This document shows positions 1 to 64,000 of a stretch of DNA of 64,000 nt, piece by piece. The stretch comes from Rhodospirillales bacterium. Its GTDB lineage: Bacteria > Pseudomonadota > Alphaproteobacteria > Rhodospirillales > Casp-alpha2. The notes beneath the pieces were generated by a model. It was not told where the DNA came from and made no database searches. It was given only the letters and a program-made list of their open reading frames with translations. Within the stretch, counting starts at the first letter, position 1. Every line of letters begins with the position of its first letter. Made by a program: the position numbers and the translations under genes. The stretch spans positions 62,001 to 126,000 of the forward strand of contig JAJFII010000009.1 in NCBI GenBank assembly GCA_021775095.1, written 5' to 3'.

Positions 1-438
1 AAAAAAATTACCGTCGGCGATTCCCTTTTGTATGTTGCGGCACAAATTCTGGGTGGTATCTCTGGGGTTCTGATTGCCCATGTGATGTTTGACAATCTGT
101 TGATTGATCCGTCGACCACCGTTCGCACGGGGCTTGGCCAGTGGGTCGGTGAATTTGTTGCAACTTTCGGGCTGATTGGAACAATATTCGGATGTCTAAA
201 GGCGCGGCCGGAAGCGGTTCCCTTTGCCGTTGGCCTCTACATCACGGCCGCCTATTGGTTCACCTCGTCAACGTCTTTCGCCAACCCGGCGGTCACCATT
301 GCGCGCGGGTTTTCCAATACCTTTGCCGGCATCCAACCGGAAAACATTGCAGCCTTTATTGTCGTGCAATTGATCGCAGCCATTCTGGCAACGGTGTTTT
401 TCAACTGGTTGTTAGGCGACGGTGCCGAGGCGACATAA
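1..438 (+). CDS. MIP/aquaporin-family channel, C-terminal part
   Basis: The reading frame is open from the first base of the window, so the true start lies outside it and about 145 C-terminal residues are visible. The protein is very hydrophobic and has about four membrane segments. It contains SFANPAVTIAR, the second NPA box of the major intrinsic protein family, followed by the Arg of the selectivity filter. Such channels pass water, glycerol or small neutral solutes through the inner membrane. The substrate cannot be told from this half. It ends 27 bases before the next gene on the same strand. The family call is fairly sure; the solute is unknown. Confidence 0.8.
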   Translation, partial: KKITVGDSLLYVAAQILGGISGVLIAHVMFDNLLIDPSTTVRTGLGQWVGEFVATFGLIGTIFGCLKARPEAVPFAVGLYITAAYWFTSSTSFANPAVTIARGFSNTFAGIQPENIAAFIVVQLIAAILATVFFNWLLGDGAEAT

Positions 439-465
439 ATTTTGAACCGTTAGGGACCGCAACCC

Positions 466-1656
466 ATGGCAATTTTGGATCGAGAGGGTTTGTTTGATGA
501 AGACATAAATCGGCGTTCCGTTCCGGCACTGAAGGTCCATCCCAGGGTGCTTGGCACCGACGGCGAAAAACGCTTTGCCGCTGGTGTCGCCGATATGGAC
601 TACAAAGCGCCACCTGCCGTCTTAGCGGCATTGCAAAAACGCCTGGATCACGGGGTGTTTGGATATGAGGCGGTGCCGGACGGATTGTTTCCGGCACTCA
701 TCAGATGGTTATCTGTCCGCCACGGCTGGTCTGTCGATCAAAACCATATTCTTCGCGCCCCCAATGTCCTCAATGCCCTGGCAATTGCCGCCTCCGTTTT
801 CACAGATGAAGGCGACGGTATCCTTGTTCAGCCGCCGGTGTTTTTTGATTTCTTCGACATCCTGCGCGAAAACCATCGAAAATTGATCTCAAATCCCCTG
901 AAACTGGAAGACGGGCGATACCGGATGGATTTCGCGGATCTTGAGCGCAAGGTGTCTGAACCGCGGACAAAAATGATCTATCTTTGCAATCCTCACAATC
1001 CGGTTGGTCGTGTCTGGACGGAAGCGGAATTGCGAACCCTCGGTGATATGTGCAAACGGCACAACGTGCTGGTTGTCGCCGATGAAATTCACGGTGACCT
1101 TAGCTTTGCGAACCACAAATATGTTCCGTTCGCCTCCCTTGGGCCTGATCATGCCGGCAACAGCATCACTTGCCTGTCGCCGGCAAAAAGTTTCAACATC
1201 GCGTCGTGTTGTTCTGCCTTCACAATCATATCCGATGAGGCCCGGCGTCGGGCATTTCAGAGCGAAAACAGCCGGTTGACCGTTAACAAAAACAATGCCT
1301 TTGCCAGCGCTGCCATGGAAGCGGCCTATCGGGATGGCGGGCCCTGGTTGGACGATCTCCTTGTTTATTTAAAAACCAACGTTGACCTGGTCAGGCGGTA
1401 CATCGCTGACGTGGCGGATGTTCAACTCATTGAACCCGACGGGACCTTTTTACTGTGGCTGGATTTTCGCGCACTGGGCTTTACACCTGAGGAGCTGACG
1501 GTTTTTCTCAGGGACAAAGCAAATTGGGCGGTGATGCGGGGCCAGGCATTTGGCCCACAAGGAGCCGGTTTTGCCCGGCTTAACATCGCTTGCCCACAGG
1601 CGAAGCTTGTAACGGCGCTCGGTGATCTCAAAAAAGCCGTTTCCACACGAAAGTGA
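466..1656 (+). CDS. PatB/MalY-type PLP-dependent C-S lyase (putative cystathionine beta-lyase/aminotransferase)
   Basis: A 396-residue fold-type I PLP enzyme of the usual PatB/MalY length. The N-terminal part has the VADMDYKAPP motif typical of this group, with NPHNPVGRVW near 175-184, DEIHGDL near 206-212 and the PLP lysine at about 241 in SPAKSFNIAS. Family members cleave C-S bonds of cystathionine or related thioethers, giving thiol or homocysteine, pyruvate and ammonia, in the cytoplasm. The ATG at 466 is the first good start after the preceding gene. The exact substrate (cystathionine, alliin-like or DMSP-derived thioethers) is not decided by the sequence. It may be co-transcribed with the aquaporin-type gene. 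Confidence 0.85.
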   Translation: MAILDREGLFDEDINRRSVPALKVHPRVLGTDGEKRFAAGVADMDYKAPPAVLAALQKRLDHGVFGYEAVPDGLFPALIRWLSVRHGWSVDQNHILRAPNVLNALAIAASVFTDEGDGILVQPPVFFDFFDILRENHRKLISNPLKLEDGRYRMDFADLERKVSEPRTKMIYLCNPHNPVGRVWTEAELRTLGDMCKRHNVLVVADEIHGDLSFANHKYVPFASLGPDHAGNSITCLSPAKSFNIASCCSAFTIISDEARRRAFQSENSRLTVNKNNAFASAAMEAAYRDGGPWLDDLLVYLKTNVDLVRRYIADVADVQLIEPDGTFLLWLDFRALGFTPEELTVFLRDKANWAVMRGQAFGPQGAGFARLNIACPQAKLVTALGDLKKAVSTRK

Positions 1657-1912
1657 ACAGATCAACTATTCGACACATCCGCCGCCGGGAAAACGGAGAC
1701 GTCAGTCTGGTGCTGTATCCGTGCCATTATTTCCGCCCCGTCGTTACATCGGATCTTAGGAGAGAGACCGGCCAGCCTGTGAGTTGAGGTCCAAAATCTA
1801 TTGTAAAATCCGATATTGTCCTTCCTAAAATTAGCGGGTTCTTCGTTGGGGGTCGCCACAAATTGCCCCTTATTCACGGGCTGATAAATCAAGCCGTATT
1901 TTGCCGGATCTT

Positions 1913-2503
1913 TTAAAACCGCTCCGGGATCGGGCCAAACAACCAGTTGCCGGGGGCCGCCGGGTCGTCGCTTTGGTGGAATTCTTTGACCACCGCTACC
2001 AATTCGTCCTTGCTGATAAATCCATTGCCGTCGCGGTCAATCTTGGCAAAGGCTTGCGGTGCGAACCGCGGTTCAACCCGCCAGGCGGCATAGAGCTGGG
2101 CCCATTCTCGGCGGCTTAGTTTGTCGTCGCCGTTCACATCAAAGACATCAAAAACCCCACGGACGATGGTGTTGACGTAGGTGTCATAGACCGCCTCTTG
2201 GCAGTTGACGGCCATGACATCTTCAAATTCCAGCCATTGGTCCAGCTCGATGCGGCCGTCTGCGGTCACACCACAGACCGCACAGATATTGGCCCAGACC
2301 GTTCCAACCACCGGCATTACCGCCCCACAACCATCGGATCCGTCGGGAATTCCCCGCAGGGCACAGAGGTTCTGGGCCAGGGCATCCCAATCGGCGGCTT
2401 CGATATAGCCGTTGCCGTCCAGGTCAACGACGTGAAAATACCAGGCCTGCTAGTGTTTTTGAAAGTTTGTTAACATAATTTCCCGCCACTCCATTGAGGC
2501 CAT
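1913..2503 (-). pseudogene. EF-hand calcium-binding protein interrupted by an in-frame amber codon
   Basis: Reading down from ATG at 2503 (or 2476, MLTNFQKH) gives a short N-terminus, then TAG at 2452-2450. The same frame continues as QAWYFHVVDLDGNGYIEAAD and runs open to the stop at 1913. Three good EF-hand loops are visible (DLDGNGYIE, DVNGDDKLSRRE, DRDGNGFISKDE), plus one weak one (VTADGRIELDQ), the four-hand layout of bacterial calcerythrin-like proteins of about 180 residues. The FQKH(stop)QAW junction matches the N-terminal helix expected just before the first loop. The next in-frame ATG (2317) would lose the first EF hand. It is either a recent nonsense pseudogene, a sequencing error, or a shortened protein of 134 residues from 2317. 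Confidence 0.7.
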
Positions 2504-2543
2504 AGATTAAATCTGGTTACTTATCATTTCACTCGTAAAAGTG

Positions 2544-5522
2544 TCATTGTTGATCTGGTTCGACGCCAAGATGGCTCTGGTAAATCTCAAATACCCGCGC
2601 CGCGTCTTCGCTGACCCGGGCCTCCAGCCGCTGGAAATCCGGTTCGCTGGCGATCGCGACCAAATCGGCCTTGAGGGCGGCTGACATGTCGGCTTCGCGG
2701 GCTTTGGTCATTTCTTCTTCAACGGTCAGGCTGAGCATACCCTGCAGACCCTGCCACAGGCGCAGGGTCGAGATCAGGATCTGACCCTCGACCGGATCGA
2801 GCAAATGGGCATCACACAGGTTATGCAAGGCGCGGGCGGTGTTCGTCGCAAGAATTTGCGGGTGGTCGTGGGCGTGTTTAAGCAGCAGAAATTGGGTAAT
2901 GAACTCGATATCAACCATGCCGCCGCGCATTTGTTTGAGGGACCAGGTGCCATCTGCCGGTTTTTCCCGGGCCAGCCGGTTGCGCATATGGGCAACGTCG
3001 GCCAGCAGTTTTTCCGGATCCCGGGCGGTTGTCAGTGTGCGGCGAACAGCGGCCTCGACCTGTTTGGCGAATTCCGGTTCAGAGACAACAATGCGGGCCC
3101 GGGTCATGGCCATATGTTCCCAGGTCCAGGCCGTTTCCTCATGGTATTTTCTGAACGCCGCCAGGGTCGTGGCAATGGGCCCTGAATTGCCCGATGGACG
3201 CAACCGCATATCCACTTCGTAAAGCGCTCCTTCCTGAGTCAGGGCGGTAATGGCGTTGATATAACGCTGACCCAGGCGGGCGAAATATTGGGTAGCGTAG
3301 AGGGTTTTGGGGCCGTCCGATTGGGCGGTTTCGTCGGCCACATCGTAGATAAATACCAGATCAAGATCCGACGCTGCGGTCATCTCCCGACCGCCGAGCT
3401 TGCCCAGCGCCAGGACCGCCAGAGAGGAACTGGCAACCCGCCCGTGGTTGACGGCAAACTCGGCTTCAACCCGTGGGTACAGGCATTGCAGGGCGGTTTG
3501 TGCGATATCGCTCAGGGTGGCTGAGGCGGCGGCTGGATCGATCAGCCCCTGGAGCCGCTGTACACCGACCTGAAAACGATGGTCGTTGGTCCAGCGGCGG
3601 CAGGTATTGAGGGATTCTTCCAAATAGTTGGCATGTGCCAACTGGCTCGACAGTTCGTCACTGAGCCCGTCCAGGGACAACGGCGGATCAAAAAAATCTG
3701 GCGTCAGAACACTGTCCAGAACTGACGCCCTTCCTGCCAGGTGGCGGGCCAGACGGGGGGCTTTGCCCATGATTTCGGCAACCAGTTTAAGGATCGCCGG
3801 TTGCGCCTTGAACATGGAAAACAGTTGAACCCCGGCCGGTAAACCGCGCAGGAATTCATCAAATTTCAGGAACGTCGCCATGGGGTCGGCCATCTCGGCC
3901 ATGGCGCGCAGCAGCATCGGCATGAGCTCCGTCAGGATTTCCCGGGCCCGGGTGCTGTGGGTCGCCCGGTATCGACCGTGGTGCCAGCCGCGGATCGTCG
4001 CATCGATGGTTTCGGGCGGGGCATAGCCCAGATCCGCTATGGTTTTCAGGGTTTCCGGATCCGGGTCGCTGCCGGTGAAAACCAGGTTGCCGCCGGTCTC
4101 CTGAGCGGCACCCAGGGAGGGCGCGTCATCAAACAGGTTGGCATAATGGCTGTGAACCTGGCGGATGTGGGTTTCGACGTCGGCTATGAAACCGGCACCG
4201 TCCTCATAACCCATAAACCGGGCCAGATGGCTGAGCCGAACCGGATCCTCCGGCAGGGTTTGCGTTTGTTCATCGTTGATCATCTGCAGGCGGTGCTCGA
4301 GGGTTCTTAAAAACCGATAGGAGGTTTCCAGGGCCTGTTGGGTCTCGGCGTCACACAAACCAAAATCCACCAGCGCTTTGAGGGCGGGCAAGGTGCAGGG
4401 CAGACGCAATGCCGGTTGACGGCCACCCCAGATCAATTGTTGGGTTTGGGCAAAAAATTCGATTTCGCGGATGCCGCCGCGGCCGAGTTTGATGTTGTGG
4501 CCCGGCACCTGCATTTTGTTGCCGGCCTTGTGGATATTGATTTGCCGTTTGATCGCATGAATATCCTGGATGGCGGCAAAATCGAGGGATTTGCGCCAGA
4601 TAAACGGGGTCAGCCACTTGAGGAATCGCTGGCCCGCCGCGATGTCGCCGGCGACCGGACGGGCCTTGATCATCGCCGCCCTTTCCCAGTTCTGACCGAG
4701 GCTTTCGTAATAGGTTTCTGCCGCGTAAGTGGACAGGGCAATGGGCGTGGCACCGGGGTCGGGGCGTAACCTTAAATCCGTTCGAAAGACATATCCGTCG
4801 GCGGTGCGGTCTTCCATCAGTTTCACCAACCGCCGGGTCAGACGGACAAAAAGCGTTTGTAATCTGTCGGGAGCGTCGGTTTTTACCACTTCCGGATCGT
4901 ACAGGATGATCAGGTCGATATCGCTGGAAAAATTAAGCTCCCGGGCACCCAGTTTCCCCATTCCCAAAATCACCAACCCCGAATTAACTTCGGGATCGTC
5001 GTCCTGGGAAAGCGAAAATCCGCCGGATGTGGCAATATCGCGCAACAGGTGTGCCGCAGCGACGGAAAGGCAGGTGCTGGCCAGTTCAGACAGGGTGCCG
5101 GTAATTTTTTCGAGGGGCCAATAATTTCCCATATCGGCAACGGCAATGGTCAGTGCCATGCGGCGTTTGGCAATCCGCAGGGCGGAAGAGATTTCTCCGT
5201 CGTTAAGGGTTTCTTTTCGCTTATTAATTAATACATTAAGGGAGGATTCGCCGGCTTTGTCGGGACCCTGAAGGAGAAGATCGCAGAAAAATTCTGGGTC
5301 GATGGTTATACACCGGGTCAGATAGGGGCTGTTGGCTAGGATTACTTCAATGAGCTTAAGGGCATTATCGTGGGATAGGAGCTGTTGGAATCGTTTTGAT
5401 AGGGTTATATTTCCGCGCTGTTCAACAGCGTCATTCAGATGCTCCCAACCAACCTTAAGTGCATCAAGATCTGCAGGAAATGGAAGCCGTTCCAGTTTGT
5501 CTAGGAATTCTAATTTACTCAT
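2544..5522 (-). CDS. glnE: Bifunctional glutamine synthetase adenylyltransferase / adenylyl-removing enzyme
   Basis: A protein of about 992 residues with two nucleotidyltransferase halves. GMGKLGARELNFSSDIDLI lies in the N-terminal (deadenylylating) domain and ALGKLGGREMTAASDLDLV in the C-terminal (adenylylating) domain; each carries the G-S/A-D-x-D metal motif. GlnE adds AMP to, or removes it from, a tyrosine of glutamine synthetase in response to PII (GlnB) and glutamine, so it sets ammonia assimilation. Length and both motifs match the family. The start was placed at MSKLEFLDKL (5522), because the 21 codons upstream look unlike the family and would run into the divergent gene's leader. It is divergent from the AsmA-like gene. 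Confidence 0.95.
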   Translation of the reverse strand: MSKLEFLDKLERLPFPADLDALKVGWEHLNDAVEQRGNITLSKRFQQLLSHDNALKLIEVILANSPYLTRCITIDPEFFCDLLLQGPDKAGESSLNVLINKRKETLNDGEISSALRIAKRRMALTIAVADMGNYWPLEKITGTLSELASTCLSVAAAHLLRDIATSGGFSLSQDDDPEVNSGLVILGMGKLGARELNFSSDIDLIILYDPEVVKTDAPDRLQTLFVRLTRRLVKLMEDRTADGYVFRTDLRLRPDPGATPIALSTYAAETYYESLGQNWERAAMIKARPVAGDIAAGQRFLKWLTPFIWRKSLDFAAIQDIHAIKRQINIHKAGNKMQVPGHNIKLGRGGIREIEFFAQTQQLIWGGRQPALRLPCTLPALKALVDFGLCDAETQQALETSYRFLRTLEHRLQMINDEQTQTLPEDPVRLSHLARFMGYEDGAGFIADVETHIRQVHSHYANLFDDAPSLGAAQETGGNLVFTGSDPDPETLKTIADLGYAPPETIDATIRGWHHGRYRATHSTRAREILTELMPMLLRAMAEMADPMATFLKFDEFLRGLPAGVQLFSMFKAQPAILKLVAEIMGKAPRLARHLAGRASVLDSVLTPDFFDPPLSLDGLSDELSSQLAHANYLEESLNTCRRWTNDHRFQVGVQRLQGLIDPAAASATLSDIAQTALQCLYPRVEAEFAVNHGRVASSSLAVLALGKLGGREMTAASDLDLVFIYDVADETAQSDGPKTLYATQYFARLGQRYINAITALTQEGALYEVDMRLRPSGNSGPIATTLAAFRKYHEETAWTWEHMAMTRARIVVSEPEFAKQVEAAVRRTLTTARDPEKLLADVAHMRNRLAREKPADGTWSLKQMRGGMVDIEFITQFLLLKHAHDHPQILATNTARALHNLCDAHLLDPVEGQILISTLRLWQGLQGMLSLTVEEEMTKAREADMSAALKADLVAIASEPDFQRLEARVSEDAARVFEIYQSHLGVEPDQQ

Positions 5523-5594
5523 GATCAAGTCGCTCCAAACAAATAAACAGTGCGTGATGGCAGGCGACGGGTCAAGTCGGGACACGATAGGGGC

Positions 5595-8500
5595 GTGCGG
5601 ACGTTGATCATCAAGACTGTCAGGGGTGCCGTTCAGGTTCTAGCCGGTTTGGGTGCGGGCCTGGTGATCATCCTGTTGCTGCTGGTTTGGCAACTGTCCA
5701 AGGGGCCAATCTCGTTGGGGTTTTTGTCGCCCTACATCGAAGATGTCGTCAATCGCGGCCAGCCAAATTTTAAGCTGCGAATGCGCGACACCATTTTGAC
5801 CTGGGCCGGATGGGAACGCAGCTTCGATATTCGGGTACTGGATGTCCGCATCCTGAATAACCAAGACGAAGTGATCAGCAGTGTGCCCGAAGTGTCCTTT
5901 GCCCTCAACAGGACGGCGTTGCTGAAGGGGGAAGTGGCCGCCAGTTCAGTGGAAATATTTGGCCCCAGGTTGCGGATTATCCGGCAAACCAACGGGTCCT
6001 TTAATATCGGTTTTGGCGGCAGTAAGGATGTTTACGCGTCATCGGCGCTGGGGGTTCTGCAGGAAATCCTGGATGGCAAGCAGGTCAATCACCCGATCCG
6101 CTACCTCACCAATTTGCGCATTATCGGTGCCGACTTGGTGATTGATGATCAAATCCTTGAAAAATCCTGGAAGGCACCGGCGGCCGATATTCGCCTGGTC
6201 AGAGACGATCTCGGTGTCAGGGGCGAACTGTCGTTGATCCTTGATGTTGAAGGCCAGCAAACGGAACTGGACCTTTTGGCGAGGTATCGCTCCGCCGAAC
6301 AACAATTGGAGTTCACGGCCGACATAAACAAAATGTCTCTAGCACCCTTTGCCTCGGTATTTTCGGATATCGATTTTCTGAAAAACCTCAATGTGCCGCT
6401 ACGGGGAAGCGTCGGCATGTCCCTGCCCCTGGCAGGCGGCCCAACAGCTGTGCGTTTTGATCTTCAGGGCGATGCCGGGACGGTAACCCTGCCCGAACCC
6501 TATGGGCAGATCCTCAAAGTGAATTCGGTTGCCGTAAAAGGTCAGTATGCGGCCAGCACAAACCTTTTGGAAATTGCAGCGCTTCGCATTGCCCTGGCCG
6601 AAAACCAACTTCGGCTTCCCGCGCCCTTTTCACGAACCCTGAATATAAAAACCGGCGAGTTGGCCGGATCATACGCGAGCGCCACGGGCGTTGCCCGTAT
6701 TGAGAAATTGCACGGCGAACTCGGGCAAGGCGGCGTGGTCCATCTGCCCCAGCCGTTAAATCACCCAATGCCTGTCCGGTCGTTTCGTATGACCGGAAAC
6801 TATGACAGCAAAAAGGATGAATTAACCGTTGAAAAATTAGACGTCGATTTGCAAGGGCCGCAGCTTTCTCTAGCAGGCCGCGTTGCCGGGATAAAAACGC
6901 AAACCGTGCCGGTCGATGCCAGCTTTGATCTGGAATTGACCAATATGCAGGTTGGCGACGTGCCCCGTTATTGGCCGAGCGCCATCGCCCCAGCTCCGTT
7001 CAATTGGATCCGTCTGCATTTGCCAAAGGGCAACCTGCAGGAATTAAAGGCGAAAGCACATTTTCAAACCGACGCGCAAGGCGAGATAACCGTCGAAGCC
7101 TTGAATGGAACCATGCAATTGAGCGGGGTCGACGTTGATTATCTGCCACCGTTGCCAAAAGCCACCGAGGTCGGTGGCGACGTGCGTTTTGACAAAAAAC
7201 ACCTCGTTATTGATTTGCGGACGGGCAAAACAGATGGCTTAACCCTGGATAAGGGAACGATTCGGTTAACCGGATTGGATGGGCTGGATCAATATGCGGA
7301 AATCGACCTGGCGATCGACGGTGCCGTGCAATCGAAACTCGCCTACATTGAAGCCAAACCCTTGGGATTTGCGTCAGACTTGGGAATTGATCCCAAAACC
7401 GCCATGGGACAGGCCCATACAAATCTCAATCTGAAATTCATCATTGAACACAGCCTGACCCTGGAGCAAGTGAAAATTACGGCAGACTCGACCCTGACAG
7501 AGGTCGCCCTGAGCAACGTTCTGCTGGGCCGCGGTATCAAAGACAGTACCTTGCAATTGCAAGTCAATAACCAGGGCATGAAGATCATCGGCGATGTCAA
7601 TTACGATGACATTAAAGCCGATCTGGTATGGCAGGAAAACTTCGGCGACAAGGTGGATTTTCAAAGCCGTTTCGATTTATACACGGTCGTTAACGACGTT
7701 AGCAAACTGCGCGAACTAGGACTGGATATGGAGCCTTTCGCCGACGATTATCTAAAAGGCACCATCGGTGCAAAAATCCGATACACGGTGTTTGACGAGG
7801 TTGACCGGCGACTGGAAGTCAATGCCGATATTTCACAGGCTGAATTACAGGCACCGGCCTTCGGTTGGGTAAAAAAAGCCGGGGCAGTGGGCCAGTCCGA
7901 GATCACCATCGATATGGAACGCGATGTGGTCGTCGATATTCCCCGGTTTTCTTTGAAAGCGGCGGGATTAAATATTGAAGGTGCGGTGAAATATGCGGCC
8001 GATGGCACCGGGATGAGCCAAATTGATTTTGCCAAACTGGAATTTGGCCGGACCAATGTGAAAGGCGCACTCATTCCCAAGGACGATGGTGGTTGGGAAG
8101 TGGGATTGCATGGGCCGAGTTTCGATTTTTCGGCCTATTGGGAGGAACTGTTTTCCGGCGAACCCGGGGCCAAGGGCAAACAATCCCTGTTACCCAATTT
8201 AACCATGGCCATCGAAATTGATCGGGTTTGGGTCAATCAGACACAATCCATGCAAAACGTTTCAGGGACGTTCTCCTATGCCGACGAAATTTGGCAAACC
8301 TTTCTGTTGTCGAGCCGGCTTGACGATGGTGCGACCTTCGATATTTCAATTCGCTCCAATGATGAGGGCAACCGTAATCTCATCCTGCGCTCTGACAACG
8401 CCGGTGATACCTTGCGGTTCCTCGATGCATACAATTCCATGCAGGGCGGCAGTCTGACAATAACCGGGGTTTTTGATGATGGCGCGCCGGGCAACCCCTT

Positions 8501-9032
8501 AAAGGGGCAATTGAGCGTCAACGATTACCGAATTGTAGATGCCCCGGCACTGGCACATATTCTCAGTATAATGGCCTTGACGGGGATTCTCGATGCCCTT
8601 GCGGGTGACGGTTTGGGGTTCAATTCCCTGGAGGTGCCGTTTGTATATGACGACGGTGTCCTGCAAATTACGGAAGCCCGCGCCAATGGGACGTCACTGG
8701 GATTTACCGCCGACGGTCGCATTTATCGCCATGCCGATGTGGTTGATATGAAGGGCACTGTTGTGCCGGCCTATGCCTTAAATTCGGTACTCGGTCACAT
8801 CCCTGTCCTCGGCGCTTTGTTAACCGGCGGCCAGAAAGGCAGCGGTGTTTTTGCCGCAAATTATTCCATGTCCGGAACCCTAGAAGATCCAAAAATAAGC
8901 GTTAATCCCCTGTCCGCCCTGACCCCCGGATTCTTAAGAAACCTGTTTGGAGTCTTTGACAAGGACTCCGTGGAACCGGACCCGGACCGGGATTTCACAC
9001 CGGGAACAAATCTGAATATTACCAGACCTTGA
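5595..9032 (+). CDS. Large AsmA-like (YhdP/DUF3971-type) envelope protein
   Basis: About 1145 residues with one N-terminal membrane segment (residues ~10-30, rich in L, I and V), followed by a long periplasmic body of beta-strand-rich repeats. The C-terminal ~150 residues (LSVNDYRIVDAPALAHIL onward to SALTPGFLRNLF) have the AsmA_2/YhdP look. Proteins of this group form lipid-conducting bridges or affect outer-membrane lipid balance; transport of phospholipid here is inference from family. The start is uncertain: GTG at 5595 or TTG at 5604 gives the expected short cytoplasmic tail, and GTG at 5550 is also open. An AGGGG at 5589-5593 favours 5604. It is transcribed away from glnE. Confidence 0.8.
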   Translation: MRTLIIKTVRGAVQVLAGLGAGLVIILLLLVWQLSKGPISLGFLSPYIEDVVNRGQPNFKLRMRDTILTWAGWERSFDIRVLDVRILNNQDEVISSVPEVSFALNRTALLKGEVAASSVEIFGPRLRIIRQTNGSFNIGFGGSKDVYASSALGVLQEILDGKQVNHPIRYLTNLRIIGADLVIDDQILEKSWKAPAADIRLVRDDLGVRGELSLILDVEGQQTELDLLARYRSAEQQLEFTADINKMSLAPFASVFSDIDFLKNLNVPLRGSVGMSLPLAGGPTAVRFDLQGDAGTVTLPEPYGQILKVNSVAVKGQYAASTNLLEIAALRIALAENQLRLPAPFSRTLNIKTGELAGSYASATGVARIEKLHGELGQGGVVHLPQPLNHPMPVRSFRMTGNYDSKKDELTVEKLDVDLQGPQLSLAGRVAGIKTQTVPVDASFDLELTNMQVGDVPRYWPSAIAPAPFNWIRLHLPKGNLQELKAKAHFQTDAQGEITVEALNGTMQLSGVDVDYLPPLPKATEVGGDVRFDKKHLVIDLRTGKTDGLTLDKGTIRLTGLDGLDQYAEIDLAIDGAVQSKLAYIEAKPLGFASDLGIDPKTAMGQAHTNLNLKFIIEHSLTLEQVKITADSTLTEVALSNVLLGRGIKDSTLQLQVNNQGMKIIGDVNYDDIKADLVWQENFGDKVDFQSRFDLYTVVNDVSKLRELGLDMEPFADDYLKGTIGAKIRYTVFDEVDRRLEVNADISQAELQAPAFGWVKKAGAVGQSEITIDMERDVVVDIPRFSLKAAGLNIEGAVKYAADGTGMSQIDFAKLEFGRTNVKGALIPKDDGGWEVGLHGPSFDFSAYWEELFSGEPGAKGKQSLLPNLTMAIEIDRVWVNQTQSMQNVSGTFSYADEIWQTFLLSSRLDDGATFDISIRSNDEGNRNLILRSDNAGDTLRFLDAYNSMQGGSLTITGVFDDGAPGNPLKGQLSVNDYRIVDAPALAHILSIMALTGILDALAGDGLGFNSLEVPFVYDDGVLQITEARANGTSLGFTADGRIYRHADVVDMKGTVVPAYALNSVLGHIPVLGALLTGGQKGSGVFAANYSMSGTLEDPKISVNPLSALTPGFLRNLFGVFDKDSVEPDPDRDFTPGTNLNITRP

Positions 9033-9071
9033 TTTTTCCGCAGATTTTTGCCGCCTGAGGCCGCAGGGGAA

Positions 9072-10325
9072 TTAAACGGCGCGGACCAGGGCGTGGCGTT
9101 TTTTGCCGGCCGACAATTTGATGAACCCATCGCCGTTCAGATCATCGCTGGTGATGACATGGACTTCCGAGGGCAGGGGAGCGTCGTTCATTTTACCGCC
9201 GCCGCCTTTGATCAACCGGCGCGCCTCGCCGCCACTGGACGCCAGCTCGACCTCACGGAACAGTTGAAAGGCCGGGATTCCTTCATCCAATCGCGCCCGG
9301 ACAATCTCAAAGCGCGGTAAATCATCGCCCAGTCCACCCTGCTCGAAGGTTGTTTCGGCGGTTTGCCGGGCGGTTTTGGCCACTTGCTCGCCGTGACATA
9401 AAGCGGTTGCGGCGTCGGCCAATATTTTTTTGGCGTCATTGAGTTCGGCCCCTGCCAGGGTTTCAAGCCGGGTAATTTCCGCCATGGGAATATCCGTAAA
9501 TAGGCGCAGAAACCTGCCGACATCTGCGTCTTCCGTGTTGCGCCAGAACTGCCAGTAGTCATAGGCCGATAACAGGCTTTCGTTAAGCCAGACTGCGCCG
9601 TCGGCGGTTTTGCCCATTTTTGCGCCCGATGCGGTGGTTAACAGTGGCGTGGTCAAGCCAAAGACTTCCCTGGAGATCACCCGTCGGGTCAGGTCGACAC
9701 CGTTGACAATGTTGCCCCATTGATCTGAGCCGCCCATCTGAACCGAACAATCCATCCGTCGGGCGAGTTCCAGAAAGTCATAGGCCTGGAGGATCATATA
9801 GTTAAATTCCAGAAAACTCAGGGGCTGGTCCCGCTCCAGACGTAATTTCACGCTGTCGAAAGTTAACATGCGGTTGACCGAAAAATGCCGCCCATAGTCG
9901 CGCAAAAAGGAAATGTATTCGAGACCGTCCAGCCAATCGGCGTTATTGACCATTACTGCGTCCGTCGGACCGTCGCCGAAGGTCAGGAATTTTGCAAATA
10001 CATCTTTAATGCCAGCCATATTGGCGGCGATGGCATCTTCGTCAAGAAGTTTGCGGGCATCATCCTTGCCCGATGGATCGCCGACTTTTGTTGTGCCGCC
10101 GCCCATCAAAACGATGGGTTTGTGGCCCGACTGCTGAAAGTGCCTGAGCAGCATAATGGAAACCAGGCTGCCGGCATGCAGGCTTGGTGCCGTGCAATCG
10201 AAGCCGATGTAGGCAGATAGGGGTTTTGCCGACGCCAGGGCGTCCAGTTTCTCGAGGTCCGTGCATTGATGCAGGTATCCGCGTTCCTGAACAGCCTGAA
10301 TGAATTGGGATTTGTATGTAGGCAT
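9072..10325 (-). CDS. tyrS: Tyrosyl-tRNA synthetase
   Basis: A class I aminoacyl-tRNA synthetase of 417 residues, the normal bacterial TyrRS length. It has LHAGS near 49-53 (the HIGH signature variant), GGSDQWGNI near 198-206 (tyrosine-binding region) and KMGKT near 236-240 (the KMSKS loop). The last ~65 residues form an S4-like RNA-binding domain ([17 protein letters not shown]). It charges tRNA-Tyr in the cytoplasm. The gene is convergent with the AsmA-like gene, with only 39 bases between stops, and divergent from anmK with about 100 bases between starts. Assignment is secure. Confidence 0.97.
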
Positions 10326-10423
10326 GATTGCTCCGCTTGAACTAGAAAGGGTGGTTTATGCCATCCTTTTGCCCAGTGCAACGTTTGCTTGCGATTGTCT
10401 CTTAAAACGTCGAAAAATAGGTC

Positions 10424-11521
10424 ATGAGCACCTATCCCACACGACGGGCAATCGGCCTTATGAGCGGCACCTCAATGGATGGCATTGATGTTGCGTTGAT
10501 CGAAACCAATGGTGATGAAATTACGGCTTTTGGTGAAGCCATGGAATTCCCTTATGACGACCAGTTTCGCGACGCGTTGCGCAATTTGATGGGCGTCCAG
10601 CCTGACGACAATGCGACCACCCGGGGGATTGTCGAAGAATTAACCCTTAAACATGCCCATGCGGTTCATGGGCTGCTCGAAACATCGAAACTGAAACCCG
10701 CCGATATTTCAGTTGTTGGTTTTCACGGGCAAACCCTCTTCCATGATCCGGCCCGTTCGGTGACCTGGCAAATCGGTGATGGTGCCTTGCTGGCCCGGGA
10801 AACCGGCATTGCGGTTGTTAATGACTTTAGACGTGCTGACGTGGCGGCGGGCGGCGAAGGGGCACCTTTGGCGCCGGTTTATCACGTCGCCCTGGCGCGA
10901 ACCCTCGAACGTCCGGTCGCCATTCTGAATATCGGCGGCGTTGCCAACCTGACCTGGATCAGCCCCGATGGCGGTGCCGTGGCGTTTGATACGGGTCCGG
11001 GAAACGCCCTGATCGATGATTGGGTCCGGGCAAAGACCAACCACAGTATGGATGTTGATGGGCAACTTGCGCGCCGCGGATCGGTTGATCCGGTGGCCCT
11101 CGCCCTAATGCTTGATCAATCCTATTTTGCTCGACCCTACCCAAAATCCCTGGACCGCGATGCGTTTTCTGCGCAGGCCATTCAAGATTTGTCGCCGGAA
11201 GATGGGGCGGCGACACTTTCCGCCTTTACCGCCCAGGCCGTTGCCAAAGCTGCGGCCCAGTTACCGGCACCGCCCTTGCAGTGGCTGGTATGTGGCGGCG
11301 GACGGCACAACCGGTTTTTGATGAGCTGCCTGCGGACAGCGCTCGATGCGCCCGTAAACACCGTCGAATCCGTCGGCTGGCAGGGTGACGCCCTGGAGGC
11401 CCAGGCGTTTGCGTTTTTGGCAGTTCGTTCGCTCTGCGGGTTGCCGATCAGTTATCCGCAAACGACGGGTGTCGAAAGGCCGATGCCCGGCGGCGTCTGC
11501 CATCAACCAGGCGTCGTTTAG
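10424..11521 (+). CDS. anmK: Anhydro-N-acetylmuramic acid kinase
   Basis: A 365-residue sugar kinase of the AnmK family. The start region carries GLMSGTSMDGIDVALI (phosphate-binding motif of the actin-like ATPase fold), with GFHGQTLFH and AFDTGPGNALIDDW further on, the typical family signatures. The enzyme opens and phosphorylates 1,6-anhydro-MurNAc released during cell-wall turnover, giving MurNAc-6-phosphate for recycling. The divergent anmK/tyrS arrangement is, from memory, widespread in proteobacteria. The ATG at 10424 follows directly on the annotated N-terminal motif and gives the usual length. Confidence 0.95.
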   Translation: MSTYPTRRAIGLMSGTSMDGIDVALIETNGDEITAFGEAMEFPYDDQFRDALRNLMGVQPDDNATTRGIVEELTLKHAHAVHGLLETSKLKPADISVVGFHGQTLFHDPARSVTWQIGDGALLARETGIAVVNDFRRADVAAGGEGAPLAPVYHVALARTLERPVAILNIGGVANLTWISPDGGAVAFDTGPGNALIDDWVRAKTNHSMDVDGQLARRGSVDPVALALMLDQSYFARPYPKSLDRDAFSAQAIQDLSPEDGAATLSAFTAQAVAKAAAQLPAPPLQWLVCGGGRHNRFLMSCLRTALDAPVNTVESVGWQGDALEAQAFAFLAVRSLCGLPISYPQTTGVERPMPGGVCHQPGVV

Positions 11522-11556
11522 CTGGGCGCTGGCGTGCCTGACCGGGCAACGGAGAA

Positions 11557-12213
11557 TTACTCGACCGGGGCGACTGGCGTGAAATTTTTGTCGAGATACT
11601 CATCCACATGCCCGATCATTTCACTCAGATGGCTCTGGAAAAAATGGTCACACCCCTTAACCACCCGGTAATCAATTTCGATGGTTTTTTGTTTTTGTAA
11701 TTTCTGCGCCAGTTTGTCGGTTGAGGATACGGGAACAACATCGTCTTTGTCGCCATGCAGGATCAGACCGGATGCCGGGCACGGGGCGAGAAAAGAAAAG
11801 TCATGGATGTTGGCCGGCGGGGCGATTGAAATAAAACCGGAAATTTCCGGGCGGCGCATCATCAGTTGCATGCCGATCCACGCACCAAAGGAAAATCCGG
11901 CGATCCAACAGGTTTGGGCGTTCGGGTTATAGGTCTGCATCCAGTCGAGGGCGGACGCCGCATCACTGAGCTCGCCGAGGCCGCTGTCAAACACGCCCTG
12001 GGACCGACCCACGCCTCTGAAATTAAAACGAAGTGTCGAAAAACCGCGTTTCACAAAACTTTGATAAAGCGCATAAACCACCTTGTTGTTCATGGTGCCA
12101 CCGTGTTGCGGGTGCGGATGTAACAGAATGGCCGCCGGTGCATTGGCTATCTTTGAGTGGTGATAACGGCCTTCCAGGCGGCCTTCTGGGCCGTTAAAAA
12201 TGACTTCGGGCAT
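11557..12213 (-). CDS. Alpha/beta-hydrolase family protein
   Basis: A protein of about 218 residues with an alpha/beta-hydrolase fold: LLHPHPQHGGTMNNKVV near the N-terminus, FNFRGVGRSQG (oxyanion region), the nucleophile elbow GFSFGAW, LHGDKDDVVPV (acid) and GCDHFF (catalytic His). This is the small hydrolase/dienelactone-hydrolase-like group with a HPHPxxGG signature, often annotated as a predicted esterase; the substrate is unknown. The start was set at ATG 12213 (MPEVIFNGPEG) rather than six codons upstream, because homologues typically begin there. It is convergent with anmK. Confidence 0.75.
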   Translation of the reverse strand: MPEVIFNGPEGRLEGRYHHSKIANAPAAILLHPHPQHGGTMNNKVVYALYQSFVKRGFSTLRFNFRGVGRSQGVFDSGLGELSDAASALDWMQTYNPNAQTCWIAGFSFGAWIGMQLMMRRPEISGFISIAPPANIHDFSFLAPCPASGLILHGDKDDVVPVSSTDKLAQKLQKQKTIEIDYRVVKGCDHFFQSHLSEMIGHVDEYLDKNFTPVAPVE

Positions 12214-12314
12214 GATTTTTGATGGTTCCAAATTGCTGTTAAAGGGTAAAAACCAAGTTAATTAGTCAGGTATTAAAACGGCAGTTTTTTGGTAATTATT
12301 AAATATTATCCTGC

Positions 12315-12339
12315 TTACTTGACCGCATTAGTCGGGTAT
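12315..12339 (+). promoter_or_regulatory. Putative IscR (type 1) binding site
   Basis: The 25-base block runs TTACTTGACC... to ...AGTCGGGTAT. Checked position by position against the E. coli type-1 IscR consensus (ATASYYGACTRWWWYAGTCRRSTAT, from memory), it matches at 22 of 25, with the right half AGTCRRSTAT perfect. It overlaps the -35 element and spacer of the only good promoter ahead of cysE-iscR-suf, as expected for repression by [2Fe-2S]-IscR. IscR itself is encoded two genes downstream. The site call is inference from sequence match and position. Confidence 0.7.
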
Positions 12340-12347
12340 ACTATATA
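12319..12347 (+). promoter_or_regulatory. Sigma70-like promoter of the cysE-iscR-suf operon
   Basis: A -35 box TTGACC (12319-12324), a 17-base spacer and a -10 box TATATA (12342-12347). Transcription would begin near 12353-12355. The spacer and -35 are covered by the putative IscR site. No other convincing promoter is seen before sufB, and gene gaps downstream are short, so this promoter may serve the whole cluster. Confidence 0.55.
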
Positions 12348-12356
12348 TCACTTAAG

Positions 12357-12380
12357 GCCTCCGATCTCAGGTTCGGAGGC
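12357..12380 (+). other. Hairpin at the very start of the cysE leader
   Basis: GCCTCCGA (12357-12364) pairs perfectly with TCGGAGGC (12373-12380) around an 8-base loop. It begins a few bases after the predicted transcription start and is followed by GTTTCATTAAAATT rather than a T-run, so it does not look like a full terminator. It could protect the 5' end of the long mRNA; no function is shown. Confidence 0.5.
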
Positions 12381-12448
12381 GTTTCATTAAAATTATGAGC
12401 TGGCTGCCTTTCGCGGCTGAAACGCGATTAGAAAATATAGAAAGACCC

Positions 12449-13189
12449 ATGATTTTCAAGCGATTTCAGGAAGACATTGAAGCCTACAAGACTCGTGACC
12501 CAGCGGCACGCTCGAGTTTTGAGGTTGTTGTGTTATATCAGGGATTTCATGCCCTGATGTTTTATCGGTTTAGCCATGCCCTGTGGGTGCGGGGTGCAAA
12601 ATTCTTGGGCCGGTTTGTTTCGCAGGTTGGCCGGCTTTTCACAGGCATTGAAATCCACCCGGGTGCGGTTATCGGTCGTGGATTTGTCATTGATCATGGG
12701 GCCGGTGTGGTCATCGGCGAAACCTCGATCATTGGTGATAATGTTACCCTTTACCACGATGTCACCCTCGGCGGGGTGGCGCCGTCTGTCGATTCGAAGA
12801 CGCAAATTGGCGTCAAACGGCATCCGACACTCGAAGATGGCGTAATTGTCGGGTCGGGGGCGCAAATTCTGGGACCGATTACCATTGGTGCCGATGCCCG
12901 CGTTGGTTCCAACGCGGTGGTTGCTTCCAGCATACCGGCCGGGGTTACGGCGGTTGGAATTCCGGCTCGTGTTGTTTTGCCGAAGAACAAAAAGAATACT
13001 GGCGAATTTCGGGCCTATGCAACGGATCCCGACGGCAATCCGGACCCGGTTCTGCAGACCATAGAGGCGCTGCGAGGGCAAGTGGAAACATTGATGGCGC
13101 GGGTTAACGAACTCGAAACTGACGCCGGCGCGACGGCGCGCAAAAAGACAAAAAACGTGGCTGGCAATCGGATTAAAAAAACCGGATAG
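12449..13189 (+). CDS. cysE: Serine O-acetyltransferase
   Basis: About 246 residues with a left-handed beta-helix of hexapeptide repeats. It begins [18 protein letters not shown], with FSHALW, then [33 protein letters not shown] (given here only by its key pieces: HPGA, IDHG, VVIGE) and the C-terminal part carrying the acetyl-CoA site. CysE makes O-acetylserine from serine and acetyl-CoA, the precursor of cysteine, which is the sulfur source for the desulfurases downstream. The start at ATG 12449 ([13 protein letters not shown]) fits the short-form family better than ATG 12395, which adds 18 unlike residues. First gene of the Fe-S operon. The tail after the helix (last ~50 residues) is a charged, possibly coiled extension. 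Confidence 0.9.
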
Positions 13190-13279
13190 GCCGGCCGCGT
13201 AGATTCAAGATAATTGGTGGATTTAAACGTGGCGCTGTTGGTCGACGAAAGACCAATGGCCGATAAGGAGGAGAGGAAT

Positions 13280-13759
13280 ATGCGACTTAGTACAAAAGGC
13301 CGATATTCGGTAATGGCAATGGTTGATCTGGCAACCCAATCGGCCGAAGGGAAACCGGTGGCGCTGGCCGATATTGCGGAACGCCAGGAGATCTCCCTTT
13401 CCTATCTGGAGCAGCTATTTGGGAAACTTCGCAAGGGGGGCATGATCAAGTCCGTGCGTGGACCGGGCGGCGGTTATTTGCTGGCACACACGGCCGCAGA
13501 TACCCGGATTTCAGATATCGTGCTTTCCGTTGATGAACCGATTGCCGCAACCCGGTGTGCGCCGGGTGCACCGGAAGGGTGCCATTCCAATAAGAGCCGC
13601 TGTCTGACCCACGATTTATGGGAAGAACTCGGGAACCAGATCTACCTTTATTTGAGTTCTGTAAGTTTAGAGGATGTAGTGGAAAAACGGGTACTCGGAT
13701 CCAGTGGTGAAATTCACCGTGATTTACAGGCGGCTGAGCGTTTTATGGCGGCGCAGTAG
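13280..13759 (+). CDS. iscR: Rrf2-family Fe-S regulator IscR
   Basis: A 160-residue Rrf2 protein: an N-terminal winged helix (MRLSTKGRYSVMAMVDLA...), the recognition region ISLSYLEQLFGKLRKGGMIKSVRGPGGGY, and three cysteines at about 93, 101 and 108 followed by His 111, matching the three Cys plus one His ligands of the IscR [2Fe-2S] cluster. The start at ATG 13280 is set by a strong ribosome-binding site (AAGGAGG at 13265-13271) and by the conserved MRLSTKGRY. An ATG 22 codons upstream lacks such support. It probably senses cluster status and represses its own operon through the site at 12315-12339. The Cys spacing is slightly longer than in E. coli IscR. Confidence 0.9.
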   Translation: MRLSTKGRYSVMAMVDLATQSAEGKPVALADIAERQEISLSYLEQLFGKLRKGGMIKSVRGPGGGYLLAHTAADTRISDIVLSVDEPIAATRCAPGAPEGCHSNKSRCLTHDLWEELGNQIYLYLSSVSLEDVVEKRVLGSSGEIHRDLQAAERFMAAQ

Positions 13760-13785
13760 CGCAGCGACCAACGGGACCTAACGGC

Positions 13786-14913
13786 ATGACCGACACCGTA
13801 TATTTGGATCATAACGCGACGACGACTCTGCGACCGTCGGCCTTGGCGGCTGTTGACGAAGCGCTGTCACTGACGGGCAACGCATCGTCGGTTCACCGCA
13901 ACGGGCGACTGGCGCGCAGAATGATCGAAGATGCGCGGGATTCGGTTGCCGCATTGGTTGGTGCCGACGCCAACGACGTGATATTTACCGGCGGTGGTAC
14001 AGAAGCAAATAATCTGGCTTTAAAAGGGGCCATTGCCGGTCGCCGCTATGTGTCGGCAATTGAGCACCCGTCGAGCTTGCAGGCCGTTGCAACGGCGACA
14101 TTGGTCCCCGTTGCAACATCGGGTCTCATTGACCTGTCGGCATTGGACAACCTGTTGGCGGCGGCGGAAGATAAGGTTTTGGTCTCGGTAATGCTGGCCA
14201 ATAACGAGACCGGCGTTATCCAGCCGATCGGTGACGTTGTCGAAATTGCCAGGGCCCACGAGGCGCTTGTGCATTGTGATGCCGTTCAAGGCGGCGGCAA
14301 AATACCGGTTGATGTGGCCGCACTCGGGGCGGATTTTGTCAGTTTATCTGCCCATAAGATCGGTGGCCCGCAGGGAGTTGGTGCTTTGGTGGTAAAGGCC
14401 GGTCTGGATATTGACGCGCAATTGCTGGGCGGTGGCCAGGAGCGCCGCAAGCGCGCTGGAACGGAAAATGTTGCGGGAATTGCTGGCTTTGGGGCAGCCG
14501 CCCTTGCCGCCCAAGCCGACCTGGATCGCAGCCGGCAAATAGCGCAGATGCGTGATCACTTGATTGCCGGCGTTCGCAATTTGTCGTCGTCCGCCCGGGT
14601 TTACGGCGAAACGGCACCCCGCCTTCCGAATACGGTGTGTCTTTCCATGCCTGGGGTCTCGGCGGAAATTCAATTAATGGCGTTTGATCTTGCCGGTGTC
14701 TGCGTCAGTGCCGGCTCGGCCTGTTCCTCTGGCAAGGTCGAACCGAGCCATGTCCTGGCCGCCATGGGCATTGATGGCGAAGAGTCCCTGTCGGCGATCC
14801 GCATCAGCCTCGGTTGGGACAATGTGCCGTCAGATGTCGAGCGGTTTGTCGAGGTCTGGGGTTCCATATATGCAAAATCCAGCGCGCGTTCGAACCGTGC
14901 GATGGTCGGATAG
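13786..14913 (+). CDS. Cysteine desulfurase, NifS/IscS-like (first copy)
   Basis: A 375-residue class-V aminotransferase-fold enzyme starting YLDHNATTTLRPSA. The PLP lysine is about 191 (SLSAHKIGGPQG) and the persulfide cysteine about 313 (SAGSACSSGKVEPSH), so both catalytic residues are present. It takes sulfur from cysteine, leaving alanine, and delivers it to a scaffold. It sits between iscR and a second IscS-like gene; no iscU scaffold is present in the cluster. The two tandem enzymes are clearly different sequences, not a recent duplicate. Whether this copy serves Fe-S assembly, tRNA thiolation (mnmA is nearby) or another acceptor is unknown. Confidence 0.88.
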   Translation: MTDTVYLDHNATTTLRPSALAAVDEALSLTGNASSVHRNGRLARRMIEDARDSVAALVGADANDVIFTGGGTEANNLALKGAIAGRRYVSAIEHPSSLQAVATATLVPVATSGLIDLSALDNLLAAAEDKVLVSVMLANNETGVIQPIGDVVEIARAHEALVHCDAVQGGGKIPVDVAALGADFVSLSAHKIGGPQGVGALVVKAGLDIDAQLLGGGQERRKRAGTENVAGIAGFGAAALAAQADLDRSRQIAQMRDHLIAGVRNLSSSARVYGETAPRLPNTVCLSMPGVSAEIQLMAFDLAGVCVSAGSACSSGKVEPSHVLAAMGIDGEESLSAIRISLGWDNVPSDVERFVEVWGSIYAKSSARSNRAMVG

Positions 14914-14921
14914 GTGTGCCC

Positions 14922-16124
14922 ATGAACCGACATTCTACAGCTGCGGCCCCGGGCCCGATTTACCTGGATAACCAGGCGACAACGGCCACGGATCCACGGG
15001 TTGTTGAGGCCATGTTGCCGTTTTTTACGGAAAAATTCGGCAATCCCCATTCGACGGGCCACGCCTTTGGCTGGCAAGCCTCCGACGCGGTTGAAGCCGC
15101 CCGCCAGAAGATCGCAAATTTGATTGGCGCAGACGCCCGCGAGATTATTTTTACCTCCGGTGCCACGGAATCGAATAATCTGGCAATCAAGGGGTTGGCA
15201 CGGTTTAACCGGAGCCGCGGCGATCATCTGATAACGACGCGCATTGAACATAAATGTGTATTGGAATGTTTCCAAAGGCTGCAACGCGAGGGGTTTCGTG
15301 TCACCTATTTGGATGTTGACGACGCGGGGCGGATCGATTTGTCTCAATTGTCGGAGGCTATCGGTGCCGGGACGCTGATGGTTTCGGTTATTGGTGCCCA
15401 CAACGAAGTTGGTGTTGTCCAGCAGTTGGCCGATATTGGTGCCTTGTGCCGTGACTGCGGCGTTCATTTTCATTCCGATTGTGCCCAGGCGGCGGGCAAA
15501 ATTGAGCTTGATGTCAACAGCTTAAAAATTGATCTTTTGAGTATTTCCGGACACAAAATGTATGGACCCATGGGGATTGGTGCGCTTTATATCCGGCGCC
15601 GCCCTCGGGTTCGTCTGCAGGCGATGATGGACGGGGGCGGTCAAGAGCGCGGGTACCGTTCGGGGACCCTGCCGACACCACTGTGTGTCGGACTGGGAGA
15701 AGCGGCGGAACTGGCACGGTTGGAGATGGCGGACGAAGCCCGCCGTTTGACCGGGCTGCGCGAGCAACTGTTGGCATCGCTGCGGAAAAATCTGCCCAAT
15801 CTGCAGGTAAATGGCAGCATGGATCATCGGCTACCGGGAAATCTGAATCTGATGTTTGCGGGTATCAGCGGTGATGATCTGGTGACGGGCCTCAAAGGAT
15901 TGGCCATTTCGACGGGTTCCGCCTGTACCTCGGCGACGGTCGAGCCGTCCTATGTTTTGCGCGCCATGGGTTTAAGTGATCGTGACGCCAGCGCCTCCGT
16001 ACGGATAGGTCTGGGGCGTTTTACGACATATGAAGAAATCGAAAAAGCCGGTGAATTGATCATTGGTGAAGTCTTGAAGCTGCAGGCGTCGGGCGGCCAG
16101 TCGTCCAGCGCATCAGCAGCATAG
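14922..16124 (+). CDS. iscS: Cysteine desulfurase IscS-like (second copy)
   Basis: A 400-residue class-V desulfurase with [19 protein letters not shown] at the N-terminus, the PLP lysine near 212 ([15 protein letters not shown]) and the persulfide cysteine near 335 ([17 protein letters not shown]). This is the IscS type with a flexible Cys loop. The start at ATG 14922 lies eight bases after the stop of the preceding desulfurase; a longer frame back to 14814 would overlap that gene and has no family resemblance. It delivers sulfur for Fe-S clusters and perhaps for thio-cofactors. The C-terminus is Ser/Ala rich and lacks the canonical IscS end. Confidence 0.9.
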
Positions 16125-16140
16125 GGCCCTGAAGGAAAGA

Positions 16141-17607
16141 GTGAACAAAATGTCCGGTAAAGCACAAACCATTGAACAAGTTCGGGAATTTACCGACGAC
16201 TCCTATAAGTATGGGTTCGTCACCGATGTCGAGGTGGATACCGCGCCGAAGGGGCTGAACGAAGATATTATCCGCTTTATCTCGGCCAAAAAGGATGAAC
16301 CTGAATGGCTCTTGGACTCGCGATTAAAGGCTTATCGGCATTGGCTGACGATGCCGGAACCGGAATGGCAAAAACCAAAATTCCCGGCCATTGATTACCA
16401 GGATTCCTATTATTATTCGGCTCCCAAATCCGTTGGTGACGGGCCGCAAAGCCTTGAGGATGTGGATCCTGAGCTGTTGAAAACCTATGAAAAATTAGGC
16501 ATTCCGTTGTTTGAGCAGGAGCGATTGGCCGGCGTCGCCGTCGACGCGGTCTTTGATTCCGTGTCCGTTGCCACAACCTTTAAACATAAACTTGAAGAAG
16601 TCGGGGTTATTTTCTGCCCCATATCCGAGGCCGTAAAACGATGCCCGGAACTGATCCGCAAATATATGGGGAGTGTGGTTCCCTATACGGATAACAAACA
16701 CGCCTGTTTGAACTCCGCTGTATTTACCGATGGATCGTTTGTTTACATTCCAAAGGGCGTAAAATGCCCCATGGAACTGTCGACCTATTTTCGCATTAAC
16801 GCTGAAAATACCGGACAATTTGAGCGCACGTTGATTATCGCCGAAGAAGGGTCCTACGTCAGTTATCTGGAAGGCTGTACGGCACCCATGCGCGATGAAA
16901 ACCAGCTGCATGCAGCGATTGTCGAATTGATTGCTTTGGATGATGCGGAAATTAAGTATTCGACCGTGCAAAACTGGTATCCGGGCGATGCAGAGGGTAA
17001 CGGCGGCATTTATAACTTTGTCACCAAACGCGGTGCCTGTCGGGGCCGGAATTCAAAAATTTCCTGGACCCAGGTTGAGACCGGATCCGCCATTACCTGG
17101 AAGTATCCCAGTTGTATTTTACAAGGTGATAATTCGGTTGGTGAATTTTATTCCATTGCCATCACCAACCATCATCAACAGGCCGATACCGGGACCAAGA
17201 TGATCCATTTGGGTAAAAACACCACATCGCGCATTATTTCCAAGGGCATCTCTGCCGGGAAATCGGACCAGACCTACCGCGGGCTGGTGCGGATGGGACC
17301 AAAGGCCGAAGGTGCCCGCAATTATTCGCAATGTGATTCGTTGTTGGTTGGTGACAAATGTGGAGCCCACACGGTTCCCTACATCGAGAGTAAAAATAAA
17401 TCCTCGGTGGTCGAACACGAGGCAACCACATCGAAGATTAATGAGGACCAACTGTTTTACCTGCGCCAGCGCGGGATCAATGAAGAGGCTGCCGTGGCCC
17501 TGGTTGTGAACGGGTTTTGCCGCGAAGTTTTACAGCAATTGCCCATGGAATTTGCCGTTGAAGCGCAAAAGCTGGTGGGAATCAGCCTAGAAGGCAGTGT
17601 TGGTTAA
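16141..17607 (+). CDS. sufB: Fe-S assembly scaffold protein SufB
   Basis: A 488-residue SufB with the family run [20 protein letters not shown], the repeated beta-helix core and the C-terminal [23 protein letters not shown] signature. SufB with SufC and SufD forms the SufBC2D complex on which [Fe-S] clusters are built. The start is either GTG 16141 or ATG 16150 ([11 protein letters not shown]). AAGGA at 16132-16136 lies four bases from the GTG and thirteen from the ATG, so neither spacing is ideal. Part of the operon, 16 bases after iscS. Confidence 0.95.
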
Positions 17608-17644
17608 GTGACGCGAATATAACTTATGAAAATTTGAGGAAACG

Positions 17645-18394
17645 ATGCTCGAAATTAAAAATCTACACGCGACGGTTGGTGGAAACGAAATTCTCAAAGG
17701 AATTAACCTGACCATCAATAAGGGCGAAGTCCATGCGATCATGGGGCCTAACGGGTCCGGGAAAAGCACTTTGTCTTATTTGATTGCCGGAAAGGATGGC
17801 TATGAGGTTACCAAAGGCGAAATCCTGTACAACGGTGTTGATCTGACGGAAATGAAACCGGAAGTGCGGGCTGCGGAAGGGGTCTTTTTAGCTTTTCAAT
17901 ATCCGATCGAAATTCCCGGTGTGCCGAACACCACCTTCTTGAAGGAAGCGCTCAATTCCGTACGCCGTCATCGCGGTGAAGAAGAATTGGACGCCATGCA
18001 GTTTGTCAAATTGATCAAAGCGAAAGCCGAAGAGCTGGGAATCGCCAAGGATATGCTCAAACGCGCCGTTAATGTGGGGTTCTCCGGCGGCGAAAAAAAG
18101 CGCAACGAAATTTTGCAAATGGCCGTCCTCGATCCGAAACTCGCGGTTCTTGATGAAACGGACTCCGGGCTTGATATTGATGCCCTGAAGGTCGTTTCCG
18201 AGGGGGTCAATCAATTGCGCTCCAAGGATCGGGCGATCCTGGTAATTACCCACTATCAACGATTGCTGGATCATATTGTGCCGGATTTCGTTCACGTCCT
18301 GGCCCATGGGAAGATTCAACGGTCCGGCGGCAAGGAACTGGCCCTCGAACTTGAAGAAAAGGGTTATGCCGAATACGGCGTAGCCGCCGAATAA
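17645..18394 (+). CDS. sufC: Fe-S assembly ATPase SufC
   Basis: A 249-residue ABC-type ATPase with no membrane partner: Walker A GPNGSGKST near 34-42, the unusual signature FSGGEKKRNEILQ typical of SufC, and Walker B LAVLDETDSGLDIDALK. It powers the SufBC2D scaffold in the cytoplasm. It has an RBS-like GAGGAA six bases before the ATG. Length and motifs fit the family fully. Confidence 0.96.
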   Translation: MLEIKNLHATVGGNEILKGINLTINKGEVHAIMGPNGSGKSTLSYLIAGKDGYEVTKGEILYNGVDLTEMKPEVRAAEGVFLAFQYPIEIPGVPNTTFLKEALNSVRRHRGEEELDAMQFVKLIKAKAEELGIAKDMLKRAVNVGFSGGEKKRNEILQMAVLDPKLAVLDETDSGLDIDALKVVSEGVNQLRSKDRAILVITHYQRLLDHIVPDFVHVLAHGKIQRSGGKELALELEEKGYAEYGVAAE

Positions 18395-18413
18395 GTGAAA
18401 CGGATAATTATCG

Positions 18414-19766
18414 ATGCGTAATATGGTGAACCTAACCCAACCCTATGTGGATCAGTTTGACGCGGTCAAGGAACGTCTGCCCGGGGCACAGTTGCCGTGG
18501 TTGGAAGCCCGGCGTGTCGCCGGACTGGCGCGGTTTAAGACCGTCGGCCTGCCGACGGTAAAAATGGAGAATTGGAAATATACCCGGTTACCCAATCTCG
18601 ATGAGCCCGGGTTCCGCCTGGCAACCTGGGACGACGGTCATGTTGCCGTGGCCGGGGTCCCGGCATTTTTTTCCGACCAGACAGCGTTGGTTCGATTGGT
18701 CTATGTGAACGGTATCATTCATCCTGAATTGTCGCAACTCGACCAGTTGCCCGACGGGGTATCGGTTGAACCGATCGCCCAGGTCCTGGAAACCGACCCG
18801 GGTTTTATCGAACAGCATATGGGCACCGAGGCGGTCGCTTACGACCAGGGGTTTGCGGCCCTGAACGCGGCAATGATGGAAAGCGGGACGGTTTTTCGTG
18901 TCGCCACAGGGGTGGTGATAAACCAGCCGATTGAGATCGTTTATCTCAATGGGGGGACGGCCGAGCCGATTTACCGCCACCCGCGCAATCTGTTCGTCCT
19001 GGAATCGGGAAGCCAGGCAACTTTGGTTAAACGCCATGCCGGCATTTCCGCAGGGGCCTATTTTAATAACGCGGTGACTGAAATCGTTGTTGGCGATGGC
19101 GCGATTCTTCGCCATTACACGATCCAGGCCGATTGCCTGGAAGCGCTGCATTTGTCATCGGTCCATGTTCGAGTGGGCCGTGATGCCACCTATGAAAACT
19201 TTAATCTGGCCATTGGTGGCCGGCTGTCGCGAACCGAAACCCGGGTCCGCCTCGAAGGTCGCGGGAGCCACTGCAATTTGAGTGGTGCCTATTTAATGAA
19301 AGCCAGCGAACATTGCGACAATACGACAGTTATTGAACACCTGGTTCCCGATACGACGGCCCGTGAAGTTTTTAAAGGGGTTTTGAACGACGAAGCCCGG
19401 GGGGTTTTTCAAGGCAAGCTGATCGTCCATAAGGACGCCCAGCGGACCGATGGATATCAGATGTCGCGGGCCCTGCTTTTATCGAACCGGGCCGAAATGG
19501 ATACCAAACCCGAACTGGAAATATACGCTGACGACGTTAAGTGTTCGCATGGCTCGACGACCGGACAAATTGACGAGACAGCCCTGTTTTATTTGCGGTC
19601 GCGGGGGATTCCCGAAGCCTTGGCCCGTAATCTGTTAATTCAGTCGTTCATTGCCGAAGCCCTGGAAGAAATATCGGACCTCAGGGTCAGAGAAGCCATG
19701 GCCCACCAAGTGATCCATTGGTTGCCGGCGCAGTGTTATTTTGCTGAGGAATGGAAACAACCATGA
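18414..19766 (+). CDS. sufD: Fe-S assembly protein SufD
   Basis: A 450-residue SufB paralogue. It has the KMENWKYTRLPNL opening seen in SufD, a beta-helix middle, and the end motif KCSHGSTTGQIDETALFYLRSRGI. It forms the heterodimer with SufB that binds SufC. ATG 18423 (MVNLTQPY) is an alternative start three codons in. It overlaps the start of sufS by four bases (ATGA), a sign of translational coupling. Confidence 0.94.
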   Translation: MRNMVNLTQPYVDQFDAVKERLPGAQLPWLEARRVAGLARFKTVGLPTVKMENWKYTRLPNLDEPGFRLATWDDGHVAVAGVPAFFSDQTALVRLVYVNGIIHPELSQLDQLPDGVSVEPIAQVLETDPGFIEQHMGTEAVAYDQGFAALNAAMMESGTVFRVATGVVINQPIEIVYLNGGTAEPIYRHPRNLFVLESGSQATLVKRHAGISAGAYFNNAVTEIVVGDGAILRHYTIQADCLEALHLSSVHVRVGRDATYENFNLAIGGRLSRTETRVRLEGRGSHCNLSGAYLMKASEHCDNTTVIEHLVPDTTAREVFKGVLNDEARGVFQGKLIVHKDAQRTDGYQMSRALLLSNRAEMDTKPELEIYADDVKCSHGSTTGQIDETALFYLRSRGIPEALARNLLIQSFIAEALEEISDLRVREAMAHQVIHWLPAQCYFAEEWKQP

Positions 19767-21031
19767 ACAAAGTCGTCTCCATTGAATCTGCAATCGGCGG
19801 AAATTCCATGGCAGCCTTTGACGTTGAACAGGCGCGCGCCGATTTTCCCATACTTTCACAAATGGTATACGGAAAATCTCTGGTCTTTTTAGACAGCGGA
19901 GCCAGCGCCCAAAAACCACAAGTGGTCATTGATGCCGTTCGCGAATGTTACGAAACTTATTATTCCAATGTCCATCGCGGGGCACACTTTTTGAGCCAGC
20001 GCTGCACGGACGAATATGAAAAGGTGCGCGCGGAAATCGCTGAATTTATCAATGCCCCGAGCGAAAACAACGTTGTCATCACGTCGAGCGTTACCGAGTC
20101 CATTAATCTGGTCGCCCAGACCTGGGGACGTAAATTCCTGAAGGCGGGTGATGAAATTATTGTCAGTGAAATGGAACATCACGCCAATATTGTTCCCTGG
20201 CAAATGCTGGAAACGGAGATCGGCGTCAAGGTTCGCGCGACCCCCATTGATGATAACGGGGAGTTTTTGCTCGACTCCTTTAAAGAACTGTTGGGTCCTA
20301 AAACCAAACTGGTTGCGATTACCGAAGTTTCCAACGTGCTGGGCACGATTGTTCCGGTGCGTGAAGTTATCCGTCTGGCCCATGAACAGGGTGCCTTGGT
20401 GCTGCTCGATGGTGCCCAGGGCATTGTCCACCAGGGCGTTGATGTGCAGGATCTGGACTGTGACTTTTACGGTTTTACCGGCCATAAATTATATGGGCCG
20501 AGTGGCGTCGGGGTTTTGTATGGCAAGGCGGACGTCCTGAATTCCATGCCGCCCTATCAGGGCGGTGGTGACATGATTGAAAAGGTCAGTTTTCACGGCA
20601 CGACGTTCAAGCAACCGCCCCATCGGTTTGAAGCGGGCACACCGCCCATCGCCCAAGTTATCGGTCTGGGTGCGGCCATCAGGTATGTGAAACAACTGGG
20701 TATGGAAAATATCGCTGCCCATGAACAGGGTTTGCTGGCCTATGCCACGGAAAAAATGAACGCCGTCGACGGCGTCCGGCTGGTTGGTCAGGCCCGGGAA
20801 AAGGCCGCTATCATTTCCTTTCTCATCGACGGTGCCCACCCCTTTGATGTGGCCGCCGTGCTGGACCGCCAGGGGGTTGCGACGCGGGTCGGACATCACT
20901 GTGCAGAACCGTTGATGGATCGGTTGGGGGTCGTTGGTACGGTTCGCGCTTCCTTTGGCCTTTACAACAACGCCGCCGATGTGGACCGCCTGGTGGCGGC
21001 AATCCTCAAGGCAAAGGAGCTGTTGTTGTGA
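19763..21031 (+). CDS. sufS: Group II cysteine desulfurase SufS
   Basis: About 422 residues. The N-terminus reads FPILSQMVYGKSLVFLDSGA, the PLP lysine is near 242 (GFTGHKLYGPSGVG) and the active cysteine near 380 in RVGHHCAEPLM, the short-loop pattern of SufS that needs SufE. It takes sulfur from cysteine and passes it to SufE. ATG 19763 was chosen because it makes the ATGA overlap with sufD; ATG 19751 sits right against the only RBS-like GAGGA. It is the third desulfurase in this operon. Confidence 0.94.
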   Translation: MNKVVSIESAIGGNSMAAFDVEQARADFPILSQMVYGKSLVFLDSGASAQKPQVVIDAVRECYETYYSNVHRGAHFLSQRCTDEYEKVRAEIAEFINAPSENNVVITSSVTESINLVAQTWGRKFLKAGDEIIVSEMEHHANIVPWQMLETEIGVKVRATPIDDNGEFLLDSFKELLGPKTKLVAITEVSNVLGTIVPVREVIRLAHEQGALVLLDGAQGIVHQGVDVQDLDCDFYGFTGHKLYGPSGVGVLYGKADVLNSMPPYQGGGDMIEKVSFHGTTFKQPPHRFEAGTPPIAQVIGLGAAIRYVKQLGMENIAAHEQGLLAYATEKMNAVDGVRLVGQAREKAAIISFLIDGAHPFDVAAVLDRQGVATRVGHHCAEPLMDRLGVVGTVRASFGLYNNAADVDRLVAAILKAKELLL

Positions 21032-21477
21032 GTACGCCGTCAACCCAATATGAGGATTTTGCCGACGCTTTGGAAATGATAGACGACGAAGACATGCGCT
21101 TCGAATACATCATCGACATCGGCAAAAAAGTCAAAGACGTGGATTTCCCCGATTCCCTGAGGACGGACGAGAATTTAATGCACGGCTGTATGTCACAGGT
21201 TTGGATTATTGACGAGGTGCGGGACAATAAACACCATTTCAGGGGGTTCAGTGATGCCATTATCGTCAAGGGTCTGGTTGCCATGATGACCGCCTCCTTT
21301 AGTGGCTTGACCGGCGATGAGTTACAGGAAATCGGTACGGACCACGTGCGTCGCCTGAACCTCGGTGCGTTAACAACCCAACGCCAGGTCGGAATGATGG
21401 CGATGCTCGAAACATTCAAAAAATTTGGATTAACCGGCGGCGGCACCGTCGCCGGATTAAGATCTGCGGGTATTTAA
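21028..21477 (+). CDS. sufE: Cysteine desulfuration protein SufE
   Basis: A 149-residue SufE-like sulfur acceptor. The conserved cysteine is at about 54 in LMHGCMSQVWI, and the C-terminal half has GLVAMMTASFSGLTGDEL and LTTQRQVGMMAM, typical of the family. It accepts the persulfide from SufS Cys and hands it to SufB. GTG 21028 overlaps the sufS stop by four bases, indicating coupling. Confidence 0.93.
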   Translation: MSTPSTQYEDFADALEMIDDEDMRFEYIIDIGKKVKDVDFPDSLRTDENLMHGCMSQVWIIDEVRDNKHHFRGFSDAIIVKGLVAMMTASFSGLTGDELQEIGTDHVRRLNLGALTTQRQVGMMAMLETFKKFGLTGGGTVAGLRSAGI

Positions 21478-21489
21478 GGAGAGATGAAT

Positions 21490-21885
21490 ATGGATCCCTA
21501 TGGATATATGGGTGGAATTGGAGAATCGGTCGAGGAAGGGTTTAAGGCAAATGCCGGCGAACCTCTTGCCGACGGCGTTGCCGTCGCGGCGGAAGCCGAC
21601 GTTATAGCCGCACTGCAGACGGTTTATGACCCGGAAATTCCCGTTGATGTTTATGAGTTGGGACTCATATATAAACATGACATATCCGATAAGGGGGATG
21701 TGACGGTGGAGATGTCCTTGACCGCGCCGGGTTGCCCGGTTGCCGGAGAACTTCCCGGGTGGGTTGCGGATGCCGTCGCTAAGGTCGAAGGCATTGGCCA
21801 GGTGGAGGTGACGATCACCTGGGACCCGGCATGGACCCCCGAACTTATGAGTGAAGATGCCAAGCTTGCCCTCGGCATGGATTGA
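21490..21885 (+). CDS. sufT: SufT / MIP18-family (DUF59) Fe-S maturation protein
   Basis: About 131 residues. A variable N-terminal ~40 residues precedes the DUF59 core: VIAALQTVYDPEIPVDVYELGLIY, then MSLTAPGCPVAGELPGWV with the conserved cysteine, and VTITWDPAWTPELMSEDAKLALG. DUF59/SufT proteins help mature or target Fe-S proteins. ATG 21490 (MDPYGYMGG) was chosen since AAGGAG (21477-21482) is at a good spacing; ATG 21484 abuts it. Within the operon. Confidence 0.88.
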   Translation: MDPYGYMGGIGESVEEGFKANAGEPLADGVAVAAEADVIAALQTVYDPEIPVDVYELGLIYKHDISDKGDVTVEMSLTAPGCPVAGELPGWVADAVAKVEGIGQVEVTITWDPAWTPELMSEDAKLALGMD

Positions 21886-21917
21886 GACTATCTCAATAGC
21901 GTAGAAGTTGGAGAATT

Positions 21918-22262
21918 ATGATTATGGCTGCACCACAACTTATCACCCTGACCGAGTCGGCTATCGAGCGGATTAAGGTGTTGATGGAAAACAGTGAAAA
22001 ACCGGTCGCTGGATTGCGGGTCGCGGTTAGTTCGCGTGGCTGTTCGGGCCTGTCCTATGTGTTTGAATACGCCGAACAGAAAAAGGGTCTTGAAGAAGAG
22101 GTCGTGGTCGATGGTGTCCGTGTATTTGTCGATGCGGCGGCGATCATGTTCTTAATCGGTAGTGAAATGGATTACATTGAAGACAAACTGGAAAGCAAGT
22201 TTGTCTTTTCCAACCCAAATGCCAAAAATGTCTGCGGCTGCGGTGAGAGTTTTTCCGTTTAA
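21918..22262 (+). CDS. sufA: A-type Fe-S carrier (SufA/IscA/HesB)
   Basis: A 114-residue HesB-like protein. The three ligand cysteines are present: near 42 (SSRGCSGLSYVFE) and near 106 and 108 (NVCGCGESFSV). A-type carriers receive clusters from the scaffold and pass them to apo-proteins. Two starts are possible, ATG 21918 and ATG 21924 (MAAPQLI); the GGAG at 21910 does not decide. SufA versus IscA cannot be told from sequence; the symbol follows the operon. Confidence 0.9.
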   Translation: MIMAAPQLITLTESAIERIKVLMENSEKPVAGLRVAVSSRGCSGLSYVFEYAEQKKGLEEEVVVDGVRVFVDAAAIMFLIGSEMDYIEDKLESKFVFSNPNAKNVCGCGESFSV

Positions 22263-22280
22263 GGAACCGAGGATCCTGTC

Positions 22281-22610
22281 GTGCCGAAAATAACCTTCAT
22301 TGATCCGGACGGAACCAGCAAAGAATGTGAAGCATCCAGTGGATTAAGTGTCATGGATGTTGCCCATTTGAACGGCGTCGATATGGAAGGGGCGTGCGAA
22401 GGCAGCATGGCCTGTTCAACCTGCCACGTGATTGTCGACCCAAACTGGTTTGATCGGTTGGAGCGGGCGTCAGAGGAAGAAGAAGACATGTTGGACCTGG
22501 CCTTTGGCCTGACTCGGACATCCCGACTTGGGTGCCAAATTACCCTGACGGACGGCTTGGACGGCTTGGTTGTATCGTTGCCCACCGAGACCAACAACCT
22601 GCTCGGTTGA
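22281..22610 (+). CDS. fdx: [2Fe-2S] ferredoxin, ISC/adrenodoxin type
   Basis: A 109-residue ferredoxin with cysteines at about 39, 45, 48 and 85, i.e. the C-X5-C-X2-C-X36-C pattern of the adrenodoxin/Fdx class, inside GACEGSMACSTCHVIVD and SRLGCQITLTDGLDG. It probably supplies electrons during cluster assembly. GTG 22281 is the start (MPKITFIDPDG), preceded by GAGGATCC-like purine-rich sequence. It is the last gene of the operon; no clear terminator is visible before the convergent regulator. Confidence 0.92.
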   Translation: MPKITFIDPDGTSKECEASSGLSVMDVAHLNGVDMEGACEGSMACSTCHVIVDPNWFDRLERASEEEEDMLDLAFGLTRTSRLGCQITLTDGLDGLVVSLPTETNNLLG

Positions 22611-22793
22611 ACGACCGTTTGATCCGCCAGTGCCTAAAGTCTCGTGTCATCTGTTTCTTAGGGCCAACGGTTTCTTAGTGTCATCGGTTTTGATGCGCTG
22701 ATCCAGTCCGAAGACCCTGCCGTTACTTTGCCCGGACCCAGAAGACAAAAGGCCGCCGGATTTTCGAACTTGGCCAAGGGGACCACCTTCCGC

Positions 22794-23453
22794 TTATCTT
22801 TTTATTTTTAAAGTTTGGTCCGTTTCCCGGTTCCCGTCGGCAAGCAATTCGGTAACAATCTCCTTGATATCTGCCGCGTAACGTATATATCCGGCGGGGT
22901 GAATGGAACCGAGGGATTGCGAACATATCTTGTCGGCGCAGATCAGGATTTTGTGTAACTGGTTGGTTGTCAAAGGGGACGTCACGTTTGCTTCCATCGC
23001 ATTGGGTTCATCCGTTGGCAACGCGAAAGGAGCGATTTCCGATTTATACCGTTCCGCCCAAAAACAAATAAAATCAAAAATAATTTGTACATAAGGCGGG
23101 CTGAACTGAATATTCAATCGGCGTTTGTCACTGTCGTCACATGATTTTACAATGACACCCCAAGTTTCCAGATTGTTCAGGCAGGAAATGGCCGTGCCCT
23201 TGGACACCCCAATACTCAGGAAAACATCACTCAAAGATACAGGTTCGTTGGCCAGATGAGTTTGGCATAGATAATGGATAACCCGCCATGTGGTCCGGCT
23301 GATTCGAAGGGAACGACCCTGCGGGGCGTGTTTGATGATATGGGATTTAAGAGGCTGAACCAAAGACGGATGAAAATGCAAATCATACCGCAGAACATGC
23401 GCAATAACTATTCGTTCCAGCCTAATCGGTGACCGGTCTAAGTTTTCGTTCAA
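22794..23453 (-). CDS. MarR-like winged-helix transcriptional regulator
   Basis: A 219-residue protein. Residues about 50-125 look like a MarR-type winged helix: RTTWRVIHYLCQTHLANEPVSL, then DVFLSIGVSKGTAISCLNNLETWGVIVKS with the recognition helix, and a wing CDDSDKRRLNIQFS. The C-terminal ~90 residues are not recognised. The ligand and target genes are unknown. It faces the end of the Fe-S operon, and no divergently transcribed partner lies close by. Confidence 0.65.
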   Translation of the reverse strand: MNENLDRSPIRLERIVIAHVLRYDLHFHPSLVQPLKSHIIKHAPQGRSLRISRTTWRVIHYLCQTHLANEPVSLSDVFLSIGVSKGTAISCLNNLETWGVIVKSCDDSDKRRLNIQFSPPYVQIIFDFICFWAERYKSEIAPFALPTDEPNAMEANVTSPLTTNQLHKILICADKICSQSLGSIHPAGYIRYAADIKEIVTELLADGNRETDQTLKIKR

Positions 23454-23761
23454 AACTCACAATCCTCTTTGTGATAGTATCTATGAAAATTTTATAAACC
23501 ACTAGGTATATTGCATTCTCAGGTTACCGCAGGCAAAGGAAAGACAATTTAGGTCGGTTATTGAACCAAAGGTAGATGTAGTCAGGCGACATTACAACTA
23601 GTGAATTTCCGGGTGAATCAGATATATTCTGACCCTGGTCTTTATTTCGTGAAAAACCGGTGTATCGGGTAGGAGGCGCAACGCGGCCTCGGCATAAAAA
23701 AAAGGGCCTGAACCCCTGTTAAACCCCATTTAAGTGAGTGCAAATAACGCTTTTAAGGCGC
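23454..23761. other. Intergenic stretch without recognised gene
   Basis: About 308 bases between the MarR-like gene (whose promoter it should hold) and the DUF983 gene on the same strand. It is AT-rich near the regulator start. No open frame with coding character, tRNA or known RNA motif was seen. Near 23696-23718 there is a weak terminator-like element for the DUF983 gene. Confidence 0.5.
23696..23718 (-). terminator. Weak terminator candidate after the DUF983 gene
   Basis: On the minus strand CAGGGGTTCAGGCCC is followed by eight T residues. The stem is only about four pairs (AGGG/CCCT), so the T-run is the main support. Confidence 0.3.
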
Positions 23762-24145
23762 TTAAGGTTCGTCGCCCTGAAGGCCCAAATGCCACATGAG
23801 ATTTACGCAAAACCCTTTGCATATGGGAAGGAACGCAAGCAGTAGGGCCAAGGATGCCAGGGGCCATACGGTCATTTGGATCCACAGTGGCGGTGTCAGT
23901 TGTTTTTCGCTGAGCAGCATCAGGGGGACGATAATGTGGCCGACAATAACAATCGTCAGGTAGGGCGGGAAATCGTCGGCCCGGATATGCCCTAAAGCTT
24001 CTCCGCATTCCGAACATTGCGTTTCCACTTTTAAATAGGAATGCAGGGTTCTGCCCTGGCCACATTGCGGGCAGGAACGGCGCAATCCGCGCCACAGGGC
24101 GGTCGACAAGGACGGTTTCAAGGATGCGTTCGGGATTGTGTTCAT
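23762..24145 (-). CDS. DUF983 small membrane protein with zinc-ribbon-like Cys pairs
   Basis: About 127 residues. CPQCGQG near 25 and CSECGEALGHIRADDFPPY near 44 give two CxxC pairs, followed by two hydrophobic segments (TIVIVGHIIVPLML and PLASLALLLAFLPI). This is the DUF983 layout: a cytosolic rubredoxin-like knuckle then two membrane spans. The function of the family is unknown. The start was set at ATG 24145; a TTG eight codons upstream has no ribosome-binding site. Confidence 0.75.
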   Translation of the reverse strand: MNTIPNASLKPSLSTALWRGLRRSCPQCGQGRTLHSYLKVETQCSECGEALGHIRADDFPPYLTIVIVGHIIVPLMLLSEKQLTPPLWIQMTVWPLASLALLLAFLPICKGFCVNLMWHLGLQGDEP

Positions 24146-24287
24146 ACCTTGGGTTTTAAACCACACCAAGGAGCTTTAAACAACTTCTGAAAAGGAATAG
24201 CGGCTATGCGAAAACAGTCTTACACATTCCCGGGCATTTCCATTAAACTGCCAGTGTTCGCATTGATTTGAGTTTCCAGGGGTCTTC

Positions 24288-24992
24288 ATGACTAATCCCA
24301 TACATTTTATACCCATAATGGATTTGCTTGCTTTTGGCTGGATGATTATCGGCTGGTCTGCCTACACATTGATCGCAGACCGCCTCAGTTGGGATAAGCG
24401 GGAAGTTGCGCGGGTTATGCACAACCATCGTATCCAGTGGATGCAACGCATGCTGTTTCGGGAGATCCGTATGCCCGATATTAACATCGTTAGCGCCCAT
24501 ATCCAAAGCGGTACCCTGTTCGCGTCGACGACCATTCTGATTATGGCCGGGATCGTCGCCGTGCTGGGTAACGTTGACCGTCTGATGAAGGTTGTTTCTG
24601 AATTGTCCTTTGCCGCGCCAACCTCGCGGGAGTTGCTCGAACTGAAGATTTTTGTTCTGCTGGGTATATTTGTATATGCCTTTTTTAAATTTGCCTGGTG
24701 TTTGCGTCAATTTAATTACGCCTTGATCCTGATTGGTGCGGCCCCCTGGAAGGAAGATTGTGATGATAAAATCCGGGCCGAATATCCGGCGCGAACGGCG
24801 CGGGTCCTGACCCGCGCTTCGGGTACCTATAATCGCGGTTTGCGGGCCTATTATTATGGCCTTGCGGCGTTGACCTGGTTTATTCAACCCTGGGCATTTG
24901 TCGTCGCGTCGGCCTGGGTGCTGTTGGTCCTGTATCGTCGGGACTATCGCTCACAGACCCTTGATGCCCTGGCACCGGGTGATGCCTTTTAG
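24288..24992 (+). CDS. DUF599-family membrane protein
   Basis: A 234-residue integral membrane protein with about four spans: FGWMIIGWSAYTLIAD, TLFASTTILIMAGIVAVL, FVLLGIFVYAFFKFAW and YGLAALTWFIQPWAFVV. The DUF599 hallmarks VMHNHRIQWMQ and KFAWCLRQFNY are present. No function is established for this family. It is divergent from the DUF983 gene by about 140 bases; the two could share a control region. Confidence 0.75.
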   Translation: MTNPIHFIPIMDLLAFGWMIIGWSAYTLIADRLSWDKREVARVMHNHRIQWMQRMLFREIRMPDINIVSAHIQSGTLFASTTILIMAGIVAVLGNVDRLMKVVSELSFAAPTSRELLELKIFVLLGIFVYAFFKFAWCLRQFNYALILIGAAPWKEDCDDKIRAEYPARTARVLTRASGTYNRGLRAYYYGLAALTWFIQPWAFVVASAWVLLVLYRRDYRSQTLDALAPGDAF

Positions 24993-25236
24993 GGTCAGGA
25001 GCCGTTAATTTCATCCATTCTGTTTATCAGTAAGTTCACGCCTTCGGCGATAACAAGGCTCGAATAGGTCCGGCTATGTCCTTGCGCGTGTTTTCTTGTT
25101 TGGGTAAGCTTCCTGACGCACCGTGCGCCTATCCAGATGACTGCGCAAGACCGTCCCAAAGATGCACTTAAGAGGATGCAGACCCTTAAGGAAAAACAAT
25201 CCTTGTCTGCTCCCAGGAAGACCCTATATTCCCGTC

Positions 25237-26361
25237 ATGAACTCCTTAGGTATCGATAAAGCGGAATCCCAAACCCGGGTTATTGTCGCCATGTCCGGCG
25301 GCGTTGATTCGTCGGTAACCGCGGCGCTTATGGCCGACGCCGGTTACGATGCCGTGGGCGTTACCTTGCAACTCTATGACCACGGTGCCGCGCTGGCGAA
25401 AAAAGGCGCTTGTTGTGCCGGTCAGGATATCCGCGATGCGCGGCGGGTCGCCGATGCCGTTGGCATTCCCCACTATGTACTGGATTATGAAAACCGCTTC
25501 CGCGAAGAGGTTATTGACGATTTTGCCGATTCTTACCTGCGCGGCGAGACCCCCATTCCCTGTGTTCGCTGTAATCAGACGGTAAAATTCAGGGACCTGT
25601 TAGCGACGGCAAAGGACCTCGACGGTGATGTTCTGGTTACGGGACATTATGTACGCCGTATTTCGGGCCCCCATGGCGCGGAAATGCACCGGGCCAAAGA
25701 TCTTTCGAAAGACCAGAGTTATTTCCTTTTTGCGACGACCCGTGACCAATTGGATTTCCTGCGCTTTCCCTTAGGCGATCTGGACAAAACCCAGACCCGT
25801 GCCCTGGCGGGGCGCTTTAACCTGCCCGTAGCGGATAAACCCGATAGCCAGGACATCTGTTTTGTGCCAAACGGAAATTATGCCGATTTGGTGGAAAAGT
25901 TGCGTCCCGGTGCCTGTGATGCAGGGGATATTGTCCATGTGGACGGCACCGTTTTGGGCCAGCATGAGGGTATCATTCGTTACACGGTCGGCCAGCGGCG
26001 CGGACTTGGTGTGTCGGCTGCTGACCCTTTGTATGTTGTGCGTGTTGAAGCCGACACACGGCGGGTTATTGTTGGCCCGCGCTCGGCGCTTCTCAAATCT
26101 CAGATATTGGTTGCCGACATCAATTGGTTGGGATCGGAGGACCTGCCTGATGATGGGTTGCCGGTGGAGGTCAAAATTCGTTCTGCGTCGAAGCCAAGCG
26201 CCGCCCGCCTGTACGGCCATGGGCCGGGTATGTTTCGGGTGATCCCGGATGTGCCGATGGACAGTGTGGCACCGGGACAAGCCTGTGTTTTTTACCAGGG
26301 CGACCGGGTCCTGGGTGGCGGTTGGATCCGCCGCGAAGAAACCGTGGCCGCCGCCGCATAA
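25237..26361 (+). CDS. mnmA: tRNA-specific 2-thiouridylase
   Basis: About 374 residues. It has the PP-loop [14 protein letters not shown] near 17-30, the catalytic cysteine near 109 ([12 protein letters not shown]) and the second cysteine near 208 ([12 protein letters not shown]), with GQRRGLGV in the C-terminal half. MnmA thiolates U34 of Lys, Glu and Gln tRNAs, using sulfur passed from a cysteine desulfurase; the IscS-like proteins of this window are possible donors (inference). ATG 25237 gives the usual family length; the upstream extension to 25162 is unlike homologues. The 244 bases before it hold no recognised gene. Confidence 0.95.
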
Positions 26362-26371
26362 GTGCCTGACC

Positions 26372-28213
26372 CTACGCGTCATGCTCTCCATCCGTTTGTT
26401 GTAAGACCTCCTGCGCCTTCGCCGCCTCCTGCTGGCGCTCCCACATATCTTTATATCTGCCGTTTTGCGTGATCAGGCCGGTGTGGGTACCGCGTTCTAC
26501 GATTTGACCCCCATCGAGAACCAGAATTTCATCGGCGTCAATGACCGTTGACAGCCGGTGGGCAATGGTCAAGGTCGTGTGGTTTTGCGATACCTCACGC
26601 AGGGACGCCAATATTTCCTGCTCGGTTCGACTGTCAAGGGCCGATGTGGCTTCATCAAAGATCAGGATGTGGGGGCGCTTGAGGATTGTCCGGGCAATCG
26701 CCACCCGTTGTTTTTCACCGCCCGAGAGTTTTAATCCCCGTTCCCCAACCTGCGACTGATAACCATCCGGCAAGGCCATGATAAAATCATGAATCCGGGC
26801 CATGCGCGCCGCCTCCTCAATTTCCGTCGGCGAAGCCTGGGGGCGTCCGTAGGCGATGTTGTAAAGGATGGTATCATTAAACAGCACCGTGTCTTGCGGG
26901 ACCATACCGATCGACGCGCGTAGGGAGTCCTGGGTTACATCCTTGATGTTCTGAGCGTCAACCGAGATGGTGCCGCTGTTTGCATCGTAAAACCGGAACA
27001 AAAGCCGCGAAATGGTCGATTTTCCAGAACCACTTGAACCGACCAGAGCGATGGTTTTACCGGGTTCGACGGTGAAAGATATGTCCTTCAGGATCGGTCG
27101 CCGCGGGTCATAATGAAAACACACCTTGTCAAAGGTAACTGCGCCGCCACTGACCCGTAGGCTTGTGGCATGGGCTGAATCTTCGACTTCCGCCTGTTCC
27201 GCCAGCAGCCGAAACATCGATTCCATATCGGTCAGCGACCGTTTGATTTCGCGGTATACAAACCCCAAAAAATTGAGCGGCAAAAACAATTGAATGAGGT
27301 AAGAATTGACCAAAACAAAATCGCCAATGGTCATTTGGCCGGAAACGACGCCCTGTGCCGCCAGCAGCATGGCGGCGGTGACGCCGCTGGCAATTATCAC
27401 CCCCTGACCAATATTCAGGAAGGCCAGCGACGTGCCGCTCTTTACGGCGGCATGTTCGTAGGCTTTTAGGGCGGAATCAAAACGTCGGGCTTCGTGATCT
27501 TCGTTACCGAAGTATTTTACGGTTTCGAAATTAAGCAGGCTGTCGATGGCCTTGGTATTGGCTTCGCTGTCGCTGTCGTTCATGACCCGCCGGTACTTCA
27601 GGCGCCATTCGGTAATTGCCAAGGTCCAGGCGATATAGGCAACCAGGGTAAACAGCGTTAGCACGGCAAAACTTATACCGTACAATGTCCACAAAATGCC
27701 GCAGGTCAAGGCGATTTCAAGCAGTGTCGGCAAGACGTTGAACAACATAAAACGGAGTAAAAATTCAATGCCCTTGGTGCCCCGTTCGATCGCCCGGCTG
27801 ACACCGCCGGTTTTGCGGGCCAGATGAAAGCGCAATGACAAATGATGTAAATGCCGAAAGGTTTTCAGACCGGCCAGGCGGATCGCCCGCTGTGCGACCC
27901 TGGCAAATACCGCATCGCGTAATTCACCAAATCCTTGCGACAAAACCCGGCTTGCGCCGTATATGAGTAACAACGATACGGGAACAACAAGCATCGTCGA
28001 ATTGCCAGTTGTCAGGCTGTCGACAGCTTGTTTGTAGAAGATGGGCACGGCTACGTTTGTGGCTTTTGCGAGAACCAGAAACAACATTGCGGCGATCACA
28101 CGTCCCTTTAATCCGGCTTGTCCTGCAGGCCACAAATAAGGAGCCAGGCTGCGAATGGTCTGCAAATCGTTACGAGCACCGGAGGGTGATGTTGTTTCTG
28201 CCATGGGGCGCAT
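26372..28213 (-). CDS. Atm1/HMT1-type ABC exporter (membrane and ATPase fused)
   Basis: About 613 residues. A six-span membrane domain (residues ~40-320) is followed by an ATPase domain with Walker A LVGSSGSGKSTI, signature LSGGEKQRVAIART and Walker B ILIFDEATSALDS. The sequence features of the Atm1 group are seen (NFETVKYFGNEDHEARRF; HLRFHLARKTGGVSRAIERGTKGI near the second span). Bacterial Atm1-like exporters move glutathione-linked or metal-thiol compounds. The start is uncertain: ATG 28213 (MRPMAETT) or ATG 28204. It is convergent with mnmA with 10 bases between stops. Confidence 0.85.
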   Translation of the reverse strand: MRPMAETTSPSGARNDLQTIRSLAPYLWPAGQAGLKGRVIAAMLFLVLAKATNVAVPIFYKQAVDSLTTGNSTMLVVPVSLLLIYGASRVLSQGFGELRDAVFARVAQRAIRLAGLKTFRHLHHLSLRFHLARKTGGVSRAIERGTKGIEFLLRFMLFNVLPTLLEIALTCGILWTLYGISFAVLTLFTLVAYIAWTLAITEWRLKYRRVMNDSDSEANTKAIDSLLNFETVKYFGNEDHEARRFDSALKAYEHAAVKSGTSLAFLNIGQGVIIASGVTAAMLLAAQGVVSGQMTIGDFVLVNSYLIQLFLPLNFLGFVYREIKRSLTDMESMFRLLAEQAEVEDSAHATSLRVSGGAVTFDKVCFHYDPRRPILKDISFTVEPGKTIALVGSSGSGKSTISRLLFRFYDANSGTISVDAQNIKDVTQDSLRASIGMVPQDTVLFNDTILYNIAYGRPQASPTEIEEAARMARIHDFIMALPDGYQSQVGERGLKLSGGEKQRVAIARTILKRPHILIFDEATSALDSRTEQEILASLREVSQNHTTLTIAHRLSTVIDADEILVLDGGQIVERGTHTGLITQNGRYKDMWERQQEAAKAQEVLQQTDGEHDA

Positions 28214-28433
28214 TAGTTGTTTTGCTTTCGCCGGGCTTTGGATCGTGGTTGGAGGGGTCTCTCCATATAAGCGCAATTTCGTGGCATTTCATCTGTTGGG
28301 ATAAATTTAGCCGTCCCGGTGACGGCGTTGTCGCAGGAGGTTTCAAAATGGGGCGTTGAAAACGTCGGCATACGTTGGTATTTCAATGCAAATGGTCCTG
28401 TTAATTCGTGATTACGAAGAATGAGGCGACGGC

Positions 28434-28928
28434 GTGAGCGGTTATAATTTTCAAAATCTGAGAGTATTGATCTGTGACGACAGCCGCCAGATACGCTCAC
28501 TGCTGAAAACATTTCTCAATGGTTTTGGCATTAAAACCATAGAAGAAGCCGTTGATACCAATCAAGCTTTCTCGGCCATGCAACAGTTTGACCCGGACCT
28601 GGTTATCACCGACTGGAACATGCCACCGACCAGCGGATTGGAATTTATTGAGCGGGTTCGCATGGGCGGTGATTCACCAAACCCCTACGTTCCCATCATC
28701 ATGTTAACCGGTTATACGGAGCTGCATCGTGTCAAACAGGCGCGGGATGCGGGAATTTCAGCTTTTCTTGCGAAACCATTGAGTGCACAATCCCTATACA
28801 AACGATTGGTTGCGGTGGTTGATGATAATCGGCCCTTCATCCGTAACAGCAAGTATTTCGGCCCGGATCGACGCACCGCACGTGGCGGCGAATTTATGGG
28901 CGGTGAGCGGCGTAATCGTCCATCGTGA
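28434..28928 (+). CDS. Stand-alone response-regulator receiver protein
   Basis: A 164-residue CheY-like receiver: DD near 15-16 (VLICDDSRQIR), the phospho-acceptor Asp near 60 (LVITDWNMPPTSG) and the conserved lysine in FLAKPLSA. After the domain there is a basic tail, KYFGPDRRTARGGEFMGGERRN, with no output domain (given by its key pieces). GTG 28434 is the only reasonable start. It is followed 23 bases on by an Hpt-type protein; the two likely form a phosphorelay with a kinase elsewhere. No function is assigned. Confidence 0.85.
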   Translation: MSGYNFQNLRVLICDDSRQIRSLLKTFLNGFGIKTIEEAVDTNQAFSAMQQFDPDLVITDWNMPPTSGLEFIERVRMGGDSPNPYVPIIMLTGYTELHRVKQARDAGISAFLAKPLSAQSLYKRLVAVVDDNRPFIRNSKYFGPDRRTARGGEFMGGERRNRPS

Positions 28929-28951
28929 GTGTTGCGTAAAGGAATTGACGA

Positions 28952-29449
28952 TTGGCTGAAAAGACTTCAATCATCCGCCCCAACCGGCACATTAGCCGGA
29001 AAGTCCCCAAAACCGGCGGACCCACACCTGAGCAAGCCATCATGCAGGCGCTCAATGCCGCCGACGATTTGATCAACGAATATCAGGGCTGGGCGGTCGA
29101 TGACCTGGAGACATTGCGACAACAGTTTCTCAAAATCTCTGCAAGTCGTGATGTGGACAAAAAGGAAATAGCCGAAATGTTCGATATTGCCCACGAAATA
29201 AGGGGGCAGGGGGGCTCGTTCGGTTTTGCCCTGATTTCAGCCATTGCGGATTCCCTGTGCAAGTTTATCGAAGGTCGACAGCAACTCAGCGACCCGGAAC
29301 TCGAAGTGATCAAAGTTCACATTATGGCCATGAAAGCCGTGTTCCATCAGCAGCTCAAGGGACGCCAAAAAGACCTGGCGGAGCAATTGACGGAATTGTT
29401 ACAGGCGCTTCGAAATAAAGTGAACTTAAATGCCAGTTTCAGCTCGTAA
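28952..29449 (+). CDS. Hpt-domain (histidine phosphotransfer) protein
   Basis: A 165-residue, mostly helical protein. AHEIRGQGGSFGF near 80-92 is an Hpt-type motif with the likely phospho-histidine at about 81. The start is TTG 28952 (MAEKTSIIRP), with GTAAAGGAATT upstream supplying AAGGA. Together with the preceding receiver it probably forms a phosphotransfer pair. No kinase domain is encoded next to it; the CHASE hybrid kinase at 32.9 kb is a possible but unproven partner. Confidence 0.75.
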   Translation: MAEKTSIIRPNRHISRKVPKTGGPTPEQAIMQALNAADDLINEYQGWAVDDLETLRQQFLKISASRDVDKKEIAEMFDIAHEIRGQGGSFGFALISAIADSLCKFIEGRQQLSDPELEVIKVHIMAMKAVFHQQLKGRQKDLAEQLTELLQALRNKVNLNASFSS

Positions 29450-29455
29450 GAACGG

Positions 29456-29665
29456 CTAATAATGGGGCGGTGGCGCGTCGGGTCCTTGCCCGTCGGTCCG
29501 ATCCTGTTTGCCGTCAAGCTGACTTTCCATGGATCCAATTTTCCGTTTCAGGCGGTCAATCATTTGCCATTGTTTGGAAACCATATCGCTTAAATCGTCG
29601 AAGGATTTTTCGATGACCGAGATACGCATTTCCAATTCAACAACTTTTTCCTGCTGATTTGTCAT
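29456..29665 (-). CDS. slyX: SlyX-family protein
   Basis: A 69-residue, highly charged coiled-coil-like protein: VVELEMRISVIEKSFDDLSD, then VSKQWQMIDRLKRKIGSME, with a proline-rich end APPPHY. These fit the SlyX family, whose members are small cytosolic coiled-coil proteins of unknown function. It is convergent with the Hpt gene, with only six bases between the stops. Confidence 0.8.
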   Translation of the reverse strand: MTNQQEKVVELEMRISVIEKSFDDLSDMVSKQWQMIDRLKRKIGSMESQLDGKQDRTDGQGPDAPPPHY

Positions 29666-29761
29666 CTTTAACGGATTCCTGATTGCTGGTTGCCATGATA
29701 TGGCGATGCGCGGTAAATTCGATTGTGAAGTTATGAGTTTACACAGATTTAGGGGCCTGTC

Positions 29762-29920
29762 TTGGATATTTTACGGATTATCATCGCTATTTTTATTCCG
29801 CCGCTGGCGGCGTTTCTGACCGTTGGTATCGGATTGCATTTTTGGCTGAATCTGGTTTTAACCTTGTGCTTTTTTGTGCCCGGCATGGTCCACGCCTTGT
29901 GGTTGGTTATAAAAAAATAA
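29762..29920 (+). CDS. Pmp3/YqaE-family (UPF0057) small membrane protein
   Basis: A 52-residue protein: MDILRIIIAIFIPPLAAFLT, then VGIGLHFWLNLVLTLCFFVPG and HALWLVIKK. Two membrane spans and the PPLA...LTVGIG...LN..LTL..FVPG pattern are the Pmp3/YqaE hallmarks. Members are proteolipids linked in some organisms to salt or membrane-potential stress. The start is TTG 29762, six bases after AGGGG (29751-29755). It lies alone between slyX (divergent) and a GNAT gene on the opposite strand. Confidence 0.8.
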   Translation: MDILRIIIAIFIPPLAAFLTVGIGLHFWLNLVLTLCFFVPGMVHALWLVIKK

Positions 29921-29978
29921 TCCGAATTGCGATGGCGCTTATAAAGACGGTTCGTGTCGAACCGGCCAATTTCTGTCC

Positions 29979-30491
29979 CTACACAGCGATATAAAAGGCC
30001 GGGTTGTAGGTGACCTCGCCAACAATCGAACCCGTTTGAAATTCGCGGACCTGAAAATAAGCCGGTGGAACGTCGCGGAGGAAGAGGTTTTCTGAGCGAC
30101 TGAACCCGAACCGCCCATAAAACCCGGGGTCGCCCAATACGACACAGCCCCTGGCACCGTTTTTTTTCAATTCGGTCAGGCAGCCATTGACCAACAGGCT
30201 CCCGATCCCCTGGTTCTGCCGTGCCGGGGTTACGGCTACCGGGCCCAGTCCAAACCAGTTTTCAGTCTGTTGATTAATCAATACCGGTGATGCGGCAATA
30301 TGCCCGACTATGCGGTTGCCGATCTCGGCAACCAGGGAAACCGATAAATCATTGGTCCGTCGCAATTCATTGACAATCAGCTGTTCATTTCCACCGCGGT
30401 GTTCAGCCCTTTTAAAGGCCGCCGTCACCAGCGCAAAAATAACATCAATATCGGTTTCCGTTTCCCGTCGAATTTTGACTTTGGAATTCAT
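29979..30491 (-). CDS. GNAT-family N-acetyltransferase
   Basis: A 170-residue GNAT protein. The acetyl-CoA loop is QNQGIGSLLVNGCL, preceded by GLGPVAVTPAR, and the C-terminal part has the VVLGDPGFYGRFGFSRSE block common in YhbS-like acetyltransferases. The substrate is unknown. It has its own ATG at 30491 and lies about 28 bases after the PAS-protein gene on the same strand, so they may be co-transcribed. Confidence 0.8.
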   Translation of the reverse strand: MNSKVKIRRETETDIDVIFALVTAAFKRAEHRGGNEQLIVNELRRTNDLSVSLVAEIGNRIVGHIAASPVLINQQTENWFGLGPVAVTPARQNQGIGSLLVNGCLTELKKNGARGCVVLGDPGFYGRFGFSRSENLFLRDVPPAYFQVREFQTGSIVGEVTYNPAFYIAV

Positions 30492-30519
30492 GGCGTCATG
30501 GCGCGAATGGATCTGTTAT

Positions 30520-31041
30520 TCATAAAACACGAAAAATCGGTTCGACCGCATCGACACCAAATTTATAGGTCGAAATACCGATACTGAAGTTTAGATGTTG
30601 ATCACCCTGCGAACAGGGGAACGACAGCGTTTCAATGGTTCTGGGTTTATCAATGGAGCCAATTTTCAACACATCGTTGCGACGGGTGAAACCTATTCGT
30701 CTTTCCAGATAAACCCGTTTATGAAGCTTGCTGATTAAGTCCTGTTGATGGTGCCCGGAATAACACTGTTCAAAAGTGCGGCCCATGGCATTGAAGCCAA
30801 TGTATTCATCAATTTTGGTGCCCGTAAAATGATATAAAAATCCGTTGTCTATCCCCCCTCGGTAATCGTAGACCCATAGGTAGGGAACAAGTTGGGGAAC
30901 CTTCATCAAGTCAAGTTTTTGATAATCGGGGAACGTTTTCCGGCCTTTTTCTTTAATAAGAAACTCGCTGAAAGCAACCAATTCTGGTCCGACGCCAAGT
31001 GATTTAATCTGCTCTAAATCGATCAAAAACGAAAACCTCAA
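30520..31041 (-). CDS. Single-domain PAS-like protein
   Basis: A 173-residue protein of the PAS-type family common in Rhodospirillales: residues about 45-160 contain KVPQLVPYLWVYDYRGG, FLYHFTGTKIDEYIGFNAMGR and a late RRIGFTRRNDVLKIGSIDK-like beta run. No output domain is attached. It may sense a small ligand; nothing more can be said. The 260 bases upstream hold no recognised gene. Confidence 0.6.
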   Translation of the reverse strand: MRFSFLIDLEQIKSLGVGPELVAFSEFLIKEKGRKTFPDYQKLDLMKVPQLVPYLWVYDYRGGIDNGFLYHFTGTKIDEYIGFNAMGRTFEQCYSGHHQQDLISKLHKRVYLERRIGFTRRNDVLKIGSIDKPRTIETLSFPCSQGDQHLNFSIGISTYKFGVDAVEPIFRVL

Positions 31042-31302
31042 ATAAAAAAACAGTCGTCCATACCCGAAGTCTGGATCCTAAATCGTATCGTGCTAGGAGG
31101 GTAATCGAATTCGTCATGCCACTCCATGGCGAGCGCAGTTTACGCTGTATTTTTCGATAATACTTCCTTTTTTTTGACCGCCTCTTATCGGCTGAGAACT
31201 GAACAATTACATCGTCTTGATATCCCTGGGCCATGGCATTGTGACGGTCAGTTCAACGCTGCCACTCGGGTAATTAGCGGCAAAGTTTGGCGGCATTTTC
31301 GC

Positions 31303-32868
31303 TCATTCCCACTCAATGGTGCCCGGTGGTTTTGAGGTGTAATCGTAAACGACGCGGTTAATACCCTGGACTTCGTTGATGATGCGACTGGTGGTGCGAC
31401 CGAGAAATTCCGGGCTAAAGGGATAGACCTCGGCGGTCATGCCATCGGTCGAGTTGACGGCTCGGAGCGCGCAGACATAATCATAGGTGCGGGCATCGCC
31501 CATAACACCCACGGTTTGCACCGGTAAAAGAACGGCGAAGGCCTGCCAGATTTCGTCGTACAGACCGGATTTGCGAATTTCGTCTAAGTAGATGGCGTCA
31601 GCCTTGCGTAAAATATCCAGATTTTCCGGCACGATATTGCCCGGCATGCGGATCGCAAGCCCCGGTCCGGGGAACGGGTGACGGCCGACAAAACTGTCGG
31701 GAAGGCCCAGTTCGCGGCCCAAATCACGGACCTCATCTTTGAACAGTTCGCGCAGCGGCTCGACCAGTTGCATGTTCATGCGGGCCGGCAATCCGCCCAC
31801 ATTGTGGTGCGATTTGATGGTCACACTGGGCCCGCCAGTGAACGATACACTTTCAATCACATCTGGATACAAGGTGCCCTGGGCCAGGAAATCGGCACCG
31901 CCAACCCGTTTGGCTTCCGCCTCAAACACATCAATGAACAAACCGCCAATAATTTTTCGTTTTTCCTCTGGGTCGCCAACCCCGGCCAAACGGCTTAAAA
32001 AGACGTCTGATGCCTTTTTATGGACCAACGGAATGTTATAGTGGTCTCGAAACAGGGTCACAACTTCGTCGGCTTCGTTGAGGCGCATTAATCCGTGGTC
32101 GACGAACACACAGGTCAGTTGCTCGCCAATGGCTTCGTGCAGCAAAACCGCGACAACCGAACTGTCGACGCCGCCGGACAGCCCGCAAATGACCCGTCCC
32201 GTGCCTACCTGGTCACGAATTTTCTCAATGGCTTCTTGCTTGAAGGCCGCCATTGTCCAATCGCCACCACAGCCACAAATCCGGTGGGTAAAGTTGGAAA
32301 TTAATTTTGCCCCATCCGGGGTATGTACGACTTCCGGATGAAATTGCACGGCATAAAACTGTTTGGCGTCGTTTGCGATGGCCGCATAGGGCGCACTATC
32401 GGTCTTTGCCACGGCCCGAAAACCGTTCGGTAATCGGTCGATGCGATCCCCGTGGCTCATCCAGACCTGATGCTGTTCGCCGGCTGCCCATACGCCTGCA
32501 AACAGCATACAATCGGCGATCACATCCACCTGGGCCCGTCCAAATTCCCGATGATCCGATACCGTAACTGCGCCACCCATTTGTGCGACCATTGTCTGTT
32601 CACCGTAACAGATTCCAAATACCGGCAGGCCCATTTGAAACAGAGCGTCGGGGGCGCGGGGGGTTTCGGCTTCGGTCACTGAGGCCGGCCCGCCCGACAG
32701 GATAATGCCCTTGGGATCAAAAGCTTTAAGGGTCTCGGACGTTACCGCGTTAAAGGGATGAATTTCACAGTAGACACCGGATTCCCGAACCCGACGGGCG
32801 ATCAACTGGGTGACTTGTGAGCCAAAATCGACGATTAAAATGCGGTCAGCATGGAGTTCATTTGTCAT
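31303..32868 (-). CDS. guaA: GMP synthase (glutamine-hydrolysing)
   Basis: A 521-residue GuaA. The N-terminal class-I glutamine amidotransferase has [11 protein letters not shown] (nucleophile Cys) and QFHPEVVHT (catalytic His). The ATP-pyrophosphatase domain has [17 protein letters not shown], and the end is [11 protein letters not shown], the typical GuaA C-terminus. It converts XMP to GMP with glutamine and ATP. All landmarks and the length agree with the family. Confidence 0.98.
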
Positions 32869-32941
32869 AACAGTCTTCTAAACAAAGGCATCCTGGGAGT
32901 CACGTATTGTGGACGCCGGTCCTGCCTGATCGCCGATGCAC

Positions 32942-35629
32942 TCAAGCGTTTTCAATGTCCTGCCACCATTTTACCGTCGCCTGAACCGTTTCCTCAAAAG
33001 CCGGCATGAGGGCCTCCACAGCGGCAATATCTTCAGCGATACGCTCGATTTTGTGGGCATCGTCGAATAATTTTACGGCGAACATGGAACCACTCATGCC
33101 GACAATGGAATGGGCTGCATTTCTGATCGCCGGGGTATTTTTATTGGCAATACCTGCCCGCAGTTCCTGCAGGCGAGTGGTAACACCCAGTTGTGTTTCC
33201 CTGAGAATTCCATGGACCTTTTCAAGCGGGAACTGGGATTTAAAGGAAGTGAACTTTTCAATGCTGCCGATCGGTTTCGGGCCTGCAATGGATTTCTCGG
33301 AGATCCCATCGCCGCCATCGTCAGACACGTTCTGGTCAGAAGGGCTGCGTTCCTGTTCCGGGCCATATTGGTGGAGTACATCCATCAACTGGTCTTGGGT
33401 GAAGGGTTTGGTGAGGACCGCATCCATGCCGGCCTTTTTGAATTCCGCGTGGCGTTCGGCAAATGCCTCGGCGGTTAAGCCGATGATCGGTATGTGGGTG
33501 CCGCCAGGTCGGCTCCTGATGATTTTGGTGGCATCAATTCCGTTCATTTCCGGCATGTGGATGTCCATCAGGATCAGGTCAAATACCGAATTTTCCAGTA
33601 TCTGCGTGGCTATAAGGCCATTTTCAACAAGTTCGACCTGATGACCGGCCTGAGTTAAAAATGTTTCTGCGATCATCGCATTAACCGCGTTGTCTTCGGC
33701 GACAAGTACCCGTAAATTTTTGTCCTCTTCCGTATGGCGGAGCCTGTGGGTACGGCGCTGCAGGTGTGCAGATTCTGCCGCCGATGCCAGGTCAAAGGGC
33801 AGGATGACATCGAAGCGGGTCCCTTCCCCTAATTTGCTGTGCGCGGTAATAGATCCGTCCATCAAATCGACCAGGCGTTTGACGATGGATAAGCCCAGGC
33901 CCGAGCCGCCAAATTTACGGGTAATAGAGGTATCTTCCTGAGTAAACGCATCGAAAATATAAGGCAATCGATCCTCCGCGATACCGGTTCCCGTGTCTTC
34001 AACAGATATACATATGGCCATGGCCTTCGGCCGGCCTGATTCCGGAATTGGCACGGGCACATCGGTTATTCTGAGGGTAACCTGGCCCGCCTGGGTGAAT
34101 TTTATGGCATTGCTCAACAGGTTCCAGATGATTTGCCGCATGCGCACCGGGTCGCCTTTGAGCCCGTCAGCGCTGCTCGACGTTTCAATGACCCTCAGAT
34201 CAATGCCTTTTTCGTCAGCCAGGGATTGAAATGGCGTCGATACCGACGAAAATAAGTTTTTCAGACTGAATGCGGTAATCTCCAATTCGATGCCGCCGGC
34301 CTCGATCTTACTCATATCCAACACGTCGCTGATGATCGCCAGCAAGGTTTGCCCTGAGGAAAGAATGGTCTCGACTCTTCTACTTTGTTCGGGCTGCAAG
34401 TCGGAGTTTTTCAGTAACTGAGCCATGCCCAGAACGCCGTTGAGTGGGGTTCGGATTTCGTGGCTCATGGTCGCCAAAAAATTGGATTTGGCACTGTTGG
34501 CAATTTCCGCCTCGCGCTGTGCATGTTCGGCTTCCGCCGCCATGCGAACGGCTTTTTCTTCGCTAACCTGCAAATCACGGGTGCGCTGGTCAACCAGTCG
34601 AGCTGTCACTTCCGCTCGGTTCATGTAAGCCAGGCAAATCGCCGTGGTCATAAGGGTCAAGGTCAAACCGACGATCAAGACAAACCAGGTCAAACCGTCC
34701 ATGGACAAAAACAAATTCGCCCCGTGCGTCGGTTGCGTAAAGATTATACTCCAGCCGTTGCCAAGGACCGGAAGGTTTAAGGCATAAGACAAGGACTGGG
34801 TCGCTTCGCCGCTCGGGCGATCGGCGTTATTATACAGAAGTTGGTTTGCTTTTGCCGCTGTCCGGTCGACGACCTGAATTTGCGTGTCCGTTAATTTTGG
34901 CAGCGGTGACAGGGATGCGTTGATAATGTCATTAATCCGAAACACCCCCAAAACAAATCCTTTTATGCTTTTTTCCCGTTCGGCCGGGGTATCGCTTGCC
35001 AGGTCGCGGCGAAATACCGGTTGAAAAGCCAGAAAACCCGAAGCGTTCCCGGTTTCCTGAACCCGTGTTATGCGTTGTGACAGGACAACCTGGCCGCTGT
35101 CGCGCGACGCCACTAAGGCCTGTTTTCTGGCCGGGTTCGACGCCATGTCAAAACCAAAAGCTTTTTGGTTCTGATAAAGCGGTTCGACGTAATAAACCGG
35201 GTAATATTCCGGACGACGTTGGGCTTCGACCAATGTGCCGCTGGCATTGTGCTCGACGAACCGAAAATCCGTAAACCCGTGGAATTGTGCGGCTGTTTCC
35301 AAAGAGGAACGGCGATCGTCGGTAACCCGGGGAACCCACTCGATGGCCTGTATGCCGGCGGACTTTTCAATCAGGTTTTTAACAAAAGATGAAAACTGCT
35401 CTCTCGATACCGTCGCCGCGGATTGAAAGAAGGCTTGTACCGCCGCCAGATATTCGAGGTTTTTGTTGAGGTTGGTGTGAACGGCCTGGTAATAGGGGAC
35501 GGTCTTTCGCGAAAAAGCTTTTTCATATTCCTGTTGGGCGGTTTGATACAGATAGGAAGTGGAAGCAGCAGTCACCAGCAGGCCGGACAGAACGATCAAA
35601 AATATCCAAATGTAGCGGCTGAGACCCAT
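32942..35629 (-). CDS. CHASE-domain hybrid sensor histidine kinase with receiver and Hpt domains
   Basis: An 895-residue protein. A membrane segment near 7-27 is followed by a periplasmic CHASE-like domain (~40-300, with [20 protein letters not shown]), a second span near 313-335, the HisKA histidine near 390 ([13 protein letters not shown]), a GHKL ATPase domain (~495-615: [24 protein letters not shown]), a receiver with Asp near 689 ([13 protein letters not shown]), and a C-terminal Hpt domain with His near 840 ([14 protein letters not shown]). The ligand of the sensor is unknown. A four-step relay could be closed inside this protein and hand on to a separate regulator. No regulator is adjacent on the same strand. 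Confidence 0.9.
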
Positions 35630-35741
35630 AACGTCATTTTACCCAAGTTAACCACACAATAAAATGCTGGACATTCAACCTTATGTTCTACCAGTCCTGC
35701 ATAGCTGTCTATCTAAATTGAATATTTTCCCCTGCCATTTA

Positions 35742-36479
35742 TCAGCCCGACCAGTCAGCCAGACGTTTTGCGGCGCGCCCGACTACCGCATGGAGCAACA
35801 CGGTAAACAGTGCCAAAACAAACAACGAGGCGAACATCAAATCTATCTTAGCCCGACCGCTGGCCAATAACATCAGATACCCAAGGCCATGTGCGGAGCC
35901 AACCCATTCGCCGATAACGGCACCGATGGGCGCGTAAACAGCGGCCAGACGGAGGCCCGAGCCTAACGACGGCAACGCCGCCGGCAGGCGCAACCGAAAT
36001 AAAATGATTTTGTCCGACGCTCCCATGGTTTTGGCCAGATCCAGCAGACCGGGATCGGTGCGTCTCAGGCCATCGAAAAAATTGGATGCCACCGGAAAAT
36101 AGATGATCAGGATTGCCATGACGATTTTTGACCAGATTCCATAACCCAACCACAGGGTCAGAATAGGAGCCAGGGCAAAAACCGGCACGGCCTGGCTAAA
36201 AACCATAACCGGCAACACGAACCGTCGGGCGCCGGGCGATATCATAAGATGAAGTGCCGTCCCCATGCCGAGCACCGATCCAATTAATAAGCCGGCCAAA
36301 ACTTCCGCAATGGTAATTTGTGCATGCTCAAAGATCAGCTCGAAATCAGACAGGAAAGCCAGCCAGACGCGGGCCGGGCCGGGTAAAATGAAATGCGGCA
36401 CACCCGATAACCAGACAAGCAATTGCCAGGCGCCGACGGCGACCGCAAATACCAAAATAATATCCAGGGTCTTACGCAT
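35742..36479 (-). CDS. thiX: ABC permease for the thiamin pyrimidine precursor (ThiX-like)
   Basis: About 245 residues with six hydrophobic segments and the permease EAA-type loop LAKTMGASDKIILFRLRLPAALP. It resembles the NitT/TauT-type permeases used for HMP-type substrates. The role follows from the operon: thiD, thiY, tenA and the ATPase precede it. The start was set at MRKTLDII (36479), which overlaps the end of the ATPase gene by eight bases; longer starts give an unlike Cys/Arg-rich tail. Confidence 0.82.
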   Translation of the reverse strand: MRKTLDIILVFAVAVGAWQLLVWLSGVPHFILPGPARVWLAFLSDFELIFEHAQITIAEVLAGLLIGSVLGMGTALHLMISPGARRFVLPVMVFSQAVPVFALAPILTLWLGYGIWSKIVMAILIIYFPVASNFFDGLRRTDPGLLDLAKTMGASDKIILFRLRLPAALPSLGSGLRLAAVYAPIGAVIGEWVGSAHGLGYLMLLASGRAKIDLMFASLFVLALFTVLLHAVVGRAAKRLADWSG

Positions 36480-37227
36480 GGCTTGGCGCCCGCAATTGCT
36501 GCAGCAGGGCAATCTGGGTTTGTATGGTCTCCGGTGCGTCATAGGCGCGCAGGGGTAAACTGGACGGCACTGCATAATCGCTAAGTCCCTGTTCTGTCAG
36601 AATCCGTATATGGTGCCCGAGCCGGGCCGCTTCCGACGGGTCATGGGTGACCAGCAATACGGTCCGTCCGGCCAGCATTTCGAAGGCCAGTTCCTGCATT
36701 TCCGAGCGGGTTTTGGCATCCAGCGCGGCAAAGGGTTCGTCGAGCAGGACAAATGGGCGGTCCTCCATCAAGGCCCGGGCCAGGGCAACCCGTTGGCGCA
36801 TACCGCCCGACAAGGCGGCTGGCCGTTTGTTCCTGTGATCGGATAACCCGACCCGGGAAATCAGCCTGTCGGCGCGCGCCACATCCGGTTTTTCACCCCG
36901 TAACCGGGCACCAAGAACGATATTGTCATGGATGTTCAACCAAGGTGCTAATAAATCCGACTGGCCCATATAGGCGATGCGGTTCTGCAGGGGCAGGTCA
37001 TCGTCGGTTTTGATGGTGCCACAAAAACGGCCACCGGTTTTTAGTCCGGCCAACAGGCGCAGCAGGGTCGATTTGCCGACACCCGACGGCCCCAGCAAAC
37101 AGGTCCAGACACCGGCAGCAACTTTTAGTGTCAGGCCGGTGAACAGCACCTGGTCCTGGTGATTAAAATCACCCTTAAGGGTAACACCGGGGACGGGTGG
37201 CGGGGACGGCGAGCGGGGCTCTGGCAT
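36472..37227 (-). CDS. thiZ: ABC ATPase for the thiamin pyrimidine precursor (ThiZ-like)
   Basis: About 251 residues. Walker A LLGPSGVGKSTL near 44-55, the signature ALSGGMRQRVALARALM and Walker B VLLDEPFAALDAKT are present. The start ATG 37227 overlaps the stop of tenA (TAATG), which supports coupling and argues against the upstream start at 37296. It pairs with the permease ThiX and binding protein ThiY to import 4-amino-5-hydroxymethyl-2-methylpyrimidine or a precursor (family knowledge). Confidence 0.85.
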   Translation of the reverse strand: MPEPRSPSPPPVPGVTLKGDFNHQDQVLFTGLTLKVAAGVWTCLLGPSGVGKSTLLRLLAGLKTGGRFCGTIKTDDDLPLQNRIAYMGQSDLLAPWLNIHDNIVLGARLRGEKPDVARADRLISRVGLSDHRNKRPAALSGGMRQRVALARALMEDRPFVLLDEPFAALDAKTRSEMQELAFEMLAGRTVLLVTHDPSEAARLGHHIRILTEQGLSDYAVPSSLPLRAYDAPETIQTQIALLQQLRAPSHA

Positions 37228-37916
37228 TAGTGGCCCCGCAGTGCCATTTGCCAAAAATCGATTTCCAGGCGGGTTGCCGTCCGAAACCGTTTGCACAAAG
37301 TGGCCCAGCGCGGGTTATCCGCTGGCTTCGACCCAAGCCGCGCACGGGCGGCTTTTTCAACCATCGATCCGAGCCCATGACAAAGGCCCTGGTATTCCTC
37401 ACTGGCGTAAACATCAATCCACTCCTGGTACGGAGTATCGGCCGCCGCCGAAGGGCCGATGGTCCGGCCAATGACGCCATAACCGAAAACGCAGGGTGCC
37501 AGAGCCGCCATCATATCAAGAAAATCGCCAGCCAAGCCGCTGTCCATGACAAATCGGGTATAAGCGAGATTTTCAAAAGTCTCTTCGGCGCTAAACAGTT
37601 GGTTTTCAGTGATGCCAATTTTGCGGCAGGTCTCCACATGCAGTTGCATTTCCACATTGACCAGCGTATCAACCATCGTCGCGGCGATTTTCATCTCCTC
37701 CAGGGTCTCGGACTTAACCACGGCCAGGGCCCAGGCGCGGGTGAAATGAACCAGAAAAATATAGTCCTGGATCATGTAATGGTGAAAACAGGCTGTCGGT
37801 AAACTGCCGTCGCCCAGGCCTTTGACGAATCCATGGTTGGTGTAAGTGGTCCAGTCCTCGCCGCTGGCCTGGCACCACGCCCCAAGCACCGGCGAGGTAT
37901 AAAGGGCCGAGCTCAT
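37227..37916 (-). CDS. tenA: Aminopyrimidine aminohydrolase / thiaminase II
   Basis: A 229-residue helical TenA protein with FHHYMIQDYIFLVHFTRAWALA, ETCRKIGITENQL, LAPCVFGYGVIGR (conserved Cys) and YQEWIDVYASEEYQGLC. TenA recovers HMP from degraded thiamin (aminopyrimidine). The gene overlaps the upstream thiY end by four bases and the downstream thiZ start by one, so the whole set is tightly coupled. Confidence 0.93.
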   Translation of the reverse strand: MSSALYTSPVLGAWCQASGEDWTTYTNHGFVKGLGDGSLPTACFHHYMIQDYIFLVHFTRAWALAVVKSETLEEMKIAATMVDTLVNVEMQLHVETCRKIGITENQLFSAEETFENLAYTRFVMDSGLAGDFLDMMAALAPCVFGYGVIGRTIGPSAAADTPYQEWIDVYASEEYQGLCHGLGSMVEKAARARLGSKPADNPRWATLCKRFRTATRLEIDFWQMALRGH

Positions 37917-38848
37917 TCGGCACTCAGATCAACGGCCAATTTGGAAACCGGGATGACAGATTTGATCAATCCGCTGCTTTTCAAAAAGGCCTCGAAGCGG
38001 AGATAACGACCGTGGTCCAGGGCCGTCGGACGCAGGGCAAACCGCGGCAGGGTATCGGCCCATGCCCGTTTGTTAAGGGCGTCCTGAAGTTCTTTTGATG
38101 TGGCCGAAAAAATCTCCCAGCTTTCTTTCGGGTGATTGACCATGAACTGGGTTGCCAGTTCCGTTGCGGCCAGAAAACGTTTGATTTTATCGACGTCCAT
38201 GGTCTTGGCATTGGCCACATAAATCAACTCGTCGTAGGCGGGCAGGCCTTCCTCTTCCAAATAAAAACAACGGCCTTTAATCCCTTCAATATCCATCTGA
38301 TTGAGCTCAAAATTGCGAAAGGCGCCAATCACTGCATCCACTTGCTTTGACATCAAAGATGGTGACAGGGACCAATTGACGTTGATCAGTTCGACATCTT
38401 TGATACTCAGCCCACTGTTTTTCAAGACCGCATCTAACTGTACTTCTTCGACACCAGCCACTGAAAACCCGATTTTCCGGCCCTTCAGGTCCTTGATGGA
38501 TTTTATCGGGCCGTCGTCGAGCACCAGAATGCAGCTCAAAGGGGTCGCCACTAAAGTGCCAACCCGCATCAAAGGCAATCCCTCATGGACCTGCAGGTGC
38601 AACTGCGGCTGGTAGGAGACCGCCAGATCGGCGTTGCCCGCCGCAACCATTTTTGGTGGGTCTGCCGGATTGGACGGAGCGATAATTTCAAGCTCAAGGC
38701 CTAAATCTTTGAAAAAACCTTTTTCCTTGGCAATGATGATCGGGCCGTGGTCCGGGTTGACGAACCAGTCGAGGATAATCGTCATTTTGTCGGCCGCATG
38801 AGCAGGCAGGGTAATCAGCAGGCTTAACACGAATAAAACGGTTCTCAT
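37913..38848 (-). CDS. thiY: Periplasmic binding protein for the thiamin pyrimidine precursor (ThiY-like)
   Basis: A 311-residue NMT1/ThiY-like binding protein with a signal peptide (MRTVLFVLSLLITLPAHA, cut before ADK). It has ILDWFVNPDHGPIIIAKEKG, the family opening in which residues contact the pyrimidine, and SNPADPPKMVAAGNADLAVS. It should capture formylaminopyrimidine or HMP in the periplasm for ThiXZ. The gene lies 32 bases downstream of thiD on the same mRNA. Confidence 0.88.
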   Translation of the reverse strand: MRTVLFVLSLLITLPAHAADKMTIILDWFVNPDHGPIIIAKEKGFFKDLGLELEIIAPSNPADPPKMVAAGNADLAVSYQPQLHLQVHEGLPLMRVGTLVATPLSCILVLDDGPIKSIKDLKGRKIGFSVAGVEEVQLDAVLKNSGLSIKDVELINVNWSLSPSLMSKQVDAVIGAFRNFELNQMDIEGIKGRCFYLEEEGLPAYDELIYVANAKTMDVDKIKRFLAATELATQFMVNHPKESWEIFSATSKELQDALNKRAWADTLPRFALRPTALDHGRYLRFEAFLKSSGLIKSVIPVSKLAVDLSAE

Positions 38849-38880
38849 TATTTTTCCTAATTAGGCGTGAGGCGACGGAC

Positions 38881-39702
38881 CTAAGTCCAGGTTCGATAAA
38901 AATGATGGACCGGGCCATGGCCGGAACCGATACCCAGGCCGTCGGCAGCGGCGATGGCACCGTGCAGATACCTGTGCGCGTCACCTACCGCATCGGTCAT
39001 CTGCAAACCTTTTGCCAGCCCGGTGGCAATCGCCGCCGACAGGGTGCAACCGGTGCCATGGGTATTGTTTGTGGCAATTCGTGGCGCGCTAAACCGCACG
39101 GACGGGGCGTTTTGACTAAGCAGAATATCGACGCAGTCTGGCCCCTCTGAATGGCCGCCCTTCATCAGTACGGCTTTCGGTCCCATCGCCAGCAGGGCCC
39201 GGCCATGCTGCTCGACGGCGTCGGTCGTTGTCGCCGGCTGGCAGCCAAGCAATACGGCGGCTTCCGGCAGATTGGGTGTCAGCAGGGTCGCCAATGGCAA
39301 CAACGCATGACGAAGAGAAGAAATCGCCGCGTCCTGCAGCAGGGCATCACCGGATTTGGCGATCATTACCGGATCGAGAACCAGCGGTGCGGACTGGAAT
39401 TTTAAAGCCTCAGCAACGGTAGTGATGATCTCGGATGTGGCCAGCATGCCGATTTTCACGGCGTCGATGCGGATATCATTAAATACCGCGTCCAATTGGG
39501 CAGCAATGATATCGGTCGGTACGCCATGAACCGCCGTGACCGCACGGGTATTTTGTGCGGTTATGGCGGTAATCACGCTGGCCCCATAGACACCGAGGGC
39601 TGAAAAAGCCTTTAAGTCAGCTTGGATACCGGCCCCACCGCCACTATCGGAACCGGCGATGGTCAGCGCCGTTGCAACCGCATTAGGCAAGGTAGTCGTC
39701 AT
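38881..39702 (-). CDS. thiD: Hydroxymethylpyrimidine/phosphomethylpyrimidine kinase
   Basis: About 274 residues. ALTIAGSDSGGGAGIQADLK near residues 12-31, VLDPVMIAKSGD and the anion-hole region NNTHGTGCTLSAAIATGLA are the ThiD signature motifs. It phosphorylates HMP to HMP-P and HMP-PP for thiamin synthesis. ATG 39702 (MTTTLPNAV) was chosen because GGGGA lies five bases upstream; longer frames run through the riboswitch leader. First gene of the thiamin salvage operon. The operon here has no thiE or thiC. Confidence 0.93.
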   Translation of the reverse strand: MTTTLPNAVATALTIAGSDSGGGAGIQADLKAFSALGVYGASVITAITAQNTRAVTAVHGVPTDIIAAQLDAVFNDIRIDAVKIGMLATSEIITTVAEALKFQSAPLVLDPVMIAKSGDALLQDAAISSLRHALLPLATLLTPNLPEAAVLLGCQPATTTDAVEQHGRALLAMGPKAVLMKGGHSEGPDCVDILLSQNAPSVRFSAPRIATNNTHGTGCTLSAAIATGLAKGLQMTDAVGDAHRYLHGAIAAADGLGIGSGHGPVHHFYRTWT

Positions 39703-39762
39703 TCTCATCCCCATAGCCCACAACCGGACAGAATTGGGGTTTTCGAATGACATGTATCGACT

Positions 39763-39857
39763 GATCGCAGCATTCGTTCCCTCCGCCGGTATTAACCAGA
39801 TCAGGTTCAATGGGTTAGCTTCCGCTTCTCAGCCCTTCGGGCACCCCAACGTTGGGC
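39763..39857 (-). promoter_or_regulatory. TPP riboswitch (THI element) in the thiD leader
   Basis: Read on the minus strand it has GGGGTGCCCGAAGGGCTGAGA (shown here in pieces: GGGGTGCCC, CTGAGA), ACCCATTGAACCTGATCTGG and TTAATACCGGCGGAGGGAA. These are the conserved THI-box blocks that bind thiamin pyrophosphate, including intact CUGAGA and AGGGAA. It begins a few bases after the predicted transcription start and ends about 60 bases before thiD. A CCCCA in the spacer (near 39742) can pair with the GGGG before the thiD start, suggesting control of translation; that part is inference. Confidence 0.95.
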
Positions 39858-39860
39858 ATG

Positions 39861-39889
39861 TGTATATCAGTGTGGATGGGGGTATTCAA
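39861..39889 (-). promoter_or_regulatory. Sigma70-like promoter of the thiD operon
   Basis: On the minus strand, -35 TTGAAT (39889-39884), 17-base spacer, -10 TATACA (39866-39861). The start point would fall near 39855, just at the first base of the riboswitch. The same promoter layout is kept in the relic copy at 42221-42249. Confidence 0.6.
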
Positions 39890-39984
39890 TATGCAACATG
39901 CGCGGCCTCATCTTCGTCCTGATTTAACGGGGCGTTCGGCTATCGCCGGCCAGCTTTAACGGTGGCTTGTCCGTCGGTCGAATT

Positions 39985-40431
39985 TTACCGGGTTCGGTTT
40001 TCTTTGCGAATGACCAGTTTTAAAGCTGACCAGACGTCATCGACGGCACAGACTTTAATGTCGACGAGGCCCATGGGTAAAATGACCTCTCGGATTGTAT
40101 CTTCCGTAATATCCGTCGGCACACCCGATGATTTTTTAGGCCAGGACACCCAAATCATGCCATCCTGTTTGATTTTGGTTTTCAGCAGACGGATACCAGA
40201 CATCAACTGTTTTTTGCTGTCTGTGAAAAAGTGCACCATATCGAGGTTTGGTCTTAATCGTTTGGCAATTATGACGCCCTCAGGGATTGGCGCAATCAGG
40301 GATTGGTAGTTGGCCGGTGGGTTTTTAAGGTAGAGTAAATGACCCGGTTTGATACCAAGTTTATTGACCAAAGGGGTTCCTGAATATCCGGCTATCTGCA
40401 TCTTTTTTCCTACTGCGTCTCTATCCGCCAT
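39985..40431 (-). CDS. DUF3052 domain protein
   Basis: A 148-residue cytosolic protein with the family pattern AGYSGTPLVNKLGIKPGHLL, VHFFTDSKKQL, DGMIWVSWPKKSSGVPTDIT and GLVDIKVCAVDDVWSALKLV. DUF3052 proteins have no firm function. ATG 40431 gives an extra ten residues before the conserved core; ATG 40401 is possible. It sits at the edge of the decayed zone, with an SDR remnant upstream on the same strand. Confidence 0.75.
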   Translation of the reverse strand: MADRDAVGKKMQIAGYSGTPLVNKLGIKPGHLLYLKNPPANYQSLIAPIPEGVIIAKRLRPNLDMVHFFTDSKKQLMSGIRLLKTKIKQDGMIWVSWPKKSSGVPTDITEDTIREVILPMGLVDIKVCAVDDVWSALKLVIRKENRTR

Positions 40432-40455
40432 CGGCGATATCCACCTGGCCTGCTA

Positions 40456-40711
40456 TCAGATCCGATGCACCGGGAACAAGGCCAAATCAGCAATTTCTTT
40501 GGACTCACCGGTCACGGCGACTGCTTTATGGCCACCGGCTTCGGATCTTTTGCCAGACCAGCTCCAGACCCGATTGATCTCGACTGGCGGCAACCGCGTT
40601 GGCACCGGCAGCGGCCAAGGTCTCATAAATAGTGATCCCAATGCCCCTGAAAGCCCCTGTCACCAAGGCCCGTTCGTCGGCAATGGAAAACCGCTCTTTC
40701 CAGTCTGGCAT
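40456..40711 (-). pseudogene. Short-chain dehydrogenase remnant A (truncated, frameshifted)
   Basis: From ATG 40711, which has a good RBS (GGAGG in GCCGGAGGAAATGAAAA), the frame reads MPDWKERFSIADERALVTGA, then FRGIGITIYETLAAAGANAV and ASRDQSGLELVWQKI. This is the start of an SDR with a modified cofactor loop (TGAFRGIG for TGxxxGIG). After about residue 57 the reading frame must shift by one to continue as EAGGHKAVAVTGESKEIADL, then it ends at about 85 residues. The catalytic Tyr-Lys region is missing. A similar fragment lies at 44.6-44.8 kb. Confidence 0.7.
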
Positions 40712-41008
40712 TTTTCATTTCCTCCGGCAAAATAAAACGCCCTGTTCCGGGACTTTTTGTCCATTGCAAGCCGACCTCAGCGCCAGCAAATTTCAAGGAC
40801 TGTTCTCTTCCATATCGAGCCGTTCGCCATTGCCTGTGCCTATTGAATCTCTGCCTGAAATTGATTTCACATGGGTCGGAAATGAGTATATATTAAGGTA
40901 GTATCATTTTCCTAATTGTCTCGTAAATGGAATGGAAACTTTTTTACTTCGTGTAATTAATTTTGATTTGGTTCTTAAAACGCTCCGTTTGGAAGTTGTT
41001 AAACTGTA

Positions 41009-41911
41009 GTGTCAAAAGTTATTTTTACTTTCAAAGACAAATCGATTTACGACGACCTTCCGGAATCGCGCTATCATTTTCCCCGCACCTATTTAAATAC
41101 CGTTGAACGCGCGATTGGTGATTGGGTTTTGTATTATGAACCACGCAGAAACTCGGAGAACCCAAGCAGTCGAGGCGGTCGGCAAGCCTATTTTGCGACG
41201 GCGATCATTGAACGAATCGAAAGAGATCCCGCCAGCGAGGACCATTTTTATGCCTATGTCCATGATTATTTGGAGTTTGAAAACCCGGTACCGTTTAAGG
41301 CGGCAGATCGCTACTTTGAGAGTTCGTTAAAACGAGATGACGGGAAAACCAATAAAGGTGCATTTGGCCGTGCCGTGCGGTTCATACCGGATGTTGAATT
41401 TAATCTTATTGTTGCCGCTGGTTTTATGAATTTGATGGTCAGCCACGCGCCGTCCCTTGACACCTTTCAGATTGGTGGTTTTAGCGAGGATCCAGAGACA
41501 TTCCATAGGCCTGTTATTGCATCTGTCGTGGCGCGTCCCTTCAGAGATCGGGCGTTCCGGCTTAATGTCGGGCAAGCCTATGGAGCGAGTTGTGCGATGA
41601 CCGGAATCCAGATTAGAAATGATAAGGGACACGTGGAGGTCGAAGCCGCGCACATTCGACCTGTGGCGGACAGAGGGCCAGATACTGTCCGCAACGGATT
41701 GGCCTTGTCGCGAAGTATCCACTGGATGTTTGATGGCGGGCTCATTTCATTGGAGGATGACGGAACAATTCTATTGGATGAGGGACGGGTGCCTCTCAAA
41801 ATAAAGGAAATTTTGAATGAAAATGGCAAAATGTTTCTGCCGGATCGCGCCGACGCGCATCCTCATCCAAAATATCTAAAATTCCACCGAGACCATGTAT
41901 TTAGGGGATAG
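41009..41911 (+). CDS. HNH endonuclease-domain protein, putative modification-dependent restriction enzyme
   Basis: A 300-residue protein. The C-terminal part has an HNH_2-type nuclease core: CAMTGIQI near 195-202, EAAHIRPV with His near 215, NGLALSRSIHWMFDGG with Asn near 229 and His near 238, then LISLEDDGTILL. The N-terminal ~115 residues (GDWVLYYEPRR, GRQAYFATAIIERIERDP, HFYAYVHDYLEFENPVPF) look like a PUA/EVE-type reader domain (inference). A reader plus HNH architecture suggests a type IV, modified-DNA-specific restriction enzyme. It stands alone, with no methylase nearby; its upstream 297 bases are AT-rich and hold no recognised gene. Start ATG-like codon at 41009 follows TAACTGTAG and is a GTG. 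Confidence 0.7.
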   Translation: MSKVIFTFKDKSIYDDLPESRYHFPRTYLNTVERAIGDWVLYYEPRRNSENPSSRGGRQAYFATAIIERIERDPASEDHFYAYVHDYLEFENPVPFKAADRYFESSLKRDDGKTNKGAFGRAVRFIPDVEFNLIVAAGFMNLMVSHAPSLDTFQIGGFSEDPETFHRPVIASVVARPFRDRAFRLNVGQAYGASCAMTGIQIRNDKGHVEVEAAHIRPVADRGPDTVRNGLALSRSIHWMFDGGLISLEDDGTILLDEGRVPLKIKEILNENGKMFLPDRADAHPHPKYLKFHRDHVFRG

Positions 41912-41947
41912 CGAGAGGTCGTTTTGGATTTATAGCCACAGCGCCCC

Positions 41948-42064
41948 TTAACTCCATAGACCACCGTTAGGCAGCCCATGGAGGAGAAAGTTGGCCTGTT
42001 CGTGCCCACAGTATATGGCAATACACAGCATCGTTGGAACCCCATTAGAGAAGGCGTTGGTCAC
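41948..42064 (-). pseudogene. thiD 5'-end relic (duplicated fragment)
   Basis: On the minus strand a 39-codon frame starts GTG ACC AAC (VTNAFSNGVPTMLCIA...) and ends TAA at 41948. It aligns with the N-terminus of the intact thiD (MTTTLPNAVATALTIA): the DNA shares TAATGxGGTTxCAACG and further matches through TCTATGG near its end. The start codon has changed from ATG to GTG and the GSDSGGGAG substrate motif is destroyed. It follows the relic riboswitch at the same distance as in the intact copy. Confidence 0.7.
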
Positions 42065-42122
42065 TTTATCCCTGCAGTCCACAACTGGACAGGACTGGGT
42101 TTTCGAATGACAAGTATTGTGT

Positions 42123-42216
42123 GATCGCAGCATTCGTTCCCGCCGCCGGTATTAACCAGATCAGGTTCAATGGGTCAGTTTTCGCTACTCAGCCCTTCGG
42201 GCACCTCAACGTAGGC
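42123..42216 (-). promoter_or_regulatory. Decayed duplicate TPP riboswitch
   Basis: It keeps GGTGCCCGAAGGGCTGAG, ACCCATTGAACCTGATCTGG and TTAATACCGGCGG in the same order as the intact copy at 39763-39857. Two core positions differ: CTGAGA has become CTGAGT and AGGGAA has become CGGGAA. Both blocks contact the ligand in known TPP riboswitches, so binding is probably lost. No intact thiamin gene follows it. Confidence 0.85.
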
Positions 42217-42220
42217 GGAT

Positions 42221-42249
42221 GGTATATCAGTGCGGACCACTGGATTCAA
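42221..42249 (-). promoter_or_regulatory. Promoter relic ahead of the duplicate riboswitch
   Basis: -35 TTGAAT (42249-42244), 17-base spacer, -10 TATACC (42226-42221), in the same arrangement as the promoter of the intact thiD operon. It could still start transcription toward the HNH gene's 3' end. Confidence 0.5.
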
Positions 42250-42392
42250 AATGGAACTTGCAGGCCCTTTCCGATGGGACGCTGACTGCGTCAATTCAGA
42301 CATTCTGGATTTCCAAGAACTTTCGACGGTTAGTCAGCCAAAAATCAGAGTCTGGTCCCGGCGCGGACGATGCCGCACCGGAACAGGATGCA

Positions 42393-44291
42393 TCAGCCCA
42401 GCGGCAAACCATCGTCGCGGGTTACCGCGATCACTGCCGAACGCGGGACGCTGTCGCCGCCTTCCGGCCAGTGCGAATTGCCGCGCTCACCGGGATGCTG
42501 GATACCGACAAACAGGGTCTTGCCATCAGCCGACATTGCCGCACCGGTGACCTCGCATTCTTTGGGGCCCACCAGGAACCTCTTGATTTCGCCCGTCGCC
42601 GGATCGCCGACCAGCATCTGGTTGTTGCCCTGACCGGCAAAATCGCCTTTGTTGGAATAATTCCCGTCAGTCTGGATCCACAAAAGCCCCTTGCTGTCGA
42701 AAAACAGCCCATCGGGTGAATTGAACATATTACCATCATTGATGTTCACAGAGCCGCCATAGGCATCTTTGTGGACCGTGGGGTTGCCAGCCAGCGCGAA
42801 CAGGTCCCAACGGAAGCTGTCCGCGCCATGGTCCGCGTTCGCCGGCCACCAACGCACGATTTGGCCATAGTTGTTTTCGGCGCGCGGATTTGGCCCAACA
42901 GGCGGGGTTGCGTCGCCACCGGCATTGGTCTTGATGGCGCGGTTTTTGTTGTTGGTCAGAGCGCAATAGATCTCGGCCTTTTTCGGGTTGGCTGCGACCC
43001 ATTCCGGGCGGTCCATTGTTGTCGCACCGACCGCTGAGGCCGCCATTCTGGCATGGATGACAACCTCGGCCTGCGAAGACATACCGGTCGTTTGCGGCGT
43101 CAAAGCCAGCCATTTTCCGCTGCCATCGGGATGAAATTTCGCCACATAAAGTGCGCCTTCAGCTAACAGATCTGAATTGTCGGCACCTTCGGCATAGACC
43201 CCCGAAGAGACGAAGCGATAGAGGAATTCACCACGCTCGTCGTCGCCCATATAGACCACAATATGGCCGTCACCGTTGACAACAACTTCGGCGTTCTCGT
43301 GCTTAAACCGGCCAAGTGCTGTTCGTTTCTTGGGCATCGATTCAGGGTTAGAGGGATCAATTTCGACCACCCAGCCGTTACGATTGGATTCGTTCGGATG
43401 TCTGGCGATGTCAAATCGTTCGTCGATCTGCGCCCAACCATAACCCCGATCCTTGACGCTGACGCCATAACGCTTCTGTGCGGCGGTTATTTCGATGTCG
43501 GGATCGGACGACGAGTAGTACCCGTTGAAATTTTCTTCGCAGGCTAGGTAGGTGCCCCAGGGTGTCCGTCCGTTGCCGCAATTGTTCCAGGTACCAAAGC
43601 AACGCGTACCTGACGGGTCAGCTGCGGTTTGCAGCAGCGCATGACCGGCCCCCGGCCCGGTAATCTCCATCTCCGTTTTGGGAGTGATGCGGCGGTTGTA
43701 GGGACTGTCTTTGACCATTGCCCATCCGTTGGCACCCTTGGCGATTTCGACGACAGAGACGCCATGCGCCTGCAAGCCTTTCAGCACGTCGTCGTCTGTC
43801 TCGAACTTGCCATCGGGACGATTGCCCCACATGACTGAACGGTTGGTGTATTCGTTGTTGTTGACCAGAACGCTGGCGTCGCCCAGTTCAAACAACGCCA
43901 TGCCGTCGACGTTGTCGCCGTAGGCACTCGCCTGGCTCTCACCAGTTCCGCGCGTCGCATGATCAAACTCGGCAACGCCCGAGAACATCGGATCGCCCCA
44001 CCGAACCACGACCTGACTGGAATAGCCGTTCGGAACGGTGACCGCATCCATGGTGTTCGCCGCAATCTGGTCAAATCCCAGCCGCGACCCGGCGGCAACT
44101 GCTGGCATTGATGTCAGTGCCGAGGTGCCAAGCACGAACGTGCCGGCACCAAAGGCCATCACGCCGCCCAAAAAACCACGGCGTGAAAGCGCTTCGTCGA
44201 CGACTCGGTCAAAATCCGTGACCGCCGGCGGTGGGTTCAGGGCCTCGTCAAACTCATCAAATGTTTCCAATTCAGTTTTGAACTTCGTCAT
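42393..44291 (-). CDS. phoX: PhoX-family alkaline phosphatase (DUF839), Tat-exported
   Basis: About 632 residues. The N-terminus has a twin-arginine signal: RR near 37-38 in ALSRRGFLGGVMAFGAG, followed by a hydrophobic stretch and SMPAVAAGS. The body shows PhoX traits such as CFGTWNNCGNGRTPWGTYLACEENF (in pieces: NNCGNG, TPWGTYL, CEENFNGYY) and SPDGLFFDSKGLLWIQTDG. PhoX enzymes are Ca/Fe-dependent phosphatases exported folded by Tat to free phosphate from organic esters. ATG 44291 was chosen from the GGAGG seven bases upstream; upstream frame is unlike homologues. No Pho box was confidently placed. Confidence 0.88.
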   Translation of the reverse strand: MTKFKTELETFDEFDEALNPPPAVTDFDRVVDEALSRRGFLGGVMAFGAGTFVLGTSALTSMPAVAAGSRLGFDQIAANTMDAVTVPNGYSSQVVVRWGDPMFSGVAEFDHATRGTGESQASAYGDNVDGMALFELGDASVLVNNNEYTNRSVMWGNRPDGKFETDDDVLKGLQAHGVSVVEIAKGANGWAMVKDSPYNRRITPKTEMEITGPGAGHALLQTAADPSGTRCFGTWNNCGNGRTPWGTYLACEENFNGYYSSSDPDIEITAAQKRYGVSVKDRGYGWAQIDERFDIARHPNESNRNGWVVEIDPSNPESMPKKRTALGRFKHENAEVVVNGDGHIVVYMGDDERGEFLYRFVSSGVYAEGADNSDLLAEGALYVAKFHPDGSGKWLALTPQTTGMSSQAEVVIHARMAASAVGATTMDRPEWVAANPKKAEIYCALTNNKNRAIKTNAGGDATPPVGPNPRAENNYGQIVRWWPANADHGADSFRWDLFALAGNPTVHKDAYGGSVNINDGNMFNSPDGLFFDSKGLLWIQTDGNYSNKGDFAGQGNNQMLVGDPATGEIKRFLVGPKECEVTGAAMSADGKTLFVGIQHPGERGNSHWPEGGDSVPRSAVIAVTRDDGLPLG

Positions 44292-44574
44292 GGGTTTTCC
44301 TCCAAAGGTCTGATCCGGCATTCCCCATTTGGATTGCCATGGGGCAAAGTAACAGAAGCAAAGGCGGTTCTCCAAGCCTTTTGATGGCCCTGTTCCGCGC
44401 CGAAAGCTCAAGAATTTCACGTGGTGCTGCCAAGTTGGCCGTTTCGCAACCCGTGGGGTCATTTGACTGTGCCCCGGACATCGTTTTCCTGTCGCCAGTG
44501 TCGGGGGCTCGCAAATTTCACCGTGATTCCAGTCACGTATACGCCGCTCCTGTTGTGGTCCTCTACCCGGTCCA

Positions 44575-44786
44575 GTTCACCGGTCCTGGCGACGGCTTTG
44601 CGGCCACGGGCCTTGATCCTTTGGCAGAGCTGTTCATGATCCGATTGATCCCGGTCGGCGGCAACTACATCGGCACCGGCGACAGCCAGGGTCTCACGGA
44701 TGGCAAATCCGATGCCCCCGGGACGCCCGGTCTCGAAGGCCCGTTTGTGCCGACAACGGAAATTCGTCCTCTCCGGTCTGATATAT
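44575..44786 (-). pseudogene. Short-chain dehydrogenase remnant B
   Basis: On the minus strand one frame reads RAFETGRPGGIGFAIRETLA, VAGADVVAADRDQSDHEQLC and QRIKARGRKAVARTGELDR. It aligns along its length with remnant A (40456-40711), both at DNA and protein level, e.g. GAGACC-TGGC-GCCGGTGCC. There is no start codon in frame and the N-terminal part is shifted. It ends at the same place as remnant A (after AVA-TGE). The rest of the 663-base gap between the PhoX and cyclase genes (44292-44574 and 44787-44954) shows nothing recognisable. Confidence 0.65.
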
Positions 44787-44954
44787 TATTCTCTCTGTTT
44801 TAGATACCTTGTCCTTACACCCCTTGCCGAATCGCCCCGCCAATTATTTGGCCGGTATGGGGGCATTCAACAAGTGCGGGGAAACGATTTCGTGACCAAC
44901 TCCAAGGGCGCGAGCCCATGAAGCCGGTCACGACGGAACCAGTCAAGGATTGGC

Positions 44955-46019
44955 TTAATACAAGGCGATAGGATTGCCCGGTGAGCCGGTACCGCCCTTG
45001 ATTTTCAGGGGCGACCAGACGAACAGGAATTCATAGGCTTTGTCGGCAACCAATTGCGACAGGTCGAGGTTTTCCAAATTCCAGATGCCGCGACGGGGCA
45101 TCATTTGCGCGTGGCATTCGAAAATTTCATCTCTCTCGCCCTTAAATCCGGCACCCACGGCTTCCGTCGCCCAGGTGTCGCCGCCCCACAGGATGATTTT
45201 TTGTTCGGCCAGATAATCGCAGGCCGAAATGCCAAATCCCGGTTCCCCAGAATTAAACTGGGCGATGCGTTTTTGTTTTTCGGCGGCATCAAAGGTATCC
45301 CATTTCGACGGGTGCCAAATATCGCCATGGCCAGTATATACAAACACACAGTCGCCCTCGCCAATTGGCTCGATACCCTGTCTTTTGATCATGGCTTTTA
45401 CGTCATCGGCAGTGACAATACCGGGGTCACTGGGATCGGCCTTTGTCGGAATTGGCAATTGACCGCCGCGCAGAGCGACCGCATCGAGCAGCACGCCACG
45501 GCAGACAAAGCCTTTTTTCGCCACATGTTCAACGCCCAAGGACCCCATACCATAGGAGGTGATGTCCGGGTCTTCCAGATGACGGCCATTATAGAAATAA
45601 TTGCCCTTGGACGTGAGAATGCCAATATGGCCGGGACCGTCAAACTGGGTGCCGATCTGACCGATTGCCGTCGACAGGTATTCGTCGTTGTAAACCATAC
45701 TATGGGCGCCAAAGGGGCCGCCCGTCGGCAATCCGGGAATGGTCATGCGCCAGCCGCGCGAACCAAAGGCCGGTGCGTCCTGTTGGTAAACCTTGCCCAA
45801 TGTGGCGACCTTGCCGCGTTTGACCAGTTTGGCGGCTTTCAGCACCAGTTCCGGTGTCGTCCGGTTGACGGAACCGGCTTTATCATCGGCACCCCACTCG
45901 CTGGGTGCCCACTGTTCCGTATAGGGTTTATCGTTGGCCGCAAAGGCCGAAACCCCGACCAAACTGCCCGACAGCGCCACAGCCAGCGCCGTAACGCCGG
46001 TTAAAATTTTAGTTCCCAT
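44955..46019 (-). CDS. Secreted cyclase-family (kynurenine-formamidase-like) protein
   Basis: About 354 residues with a signal peptide (MGTKILTGVTALAVALSGSL to VSAFAAND). The body has the cyclase-family fold markers WGADDKAGSVNRTTPE, GQIGTQFDGPGHIG near 121-134, and GEGDCVFVYTGHGDIWHPSKW (in pieces). In well-known members the metal motif is HxGTHxDxPxH; here two histidines are Gln (QIGTQFD), a variant seen in some secreted subgroups. Metal binding and substrate are thus uncertain. ATG 46019 has GGGAGAG upstream at a good spacing. Confidence 0.75.
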   Translation of the reverse strand: MGTKILTGVTALAVALSGSLVGVSAFAANDKPYTEQWAPSEWGADDKAGSVNRTTPELVLKAAKLVKRGKVATLGKVYQQDAPAFGSRGWRMTIPGLPTGGPFGAHSMVYNDEYLSTAIGQIGTQFDGPGHIGILTSKGNYFYNGRHLEDPDITSYGMGSLGVEHVAKKGFVCRGVLLDAVALRGGQLPIPTKADPSDPGIVTADDVKAMIKRQGIEPIGEGDCVFVYTGHGDIWHPSKWDTFDAAEKQKRIAQFNSGEPGFGISACDYLAEQKIILWGGDTWATEAVGAGFKGERDEIFECHAQMMPRRGIWNLENLDLSQLVADKAYEFLFVWSPLKIKGGTGSPGNPIALY

Positions 46020-46052
46020 CAAAAACTCTCCCTAGTTCGGTTGTCGTTATTC

Positions 46053-46066
46053 ACCCCCATGGGGGT
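46053..46066. promoter_or_regulatory. 14-base perfect palindrome between divergent genes
   Basis: ACCCCCATGGGGGT lies in the 225-base gap between the divergently transcribed cyclase-family gene and the aldo/keto reductase gene, close to the cyclase start. It could be an operator or only a small hairpin; no regulator gene is nearby. Confidence 0.35.
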
Positions 46067-46244
46067 TGAGTTGAAATTTTAACATATCATAATGATTGTC
46101 TTTAGGGGGAGACGAATTTTTGTCAGTCTGACAAAGGGTCCGCCCTGCGGTTCAATGGGCGGCGCAATTTCTGGATCAGCGCGCCGCAACCGGTAACTTG
46201 ATAACCGCCTCCGAACTTCTTAACTGTTGGACAGGAGACGTGAG

Positions 46245-47165
46245 ATGATTACAGATCGGCGCAGCCTTTTAAAAGCGGTTGTCGCAGGTGCCCTGGGCGG
46301 GACTGCGGCGGTCCTGCTGGCAACCGGTGCCCGGGCCCGACCCCATAGCCGGCCCGTTCCATCCTCCGGTGAGGAACTGCCGTTGGTCGGGCTCGGCAGT
46401 TGGATCACTTTTAATGTGGGCGACGATCAACGGGCACTCGATGGTTCGGCGGCGGTGATTGCGGCGTTCTTCGAGGCCGGCGGTCGGCTGATTGATTCGT
46501 CGCCCATGTATGCATCTTCCCAACCGACCATTGGTTATGGTTTGCGTAAATCAGGCTATCCGGCGCAATTATTTTCAGCCGAAAAAGTCTGGACGTCGTC
46601 CGGTTCGGCGGGTGCCGGCCAAATCGCACAAACCCGTGACCATTGGGGGGTGCGGGGTTTTGATCTGCTGCAGATACACAATCTTGTGGCCTGGCAGGAT
46701 CACCTGGAAACCCTGCGGACCCTGAAAGCGGCGGGGCAAATCCGATACATTGGCATAACCACCTCGCATGGGCGTCGCCATGAGCTGTGCGCAAAAATCA
46801 TGGCGACGGAAGCCATCGATTTTGTCCAGTTTACCTACAATATGGCGGACCGCCAAGCCGAACAGCGGCTTTTACCCCTGGCCCGCGACAGGGGTTTGGC
46901 GGTTATTATCAATCGACCCTACCAGCGCGGTGCCTTAATTCGCCGTCTGTCGAGATCACCTTTGCCAGTATGGGCTGCGGATACCGGGGCCGCGAGCTGG
47001 CCGCAGTTTTTGTTGAAATTCATAATCTCCCACCCGGCCGTCACCTGTGCAATTCCGGCAACCAGCCAGGTTGCCCATGTGCGTGAAAATATGGCAGTGG
47101 CGACCGGGCCCTTGCCCGATGCCCGATTGCGCCAGCGGATGGTGGATTATGTTGCGGGTCTGTAA
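46245..47165 (+). CDS. Aldo/keto reductase-like protein with Tat-type signal
   Basis: About 306 residues. N-terminus MITDRRSLLKAVVAGALGG is a twin-arginine-like signal, then LPLVGLGSWITFNVG, GGRLIDSSPMYASS, LLQIHNLVAWQDHL, GQIRYIGITTSH and CAIPATSQVAHVREN, the aldo/keto reductase barrel. In typical members Asp-Tyr-Lys-His form the active site; the aligned Asp, Tyr (MYASS), Lys (SAEKVW) and His (QIHN) are present. ATG 46245 has AGGAG seven bases upstream. Exported AKRs are uncommon, though a Tat leader fits folding with a nicotinamide cofactor before export. It is coupled to the next gene. Confidence 0.78.
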   Translation: MITDRRSLLKAVVAGALGGTAAVLLATGARARPHSRPVPSSGEELPLVGLGSWITFNVGDDQRALDGSAAVIAAFFEAGGRLIDSSPMYASSQPTIGYGLRKSGYPAQLFSAEKVWTSSGSAGAGQIAQTRDHWGVRGFDLLQIHNLVAWQDHLETLRTLKAAGQIRYIGITTSHGRRHELCAKIMATEAIDFVQFTYNMADRQAEQRLLPLARDRGLAVIINRPYQRGALIRRLSRSPLPVWAADTGAASWPQFLLKFIISHPAVTCAIPATSQVAHVRENMAVATGPLPDARLRQRMVDYVAGL

Positions 47166-47849
47166 ATGGCCGCCTGGTCCAGTTACACGCTTGATGATTT
47201 TTTATTGTTCTCCCTGCCGACCTACGAGCGCTTGTTCGAGCTGCACAACCGGGCCCTGTGGCCGGGCCATCTGCTGGTCCTGGTGGCGATCGTCGTGCTT
47301 GTGCACGGCGTGTTAACTCCCGCTCCGGCCAACAGAACGGTGTACACCCTGTTGGGGGTCATCTGGATCTGGCTCGCCGGGTCCTTTTTCCTCATGCGCC
47401 TGCAGCCGATCAATTGGTTTGCCGTCTATCTGGCGCCGGTGATCGCCCTGCAGGGGGTGATCCTGCTGATCTACGGATGGGTCGGTAAATTCCAGGCATC
47501 GGTTCCTGCGTCCGCTGTCGGGCGCTGGATGGCGATTGGTTTGCTGATCTTTGGCCTGTTGGGTTACCCCCTATCGGCCCTGGTTCTGGACCGCCCCTGG
47601 CAGGAAATGGAAATCTTTGCCCTGGCTCCAGATCCAACGGCGGTCGCCACTCTGGCGGTCCTCGCCGGCTGTGGTCGCGCCGCTCCCTGGCCGCTCTGGC
47701 TGATCCCCGGGCTGTGGTGTGGTTGGACCGGCCTGACCCTATGGGCCTTACAATCGCCGGCTTTTTTTATGGCGCCGACGGCCACCGTCGTTGCCCTGTT
47801 AATTGGCCTCGCGGCCTGGCTCCGCCGCCGCACTGCCGCACCCGTTTGA
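47166..47849 (+). CDS. DUF6064-like polytopic membrane protein
   Basis: A 227-residue membrane protein with about six hydrophobic segments. It opens YTLDDFLLFSLPTYERLFEL and has FALAPDPTAVATLAVLAGCGR and LIPGLWCGWTGLTLWAL, which resemble DUF6064 members. Function is unknown. Its ATG immediately follows the TAA of the aldo/keto reductase gene, so the two are probably translated together and may work together. Confidence 0.6.
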   Translation: MAAWSSYTLDDFLLFSLPTYERLFELHNRALWPGHLLVLVAIVVLVHGVLTPAPANRTVYTLLGVIWIWLAGSFFLMRLQPINWFAVYLAPVIALQGVILLIYGWVGKFQASVPASAVGRWMAIGLLIFGLLGYPLSALVLDRPWQEMEIFALAPDPTAVATLAVLAGCGRAAPWPLWLIPGLWCGWTGLTLWALQSPAFFMAPTATVVALLIGLAAWLRRRTAAPV

Positions 47850-47885
47850 TGATTCCTGGTAGTTCCTGACCAGCCAAAAAACCAC

Positions 47886-49067
47886 TCACCGGGACGGCCT
47901 CAATTGGGGTTTGCAGACCTTATCCAAAAGACGGTCCATAAAAATCACCGCCTCGTCGAGTTGCGACAACTCAATGAACTCGTTGGGTTTATGGGCCTGC
48001 TCGATGGAGCCCGGGCCACAAACCACGGTCGGCACGCCGGCCCGGCTGTGGAACAGGCCGGCTTCCGTGCCAAAGGCCACTTTGGCATGGTCGTTTTTAC
48101 CGGCCAGGGCTTTGACAAAGGTCACGACCTCCTCGTCGGCGTTCAGGTTGAGGCCCGGCATGTCGTTGACACAGGTGATATCAATGCCCGCATTGCGGTT
48201 GATTTTGCGCATATGGGGCTCCAGGCTTTGCGCCGCAAATTCCCTGATTTCCGCTTCAATGCCGTCCGGGTCATCGTCGCCCACGTAACGGAACTCAAAA
48301 TCAAAATGGCAGTCCTTGGGTACGATATTCAGGGCCGTGCCGCCCTGGATGACGCCCGTATGCACGGTTGTATGTGACACGTCATAAAGCTCGTCGTGCG
48401 GGCCATTGGTTTGAATACGGCGCGCCATGGATTTTAAATGGGCGATCAGTTCCGCCGCATATTCGATGGCATTGACGCCCTGTGGTGCCAGACTGGAATG
48501 GGCTTCAAAGCCGCGCACGTGGGCCTTGTAGGAGCGTTTGCCCTTGTGCCCGACAATCACCCCCATGGAGGTCGGCTCACCGACAATCGCCATGCGCGGT
48601 TTGACCGGGAGGGTATTGATCATATCGATCATCCGGCGCACACCGATGCAGCCGATTTCTTCATCATAGGAAAACGCCAGGTGGATGGGGATATCAAGCC
48701 CGCGCGCGAGAAATTTTGGCACATAAGCCAGGGCCAGGGCGATAAAACTTTTCATGTCCGAGGTGCCGCGGCCATAGAGTTTGTCGCCCTTGGTGACCAG
48801 GGTGAAGGGATCCGTATCCCAGTCCTGACCGTCCACCGGGACCACATCCGTATGGCCGGAAAGCATGATGCCCGACTGTGTCGGGTCTCCCAAGGTTGCG
48901 TACAAATTGGCCTTGGCACCGTCTTCGTTTAACACCCGGGTGCTTTCAATGCCGTGCCCGGACAGGTAATCTTCTATAAAACGGATCAGCTCCAGATTGG
49001 AAAATCGGCTTGTTGTATCAAAGGAAATCAGTTTTTCGATGAGATCGAGGGTCTGTTTATCAGGCAT
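47886..49067 (-). CDS. argE: Acetylornithine deacetylase
   Basis: A 393-residue M20-family metallo-hydrolase. Metal and catalytic landmarks are complete: SGHTDVVPVDGQDW with His and Asp near 72 and 74, GRGTSDMKSF with Asp near 104, YDEEIGCIGVR with Glu near 136-137, and a C-terminal AHKPNE. It removes the acetyl group from N-acetylornithine in arginine synthesis. Length and motifs favour ArgE over DapE. It is divergent from a degenerate M20 homologue. Confidence 0.9.
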   Translation of the reverse strand: MPDKQTLDLIEKLISFDTTSRFSNLELIRFIEDYLSGHGIESTRVLNEDGAKANLYATLGDPTQSGIMLSGHTDVVPVDGQDWDTDPFTLVTKGDKLYGRGTSDMKSFIALALAYVPKFLARGLDIPIHLAFSYDEEIGCIGVRRMIDMINTLPVKPRMAIVGEPTSMGVIVGHKGKRSYKAHVRGFEAHSSLAPQGVNAIEYAAELIAHLKSMARRIQTNGPHDELYDVSHTTVHTGVIQGGTALNIVPKDCHFDFEFRYVGDDDPDGIEAEIREFAAQSLEPHMRKINRNAGIDITCVNDMPGLNLNADEEVVTFVKALAGKNDHAKVAFGTEAGLFHSRAGVPTVVCGPGSIEQAHKPNEFIELSQLDEAVIFMDRLLDKVCKPQLRPSR

Positions 49068-49185
49068 TGGCGCTCCGCAAATGAAATTCGTCGTTTAAGG
49101 GGAGATTGTTATCTCATATAAACAAATTTGACGGAATGGCCACCGATTACAAGCCTGTCCGAAAATTGGGAAGACAATTGCTACG

Positions 49186-50424
49186 ATGAACGCCGAGAAT
49201 ACCACCAAAATCCGGAACTATCTGACGGCCCACCGGGCGGCACAGTTTAGGTTTTTGGCCGATCTGGTGCGCCATGCCACGGATCGCACCGACCAGGATC
49301 TCGCGCCCTTCACGGATATGGTGATCGTCAATTTAAGCGCCTTCGGTTTTGAGCTGGATTTTCACACGGTTCCCGAGGACCGCTGTCGAAATCTCGGTTA
49401 TAACCAGTTGACAAATATCGTCGCCCGCCGCCGTTTTGGCCCGGGCCCGACCGTCGCCCTGGTTGCTAACGGTGATACGGCCCTGGCCGGCGAGGGCTGG
49501 CGGGGGGAGCCTTTTGCGGCAACCATTGTCGATGGCCGGATGTTCGGTCGCGGGGTGGTCAGCGCCAAAGGTGCGCTGGCGGCTTATGTTTTTGCTGCCC
49601 GGGCCCTGTCAGAGATTGCCGACCAACTCGCCGGCACCATCGAGTTGCACATCATCTTCGATGGCGAGGCCGACGGTGATCTGGGCTCGGGCTGGCTGCT
49701 CGCCGAAAACTTCGTGGCGCCGGATTATGCCATTTGCCCGGGAACCAGCCATTCGCTGATAACCGCGGCCAATGGCACCTTGCAATTGGAGGTCGAGGTC
49801 CGCGGTCGCCGGGCCCCGGCATCGCGCCCGGAAGATGGCCGCGACGCGCTCGAGGCGGCCAGCCGGGTGATGGCCAAAATTTACGGGTTGCGCGACGGTT
49901 ACAAAAATATCAAATCGGACATTCCGGGCATTCACGCGCCAACCGTTGTGGTTTCGGAAATTCATGGCGGTGCCCGTGGCCGTGCCGTCAGTGAACGCTG
50001 CCGGATAACCATCACCCGCAGTTTGATCCCGGAAGAAAACGCCACAACGGTAGAAAACGAAATCACCAACCTGGTCGGGATTGAAGTGACCCGGGTGCCG
50101 GGGGTGCTTTGCAAGGTGCGGCGCAAGGGCCTGTCCCTGCCCCTGACCGCCGGTGAAAAAATCCAGAAACTGGTCGATTATTTCCAGGCCCAGTCGACCG
50201 CCCAATGGGCCGGCCCCCTGCCGGAAGTGGGTACCGCCACGGGCACCATGGCCCGGCACTATGCGGCGGCTGGCATTCCCGTGGTGCTCTATGGCGTCGG
50301 CCCGGCCAACCCGGCCGAAGCCCAGGTCGGTGCCGCCAACGAAGTCCTCGATCTGGACGATTTGCGCAAATCAACCGAACTGCTGAGTATGGTCCTGGCC
50401 GATATTTTGCAAACGGCGGAGTGA
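49186..50424 (+). CDS. M20-family homologue lacking most metal-binding residues
   Basis: A 412-residue protein with the M20 fold by overall pattern (LVANGDTALAGEGW, GRMFGRGVVSAKGALAAY, ELHIIFDGEADGDLGSGW, ARHYAAAGIPVVLYGVGP). Related M20 proteins have AHGD.V.PGEGW, a bridging Asp after the lysine of SK, EE in the acidic motif and a late His; here these positions are Asn (95), Ala, Gly-Glu (159-161) and Gln. The enzyme core seems lost while the frame is intact and free of stops. It may be a pseudoenzyme with a binding role. It is divergent from argE, with about 120 bases between starts. Family recall is from memory. Confidence 0.7.
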   Translation: MNAENTTKIRNYLTAHRAAQFRFLADLVRHATDRTDQDLAPFTDMVIVNLSAFGFELDFHTVPEDRCRNLGYNQLTNIVARRRFGPGPTVALVANGDTALAGEGWRGEPFAATIVDGRMFGRGVVSAKGALAAYVFAARALSEIADQLAGTIELHIIFDGEADGDLGSGWLLAENFVAPDYAICPGTSHSLITAANGTLQLEVEVRGRRAPASRPEDGRDALEAASRVMAKIYGLRDGYKNIKSDIPGIHAPTVVVSEIHGGARGRAVSERCRITITRSLIPEENATTVENEITNLVGIEVTRVPGVLCKVRRKGLSLPLTAGEKIQKLVDYFQAQSTAQWAGPLPEVGTATGTMARHYAAAGIPVVLYGVGPANPAEAQVGAANEVLDLDDLRKSTELLSMVLADILQTAE

Positions 50425-50566
50425 TCCCGGCCTGCAATAGGGCAAAATAGCTGGTTACCTGAATATTCCCGACAGTGCCAAAGCAACGACAACCAAGAAA
50501 CGGGCGAATGGGTCCTGACCCTAAGTAATCGGGCGAATAAAACACAAGTTATGGAAGAACCTAAAA

Positions 50567-50939
50567 GTGAACAAAGATACCTTTCAAAATCGGTGTCAGC
50601 CGTGGCTTTTTGAGTGTTTCGGCGAAAAAATTGCCGGCGACAAATTAAGAACGAAATCACCGTTTCATCGAAGAATCTCTTGAACTCGTTCAGACCTGCG
50701 GCCTTACCGCCAGCGAATGTCATCAATGGGTTGATTATGTGTTCAACCGCCCGGTCGGCGAACCCGATCAGGAAGTCGGCGGCGTCATGGTAACCCTTGC
50801 TGCGCTGTGTCTGGCGCAAAAACTGGACATGCGCGAAGCCGGCGAAACGGAACTTAAACGGATCTGGACACAAGTGCCCGAGATCCGGGCCAAACAAAAA
50901 TCCAAACCGAAACATATTGCCCGTCCGGAAACCCAGTGA
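50567..50939 (+). pseudogene. MazG-like nucleotide pyrophosphohydrolase, frameshifted
   Basis: The first part starts GTG 50567 and reads MNKDTFQNRCQPWLFECFGE then KIAGDKL, in one frame. Near 50645-50650 the frame shifts by one and continues in the next as ERNHRFIEESLELVQTCGLT, then DYVFNRPVGEPDQEVGGVMV and RIWTQVPEIRAKQKSKPKHI to the stop at 50939. The E-E-S-L-E-L-V-Q block with its acidic residues and the GEPDQEVGGVM block are features of phage/cellular MazG-like (DUF550-type) proteins of about 120 residues. Removing one base in TTAAGAACG restores the full protein. It is either a fresh pseudogene or a sequencing slip. Confidence 0.65.
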
Positions 50940-50990
50940 AAAGGCAGGGTCTTTGCCACGCCCAAACTTCGCCCCCGATCTGGACGCTTC

Positions 50991-53099
50991 TTAGTCGCCG
51001 AACCCGTACCCCCGTGAAAAGGCCACGCCGGGGCCAAAGTATTGGCGCAGTTGGTCGGCGTTGTGGACCGTTGTTTGGGTTATCGCCTGATCGGCAGTCG
51101 CAATCCCCCCTTCCGAATCGGTGATCCGGATTTGGCGCCCGCCCAAGTGAATATGACGGTAGGTGGTGAGCCCATAGGCGCTGTGTCGGCCGAGGAACCG
51201 GGTGCCGTCGAAGGTCAGGCATTGGGCCTGGGCATTATCCTCAAGCCGGAACAAACCCAAGTCCAGGCGTGACGGTTCTGCCGATTGCAGGCGCGGGCCA
51301 AAATGCGCCAGGTGCGAGCGGTATCGGTCTCTTTTCGCCGTATCGGCCGTATAGGTGGCGGTGCCGGGGTCGGCCAGCCAGTCGATACCATCGATTTGCA
51401 ATTCCACAGATAGCTGATCGTTGTGGGCATGGCCGCCGTTGCCGGCCTGGCCAATGGGGCCACAGCGCACGGCCAGAAAGAACCGCTCGGAGCGCCAGAT
51501 GTACAATCCGAAATCCTTGTAGGCGATGGCTTTGAGGTCGGCCAAAAGATCCGGTTGCGGCAGTTCGATGACCAGTTGGTGGGTTTTGGTCGCGGTTGCC
51601 GGTTCCGGGTCGATTGCCGGTGCCGGAACGGCGTCGCTGGCCGGCGTTGGTATCGGCGGCGGGGGTTTGTGGCCTTTAAGGGCGCCGACCAGCGCCGCTT
51701 CGGTTGCGTAGTGTGGACCGGCCAGGTGGGTCCATGTGTCGTCCAGTACTCCGCCGATGGCGGCCAGCAGATGGCTGTGGTTCAAGTGGTCTTCGTCTTC
51801 GCTATGGGCCAGATAAGCCGGGTTTAGTTTTAAAAACCGGCCGTTATCCGTATCGCCGATCTGGATGATCTGGCCGTTGGGTTTTGTGATGTCCCGGGTG
51901 AAGCGGGCCATTTTACGGAGCCGCTCGAAATGATCTTTGGCAAAAGGAGCCGGTCCGTCGGCAGTGCGCAAGCCGGCCGCTCGGAGCGGCGGGCGGGCGG
52001 TCCAGCGGGCCGCCTCAACGGTTTGCAGGCTTTGGATTTTAGCGTCGGACAGGCCCATAATCAGGGCCGTTCCATAAACCGCCATTTCCGCCGACAGGCG
52101 GTGGTAGCTGGTCGAGGCCTCGGCATTGGACCCGTCCCCATGGAACTGGATCCGGCATTCGTTGGTAAATTCCTGAACGGCCAGGGCCAGCCAGCACTCG
52201 GTTTGCGGATCGCCGGGTAAAAACGCCGCAATAAAAAGCAGGCCGGTGAGATCCGCCAGGTAATGGTTGCCGCGAAAACCCCCGTGCCATTCCAGGTTCC
52301 GGGCGATGTGGCGGCCGTGGTCACGTAGCGCGGCGGCAAATGTATTAACAAAATCGGCGTCGAAATTTGTGTTTTGTGCGCGAAACAGATCAAAGGCGAC
52401 GATTAAGTTGGCGGCGCGGATGGCGACGTCCATGGTGCAGACCCAGTTAACCCCGTAACCAGGCGGATTGGCGGCCATAAAATCGAGCGTTTGATTACAA
52501 AATTCCCGGGCATAAATCGACAACCCGCCGGTGGTTTTTGCATCCCCTTGGCCAGATCCTCCGGCCAGGGCCAGTTGCGGCAGATGTTGCAGGCGGGCCA
52601 GCTCCCAGGGGAATTTGATATCGACGCCCGGTTCGTGACCATAAACAAGCGCCTGGCTGGCCTGCGCCGCCGACCATCGATAGCCTGAGATAAAATCCCG
52701 CTGCCAGTCGATGGCCAAATAATCCTTGTCAATCCGCGACCGAAGTTCAGCGGCGTAGCTTTGATTGCCTGGCGATAGGGGGGTGTCGCCGGCGTCCGAT
52801 GGGGGGGTGACGTTTGTCCAACCCGAACCCAGCAGATTAAATTCGTGCGCCAGAGTGCGCTCACAGGCCCTTTGCAGGCCTAGGGATCCGCTCGCCGGCA
52901 CGGGTAAACCGCGCATGTGAAATATTCGATGGAGCTGTGCCACCGGCGTCGTGGTCACGTCGCCATGGGATCTGCGATGTTTGCCGGCCACCGTTCGCCA
53001 GCGGCCCTGCAGGCTGCGTCCGGCCATCTGCAAAGCTTTTGCCAGGGCCACATGGGGCGGCAGGGAAAGGCCGTATTTGATCAGGTGGCTGAAACTCAT
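50991..53099 (-). CDS. Heparinase II/III-family protein
   Basis: A 702-residue protein. The N-terminal helical toroid part (~90-400, with WARLQHLPQL-like repeats and RNLEWHGGFRGNHYLADL) is followed by a beta-sandwich part carrying GHAHNDQLSVELQIDGIDWL (GHAHND is the family active-site block). A linker rich in Pro and Thr near 505-545 is present. Such proteins are polysaccharide lyases or act in capsule/exopolysaccharide handling. No signal peptide is clear. It is divergent from a glycosyltransferase gene, which supports a surface-polysaccharide setting. Confidence 0.82.
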   Translation of the reverse strand: MSFSHLIKYGLSLPPHVALAKALQMAGRSLQGRWRTVAGKHRRSHGDVTTTPVAQLHRIFHMRGLPVPASGSLGLQRACERTLAHEFNLLGSGWTNVTPPSDAGDTPLSPGNQSYAAELRSRIDKDYLAIDWQRDFISGYRWSAAQASQALVYGHEPGVDIKFPWELARLQHLPQLALAGGSGQGDAKTTGGLSIYAREFCNQTLDFMAANPPGYGVNWVCTMDVAIRAANLIVAFDLFRAQNTNFDADFVNTFAAALRDHGRHIARNLEWHGGFRGNHYLADLTGLLFIAAFLPGDPQTECWLALAVQEFTNECRIQFHGDGSNAEASTSYHRLSAEMAVYGTALIMGLSDAKIQSLQTVEAARWTARPPLRAAGLRTADGPAPFAKDHFERLRKMARFTRDITKPNGQIIQIGDTDNGRFLKLNPAYLAHSEDEDHLNHSHLLAAIGGVLDDTWTHLAGPHYATEAALVGALKGHKPPPPIPTPASDAVPAPAIDPEPATATKTHQLVIELPQPDLLADLKAIAYKDFGLYIWRSERFFLAVRCGPIGQAGNGGHAHNDQLSVELQIDGIDWLADPGTATYTADTAKRDRYRSHLAHFGPRLQSAEPSRLDLGLFRLEDNAQAQCLTFDGTRFLGRHSAYGLTTYRHIHLGGRQIRITDSEGGIATADQAITQTTVHNADQLRQYFGPGVAFSRGYGFGD

Positions 53100-53247
53100 A
53101 AAATCAGGTGCTGCCGATCCAAGGGGGTGAGGTTAAACCCAGTTTAGACGGCTTCTACCGGGAGGAAAGGTCGGACCGACAGAAAAATCTCTAAATATCT
53201 GTGGATCTATTGAATGGTCGGTGGTCCTGACTTAACTTCGGCGCGAC

Positions 53248-53295
53248 TCCTTAAGCGGCGGCGGGCCCGATAACCGGTCCTCCGTCGCTTAAGGA
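53248..53295 (+). repeat. Inverted repeat in the glycosyltransferase leader
   Basis: TCCTTAAGCGGCGG (53248-53261) pairs with CCGTCGCTTAAGGA (53282-53295), 13 of 14 pairs, with a 20-base loop. A second small GC hairpin followed by TTTTT lies just after it (near 53298-53322), ahead of the glycosyltransferase start at 53344. Either could attenuate transcription; no function is shown. Confidence 0.5.
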
Positions 53296-53343
53296 TTTGC
53301 CGGCCCCTATAAGGCGGCTTTTTGTGTTCTGCGGGAACTGTCG

Positions 53344-54492
53344 ATGACACCACCACAAAAATCACAAGGCCTGAAGTCGGACCGCTCGAACCCGAATAAA
53401 GTCCGGATTTTGTTAAACGCCCTGCACGCCAGATCCGGCGGCGGCATCACCTATCTGACCAACATGTTGCCCCTGTTGGATGCCGATCACTCGCTTGAAG
53501 TGCATATCTGCGCGCATGAGGACCAGCGGGATATTGTGCCAATTGATCTGAAAAATATTCATTATCACTTTTTTTCCTTCGAGCGCGGGTTCTGGAAAGT
53601 TTTGCTGCGCGAACAGATCGAGGTGCCGCGCCTGGCCCGGTGGATCAAAGCCGACGTGACGTTTTCGCCAGCCAACTATGGCCCGATTTTTGCGCCAAAT
53701 CCGGTTGTCATGTTACGCAATGCGGTCAGTGTCGGCCTGGTTGAAAAACGCCCGATCAAACTGGCCTATTGGGGATTGTTGTTTGCGGCGACCTTGTTGT
53801 CGCTGGTCACCGGCAAACGGGCCATAGCCGTATCGACCTACGCCAGCCGCGTCGGGGCGGGGTTTTTGTGGGCCTGGACAAAAGCCAAAATCGATATTGT
53901 GGCGCACGGTGTCGACGGCCGGTTTTCCGTCGACCCGACCGTTGACCGCGACCCCATGACCCTGTTGGCGGTTTCCGATATTTACGTGCAAAAGAACTTT
54001 AAAAAGCTGCTGATTGCCTTTGCCGGGCTTGTTGAGACCTATCCGGAACTGCGCTTAAAAATCGCCGGACGACCCCTGGATATGGCCTACTTCGAGGCGC
54101 TGAAAAAGCTGATTGCCGACAAGGGCCTGACCGGTCAGGTGGTGTTTTTAGGCAGTGTGGGTATTGACGAACTGATTACCCTCTATCGATCCTGCGGGCT
54201 GTTTGTTTTTCCGTCAACGGTAGAAACCTTTGGCAACCCATTGGTCGAAGCCATGGCCTGCGGCGCGCCCATTGCGTGCTCTAGGGCGGCGGCAATGCCC
54301 GAGGTCCTGGCCGACGCCGGCCATTATTTTGACCCCAACGATGCGGGCGACATTAAACACCAATTGCTGGTCCTGCTTGGCGATCCCGAGTTGCGGACGA
54401 CCTATGGTGCGGCGGCGGAACGGCGGGCGAAGCAATTTTCGTGGCAAAAAACCGTGGCCAAAACCATCGCAACCCTAAAGGCCGCGTCCTGA
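53344..54492 (+). CDS. Glycosyltransferase family 4-type protein
   Basis: A 382-residue GT-B glycosyltransferase. RILLNALHARSGGGITYL at the start is the N-terminal Rossmann part; the C-terminal part has GSVGIDELITLYRSCG and VFPSTVETFGNPLVEAMACG, whose E-x7-E motif binds the sugar nucleotide. It likely builds a surface polysaccharide or lipid-linked glycan. The sugar and acceptor are unknown. ATG 53344 begins MTPPQKSQGLKSDRS; a later start near residue 20 would also keep the domain. Confidence 0.85.
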   Translation: MTPPQKSQGLKSDRSNPNKVRILLNALHARSGGGITYLTNMLPLLDADHSLEVHICAHEDQRDIVPIDLKNIHYHFFSFERGFWKVLLREQIEVPRLARWIKADVTFSPANYGPIFAPNPVVMLRNAVSVGLVEKRPIKLAYWGLLFAATLLSLVTGKRAIAVSTYASRVGAGFLWAWTKAKIDIVAHGVDGRFSVDPTVDRDPMTLLAVSDIYVQKNFKKLLIAFAGLVETYPELRLKIAGRPLDMAYFEALKKLIADKGLTGQVVFLGSVGIDELITLYRSCGLFVFPSTVETFGNPLVEAMACGAPIACSRAAAMPEVLADAGHYFDPNDAGDIKHQLLVLLGDPELRTTYGAAAERRAKQFSWQKTVAKTIATLKAAS

Positions 54493-54664
54493 ACTCATCG
54501 GTCCGCAATAAGGGTATTGCGACTTGGTCGATGCGGGTTTTTCAAATCAGTTGACAGCGTTAAACCCGGTGGTTTGAGAAATACCGTTTTAAACGACGGC
54601 CAGACCGGTTGGAGAGGTCGGGGATACAGGTTTTCGTTTCGCTCGGTGAGCCTAAATCCTCGGA

Positions 54665-54691
54665 ATGGATCTCAGAGGGATGGATCTCAGA
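54665..54691. repeat. 15-base tandem repeat at a gene end
   Basis: ATGGATCTCAGA occurs twice (54665-54676 and 54680-54691) with a GGG between, i.e. a 15-base unit almost twice. The stop codon of the PhnD-like gene (minus strand) lies in the second copy. Confidence 0.6.
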
Positions 54692-55490
54692 TGAGTTTTC
54701 CATATCCCAACTGTTCGGCACCGGCTTCCAGGATCAGGATCCGTTGATAATCCTGGTCGCTTAGAACCGCGCATCCGGCCAGAAACAAGGCGTCGCGGGC
54801 GGTCGCGAGCCCGGCATCTTCAAAGGCGGCGCACAGTCCGGCTTGCAGGCGCTGCAAAAAATCCGGGTGGTGACGACGTGACGTGACGTAAGGCAAACTC
54901 GGCGCAGCCGGGGTGCGACCGATAATCCGCAGGCCGCGCGTTTCCTGATCGCCATAACGATCGGCCAGGGCCCAACAGACCGGATCAACGGCGCATAAAT
55001 CGGCATGGTTTTGTTTGACCCGTTCGAGCGAGCGGCGGTGGCCGCCGCTGATCTCGACGGAGGAAAAAAAAGCCGTGCCCTGGGCATGCGGCGCGATCGA
55101 TGCGCGGAGCGCCGAATAGCCCGATTGTGAGGTTAAATTGTTGACGGTTACCCGGCTGCCCTTAAAGGCCGGTATTTCGGTTCTATTGTCCGTATCGCGA
55201 CAGACCAGCAGGCTGGCGTAGGTGGGGCCGTCACATCCGTCGAGCTGGTAACAGGGCGTCGCCACCAATTGCAGGTCGCGGGCACCGCCGTGGGTGTAGG
55301 GGAAACCGCAGGTTTGACTCAACAACAACTCCGGGTCCGTCCAACTGGCGACTTCATCGGCAAGGCGCGTCAATTGGGCGGGCACGTCAGCCAGACCCTG
55401 CGCCTGGAAGGCCTTTGCCAGACCCGTCCACCAGCTGTCAGTGGCGCGTCTGACTTCGGGCCAATCGTACATCGGCAGTGTTGCGATCAT
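54687..55490 (-). CDS. PhnD-like (phosphate/phosphonate binding-type) protein without signal peptide
   Basis: A 267-residue periplasmic-binding-fold protein: MIATLPMYDWPEVRRATDSW, LLLSQTCGFPYTH, VTVNNLTSQSGYSALR and ADLCAVDPVCWALADRYG, which fit the PhnD-like family. It starts straight at the mature domain with no signal peptide or lipobox, so it should stay in the cytoplasm unless the start is wrong. Its ATG follows directly on the stop of asnB, so they are co-transcribed. No permease or ATPase is nearby. The ligand is unknown. Confidence 0.75.
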   Translation of the reverse strand: MIATLPMYDWPEVRRATDSWWTGLAKAFQAQGLADVPAQLTRLADEVASWTDPELLLSQTCGFPYTHGGARDLQLVATPCYQLDGCDGPTYASLLVCRDTDNRTEIPAFKGSRVTVNNLTSQSGYSALRASIAPHAQGTAFFSSVEISGGHRRSLERVKQNHADLCAVDPVCWALADRYGDQETRGLRIIGRTPAAPSLPYVTSRRHHPDFLQRLQAGLCAAFEDAGLATARDALFLAGCAVLSDQDYQRILILEAGAEQLGYGKLI

Positions 55491-57485
55491 TCAATCGACC
55501 CGGATCCAGTGATCATGCCAGGCGCATAAATTGAACAGGGTCCAGATATGCAGGGCGTGATCGGCCGACCCGTCGCGATGTTCTGCGAAGCGCTTTGCGA
55601 TATAATCGCGGTTAAGGATCGCATCACGCACCAATTCCGAGTTCAAAATGGTTTTTTCGGCGCGTAAACCAAAGTCGCCGCGCAACCACTGTTCCACGGG
55701 GGCGGCAAATCCCATTTTTTTCCGATGAATGATTTCGTCGGGCAACAGGTCGGCGACGGCTTTTTTGAGCAGGTATTTTTTCACATTGTCTTTGATCTTG
55801 AGGGCCTGCGCCAGGTTTTGCGTGAACGAGACGAGCCCATGGTCAAGAAACGGAACCCGCCCTTCGATGGAGGTCGACATGGTGATTTTGTCGACCCGCA
55901 TGAGCAGCAATTCCGGCAATCTCAGGCGAAATTCGTTGTAACTCATGCGTCCAAGGGCGTCGCCATGGCCCGGTGATTTGGCCAAATCTTTTAAATAGCC
56001 GTTGATAATATCGCCGCTGTTGGCGCTGCCAAGTCCACTCAGGTCCAGCCCGCTGTCTTTCAGGTCTTGCGCAAAGGGCGAGGCGTTTTGCCAGTTTTTG
56101 CCCAGGGCCCGGGATTTGTGGACATTCCAAAAGGCGTTGGCACCGCTCCAGAACAGATCATGGCCGGTTCCGGCCCGCGACAGGGCTTCGGCCAGTTGTG
56201 CGCCGGTCGCCCGTCTGGCCGGGGCACAACGGGCAGCGAGGCGGCCAATAAGCCCGCGCAGCCATCCGGGGGTGTATTTTGTATAGGGGGTCCAAAAACT
56301 CGCGTAGGTTTTAAGATAGGTCATCCAACTGTCGTAACCACAGAACTGTTCGTCGGCCCCTTCGCCGACCTGAACCACCGTTACACCGCTATCTCTGGCC
56401 AGTTTGGAGACAAAATAAAGCGGCACACAAACCCAGTCGGCTATCGGTTCATCCTGATGGTGAACAAGGTCATCGAGGTATTCGAGCATGTCGTTTTCGT
56501 CAACCAGGATTTCATGGTGGTTGGTTTTAAATTTTTGGGCAATGCGTTTGGCGTGGTCAAGTTCGTTGAGCTGGGTGTGATCTTTAAAACCCACGGTAAA
56601 GGTATCGACGGGCCGATCCATCTTGCGGCTCATGAGGGCAACGTTGGCCGATGAATCAATGCCGCCGGAAAGGAATACACCAAAGGGAACATCCGACATC
56701 AGGCGCTTTTCAACGGCCTGTTCGAGGCGCTCCCGAATGCCGGAAATGGCTTCGGATTCAGATATGGGTTGGGCCGGGTTTGCCGGCAGGGCATCCCAAT
56801 AACGCCGGGCACGGAGTTCGCCCTGGCGGTCGATTTCCATGATATGGGCTGCCGGCAGCTTATAAATACCCTGGAACAGGGTCAGGGGAGCCGGAGCGAT
56901 CATAAAACTGAGATAATGATTAAGCGCCGTCCCGTCGGTTTTTCGCGGCAGCTTGGGATCACTTAACAATGCTTTTATTTCCGAGGCAAAGCGAAAAATC
57001 CCACCATGGCGGCAAAAATAAAGGGGTTTGATGCCGATGCGGTCGCGGGCCATGGTTAATTTTTGCTGACGGCCGTCCCACAGGGCAAAGGCAAACATTC
57101 CATCCAGCCGGTTAACCAAGCCATCGATACCCCATTGCAGATAACCGTGAATGAGGACTTCACTGTCGGAATGGTCGGTTTTGAAGACATGGCCGGCGTC
57201 CTCCAGTTCCCGACGAAGATCGAGATGGTTATAAATTTCCCCGTTAAAACTCAATTGCACGGACCCATCGGCATTTGACATGGGTTGCGCCGCATCGGGC
57301 GACAGGTCGACAATCGCCAAACGCCGGTGGCCAAGGCCGACGAACTGTTCACCGTTAACCCAATGGCCGGCGCCATCGGGTCCCCGATGGTGCATGGACG
57401 TGGTCATTGCTTCCAGGGCCGGCCCAAGGCCGTTGGCGGGTCGCGACGCTCCGTTACAAACTAATAATCCGGCAATTCCACACAT
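55491..57485 (-). CDS. asnB: Asparagine synthetase-type glutamine amidotransferase
   Basis: A 664-residue protein. Cys 2 of MCGIAGLLVC is the amidotransferase nucleophile, with MHHRGPDGAGHW and LSFNGEIYNH further on; the synthetase half has FLSGGIDSSANVALM near 271-285 (ATP site). It makes amide bonds using glutamine nitrogen. Next to a glycosyltransferase and a heparinase-like gene it may amidate a sugar acid or aspartate-like residue of a polysaccharide rather than make free asparagine (inference). Longer than housekeeping AsnB by about 60-100 residues, as in the exopolysaccharide-type group. Confidence 0.9.
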   Translation of the reverse strand: MCGIAGLLVCNGASRPANGLGPALEAMTTSMHHRGPDGAGHWVNGEQFVGLGHRRLAIVDLSPDAAQPMSNADGSVQLSFNGEIYNHLDLRRELEDAGHVFKTDHSDSEVLIHGYLQWGIDGLVNRLDGMFAFALWDGRQQKLTMARDRIGIKPLYFCRHGGIFRFASEIKALLSDPKLPRKTDGTALNHYLSFMIAPAPLTLFQGIYKLPAAHIMEIDRQGELRARRYWDALPANPAQPISESEAISGIRERLEQAVEKRLMSDVPFGVFLSGGIDSSANVALMSRKMDRPVDTFTVGFKDHTQLNELDHAKRIAQKFKTNHHEILVDENDMLEYLDDLVHHQDEPIADWVCVPLYFVSKLARDSGVTVVQVGEGADEQFCGYDSWMTYLKTYASFWTPYTKYTPGWLRGLIGRLAARCAPARRATGAQLAEALSRAGTGHDLFWSGANAFWNVHKSRALGKNWQNASPFAQDLKDSGLDLSGLGSANSGDIINGYLKDLAKSPGHGDALGRMSYNEFRLRLPELLLMRVDKITMSTSIEGRVPFLDHGLVSFTQNLAQALKIKDNVKKYLLKKAVADLLPDEIIHRKKMGFAAPVEQWLRGDFGLRAEKTILNSELVRDAILNRDYIAKRFAEHRDGSADHALHIWTLFNLCAWHDHWIRVD

Positions 57486-57540
57486 CCCTCAGGTGTGGAA
57501 CAATCGGCCAGCGCTGTCCAGTGATGAATGACCGGGACGG

Positions 57541-57572
57541 GCAAAAGAAAACCCGCCGAAAGGGCAGGTTTT
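57541..57572 (-). terminator. Rho-independent terminator after the small membrane-protein gene
   Basis: On the minus strand AAAACCTGCC, loop CTTTC, GGCGGGTTTT, then CTTTTG. The stem has nine of ten pairs and is followed by T-rich sequence. It lies 25 bases after the stop at 57598 and so closes that gene. Confidence 0.65.
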
Positions 57573-57597
57573 CAGACGGGTATCGGGCGACGCGTAA

Positions 57598-57855
57598 CTA
57601 CCAGGTTTTGAAAGCGCCGGTAACAAAATTGCCGGGCACGGTGATCACCGCAACATGCGGTGCCAAAGTCATGGGCTGACTGTCGGTGGCAAGCTTTTTG
57701 GTCGGTAAAATAACAAACGACAAAATCGTCACAAACAGTTTGAAAGCGCCTAAAAAAAGCGTCGCCAGAGTGAAAACCACAGGAGCGATCAACTCGCCAA
57801 CGGCCAGAACAATGCCCGTGTGTGGGGCGGCGAAGTTGTTATTTAGTCCGTACAT
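57598..57855 (-). CDS. Small membrane protein of unknown function
   Basis: An 85-residue protein with a long hydrophobic stretch (IVLAVGELIAPVVFTLATLF and LFVTILSFVILP). The start ATG 57855 (MYGLNNNFAAPH) has GGAGAA upstream at a good spacing; a longer frame from 57972 adds a His-rich unlike segment. It was not recognised as a known family. It lies upstream of asnB with its own terminator between, so it is a separate unit. Confidence 0.55.
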   Translation of the reverse strand: MYGLNNNFAAPHTGIVLAVGELIAPVVFTLATLFLGAFKLFVTILSFVILPTKKLATDSQPMTLAPHVAVITVPGNFVTGAFKTW

Positions 57856-58013
57856 GGCGGTTCTCCAAAAATCCGGTGTCTCAGGTGCTGGCCGGTGTTG
57901 ATCATCATATGTGGTGGTCCCAATACCCGCCTTTTTGCAATTTGTAATGTGATTTAAATGCAGGTGAGGCATGCGCTTTCTGCATGGGTTAAATTCTTAC
58001 CTAAACCTTTGTA

Positions 58014-58047
58014 AATAAAAAGAAAGACGGCTGTTCTGCCGCCTTTC
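58014..58047 (-). terminator. Rho-independent terminator after the metallo-hydrolase gene
   Basis: On the minus strand GAAAGGCGGC, loop AGAACA, GCCGTCTTTC, then TTTTT. The 10-base stem has one mismatch. It begins 28 bases after the stop of the gene at 58075. Confidence 0.75.
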
Positions 58048-58074
58048 TCCGTATCCTTGAGGGGGGGGGCAAAA

Positions 58075-58899
58075 TCAAAACGAGATTTTTTCGCCTGGAT
58101 TGATGGCGTGGATTTGCACGGCCGTATTGCCCATGGCGGCTATATATTCGGCCGGTGTGCCTTTGAGGACGGGAATTGTCCCATAGTGCATGGGGATGAC
58201 ATGGGCCGGTTTCAGGTATTTTTTTGTGGCATAGGCGGCATCTTTCGGGCTCATGACAAAATGCCCGCCAATGGGCATCAGGACGAGGTCCGGTTTGTAA
58301 TAGGCACCGATGAATTCCATATCGCCAAACAGTCCGGTATCGCCCATGTGATAAATTTTAAAACCATTTTCCATCTCGATGATCCAGCCGGCCGGTTCGC
58401 CGCCTTCAAACAACGCCGGTTTGCCGGTATCGGGATGGTTCCATTTCAGCTCGGAACTGTGTTCAGCGCGCACCATGGTGAATTTAATGGCATCGCCAAT
58501 CGGGGTGACCACACCGCCCTTGTTCATGCGTGGGGCCAATTCGACGGGCAGGATACCCAGGTCGGCAAAACTATCCATCAGACCGGCCGGGCCAAATACC
58601 TTGGCCGTGTTCATTTTGGCAATGGCCGGGGCATCGGCGATATGATCAAAATGGCCGTGGGTGACAAGCACCACATCGACCTTGCCGAGTTTTTTGAGGT
58701 CCTTTAGGGGTTTCGGGGTTTTCGGGTTTTTCAGAATAAACGGATCGATGACAATCACTTTACCGCCGGGACTGGTGATTTTGAACCCCGCCTGTCCGTA
58801 CCAGTGGACTTCCGTTTTACCGCCCATTTCCGCAGCTGTTGCAGCACTCATTGAAAGACCGGCAATGAGGCCTATCACGGCCAATATTGGTTTTTTCAT
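58075..58899 (-). CDS. Secreted metallo-beta-lactamase-fold metal-dependent hydrolase (UPF0173-like)
   Basis: About 274 residues. Signal peptide MKKPILAVIGLIAGLSMSAA, cut near ATAAEM. The metal motif HGHFDH is near 81-86 (VTHGHFDHIAD), with a later MGDTGLFGD (Asp ligand) and PMHYGT (His ligand). It follows the UPF0173/UlaG-like pattern, here with a leader for the periplasm. Substrate is unknown. ATG 58899 has GGGAGAAAC upstream; a start eight codons earlier (58923) is less likely. Confidence 0.85.
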   Translation of the reverse strand: MKKPILAVIGLIAGLSMSAATAAEMGGKTEVHWYGQAGFKITSPGGKVIVIDPFILKNPKTPKPLKDLKKLGKVDVVLVTHGHFDHIADAPAIAKMNTAKVFGPAGLMDSFADLGILPVELAPRMNKGGVVTPIGDAIKFTMVRAEHSSELKWNHPDTGKPALFEGGEPAGWIIEMENGFKIYHMGDTGLFGDMEFIGAYYKPDLVLMPIGGHFVMSPKDAAYATKKYLKPAHVIPMHYGTIPVLKGTPAEYIAAMGNTAVQIHAINPGEKISF

Positions 58900-58923
58900 G
58901 GTCTGTTTCTCCCTATGTCTCAT

Positions 58924-59372
58924 GACTATTTTGAATTCAATGGTTTTGGCACTATTTTGTAAATTATTTTGCTGATATATATAATTTCGAAATTAATTAT
59001 ATTATTGCCGTTATTTATAAAAAAATAAACCAAATTAATTGCAGGCCGATTTGCCAATTCCAAGGCAAAACCAGCTGCCCCGTTAAAATGGTGATAAAAA
59101 GTAGAGGGATAAGGGTAATCTAAGGTGGCGCACCGGGTCAATCGTTCGCGCCCCGTGGCAAGATAAGATTCCGGTTAATAGTGTGCCATAGACGACAATA
59201 TAAGTCGATTTTGGGCCATTTTTACCAATGAAAATTTGGTTATCCTGAATTGTCAAAATCGACATGGTTTGTTTTTTAGGATGCAACCATGTTACGATTA
59301 TCGAAGCCAAGCCCAAAAGGGCAGATCAACCGGTATTCAAGCCGGAACAAAGACAGGGGATGGTAGTCTGAT
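58924..59372. other. AT-rich intergenic region ahead of the polyamine-type operon
   Basis: About 449 bases between the metallo-hydrolase and the potA-like gene (divergent). It is AT-rich near 58940-59030 and holds no recognised gene. An inverted repeat GTCGATTTTG (59204-59213) and CAAAATCGAC (59254-59263) lies about 110 bases before the potA start and may mark a regulator site. No known RNA motif was seen. Confidence 0.45.
59204..59263 (+). repeat. 10-base inverted repeat upstream of potA
   Basis: Perfect arms GTCGATTTTG and CAAAATCGAC, 40 bases apart. The gap is too long for a tight hairpin, so two operator half-sites are more likely than a terminator. No regulator is encoded next to it. 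Confidence 0.4.
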
Positions 59373-60467
59373 ATGTCGGAAGCAGCCGATATTCTTGTTA
59401 AGTTCGATTCAGTTCAAAAAAGTTACGACGGCGAAAGCCTTGTAGTAAAAGATTTTAATCTCGATGTGGAAAAAGGTGAGTTTGTTACCATGTTGGGCCC
59501 GTCGGGCTCCGGTAAAACCACCTGTTTGATGATGTTGGCGGGTTTTGAGCCAGCAACCCATGGCGAGATTTATTTGGATGGCGTCCCCATCAATAATGTG
59601 CCGCCGCACAAACGCGGCATTGGCATGGTGTTTCAAAACTATGCCCTGTTTCCGCATATGACAGTCGCCGAAAACCTGGCGTTTCCGCTGGAAGTGCGGG
59701 GCATGGGTAAATCGGAAATCAACGAAAAAGTCACGCGGGCTCTGGAAATGGTTCGCCTTGATGGATTTGGAGATCGCCGACCGGCTCAGTTGTCCGGCGG
59801 ACAGCAGCAGCGGGTTGCCGTATCGCGGGCCCTGGTATTTGAGCCGAAGCTGGTCCTCATGGACGAACCCTTAGGGGCACTTGATAAAAACCTGCGCGAA
59901 GAAATGCAGTACGAGATCAAACACATCCATGAGAACCTTCAGGTCACTATGGTTTATGTGACCCATGACCAGTCTGAGGCGCTGACTATGTCCGACCGGA
60001 TTGCCGTGTTTGACGATGGTGTTGTCCAGCAACTGGCACCACCCGACGTGCTATATGAAAAACCGGAAAATGCATTTGTTGCCGGTTTTATTGGCGAAAA
60101 CAACCGTTTGTATGGTAAAGTCACCTCGGTCGATGGAAAGTTTTGTCAAGTCGAGCTGGAGGGCGGTGGCGGACAGATTAAAGCCCTGGCGGTAAACATT
60201 GGCGACGTTGGTTCACGAACCACCTTGTCCTTGCGCCCGGAGCGGGTGACCATTGGCGCGGCAAAAGGCGATTCAACCAATTCCCTGGAAGCCAAAGTCG
60301 AAGAGCTTATTTATCTGGGCGACCATATACGCAGCCGGGTCAGTTTGTCCGGCAACAGTGACTTCGTCATCAAGGTCCCGAATTCGCACGGTCATGTTCA
60401 TCTCAAGGAAGGTGAAATAACCCAAATTGGATGGGAAGCTGAGGATTGCCGTGCATTGGATGCATGA
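59373..60467 (+). CDS. potA: ABC transporter ATPase, polyamine type (PotA-like)
   Basis: A 364-residue ATPase. Walker A MLGPSGSGKTT near 40-50, signature LSGGQQQRVAVSRALVF and Walker B KLVLMDEPLGALDKNLRE are present, and a C-terminal regulatory (TOBE-like) domain spans ~240-360 (LSLRPERVTIG). It energises the importer encoded by the next genes. ATG 59373 (MSEAADILVKF) is preceded by AGGGGATGG. First gene of the four-gene unit. Confidence 0.88.
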   Translation: MSEAADILVKFDSVQKSYDGESLVVKDFNLDVEKGEFVTMLGPSGSGKTTCLMMLAGFEPATHGEIYLDGVPINNVPPHKRGIGMVFQNYALFPHMTVAENLAFPLEVRGMGKSEINEKVTRALEMVRLDGFGDRRPAQLSGGQQQRVAVSRALVFEPKLVLMDEPLGALDKNLREEMQYEIKHIHENLQVTMVYVTHDQSEALTMSDRIAVFDDGVVQQLAPPDVLYEKPENAFVAGFIGENNRLYGKVTSVDGKFCQVELEGGGGQIKALAVNIGDVGSRTTLSLRPERVTIGAAKGDSTNSLEAKVEELIYLGDHIRSRVSLSGNSDFVIKVPNSHGHVHLKEGEITQIGWEAEDCRALDA

Positions 60468-60484
60468 CGATTGGATGCATGACG
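60455..60484. repeat. 15-base tandem duplication over the potA stop
   Basis: ATTGGATGCATGACG occurs twice without a gap (60455-60469 and 60470-60484). The TGA of potA lies in the first copy; because 15 is a multiple of three the second copy repeats it in frame. Confidence 0.7.
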
Positions 60485-60601
60485 ATAAGACAGGGCGGCA
60501 GTCTTTGCGCCCCGGACATCTGAATTTAAAAATCTCGATTGATGTTCGGATCAATGACTTAACAAGATAATTTAATGGTCTTAAACAAGGAGAAAAATCG
60601 A

Positions 60602-61693
60602 ATGAATAAAATAGCGAAAATATCAACTTTTGCGGTCGCCGGACTGGCAATTGCGGGGTTGACCTCAACCGCCCAGGCGGTTGACTTAAATGTTGTTTCA
60701 TGGGGCGGCGCTTACACAGCCAGCCAAATGAATGCCTATCACAAGCCCTATAGCGAAAAGACCGGCGTCAAAATCAATTCCATTGATTACAGCGGCGGAT
60801 TGGCCGAAATGCGGGCGCAAACGGAAGCCGGCAACGTAACCTGGGATTTGATTGACGTGGTTTTGTCAGACGCCATTACCGGCTGTGATGAGGGAATGTT
60901 CCGACCGATCGATATCGATAAGGAAATGGCTGCAGCGCCGGATGGGACGCCGGCCTCCAAGGACTTCCTGGAAGGTACTTTGCTGTCCGAGTGTTTTATC
61001 CCGCAGATTATTTATTCGACGGCTTTTGCCTATCGCAGTGACGCCTGGGGCGGTAAAAAACCGACAAAAATGGCAGATGTGTTCGATCTTAAAAACTTCC
61101 CGGGAAAACGGGCTCTGCAAAAGAAACCGATCAACAATCTCGAGTGGGCGCTGATTGCCGATGGAGTTCCGTTGAACGAAGTTTACGACGTTTTGGATAC
61201 GGACGAAGGCAAGGACCGGGCATTCGCTAAACTGGCGACGATCAAAAAAGACGTGATCTGGTGGACCGAAGGTGCGGTTCCTCCGCAGTTGTTGGCTGAC
61301 GGCGAAGCTGTCTTTGGTACGGGGTATAATGGACGTTGGTTCTCGGCAATTGCCGAGGAAAAACAGCCGTTCGCCATGTTATGGGACGGTCAGGTTCTTG
61401 ATATTGATGGCTGGGCGGTTCCCGCCGACGGCAAGCACGTCGACGAAGTCATGAAATATTTGCGATTCGCCACCGACACCCAGCGTCTGGCTGATCAGGC
61501 GAAATACATCTCCTACGGTCCGGCCCGTAAATCTTCCGGTCCCATGGTTTCCAAACATGCAACTTTGGGAATCGACATGGCACCGCATATGCCGACCGCC
61601 TATGCCGATCAGGGTTTCCTGACGGGCTTTAGCTGGTGGGCTGACAATGGTGACGAAATGAATGAGCGTTTCGCTGCCTGGTTGCTGCAGTAA
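60602..61693 (+). CDS. potD: Periplasmic substrate-binding protein, spermidine/putrescine type (PotD-like)
   Basis: About 363 residues with a signal peptide (MNKIAKISTFAVAGLAIAGL, cut near TAQAVDL). Typical elements are NVVSWGGAYTASQM, DLIDVVLSDAITGCDEG, and WWTEGAVPPQLLADGEAVFG. It should bind a polyamine or related cation in the periplasm. ATG 60602 has AAGGAG eight to nine bases upstream. The exact ligand is not shown. Confidence 0.88.
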   Translation: MNKIAKISTFAVAGLAIAGLTSTAQAVDLNVVSWGGAYTASQMNAYHKPYSEKTGVKINSIDYSGGLAEMRAQTEAGNVTWDLIDVVLSDAITGCDEGMFRPIDIDKEMAAAPDGTPASKDFLEGTLLSECFIPQIIYSTAFAYRSDAWGGKKPTKMADVFDLKNFPGKRALQKKPINNLEWALIADGVPLNEVYDVLDTDEGKDRAFAKLATIKKDVIWWTEGAVPPQLLADGEAVFGTGYNGRWFSAIAEEKQPFAMLWDGQVLDIDGWAVPADGKHVDEVMKYLRFATDTQRLADQAKYISYGPARKSSGPMVSKHATLGIDMAPHMPTAYADQGFLTGFSWWADNGDEMNERFAAWLLQ

Positions 61694-61701
61694 TCCGGTG
61701 T

Positions 61702-61725
61702 GCGGGGCCGGTGATCCGGCCCCGC
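61702..61725 (+). other. Strong hairpin between potD and potB
   Basis: GCGGGGCCGG (61702-61711), loop TGAT, CCGGCCCCGC (61716-61725): ten perfect pairs. A T-run (TTTTTT) occurs about 14 bases later, too far for a full terminator. Such hairpins commonly follow binding-protein genes, protecting the upstream mRNA or limiting read-through, so that the binding protein is made in excess. Confidence 0.6.
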
Positions 61726-61773
61726 AATCCGCACGCGTATTTTTTAGTGTATTGACGTATTGAGGGGTTAAGA

Positions 61774-63036
61774 ATGGCTGACGATCTGACACAGGGAGGA
61801 CCGGTTCTTGCGGCCGACGGCACACCCCTAAAGGCCAGTCTCAATAAGGCCATGCGAAAGAACCGCATTCGCGCCCTATTGCTTGTTGCCCCCCTGTTTA
61901 TCTTTATTTTGTTTTCCTTTCTGGTACCGATCATCGACATGACCTTTCGCAGTGTCGATAACTGGCAGGTTGGCACCTTGATGCCCGAGACGACTAAAGC
62001 CCTGGCCAAATGGGACGGCAAGGATTTACCGGACGAGCCGGTATTCGTCGCCCTGATTGCCGATTTACAAGCCGGTGCCGAGTCCCGTGAAATTGGCAAG
62101 GTGGGAACCCGCCTGAACTATGAAAAATCCGGGATGCGCAGCCTGATTACCGGCTCCGCCCGAAAAGCCGCAAAACTCAAGGAAGGTCCCTACAAACCGC
62201 TGGTTCTGAAAATGAACAAACGCTGGAAAGAGCTGGAAACCTGGACCGTCATCAAACGCAATACCAGCCCCTATACGGCGGGTTATTATTTAAACGCCGT
62301 CGACATGAAATATGCGAAAAACGGCGATATTGTTCGACAACCGGAAAACCGGCGCATTTATGGCAAATTGTTCATGAGAACCTTTGCCATCAGTCTGGCA
62401 ATCACCATTGTCTGTGTAATTCTTGCCTACCCCATTTCCTATCTGCTGGCGACCCTGCCGCTCCGGTACTCTAATCTGTTGATGATTTTCGTTTTATTGC
62501 CGTTCTGGACGTCGCTGCTGGTCCGAACGACGGCATGGATCGCCATGTTGCAGTCGCAGGGCGTATTGAACGACCTGTTTGTCTTCTTTGGACTGGTCGA
62601 TGACGCCAACCGGCTGCAGTTGATCCATAATTTAACGGGCACGATTATCGCCATGACTCATATCCTGCTGCCGTTTATGGTTCTGCCGCTGTACAGTGTC
62701 ATGAAAACCATCCCGCCCAGTTATATGCGTGCCGCGCTTTCCATGGGGGCCAATCCGGTTGTCGCCTTTGTCCGTGTTTATATGCCACAGACCCTTTCGG
62801 GGATTGGTGCCGGCAGTATTTTGGTGTTTATCCTGTCGATTGGGTATTACATCACACCGGCTCTGGTAGGTGGAACTGGCGGTACGCTGATTTCAAACCA
62901 GATCGCCTATCACATGCAGTCATCGTTGAACTGGGGATTGGCCGGTGCCCTCGGCGCCTTGCTGCTGGCGTCCGTGCTGGCGCTTTATATGCTCTATAAC
63001 AAGATTGTTGGCATCGACAACATGAGGTTGGGATAA
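61774..63036 (+). CDS. potB: Polyamine-type ABC permease (PotB-like) with a large periplasmic insert
   Basis: A 420-residue permease. One hydrophobic segment (ALLLVAPLFIFILFSFLVPI) near 34-53 is followed by about 130 mainly polar residues (WQVGTLMPETTKALAKWDGK to YAKNGDIVRQPENRR), and then the remaining five segments with the permease loop YMRAALSMGANPVVAFVRVYMP near 300-320. The insert lies between the first two spans and should face the periplasm. It is unusually long for PotB. ATG 61774 follows GAGGGGTTAAGA, an RBS. Confidence 0.86.
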   Translation: MADDLTQGGPVLAADGTPLKASLNKAMRKNRIRALLLVAPLFIFILFSFLVPIIDMTFRSVDNWQVGTLMPETTKALAKWDGKDLPDEPVFVALIADLQAGAESREIGKVGTRLNYEKSGMRSLITGSARKAAKLKEGPYKPLVLKMNKRWKELETWTVIKRNTSPYTAGYYLNAVDMKYAKNGDIVRQPENRRIYGKLFMRTFAISLAITIVCVILAYPISYLLATLPLRYSNLLMIFVLLPFWTSLLVRTTAWIAMLQSQGVLNDLFVFFGLVDDANRLQLIHNLTGTIIAMTHILLPFMVLPLYSVMKTIPPSYMRAALSMGANPVVAFVRVYMPQTLSGIGAGSILVFILSIGYYITPALVGGTGGTLISNQIAYHMQSSLNWGLAGALGALLLASVLALYMLYNKIVGIDNMRLG

Positions 63037-63040
63037 AATC

Positions 63041-63892
63041 ATGGCATTACCCGCTTACGCTGGCCCCATTGAAACCACCTGGTATTACACCTTCCGTTTT
63101 TTGTGTGCCTGTATCTTCTTGTTCCTGATCACGCCCATATTGGTGATCATACCGCTGAGTTTTAATGTCGAGCCCTATTTTACCTTTACCTCAGGCATGT
63201 TGGCCTTTGATCCCGACGCTTATTCCCTGCGCTGGTATGAAGATTTTATTTCCAACACCCAATGGACCCATTCGGTTAAAAACAGCTTTATCATCGCTAT
63301 TTTCTCGACGATCTTAGCCACCACTCTAGGCACTCTGGCGGCGCTCGGATTAAGTAAACCGCACATGCCCTATCGGGGTTTGATGATGGGTATTCTGATT
63401 TCACCGATGATCGTACCGCTGATTATTTCAGCTGCCGGCATGTATTTTTTCTATTCCAATATTGGGCTCGATCAGACCTTTTTGGGTATTATCCTGGCCC
63501 ATACGGCGCTCGGCACACCGTTTGTCGTGATTACCGTTACCGCCACCCTGGTTGGTTTTGACCAGTCCTTGACCCGGGCATCGGCAAATTTGGGGGCAAA
63601 CCCGACGACAACTTTCTTCAAGGTTATGATGCCGTTGATTCTGCCGGGCGTTATCTCGGGTGCCCTGTTCGCCTTCATAACGTCATTTGATGAAGTTGTT
63701 GTAGTGCTTTTTCTTGCGGGATTTGAACAGCGGACAATTCCACGCCAGATGTGGTCGGGTATTCGTGAGCAAATCAGCCCAACCATTTTGGCGGTTGCGA
63801 CAATCCTGGTCATTATTTCCATCGCACTCCTGGCAACTCTGGAAGTCTTGCGTCGGCGGAGCGAGCGGCTGCGGGGTATGAGCCCCGGATAA
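63041..63892 (+). CDS. potC: Polyamine-type ABC permease (PotC-like)
   Basis: A 283-residue permease with six hydrophobic segments, including FRFLCACIFLFLITPILVII near the start, and the EAA-type loop LTRASANLGANPTTTFFKVMMPL near 186-208. It pairs with PotB in the membrane. It starts four bases after the potB stop and is the last gene of the unit; the next 108 bases to the window edge hold nothing recognised. Confidence 0.88.
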   Translation: MALPAYAGPIETTWYYTFRFLCACIFLFLITPILVIIPLSFNVEPYFTFTSGMLAFDPDAYSLRWYEDFISNTQWTHSVKNSFIIAIFSTILATTLGTLAALGLSKPHMPYRGLMMGILISPMIVPLIISAAGMYFFYSNIGLDQTFLGIILAHTALGTPFVVITVTATLVGFDQSLTRASANLGANPTTTFFKVMMPLILPGVISGALFAFITSFDEVVVVLFLAGFEQRTIPRQMWSGIREQISPTILAVATILVIISIALLATLEVLRRRSERLRGMSPG

Positions 63893-64000
63893 GCGCCGTA
63901 ATTTGGCGATTGCAATCTTATGGATTTTCCGTAAATATTCCTTTTACGACATAGATTGTCTATGTGACGCGGCGCGCTGCCAACTGTGCGGAAAGATCGC

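What the first reader, a model, noticed from the sequence alone, without database searches (positions are those of the whole stretch)
39763..42249. Duplicated promoter, TPP riboswitch and thiD 5' end decaying beside the intact copy
The block at about 41948-42249 repeats the thiD promoter (same -35, spacer of 17, near-identical -10), riboswitch and first 39 codons found at about 39660-39889, in the same orientation. In the relic the CUGAGA and AGGGAA blocks are changed, the start codon is GTG and the ThiD substrate motif is lost. The fragment shows how a riboswitch can be left without a gene.
Basis: seen in the sequence. Interest (0 to 1): 0.65.

Follow-up and report, generated by a model that had tools for sequence, protein, structure and literature searches.

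The report
Decayed duplicate of a thiamine riboswitch
A bacterium carries, just upstream of its working vitamin-B1 salvage operon, a broken second copy of that operon's promoter and RNA switch, left behind by a partial duplication; it is a clear but ordinary molecular fossil.

Summary
Window 42026-42261 repeats 39664-39901 in the same orientation (81% over 239 columns): promoter, TPP aptamer, leader hairpin and about 11 codons of thiD, not 39. The thiD copy scores 65.1 bits for RF00059; the other scores 45.7, below the cut-off of 54.3 but well above chance. Three of its changes hit bases invariant in 62 of 62 other thiD-linked aptamers, one being the CUGAGA adenine that stacks on the TPP pyrimidine. 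No gene follows beyond a 38-codon ORF. Neither same-genus genome with a thiD riboswitch has it, and both window copies share leader sequence those genomes lack, so it arose within this lineage. New here: a second decayed direct repeat, of a short-chain-dehydrogenase 5' end (40505-40707 and 44577-44780), interleaves with it. These are the only two close repeats found on the 207-kb contig, pointing to one partial tandem duplication, later filled and eroded; joining of two alleles is the main rival. An independent, younger case with the same layout lies at thiM in Erwinia aphidicola. A new member of a known kind (duplication relic).

The parts
39664..39901 (-). intact copy (A1): promoter, TPP riboswitch, leader hairpin and first codons of thiD
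   Evidence: 81% identical to 42026-42261
39761..39858 (-). TPP aptamer of thiD, presumed functional
   Evidence: RF00059 65.1 bits, cut-off 54.3
38881..39702 (-). thiD (phosphomethylpyrimidine kinase); start probably ATG at 39696
   Evidence: PF08543 E 8.4e-96; start inferred from homologous frames
35742..38848 (-). rest of the HMP salvage operon: NMT1/THI5-like binding protein, TenA-like protein, ABC ATPase, permease
   Evidence: Pfam for the first three; permease by reading its ORF, not scanned
42026..42261 (-). relic copy (A2): promoter, decayed TPP aptamer, leader, about 11 thiD codons with GTG start
42121..42218 (-). decayed TPP aptamer
   Evidence: RF00059 45.7 bits, below cut-off; three changes at positions invariant in 62 of 62 other aptamers
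40505..40707 (-). decayed 5' fragment of a short-chain dehydrogenase gene (B1)
   Evidence: 72% to 44577-44780; PF00106 E 1e-6; frame breaks after about 61 codons
44577..44780 (-). second decayed SDR 5' fragment (B2)
39985..40431 (-). DUF3052-like ORF between A1 and B1
   Evidence: PF11253 21.4 bits, just below cut-off 22.7
41009..41911 (+). HNH_2 endonuclease-like gene between B1 and the relic, convergent with it
   Evidence: PF13391 E 2.1e-11
42393..44462 (-). PhoX-like gene between relic and B2
   Evidence: PF05787 E 1.4e-172; a homologue lies just upstream of riboswitch-thiD in L099

Best explanation
42026-42261 is a non-functional relic of the thiD leader. In this lineage, after it split from its held sister species, a segment running from an SDR gene's 5' end through the thiD promoter and TPP riboswitch to about codon 11 of thiD was duplicated in tandem. 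The copy still attached to the full thi salvage operon stayed under selection. The outer copy, with no gene to regulate, lost a ligand-pocket base and a P2 pair and now carries a 38-codon frame of no recognisable meaning. Other genes (DUF3052-like, HNH, PhoX) now sit between the pieces. Shown: the repeat, its limits, its absence from the sister genomes, and the placement of changes. Inferred: that both repeats stem from one event, that TPP is no longer bound, and that nothing useful is expressed.
For: Direct repeat of 239 columns, beyond the aptamer on both sides. RF00059 65.1 versus 45.7 bits. Neither of the two same-genus genomes with a thiD riboswitch has a second copy, while both window copies share leader sequence and aptamer bases they lack. 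In the 80-nt aptamer core four changes fall on the relic branch, one on the intact branch, one unresolved. Three of the relic's (G13A, A32T, A77C) hit positions identical in 62 of 62 other aptamers. The six core differences lower a position-score as much as six randomly placed ones (36% of 20,000 random placements score at least as well). Non-aptamer divergence of A (32 of 137) is like that of B (60 of 219), Fisher P 0.46. A and B are the only two repeats under 12 kb apart at E<=1e-8 on the contig, same orientation, interleaved A1-B1-A2-B2. Independent parallel in Erwinia aphidicola.
Against: What lies between A and B differs in the two copies (DUF3052-like versus PhoX), which a plain tandem duplication would not give without later insertion and loss; and a distant relative (L099) has a PhoX homologue just upstream of its riboswitch-thiD, as the relic has, which fits merged alleles as well or better. 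The relic core has changed less than a neutral half-branch predicts (4-5 of 80; P 0.02-0.05 at p=0.128), so it may have stayed in use for a while. Its promoter boxes survive. B1 and B2 are only 72% alike and could be unrelated SDR duplications; the genome-wide DNA searches did not pair them. The sister genomes are drafts (290-410 contigs), and the window's assembly was not checked against reads.
Confidence: 0.8

Rival explanations
1. Merged alleles: DNA from a related strain, carrying its own arrangement upstream of riboswitch-thiD, joined the locus by recombination in the thiD leader, so the relic is a displaced leader rather than a copy made within one genome.
For: The genes between the matching pieces differ in the two halves. 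GC is 0.485 in 39902-42025 against 0.575 in 42262-44576 and 0.528 in 26486-39890. In L099 (Vannielia sp. MAG) a PhoX homologue (56% identical, 1151-3061) lies about 350 bases upstream of the riboswitch (3411-3515) and thiD, same direction, as PhoX does beside the relic. In Erwinia aphidicola the two halves also hold different genes (carbonic anhydrase versus a 198-aa ORF without Pfam match), and the leader is 97% alike while the thiM stretch is 85%.
Against: L099 is 1 of 80 named thiD loci and could be coincidence; apart from it, the seven proteins of this block gave no match at E<=1e-8 in those loci, and at E<=1e-3 only a 26%-identical aldo/keto-reductase match in L075. PhoX is missing at E<=1e-100 from G001-G003. 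The relic's changes at invariant sites show decay, not just strain divergence.
Confidence: 0.25
2. The relic is still useful: a riboswitch-derived small RNA or an antisense RNA against the convergent HNH gene, made from its retained promoter.
For: -35, 17-base spacer and -10 are retained, and the -10 TATACC equals that of the same-genus genome G001. The transcript would run toward the 3' end of the HNH gene. The aptamer differs less between the copies than the flanks do (9 of 98 versus 32 of 137, Fisher P 0.005), though constraint on the intact copy alone explains part of this.
Against: Ligand-pocket and P2 changes at invariant positions. No terminator-like site between the relic and the HNH gene (nearest on that strand at 41841, inside it). 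The relic's leader folds no better than shuffles (z 0.31). No second copy in the 36 relatives searched. The promoter scan did not list it, nor the intact one.
Confidence: 0.07
3. The riboswitch repeat and the SDR repeat are two unrelated duplications.
For: Different spacing (2362 and 4072 bases) and no similarity above shuffles in the sequence flanking either pair.
Against: They are the only two close repeats found on 207 kb, interleaved, same orientation, similar divergence.
Confidence: 0.25

Closest known systems
TPP riboswitch (THI element, RF00059)
   Same: Both copies align over the whole 105-position model in one architecture
   Different: The relic is below the gathering score and has lost the CUGAGA adenine, a P2 pair and the first A of AGGGA
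Erwinia aphidicola riboswitch-thiM partial duplication (L096, NZ_JACXBP010000003)
   Same: Riboswitch plus 5' end of the first gene duplicated upstream in the same orientation, with a second upstream marker interleaved; the duplicate has a change at a P2 guanine invariant in 62 of 62
   Different: Younger (97% identical leader), still above the RF00059 cut-off (66.1 against 73.2 bits), thiM instead of thiD; the junction fuses thiM to the 3' end of an XRE-type gene
Duplicated lysine riboswitch-lysW genes in Shewanella and Photobacterium (PMC5584792, passages read)
   Same: Riboswitch hypothesised by its authors to be copied together with its gene, then diverging
   Different: There the gene is kept; here only the leader and about 11 codons remain
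Clostridioides difficile c-di-GMP riboswitches called possibly nonfunctional (PMC6200980, one passage read)
   Same: Riboswitch sequences without evident cis regulation
   Different: The passage seen does not describe them as duplication relics

Membership tests
TPP riboswitch RF00059 (intact copy) | score at or above gathering cut-off 54.3 | tested here: met
   65.1 bits
TPP riboswitch RF00059 (intact copy) | upstream of a thiamine gene | tested here: met
   thiD, PF08543
TPP riboswitch RF00059 (relic) | score at or above gathering cut-off | tested here: not met
   45.7 bits
TPP riboswitch RF00059 (relic) | CUGAGA T-loop intact (pyrimidine pocket) | tested here: not met
   CUGAGU; that A is present in 62 of 62 others; equals A43, which stacks on the aminopyrimidine (PMC7824784 passage; residue mapping is mine)
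TPP riboswitch RF00059 (relic) | linked gene to control | tested here: not met
   only a 38-codon frame, not alignable to thiD beyond about codon 11
TPP riboswitch RF00059 (relic) | binds TPP | not testable with these tools
   needs in-line probing
Partial tandem duplication relic | direct repeat, same orientation, similarity beyond the conserved RNA | tested here: met
Partial tandem duplication relic | recognisable junction between the units | tested here: inconclusive
   the B1-A2 interval now holds the HNH gene; no similarity above shuffles flanking the pieces; a junction is visible only in the Erwinia parallel
Partial tandem duplication relic | same content in both units at the start | tested here: inconclusive
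   DUF3052-like in one half, PhoX in the other; later insertion or loss would have to explain it
Partial tandem duplication relic | absent from sister genomes | tested here: met
   G001 and G003 have one copy each at thiD; G002 (89% complete) gave no TPP match at all

The most novel reading that the evidence does not exclude
Leaders of thi operons are recurrent sites at which foreign or rearranged genes are added by recombination within the riboswitch leader, each time leaving an intact riboswitch on the operon and the old leader plus a stub of the first gene as a decaying footprint; the window and Erwinia aphidicola would be two independent cases at different ages.
Probability: 0.18. Interest if true: 0.5.

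Novelty: new member of a known kind. Interest (0 to 1): 0.3.

Why it matters
It is a clean example, bracketed by sister genomes, of a riboswitch losing its gene and then ligand-pocket bases while its working sister sits 2.4 kb away. Paired with the younger Erwinia case, it gives two time points for how regulatory RNA pseudogenes arise and decay. It is also a caution for annotation: an aptamer hit (the Erwinia copy passes the Rfam cut-off) is not proof of a regulated gene.

Tried and rejected
Extending the repeat to 41948 or to 39 codons: rejected, no better than shuffles. Similarity upstream of A, left of B or right of B: none above shuffles. A full-length SDR parent gene in the genome: the best hit to the 61-aa fragment outside this locus is 45% identical at G000:C22, not a convincing parent. 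tRNA or tmRNA genes as an integration target: none in the window. DNA search for the two SDR fragments in seven genomes (G000-G004, G007, G022): each found only itself, not even its partner, so that search is too blunt for a 72% match. PhoX as a genus marker: no match at E<=1e-100 in G001-G003; 11 of 37 genomes have one. Counting further riboswitch pairs across the order (297 genomes): the match table is cut and even the window's own pair is missing from it, so no frequency was drawn from it. Literature: four searches on riboswitch pseudogenes, relics and duplications; I saw 20 of 130, 25 of 65, 10 of 10 and 12 of 1,990 listed papers (titles and starts of abstracts) and passages of PMC5584792 and PMC6200980. 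None of what I saw describes a riboswitch left without its gene by duplication, but this is no claim of priority.

Full report
What is there. The thiD gene (38881-39702, minus strand) heads a salvage operon with an NMT1/THI5-like binding protein, a TenA-like protein and an ABC transporter ATPase. Its leader holds a TPP riboswitch at 65.1 bits. About 2.4 kb upstream, 42026-42261 repeats 39664-39901 in the same direction, 194 of 239 columns identical. The repeat covers the promoter (TTGAAT-17-TATACA versus TTGAAT-17-TATACC), the aptamer, the leader hairpin and about 11 thiD codons. RF00059 finds the second aptamer at 45.7 bits, E 8.4e-8, under the cut-off of 54.3. The start codon is GTG in the homologous place, followed by a 38-codon frame.

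When it arose. Of the three other held genomes of the genus, G001 and G003 carry one thiD riboswitch each and G002 (89% complete) no TPP match. A DNA search with the relic finds only the thiD copy in G001 and G003. All three are drafts. The two window copies share leader sequence downstream of the aptamer (alignment read by eye) and aptamer bases that G001 and G003 lack, so the duplication is younger than that split. G001 is collinear with the window up to 39890 and again from 47911, so the 8 kb holding the relic is inserted or rearranged relative to G001. G003's contig ends about 800 bases upstream of its riboswitch and says nothing about what lies further up.

Is it dead? In the 80-nt core there are six differences: four on the relic branch, one on the intact branch, one unresolved. 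Three relic changes, G13A, A32T and A77C, are at positions identical in 62 of 62 other thiD-linked aptamers (of 80 loci, 63 had a match, and L094 was omitted by oversight). Mapped by me onto E. coli thiM numbering these are G16 (P2), A43 and A80. The aminopyrimidine of TPP lies between G42 and A43 (PMC7824784, passage). A43 and A80 are listed among highly conserved nucleotides, and G16-C50 belongs to a base quadruple with A53 and A84 (PMC3764141, passages). The six core differences cost as much score as six randomly placed ones (36% of 20,000 placements do at least as well). The leader hairpin folds at -26.3 kcal/mol (z -1.81) in the intact copy and -15.8 (z 0.31) in the relic; the aptamers themselves fold no better than shuffles in either copy (z 0.09 and -0.53), so plain folding does not separate them there. 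Against a purely neutral history, the relic core has changed less than half the flank divergence would predict (P 0.02-0.05), so it may have served for a while after duplication. Numbers are small.

How it arose. A self-comparison of the whole 207,506-base contig gives five repeats at E<=1e-8. Only two lie within 12 kb, and both are here: the riboswitch pair and a pair of SDR 5' fragments, 40505-40707 and 44577-44780 (205 columns, 72%). They interleave in one orientation (A1 B1 A2 B2) and their non-aptamer divergence agrees (32 of 137 and 60 of 219, P 0.46). One partial tandem duplication is the simplest account. The weak point is that a DUF3052-like ORF lies between A1 and B1 but a PhoX gene between A2 and B2, so insertion and loss, or merging of two strains' alleles, must be added. 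The stretch 39902-42025 is poorer in GC (0.485) than its surroundings (0.528 on one side, 0.575 on the other). In one of the 80 named thiD loci, L099 (a Vannielia MAG), a PhoX homologue 56% identical to the window's lies about 350 bases upstream of riboswitch and thiD in the same direction, the order seen beside the relic. It may be chance, but it fits the idea that the relic sits in an older PhoX-riboswitch-thiD arrangement and that the A1-to-HNH stretch came in.

A parallel. Of the 80 named thiD loci, 63 have an aptamer match at E<=1e-6 and one, Erwinia aphidicola L096, has two (a 30-base partial match at E 0.15 in L060 and a 14.5-bit match at E 0.14 in L135 were left out). There the riboswitch and the thiM 5' end are copied upstream at 5574-5960 (97% over 262 bases, then 85% over 136). 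The copy ends in a junction with a repeat of the 3' end of the upstream XRE-type gene (91% over 35 bases), giving a 62-codon fused frame. One aptamer change is at a P2 guanine invariant in 62 of 62, though the copy still scores 66.1 bits. The layout is the same: upstream marker, relic leader, marker copy, a different gene, intact leader. Among 61 genomes (the window's own and 60 relatives), only the window's has two TPP matches on one contig; G001, G007 and G046 have two on separate contigs.

Verdict. It is a good example of a known process, not a new system.

Noticed in passing
40505-40707 and 44577-44780: Two decayed 5' fragments of an SDR gene, direct repeats, interleaved with the riboswitch repeats.
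   Followed up: yes
L096 5574-5960 and 6980-7429: Independent riboswitch-thiM 5' end duplication in Erwinia aphidicola with a thiM-XRE junction and a 198-aa ORF without a Pfam match between the copies.
   Followed up: partly
L099 1151-3515: PhoX homologue just upstream of, and in the same direction as, riboswitch-thiD in a Vannielia MAG, as beside the window's relic.
   Followed up: partly
whole genome G000: No ThiC (PF01964) match in G000 or in the three same-genus genomes, nor in G004 and G005 (12 of 21 genomes searched have one), so thiamine synthesis here probably rests on HMP salvage.
   Followed up: partly
39890-47911: 8 kb absent from the collinear stretch of same-genus G001, where an Oxidored_molyb gene sits instead.
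   Followed up: partly
41009-41911: HNH_2 endonuclease-like gene with a patchy distribution among relatives (7 of 37 genomes at E<=1e-5, G000 included).
   Followed up: no
L055 2059-2182: G001 has a second TPP match upstream of a FAD-oxidoreductase-like ORF at 2340-3293 (my reading of the ORF, not tested); G000 has no TPP match besides the two at thiD.
   Followed up: no
G000:C92 37004-37275 and 192016-192280: Another direct repeat, 76% over 278 columns, 155 kb apart.
   Followed up: no
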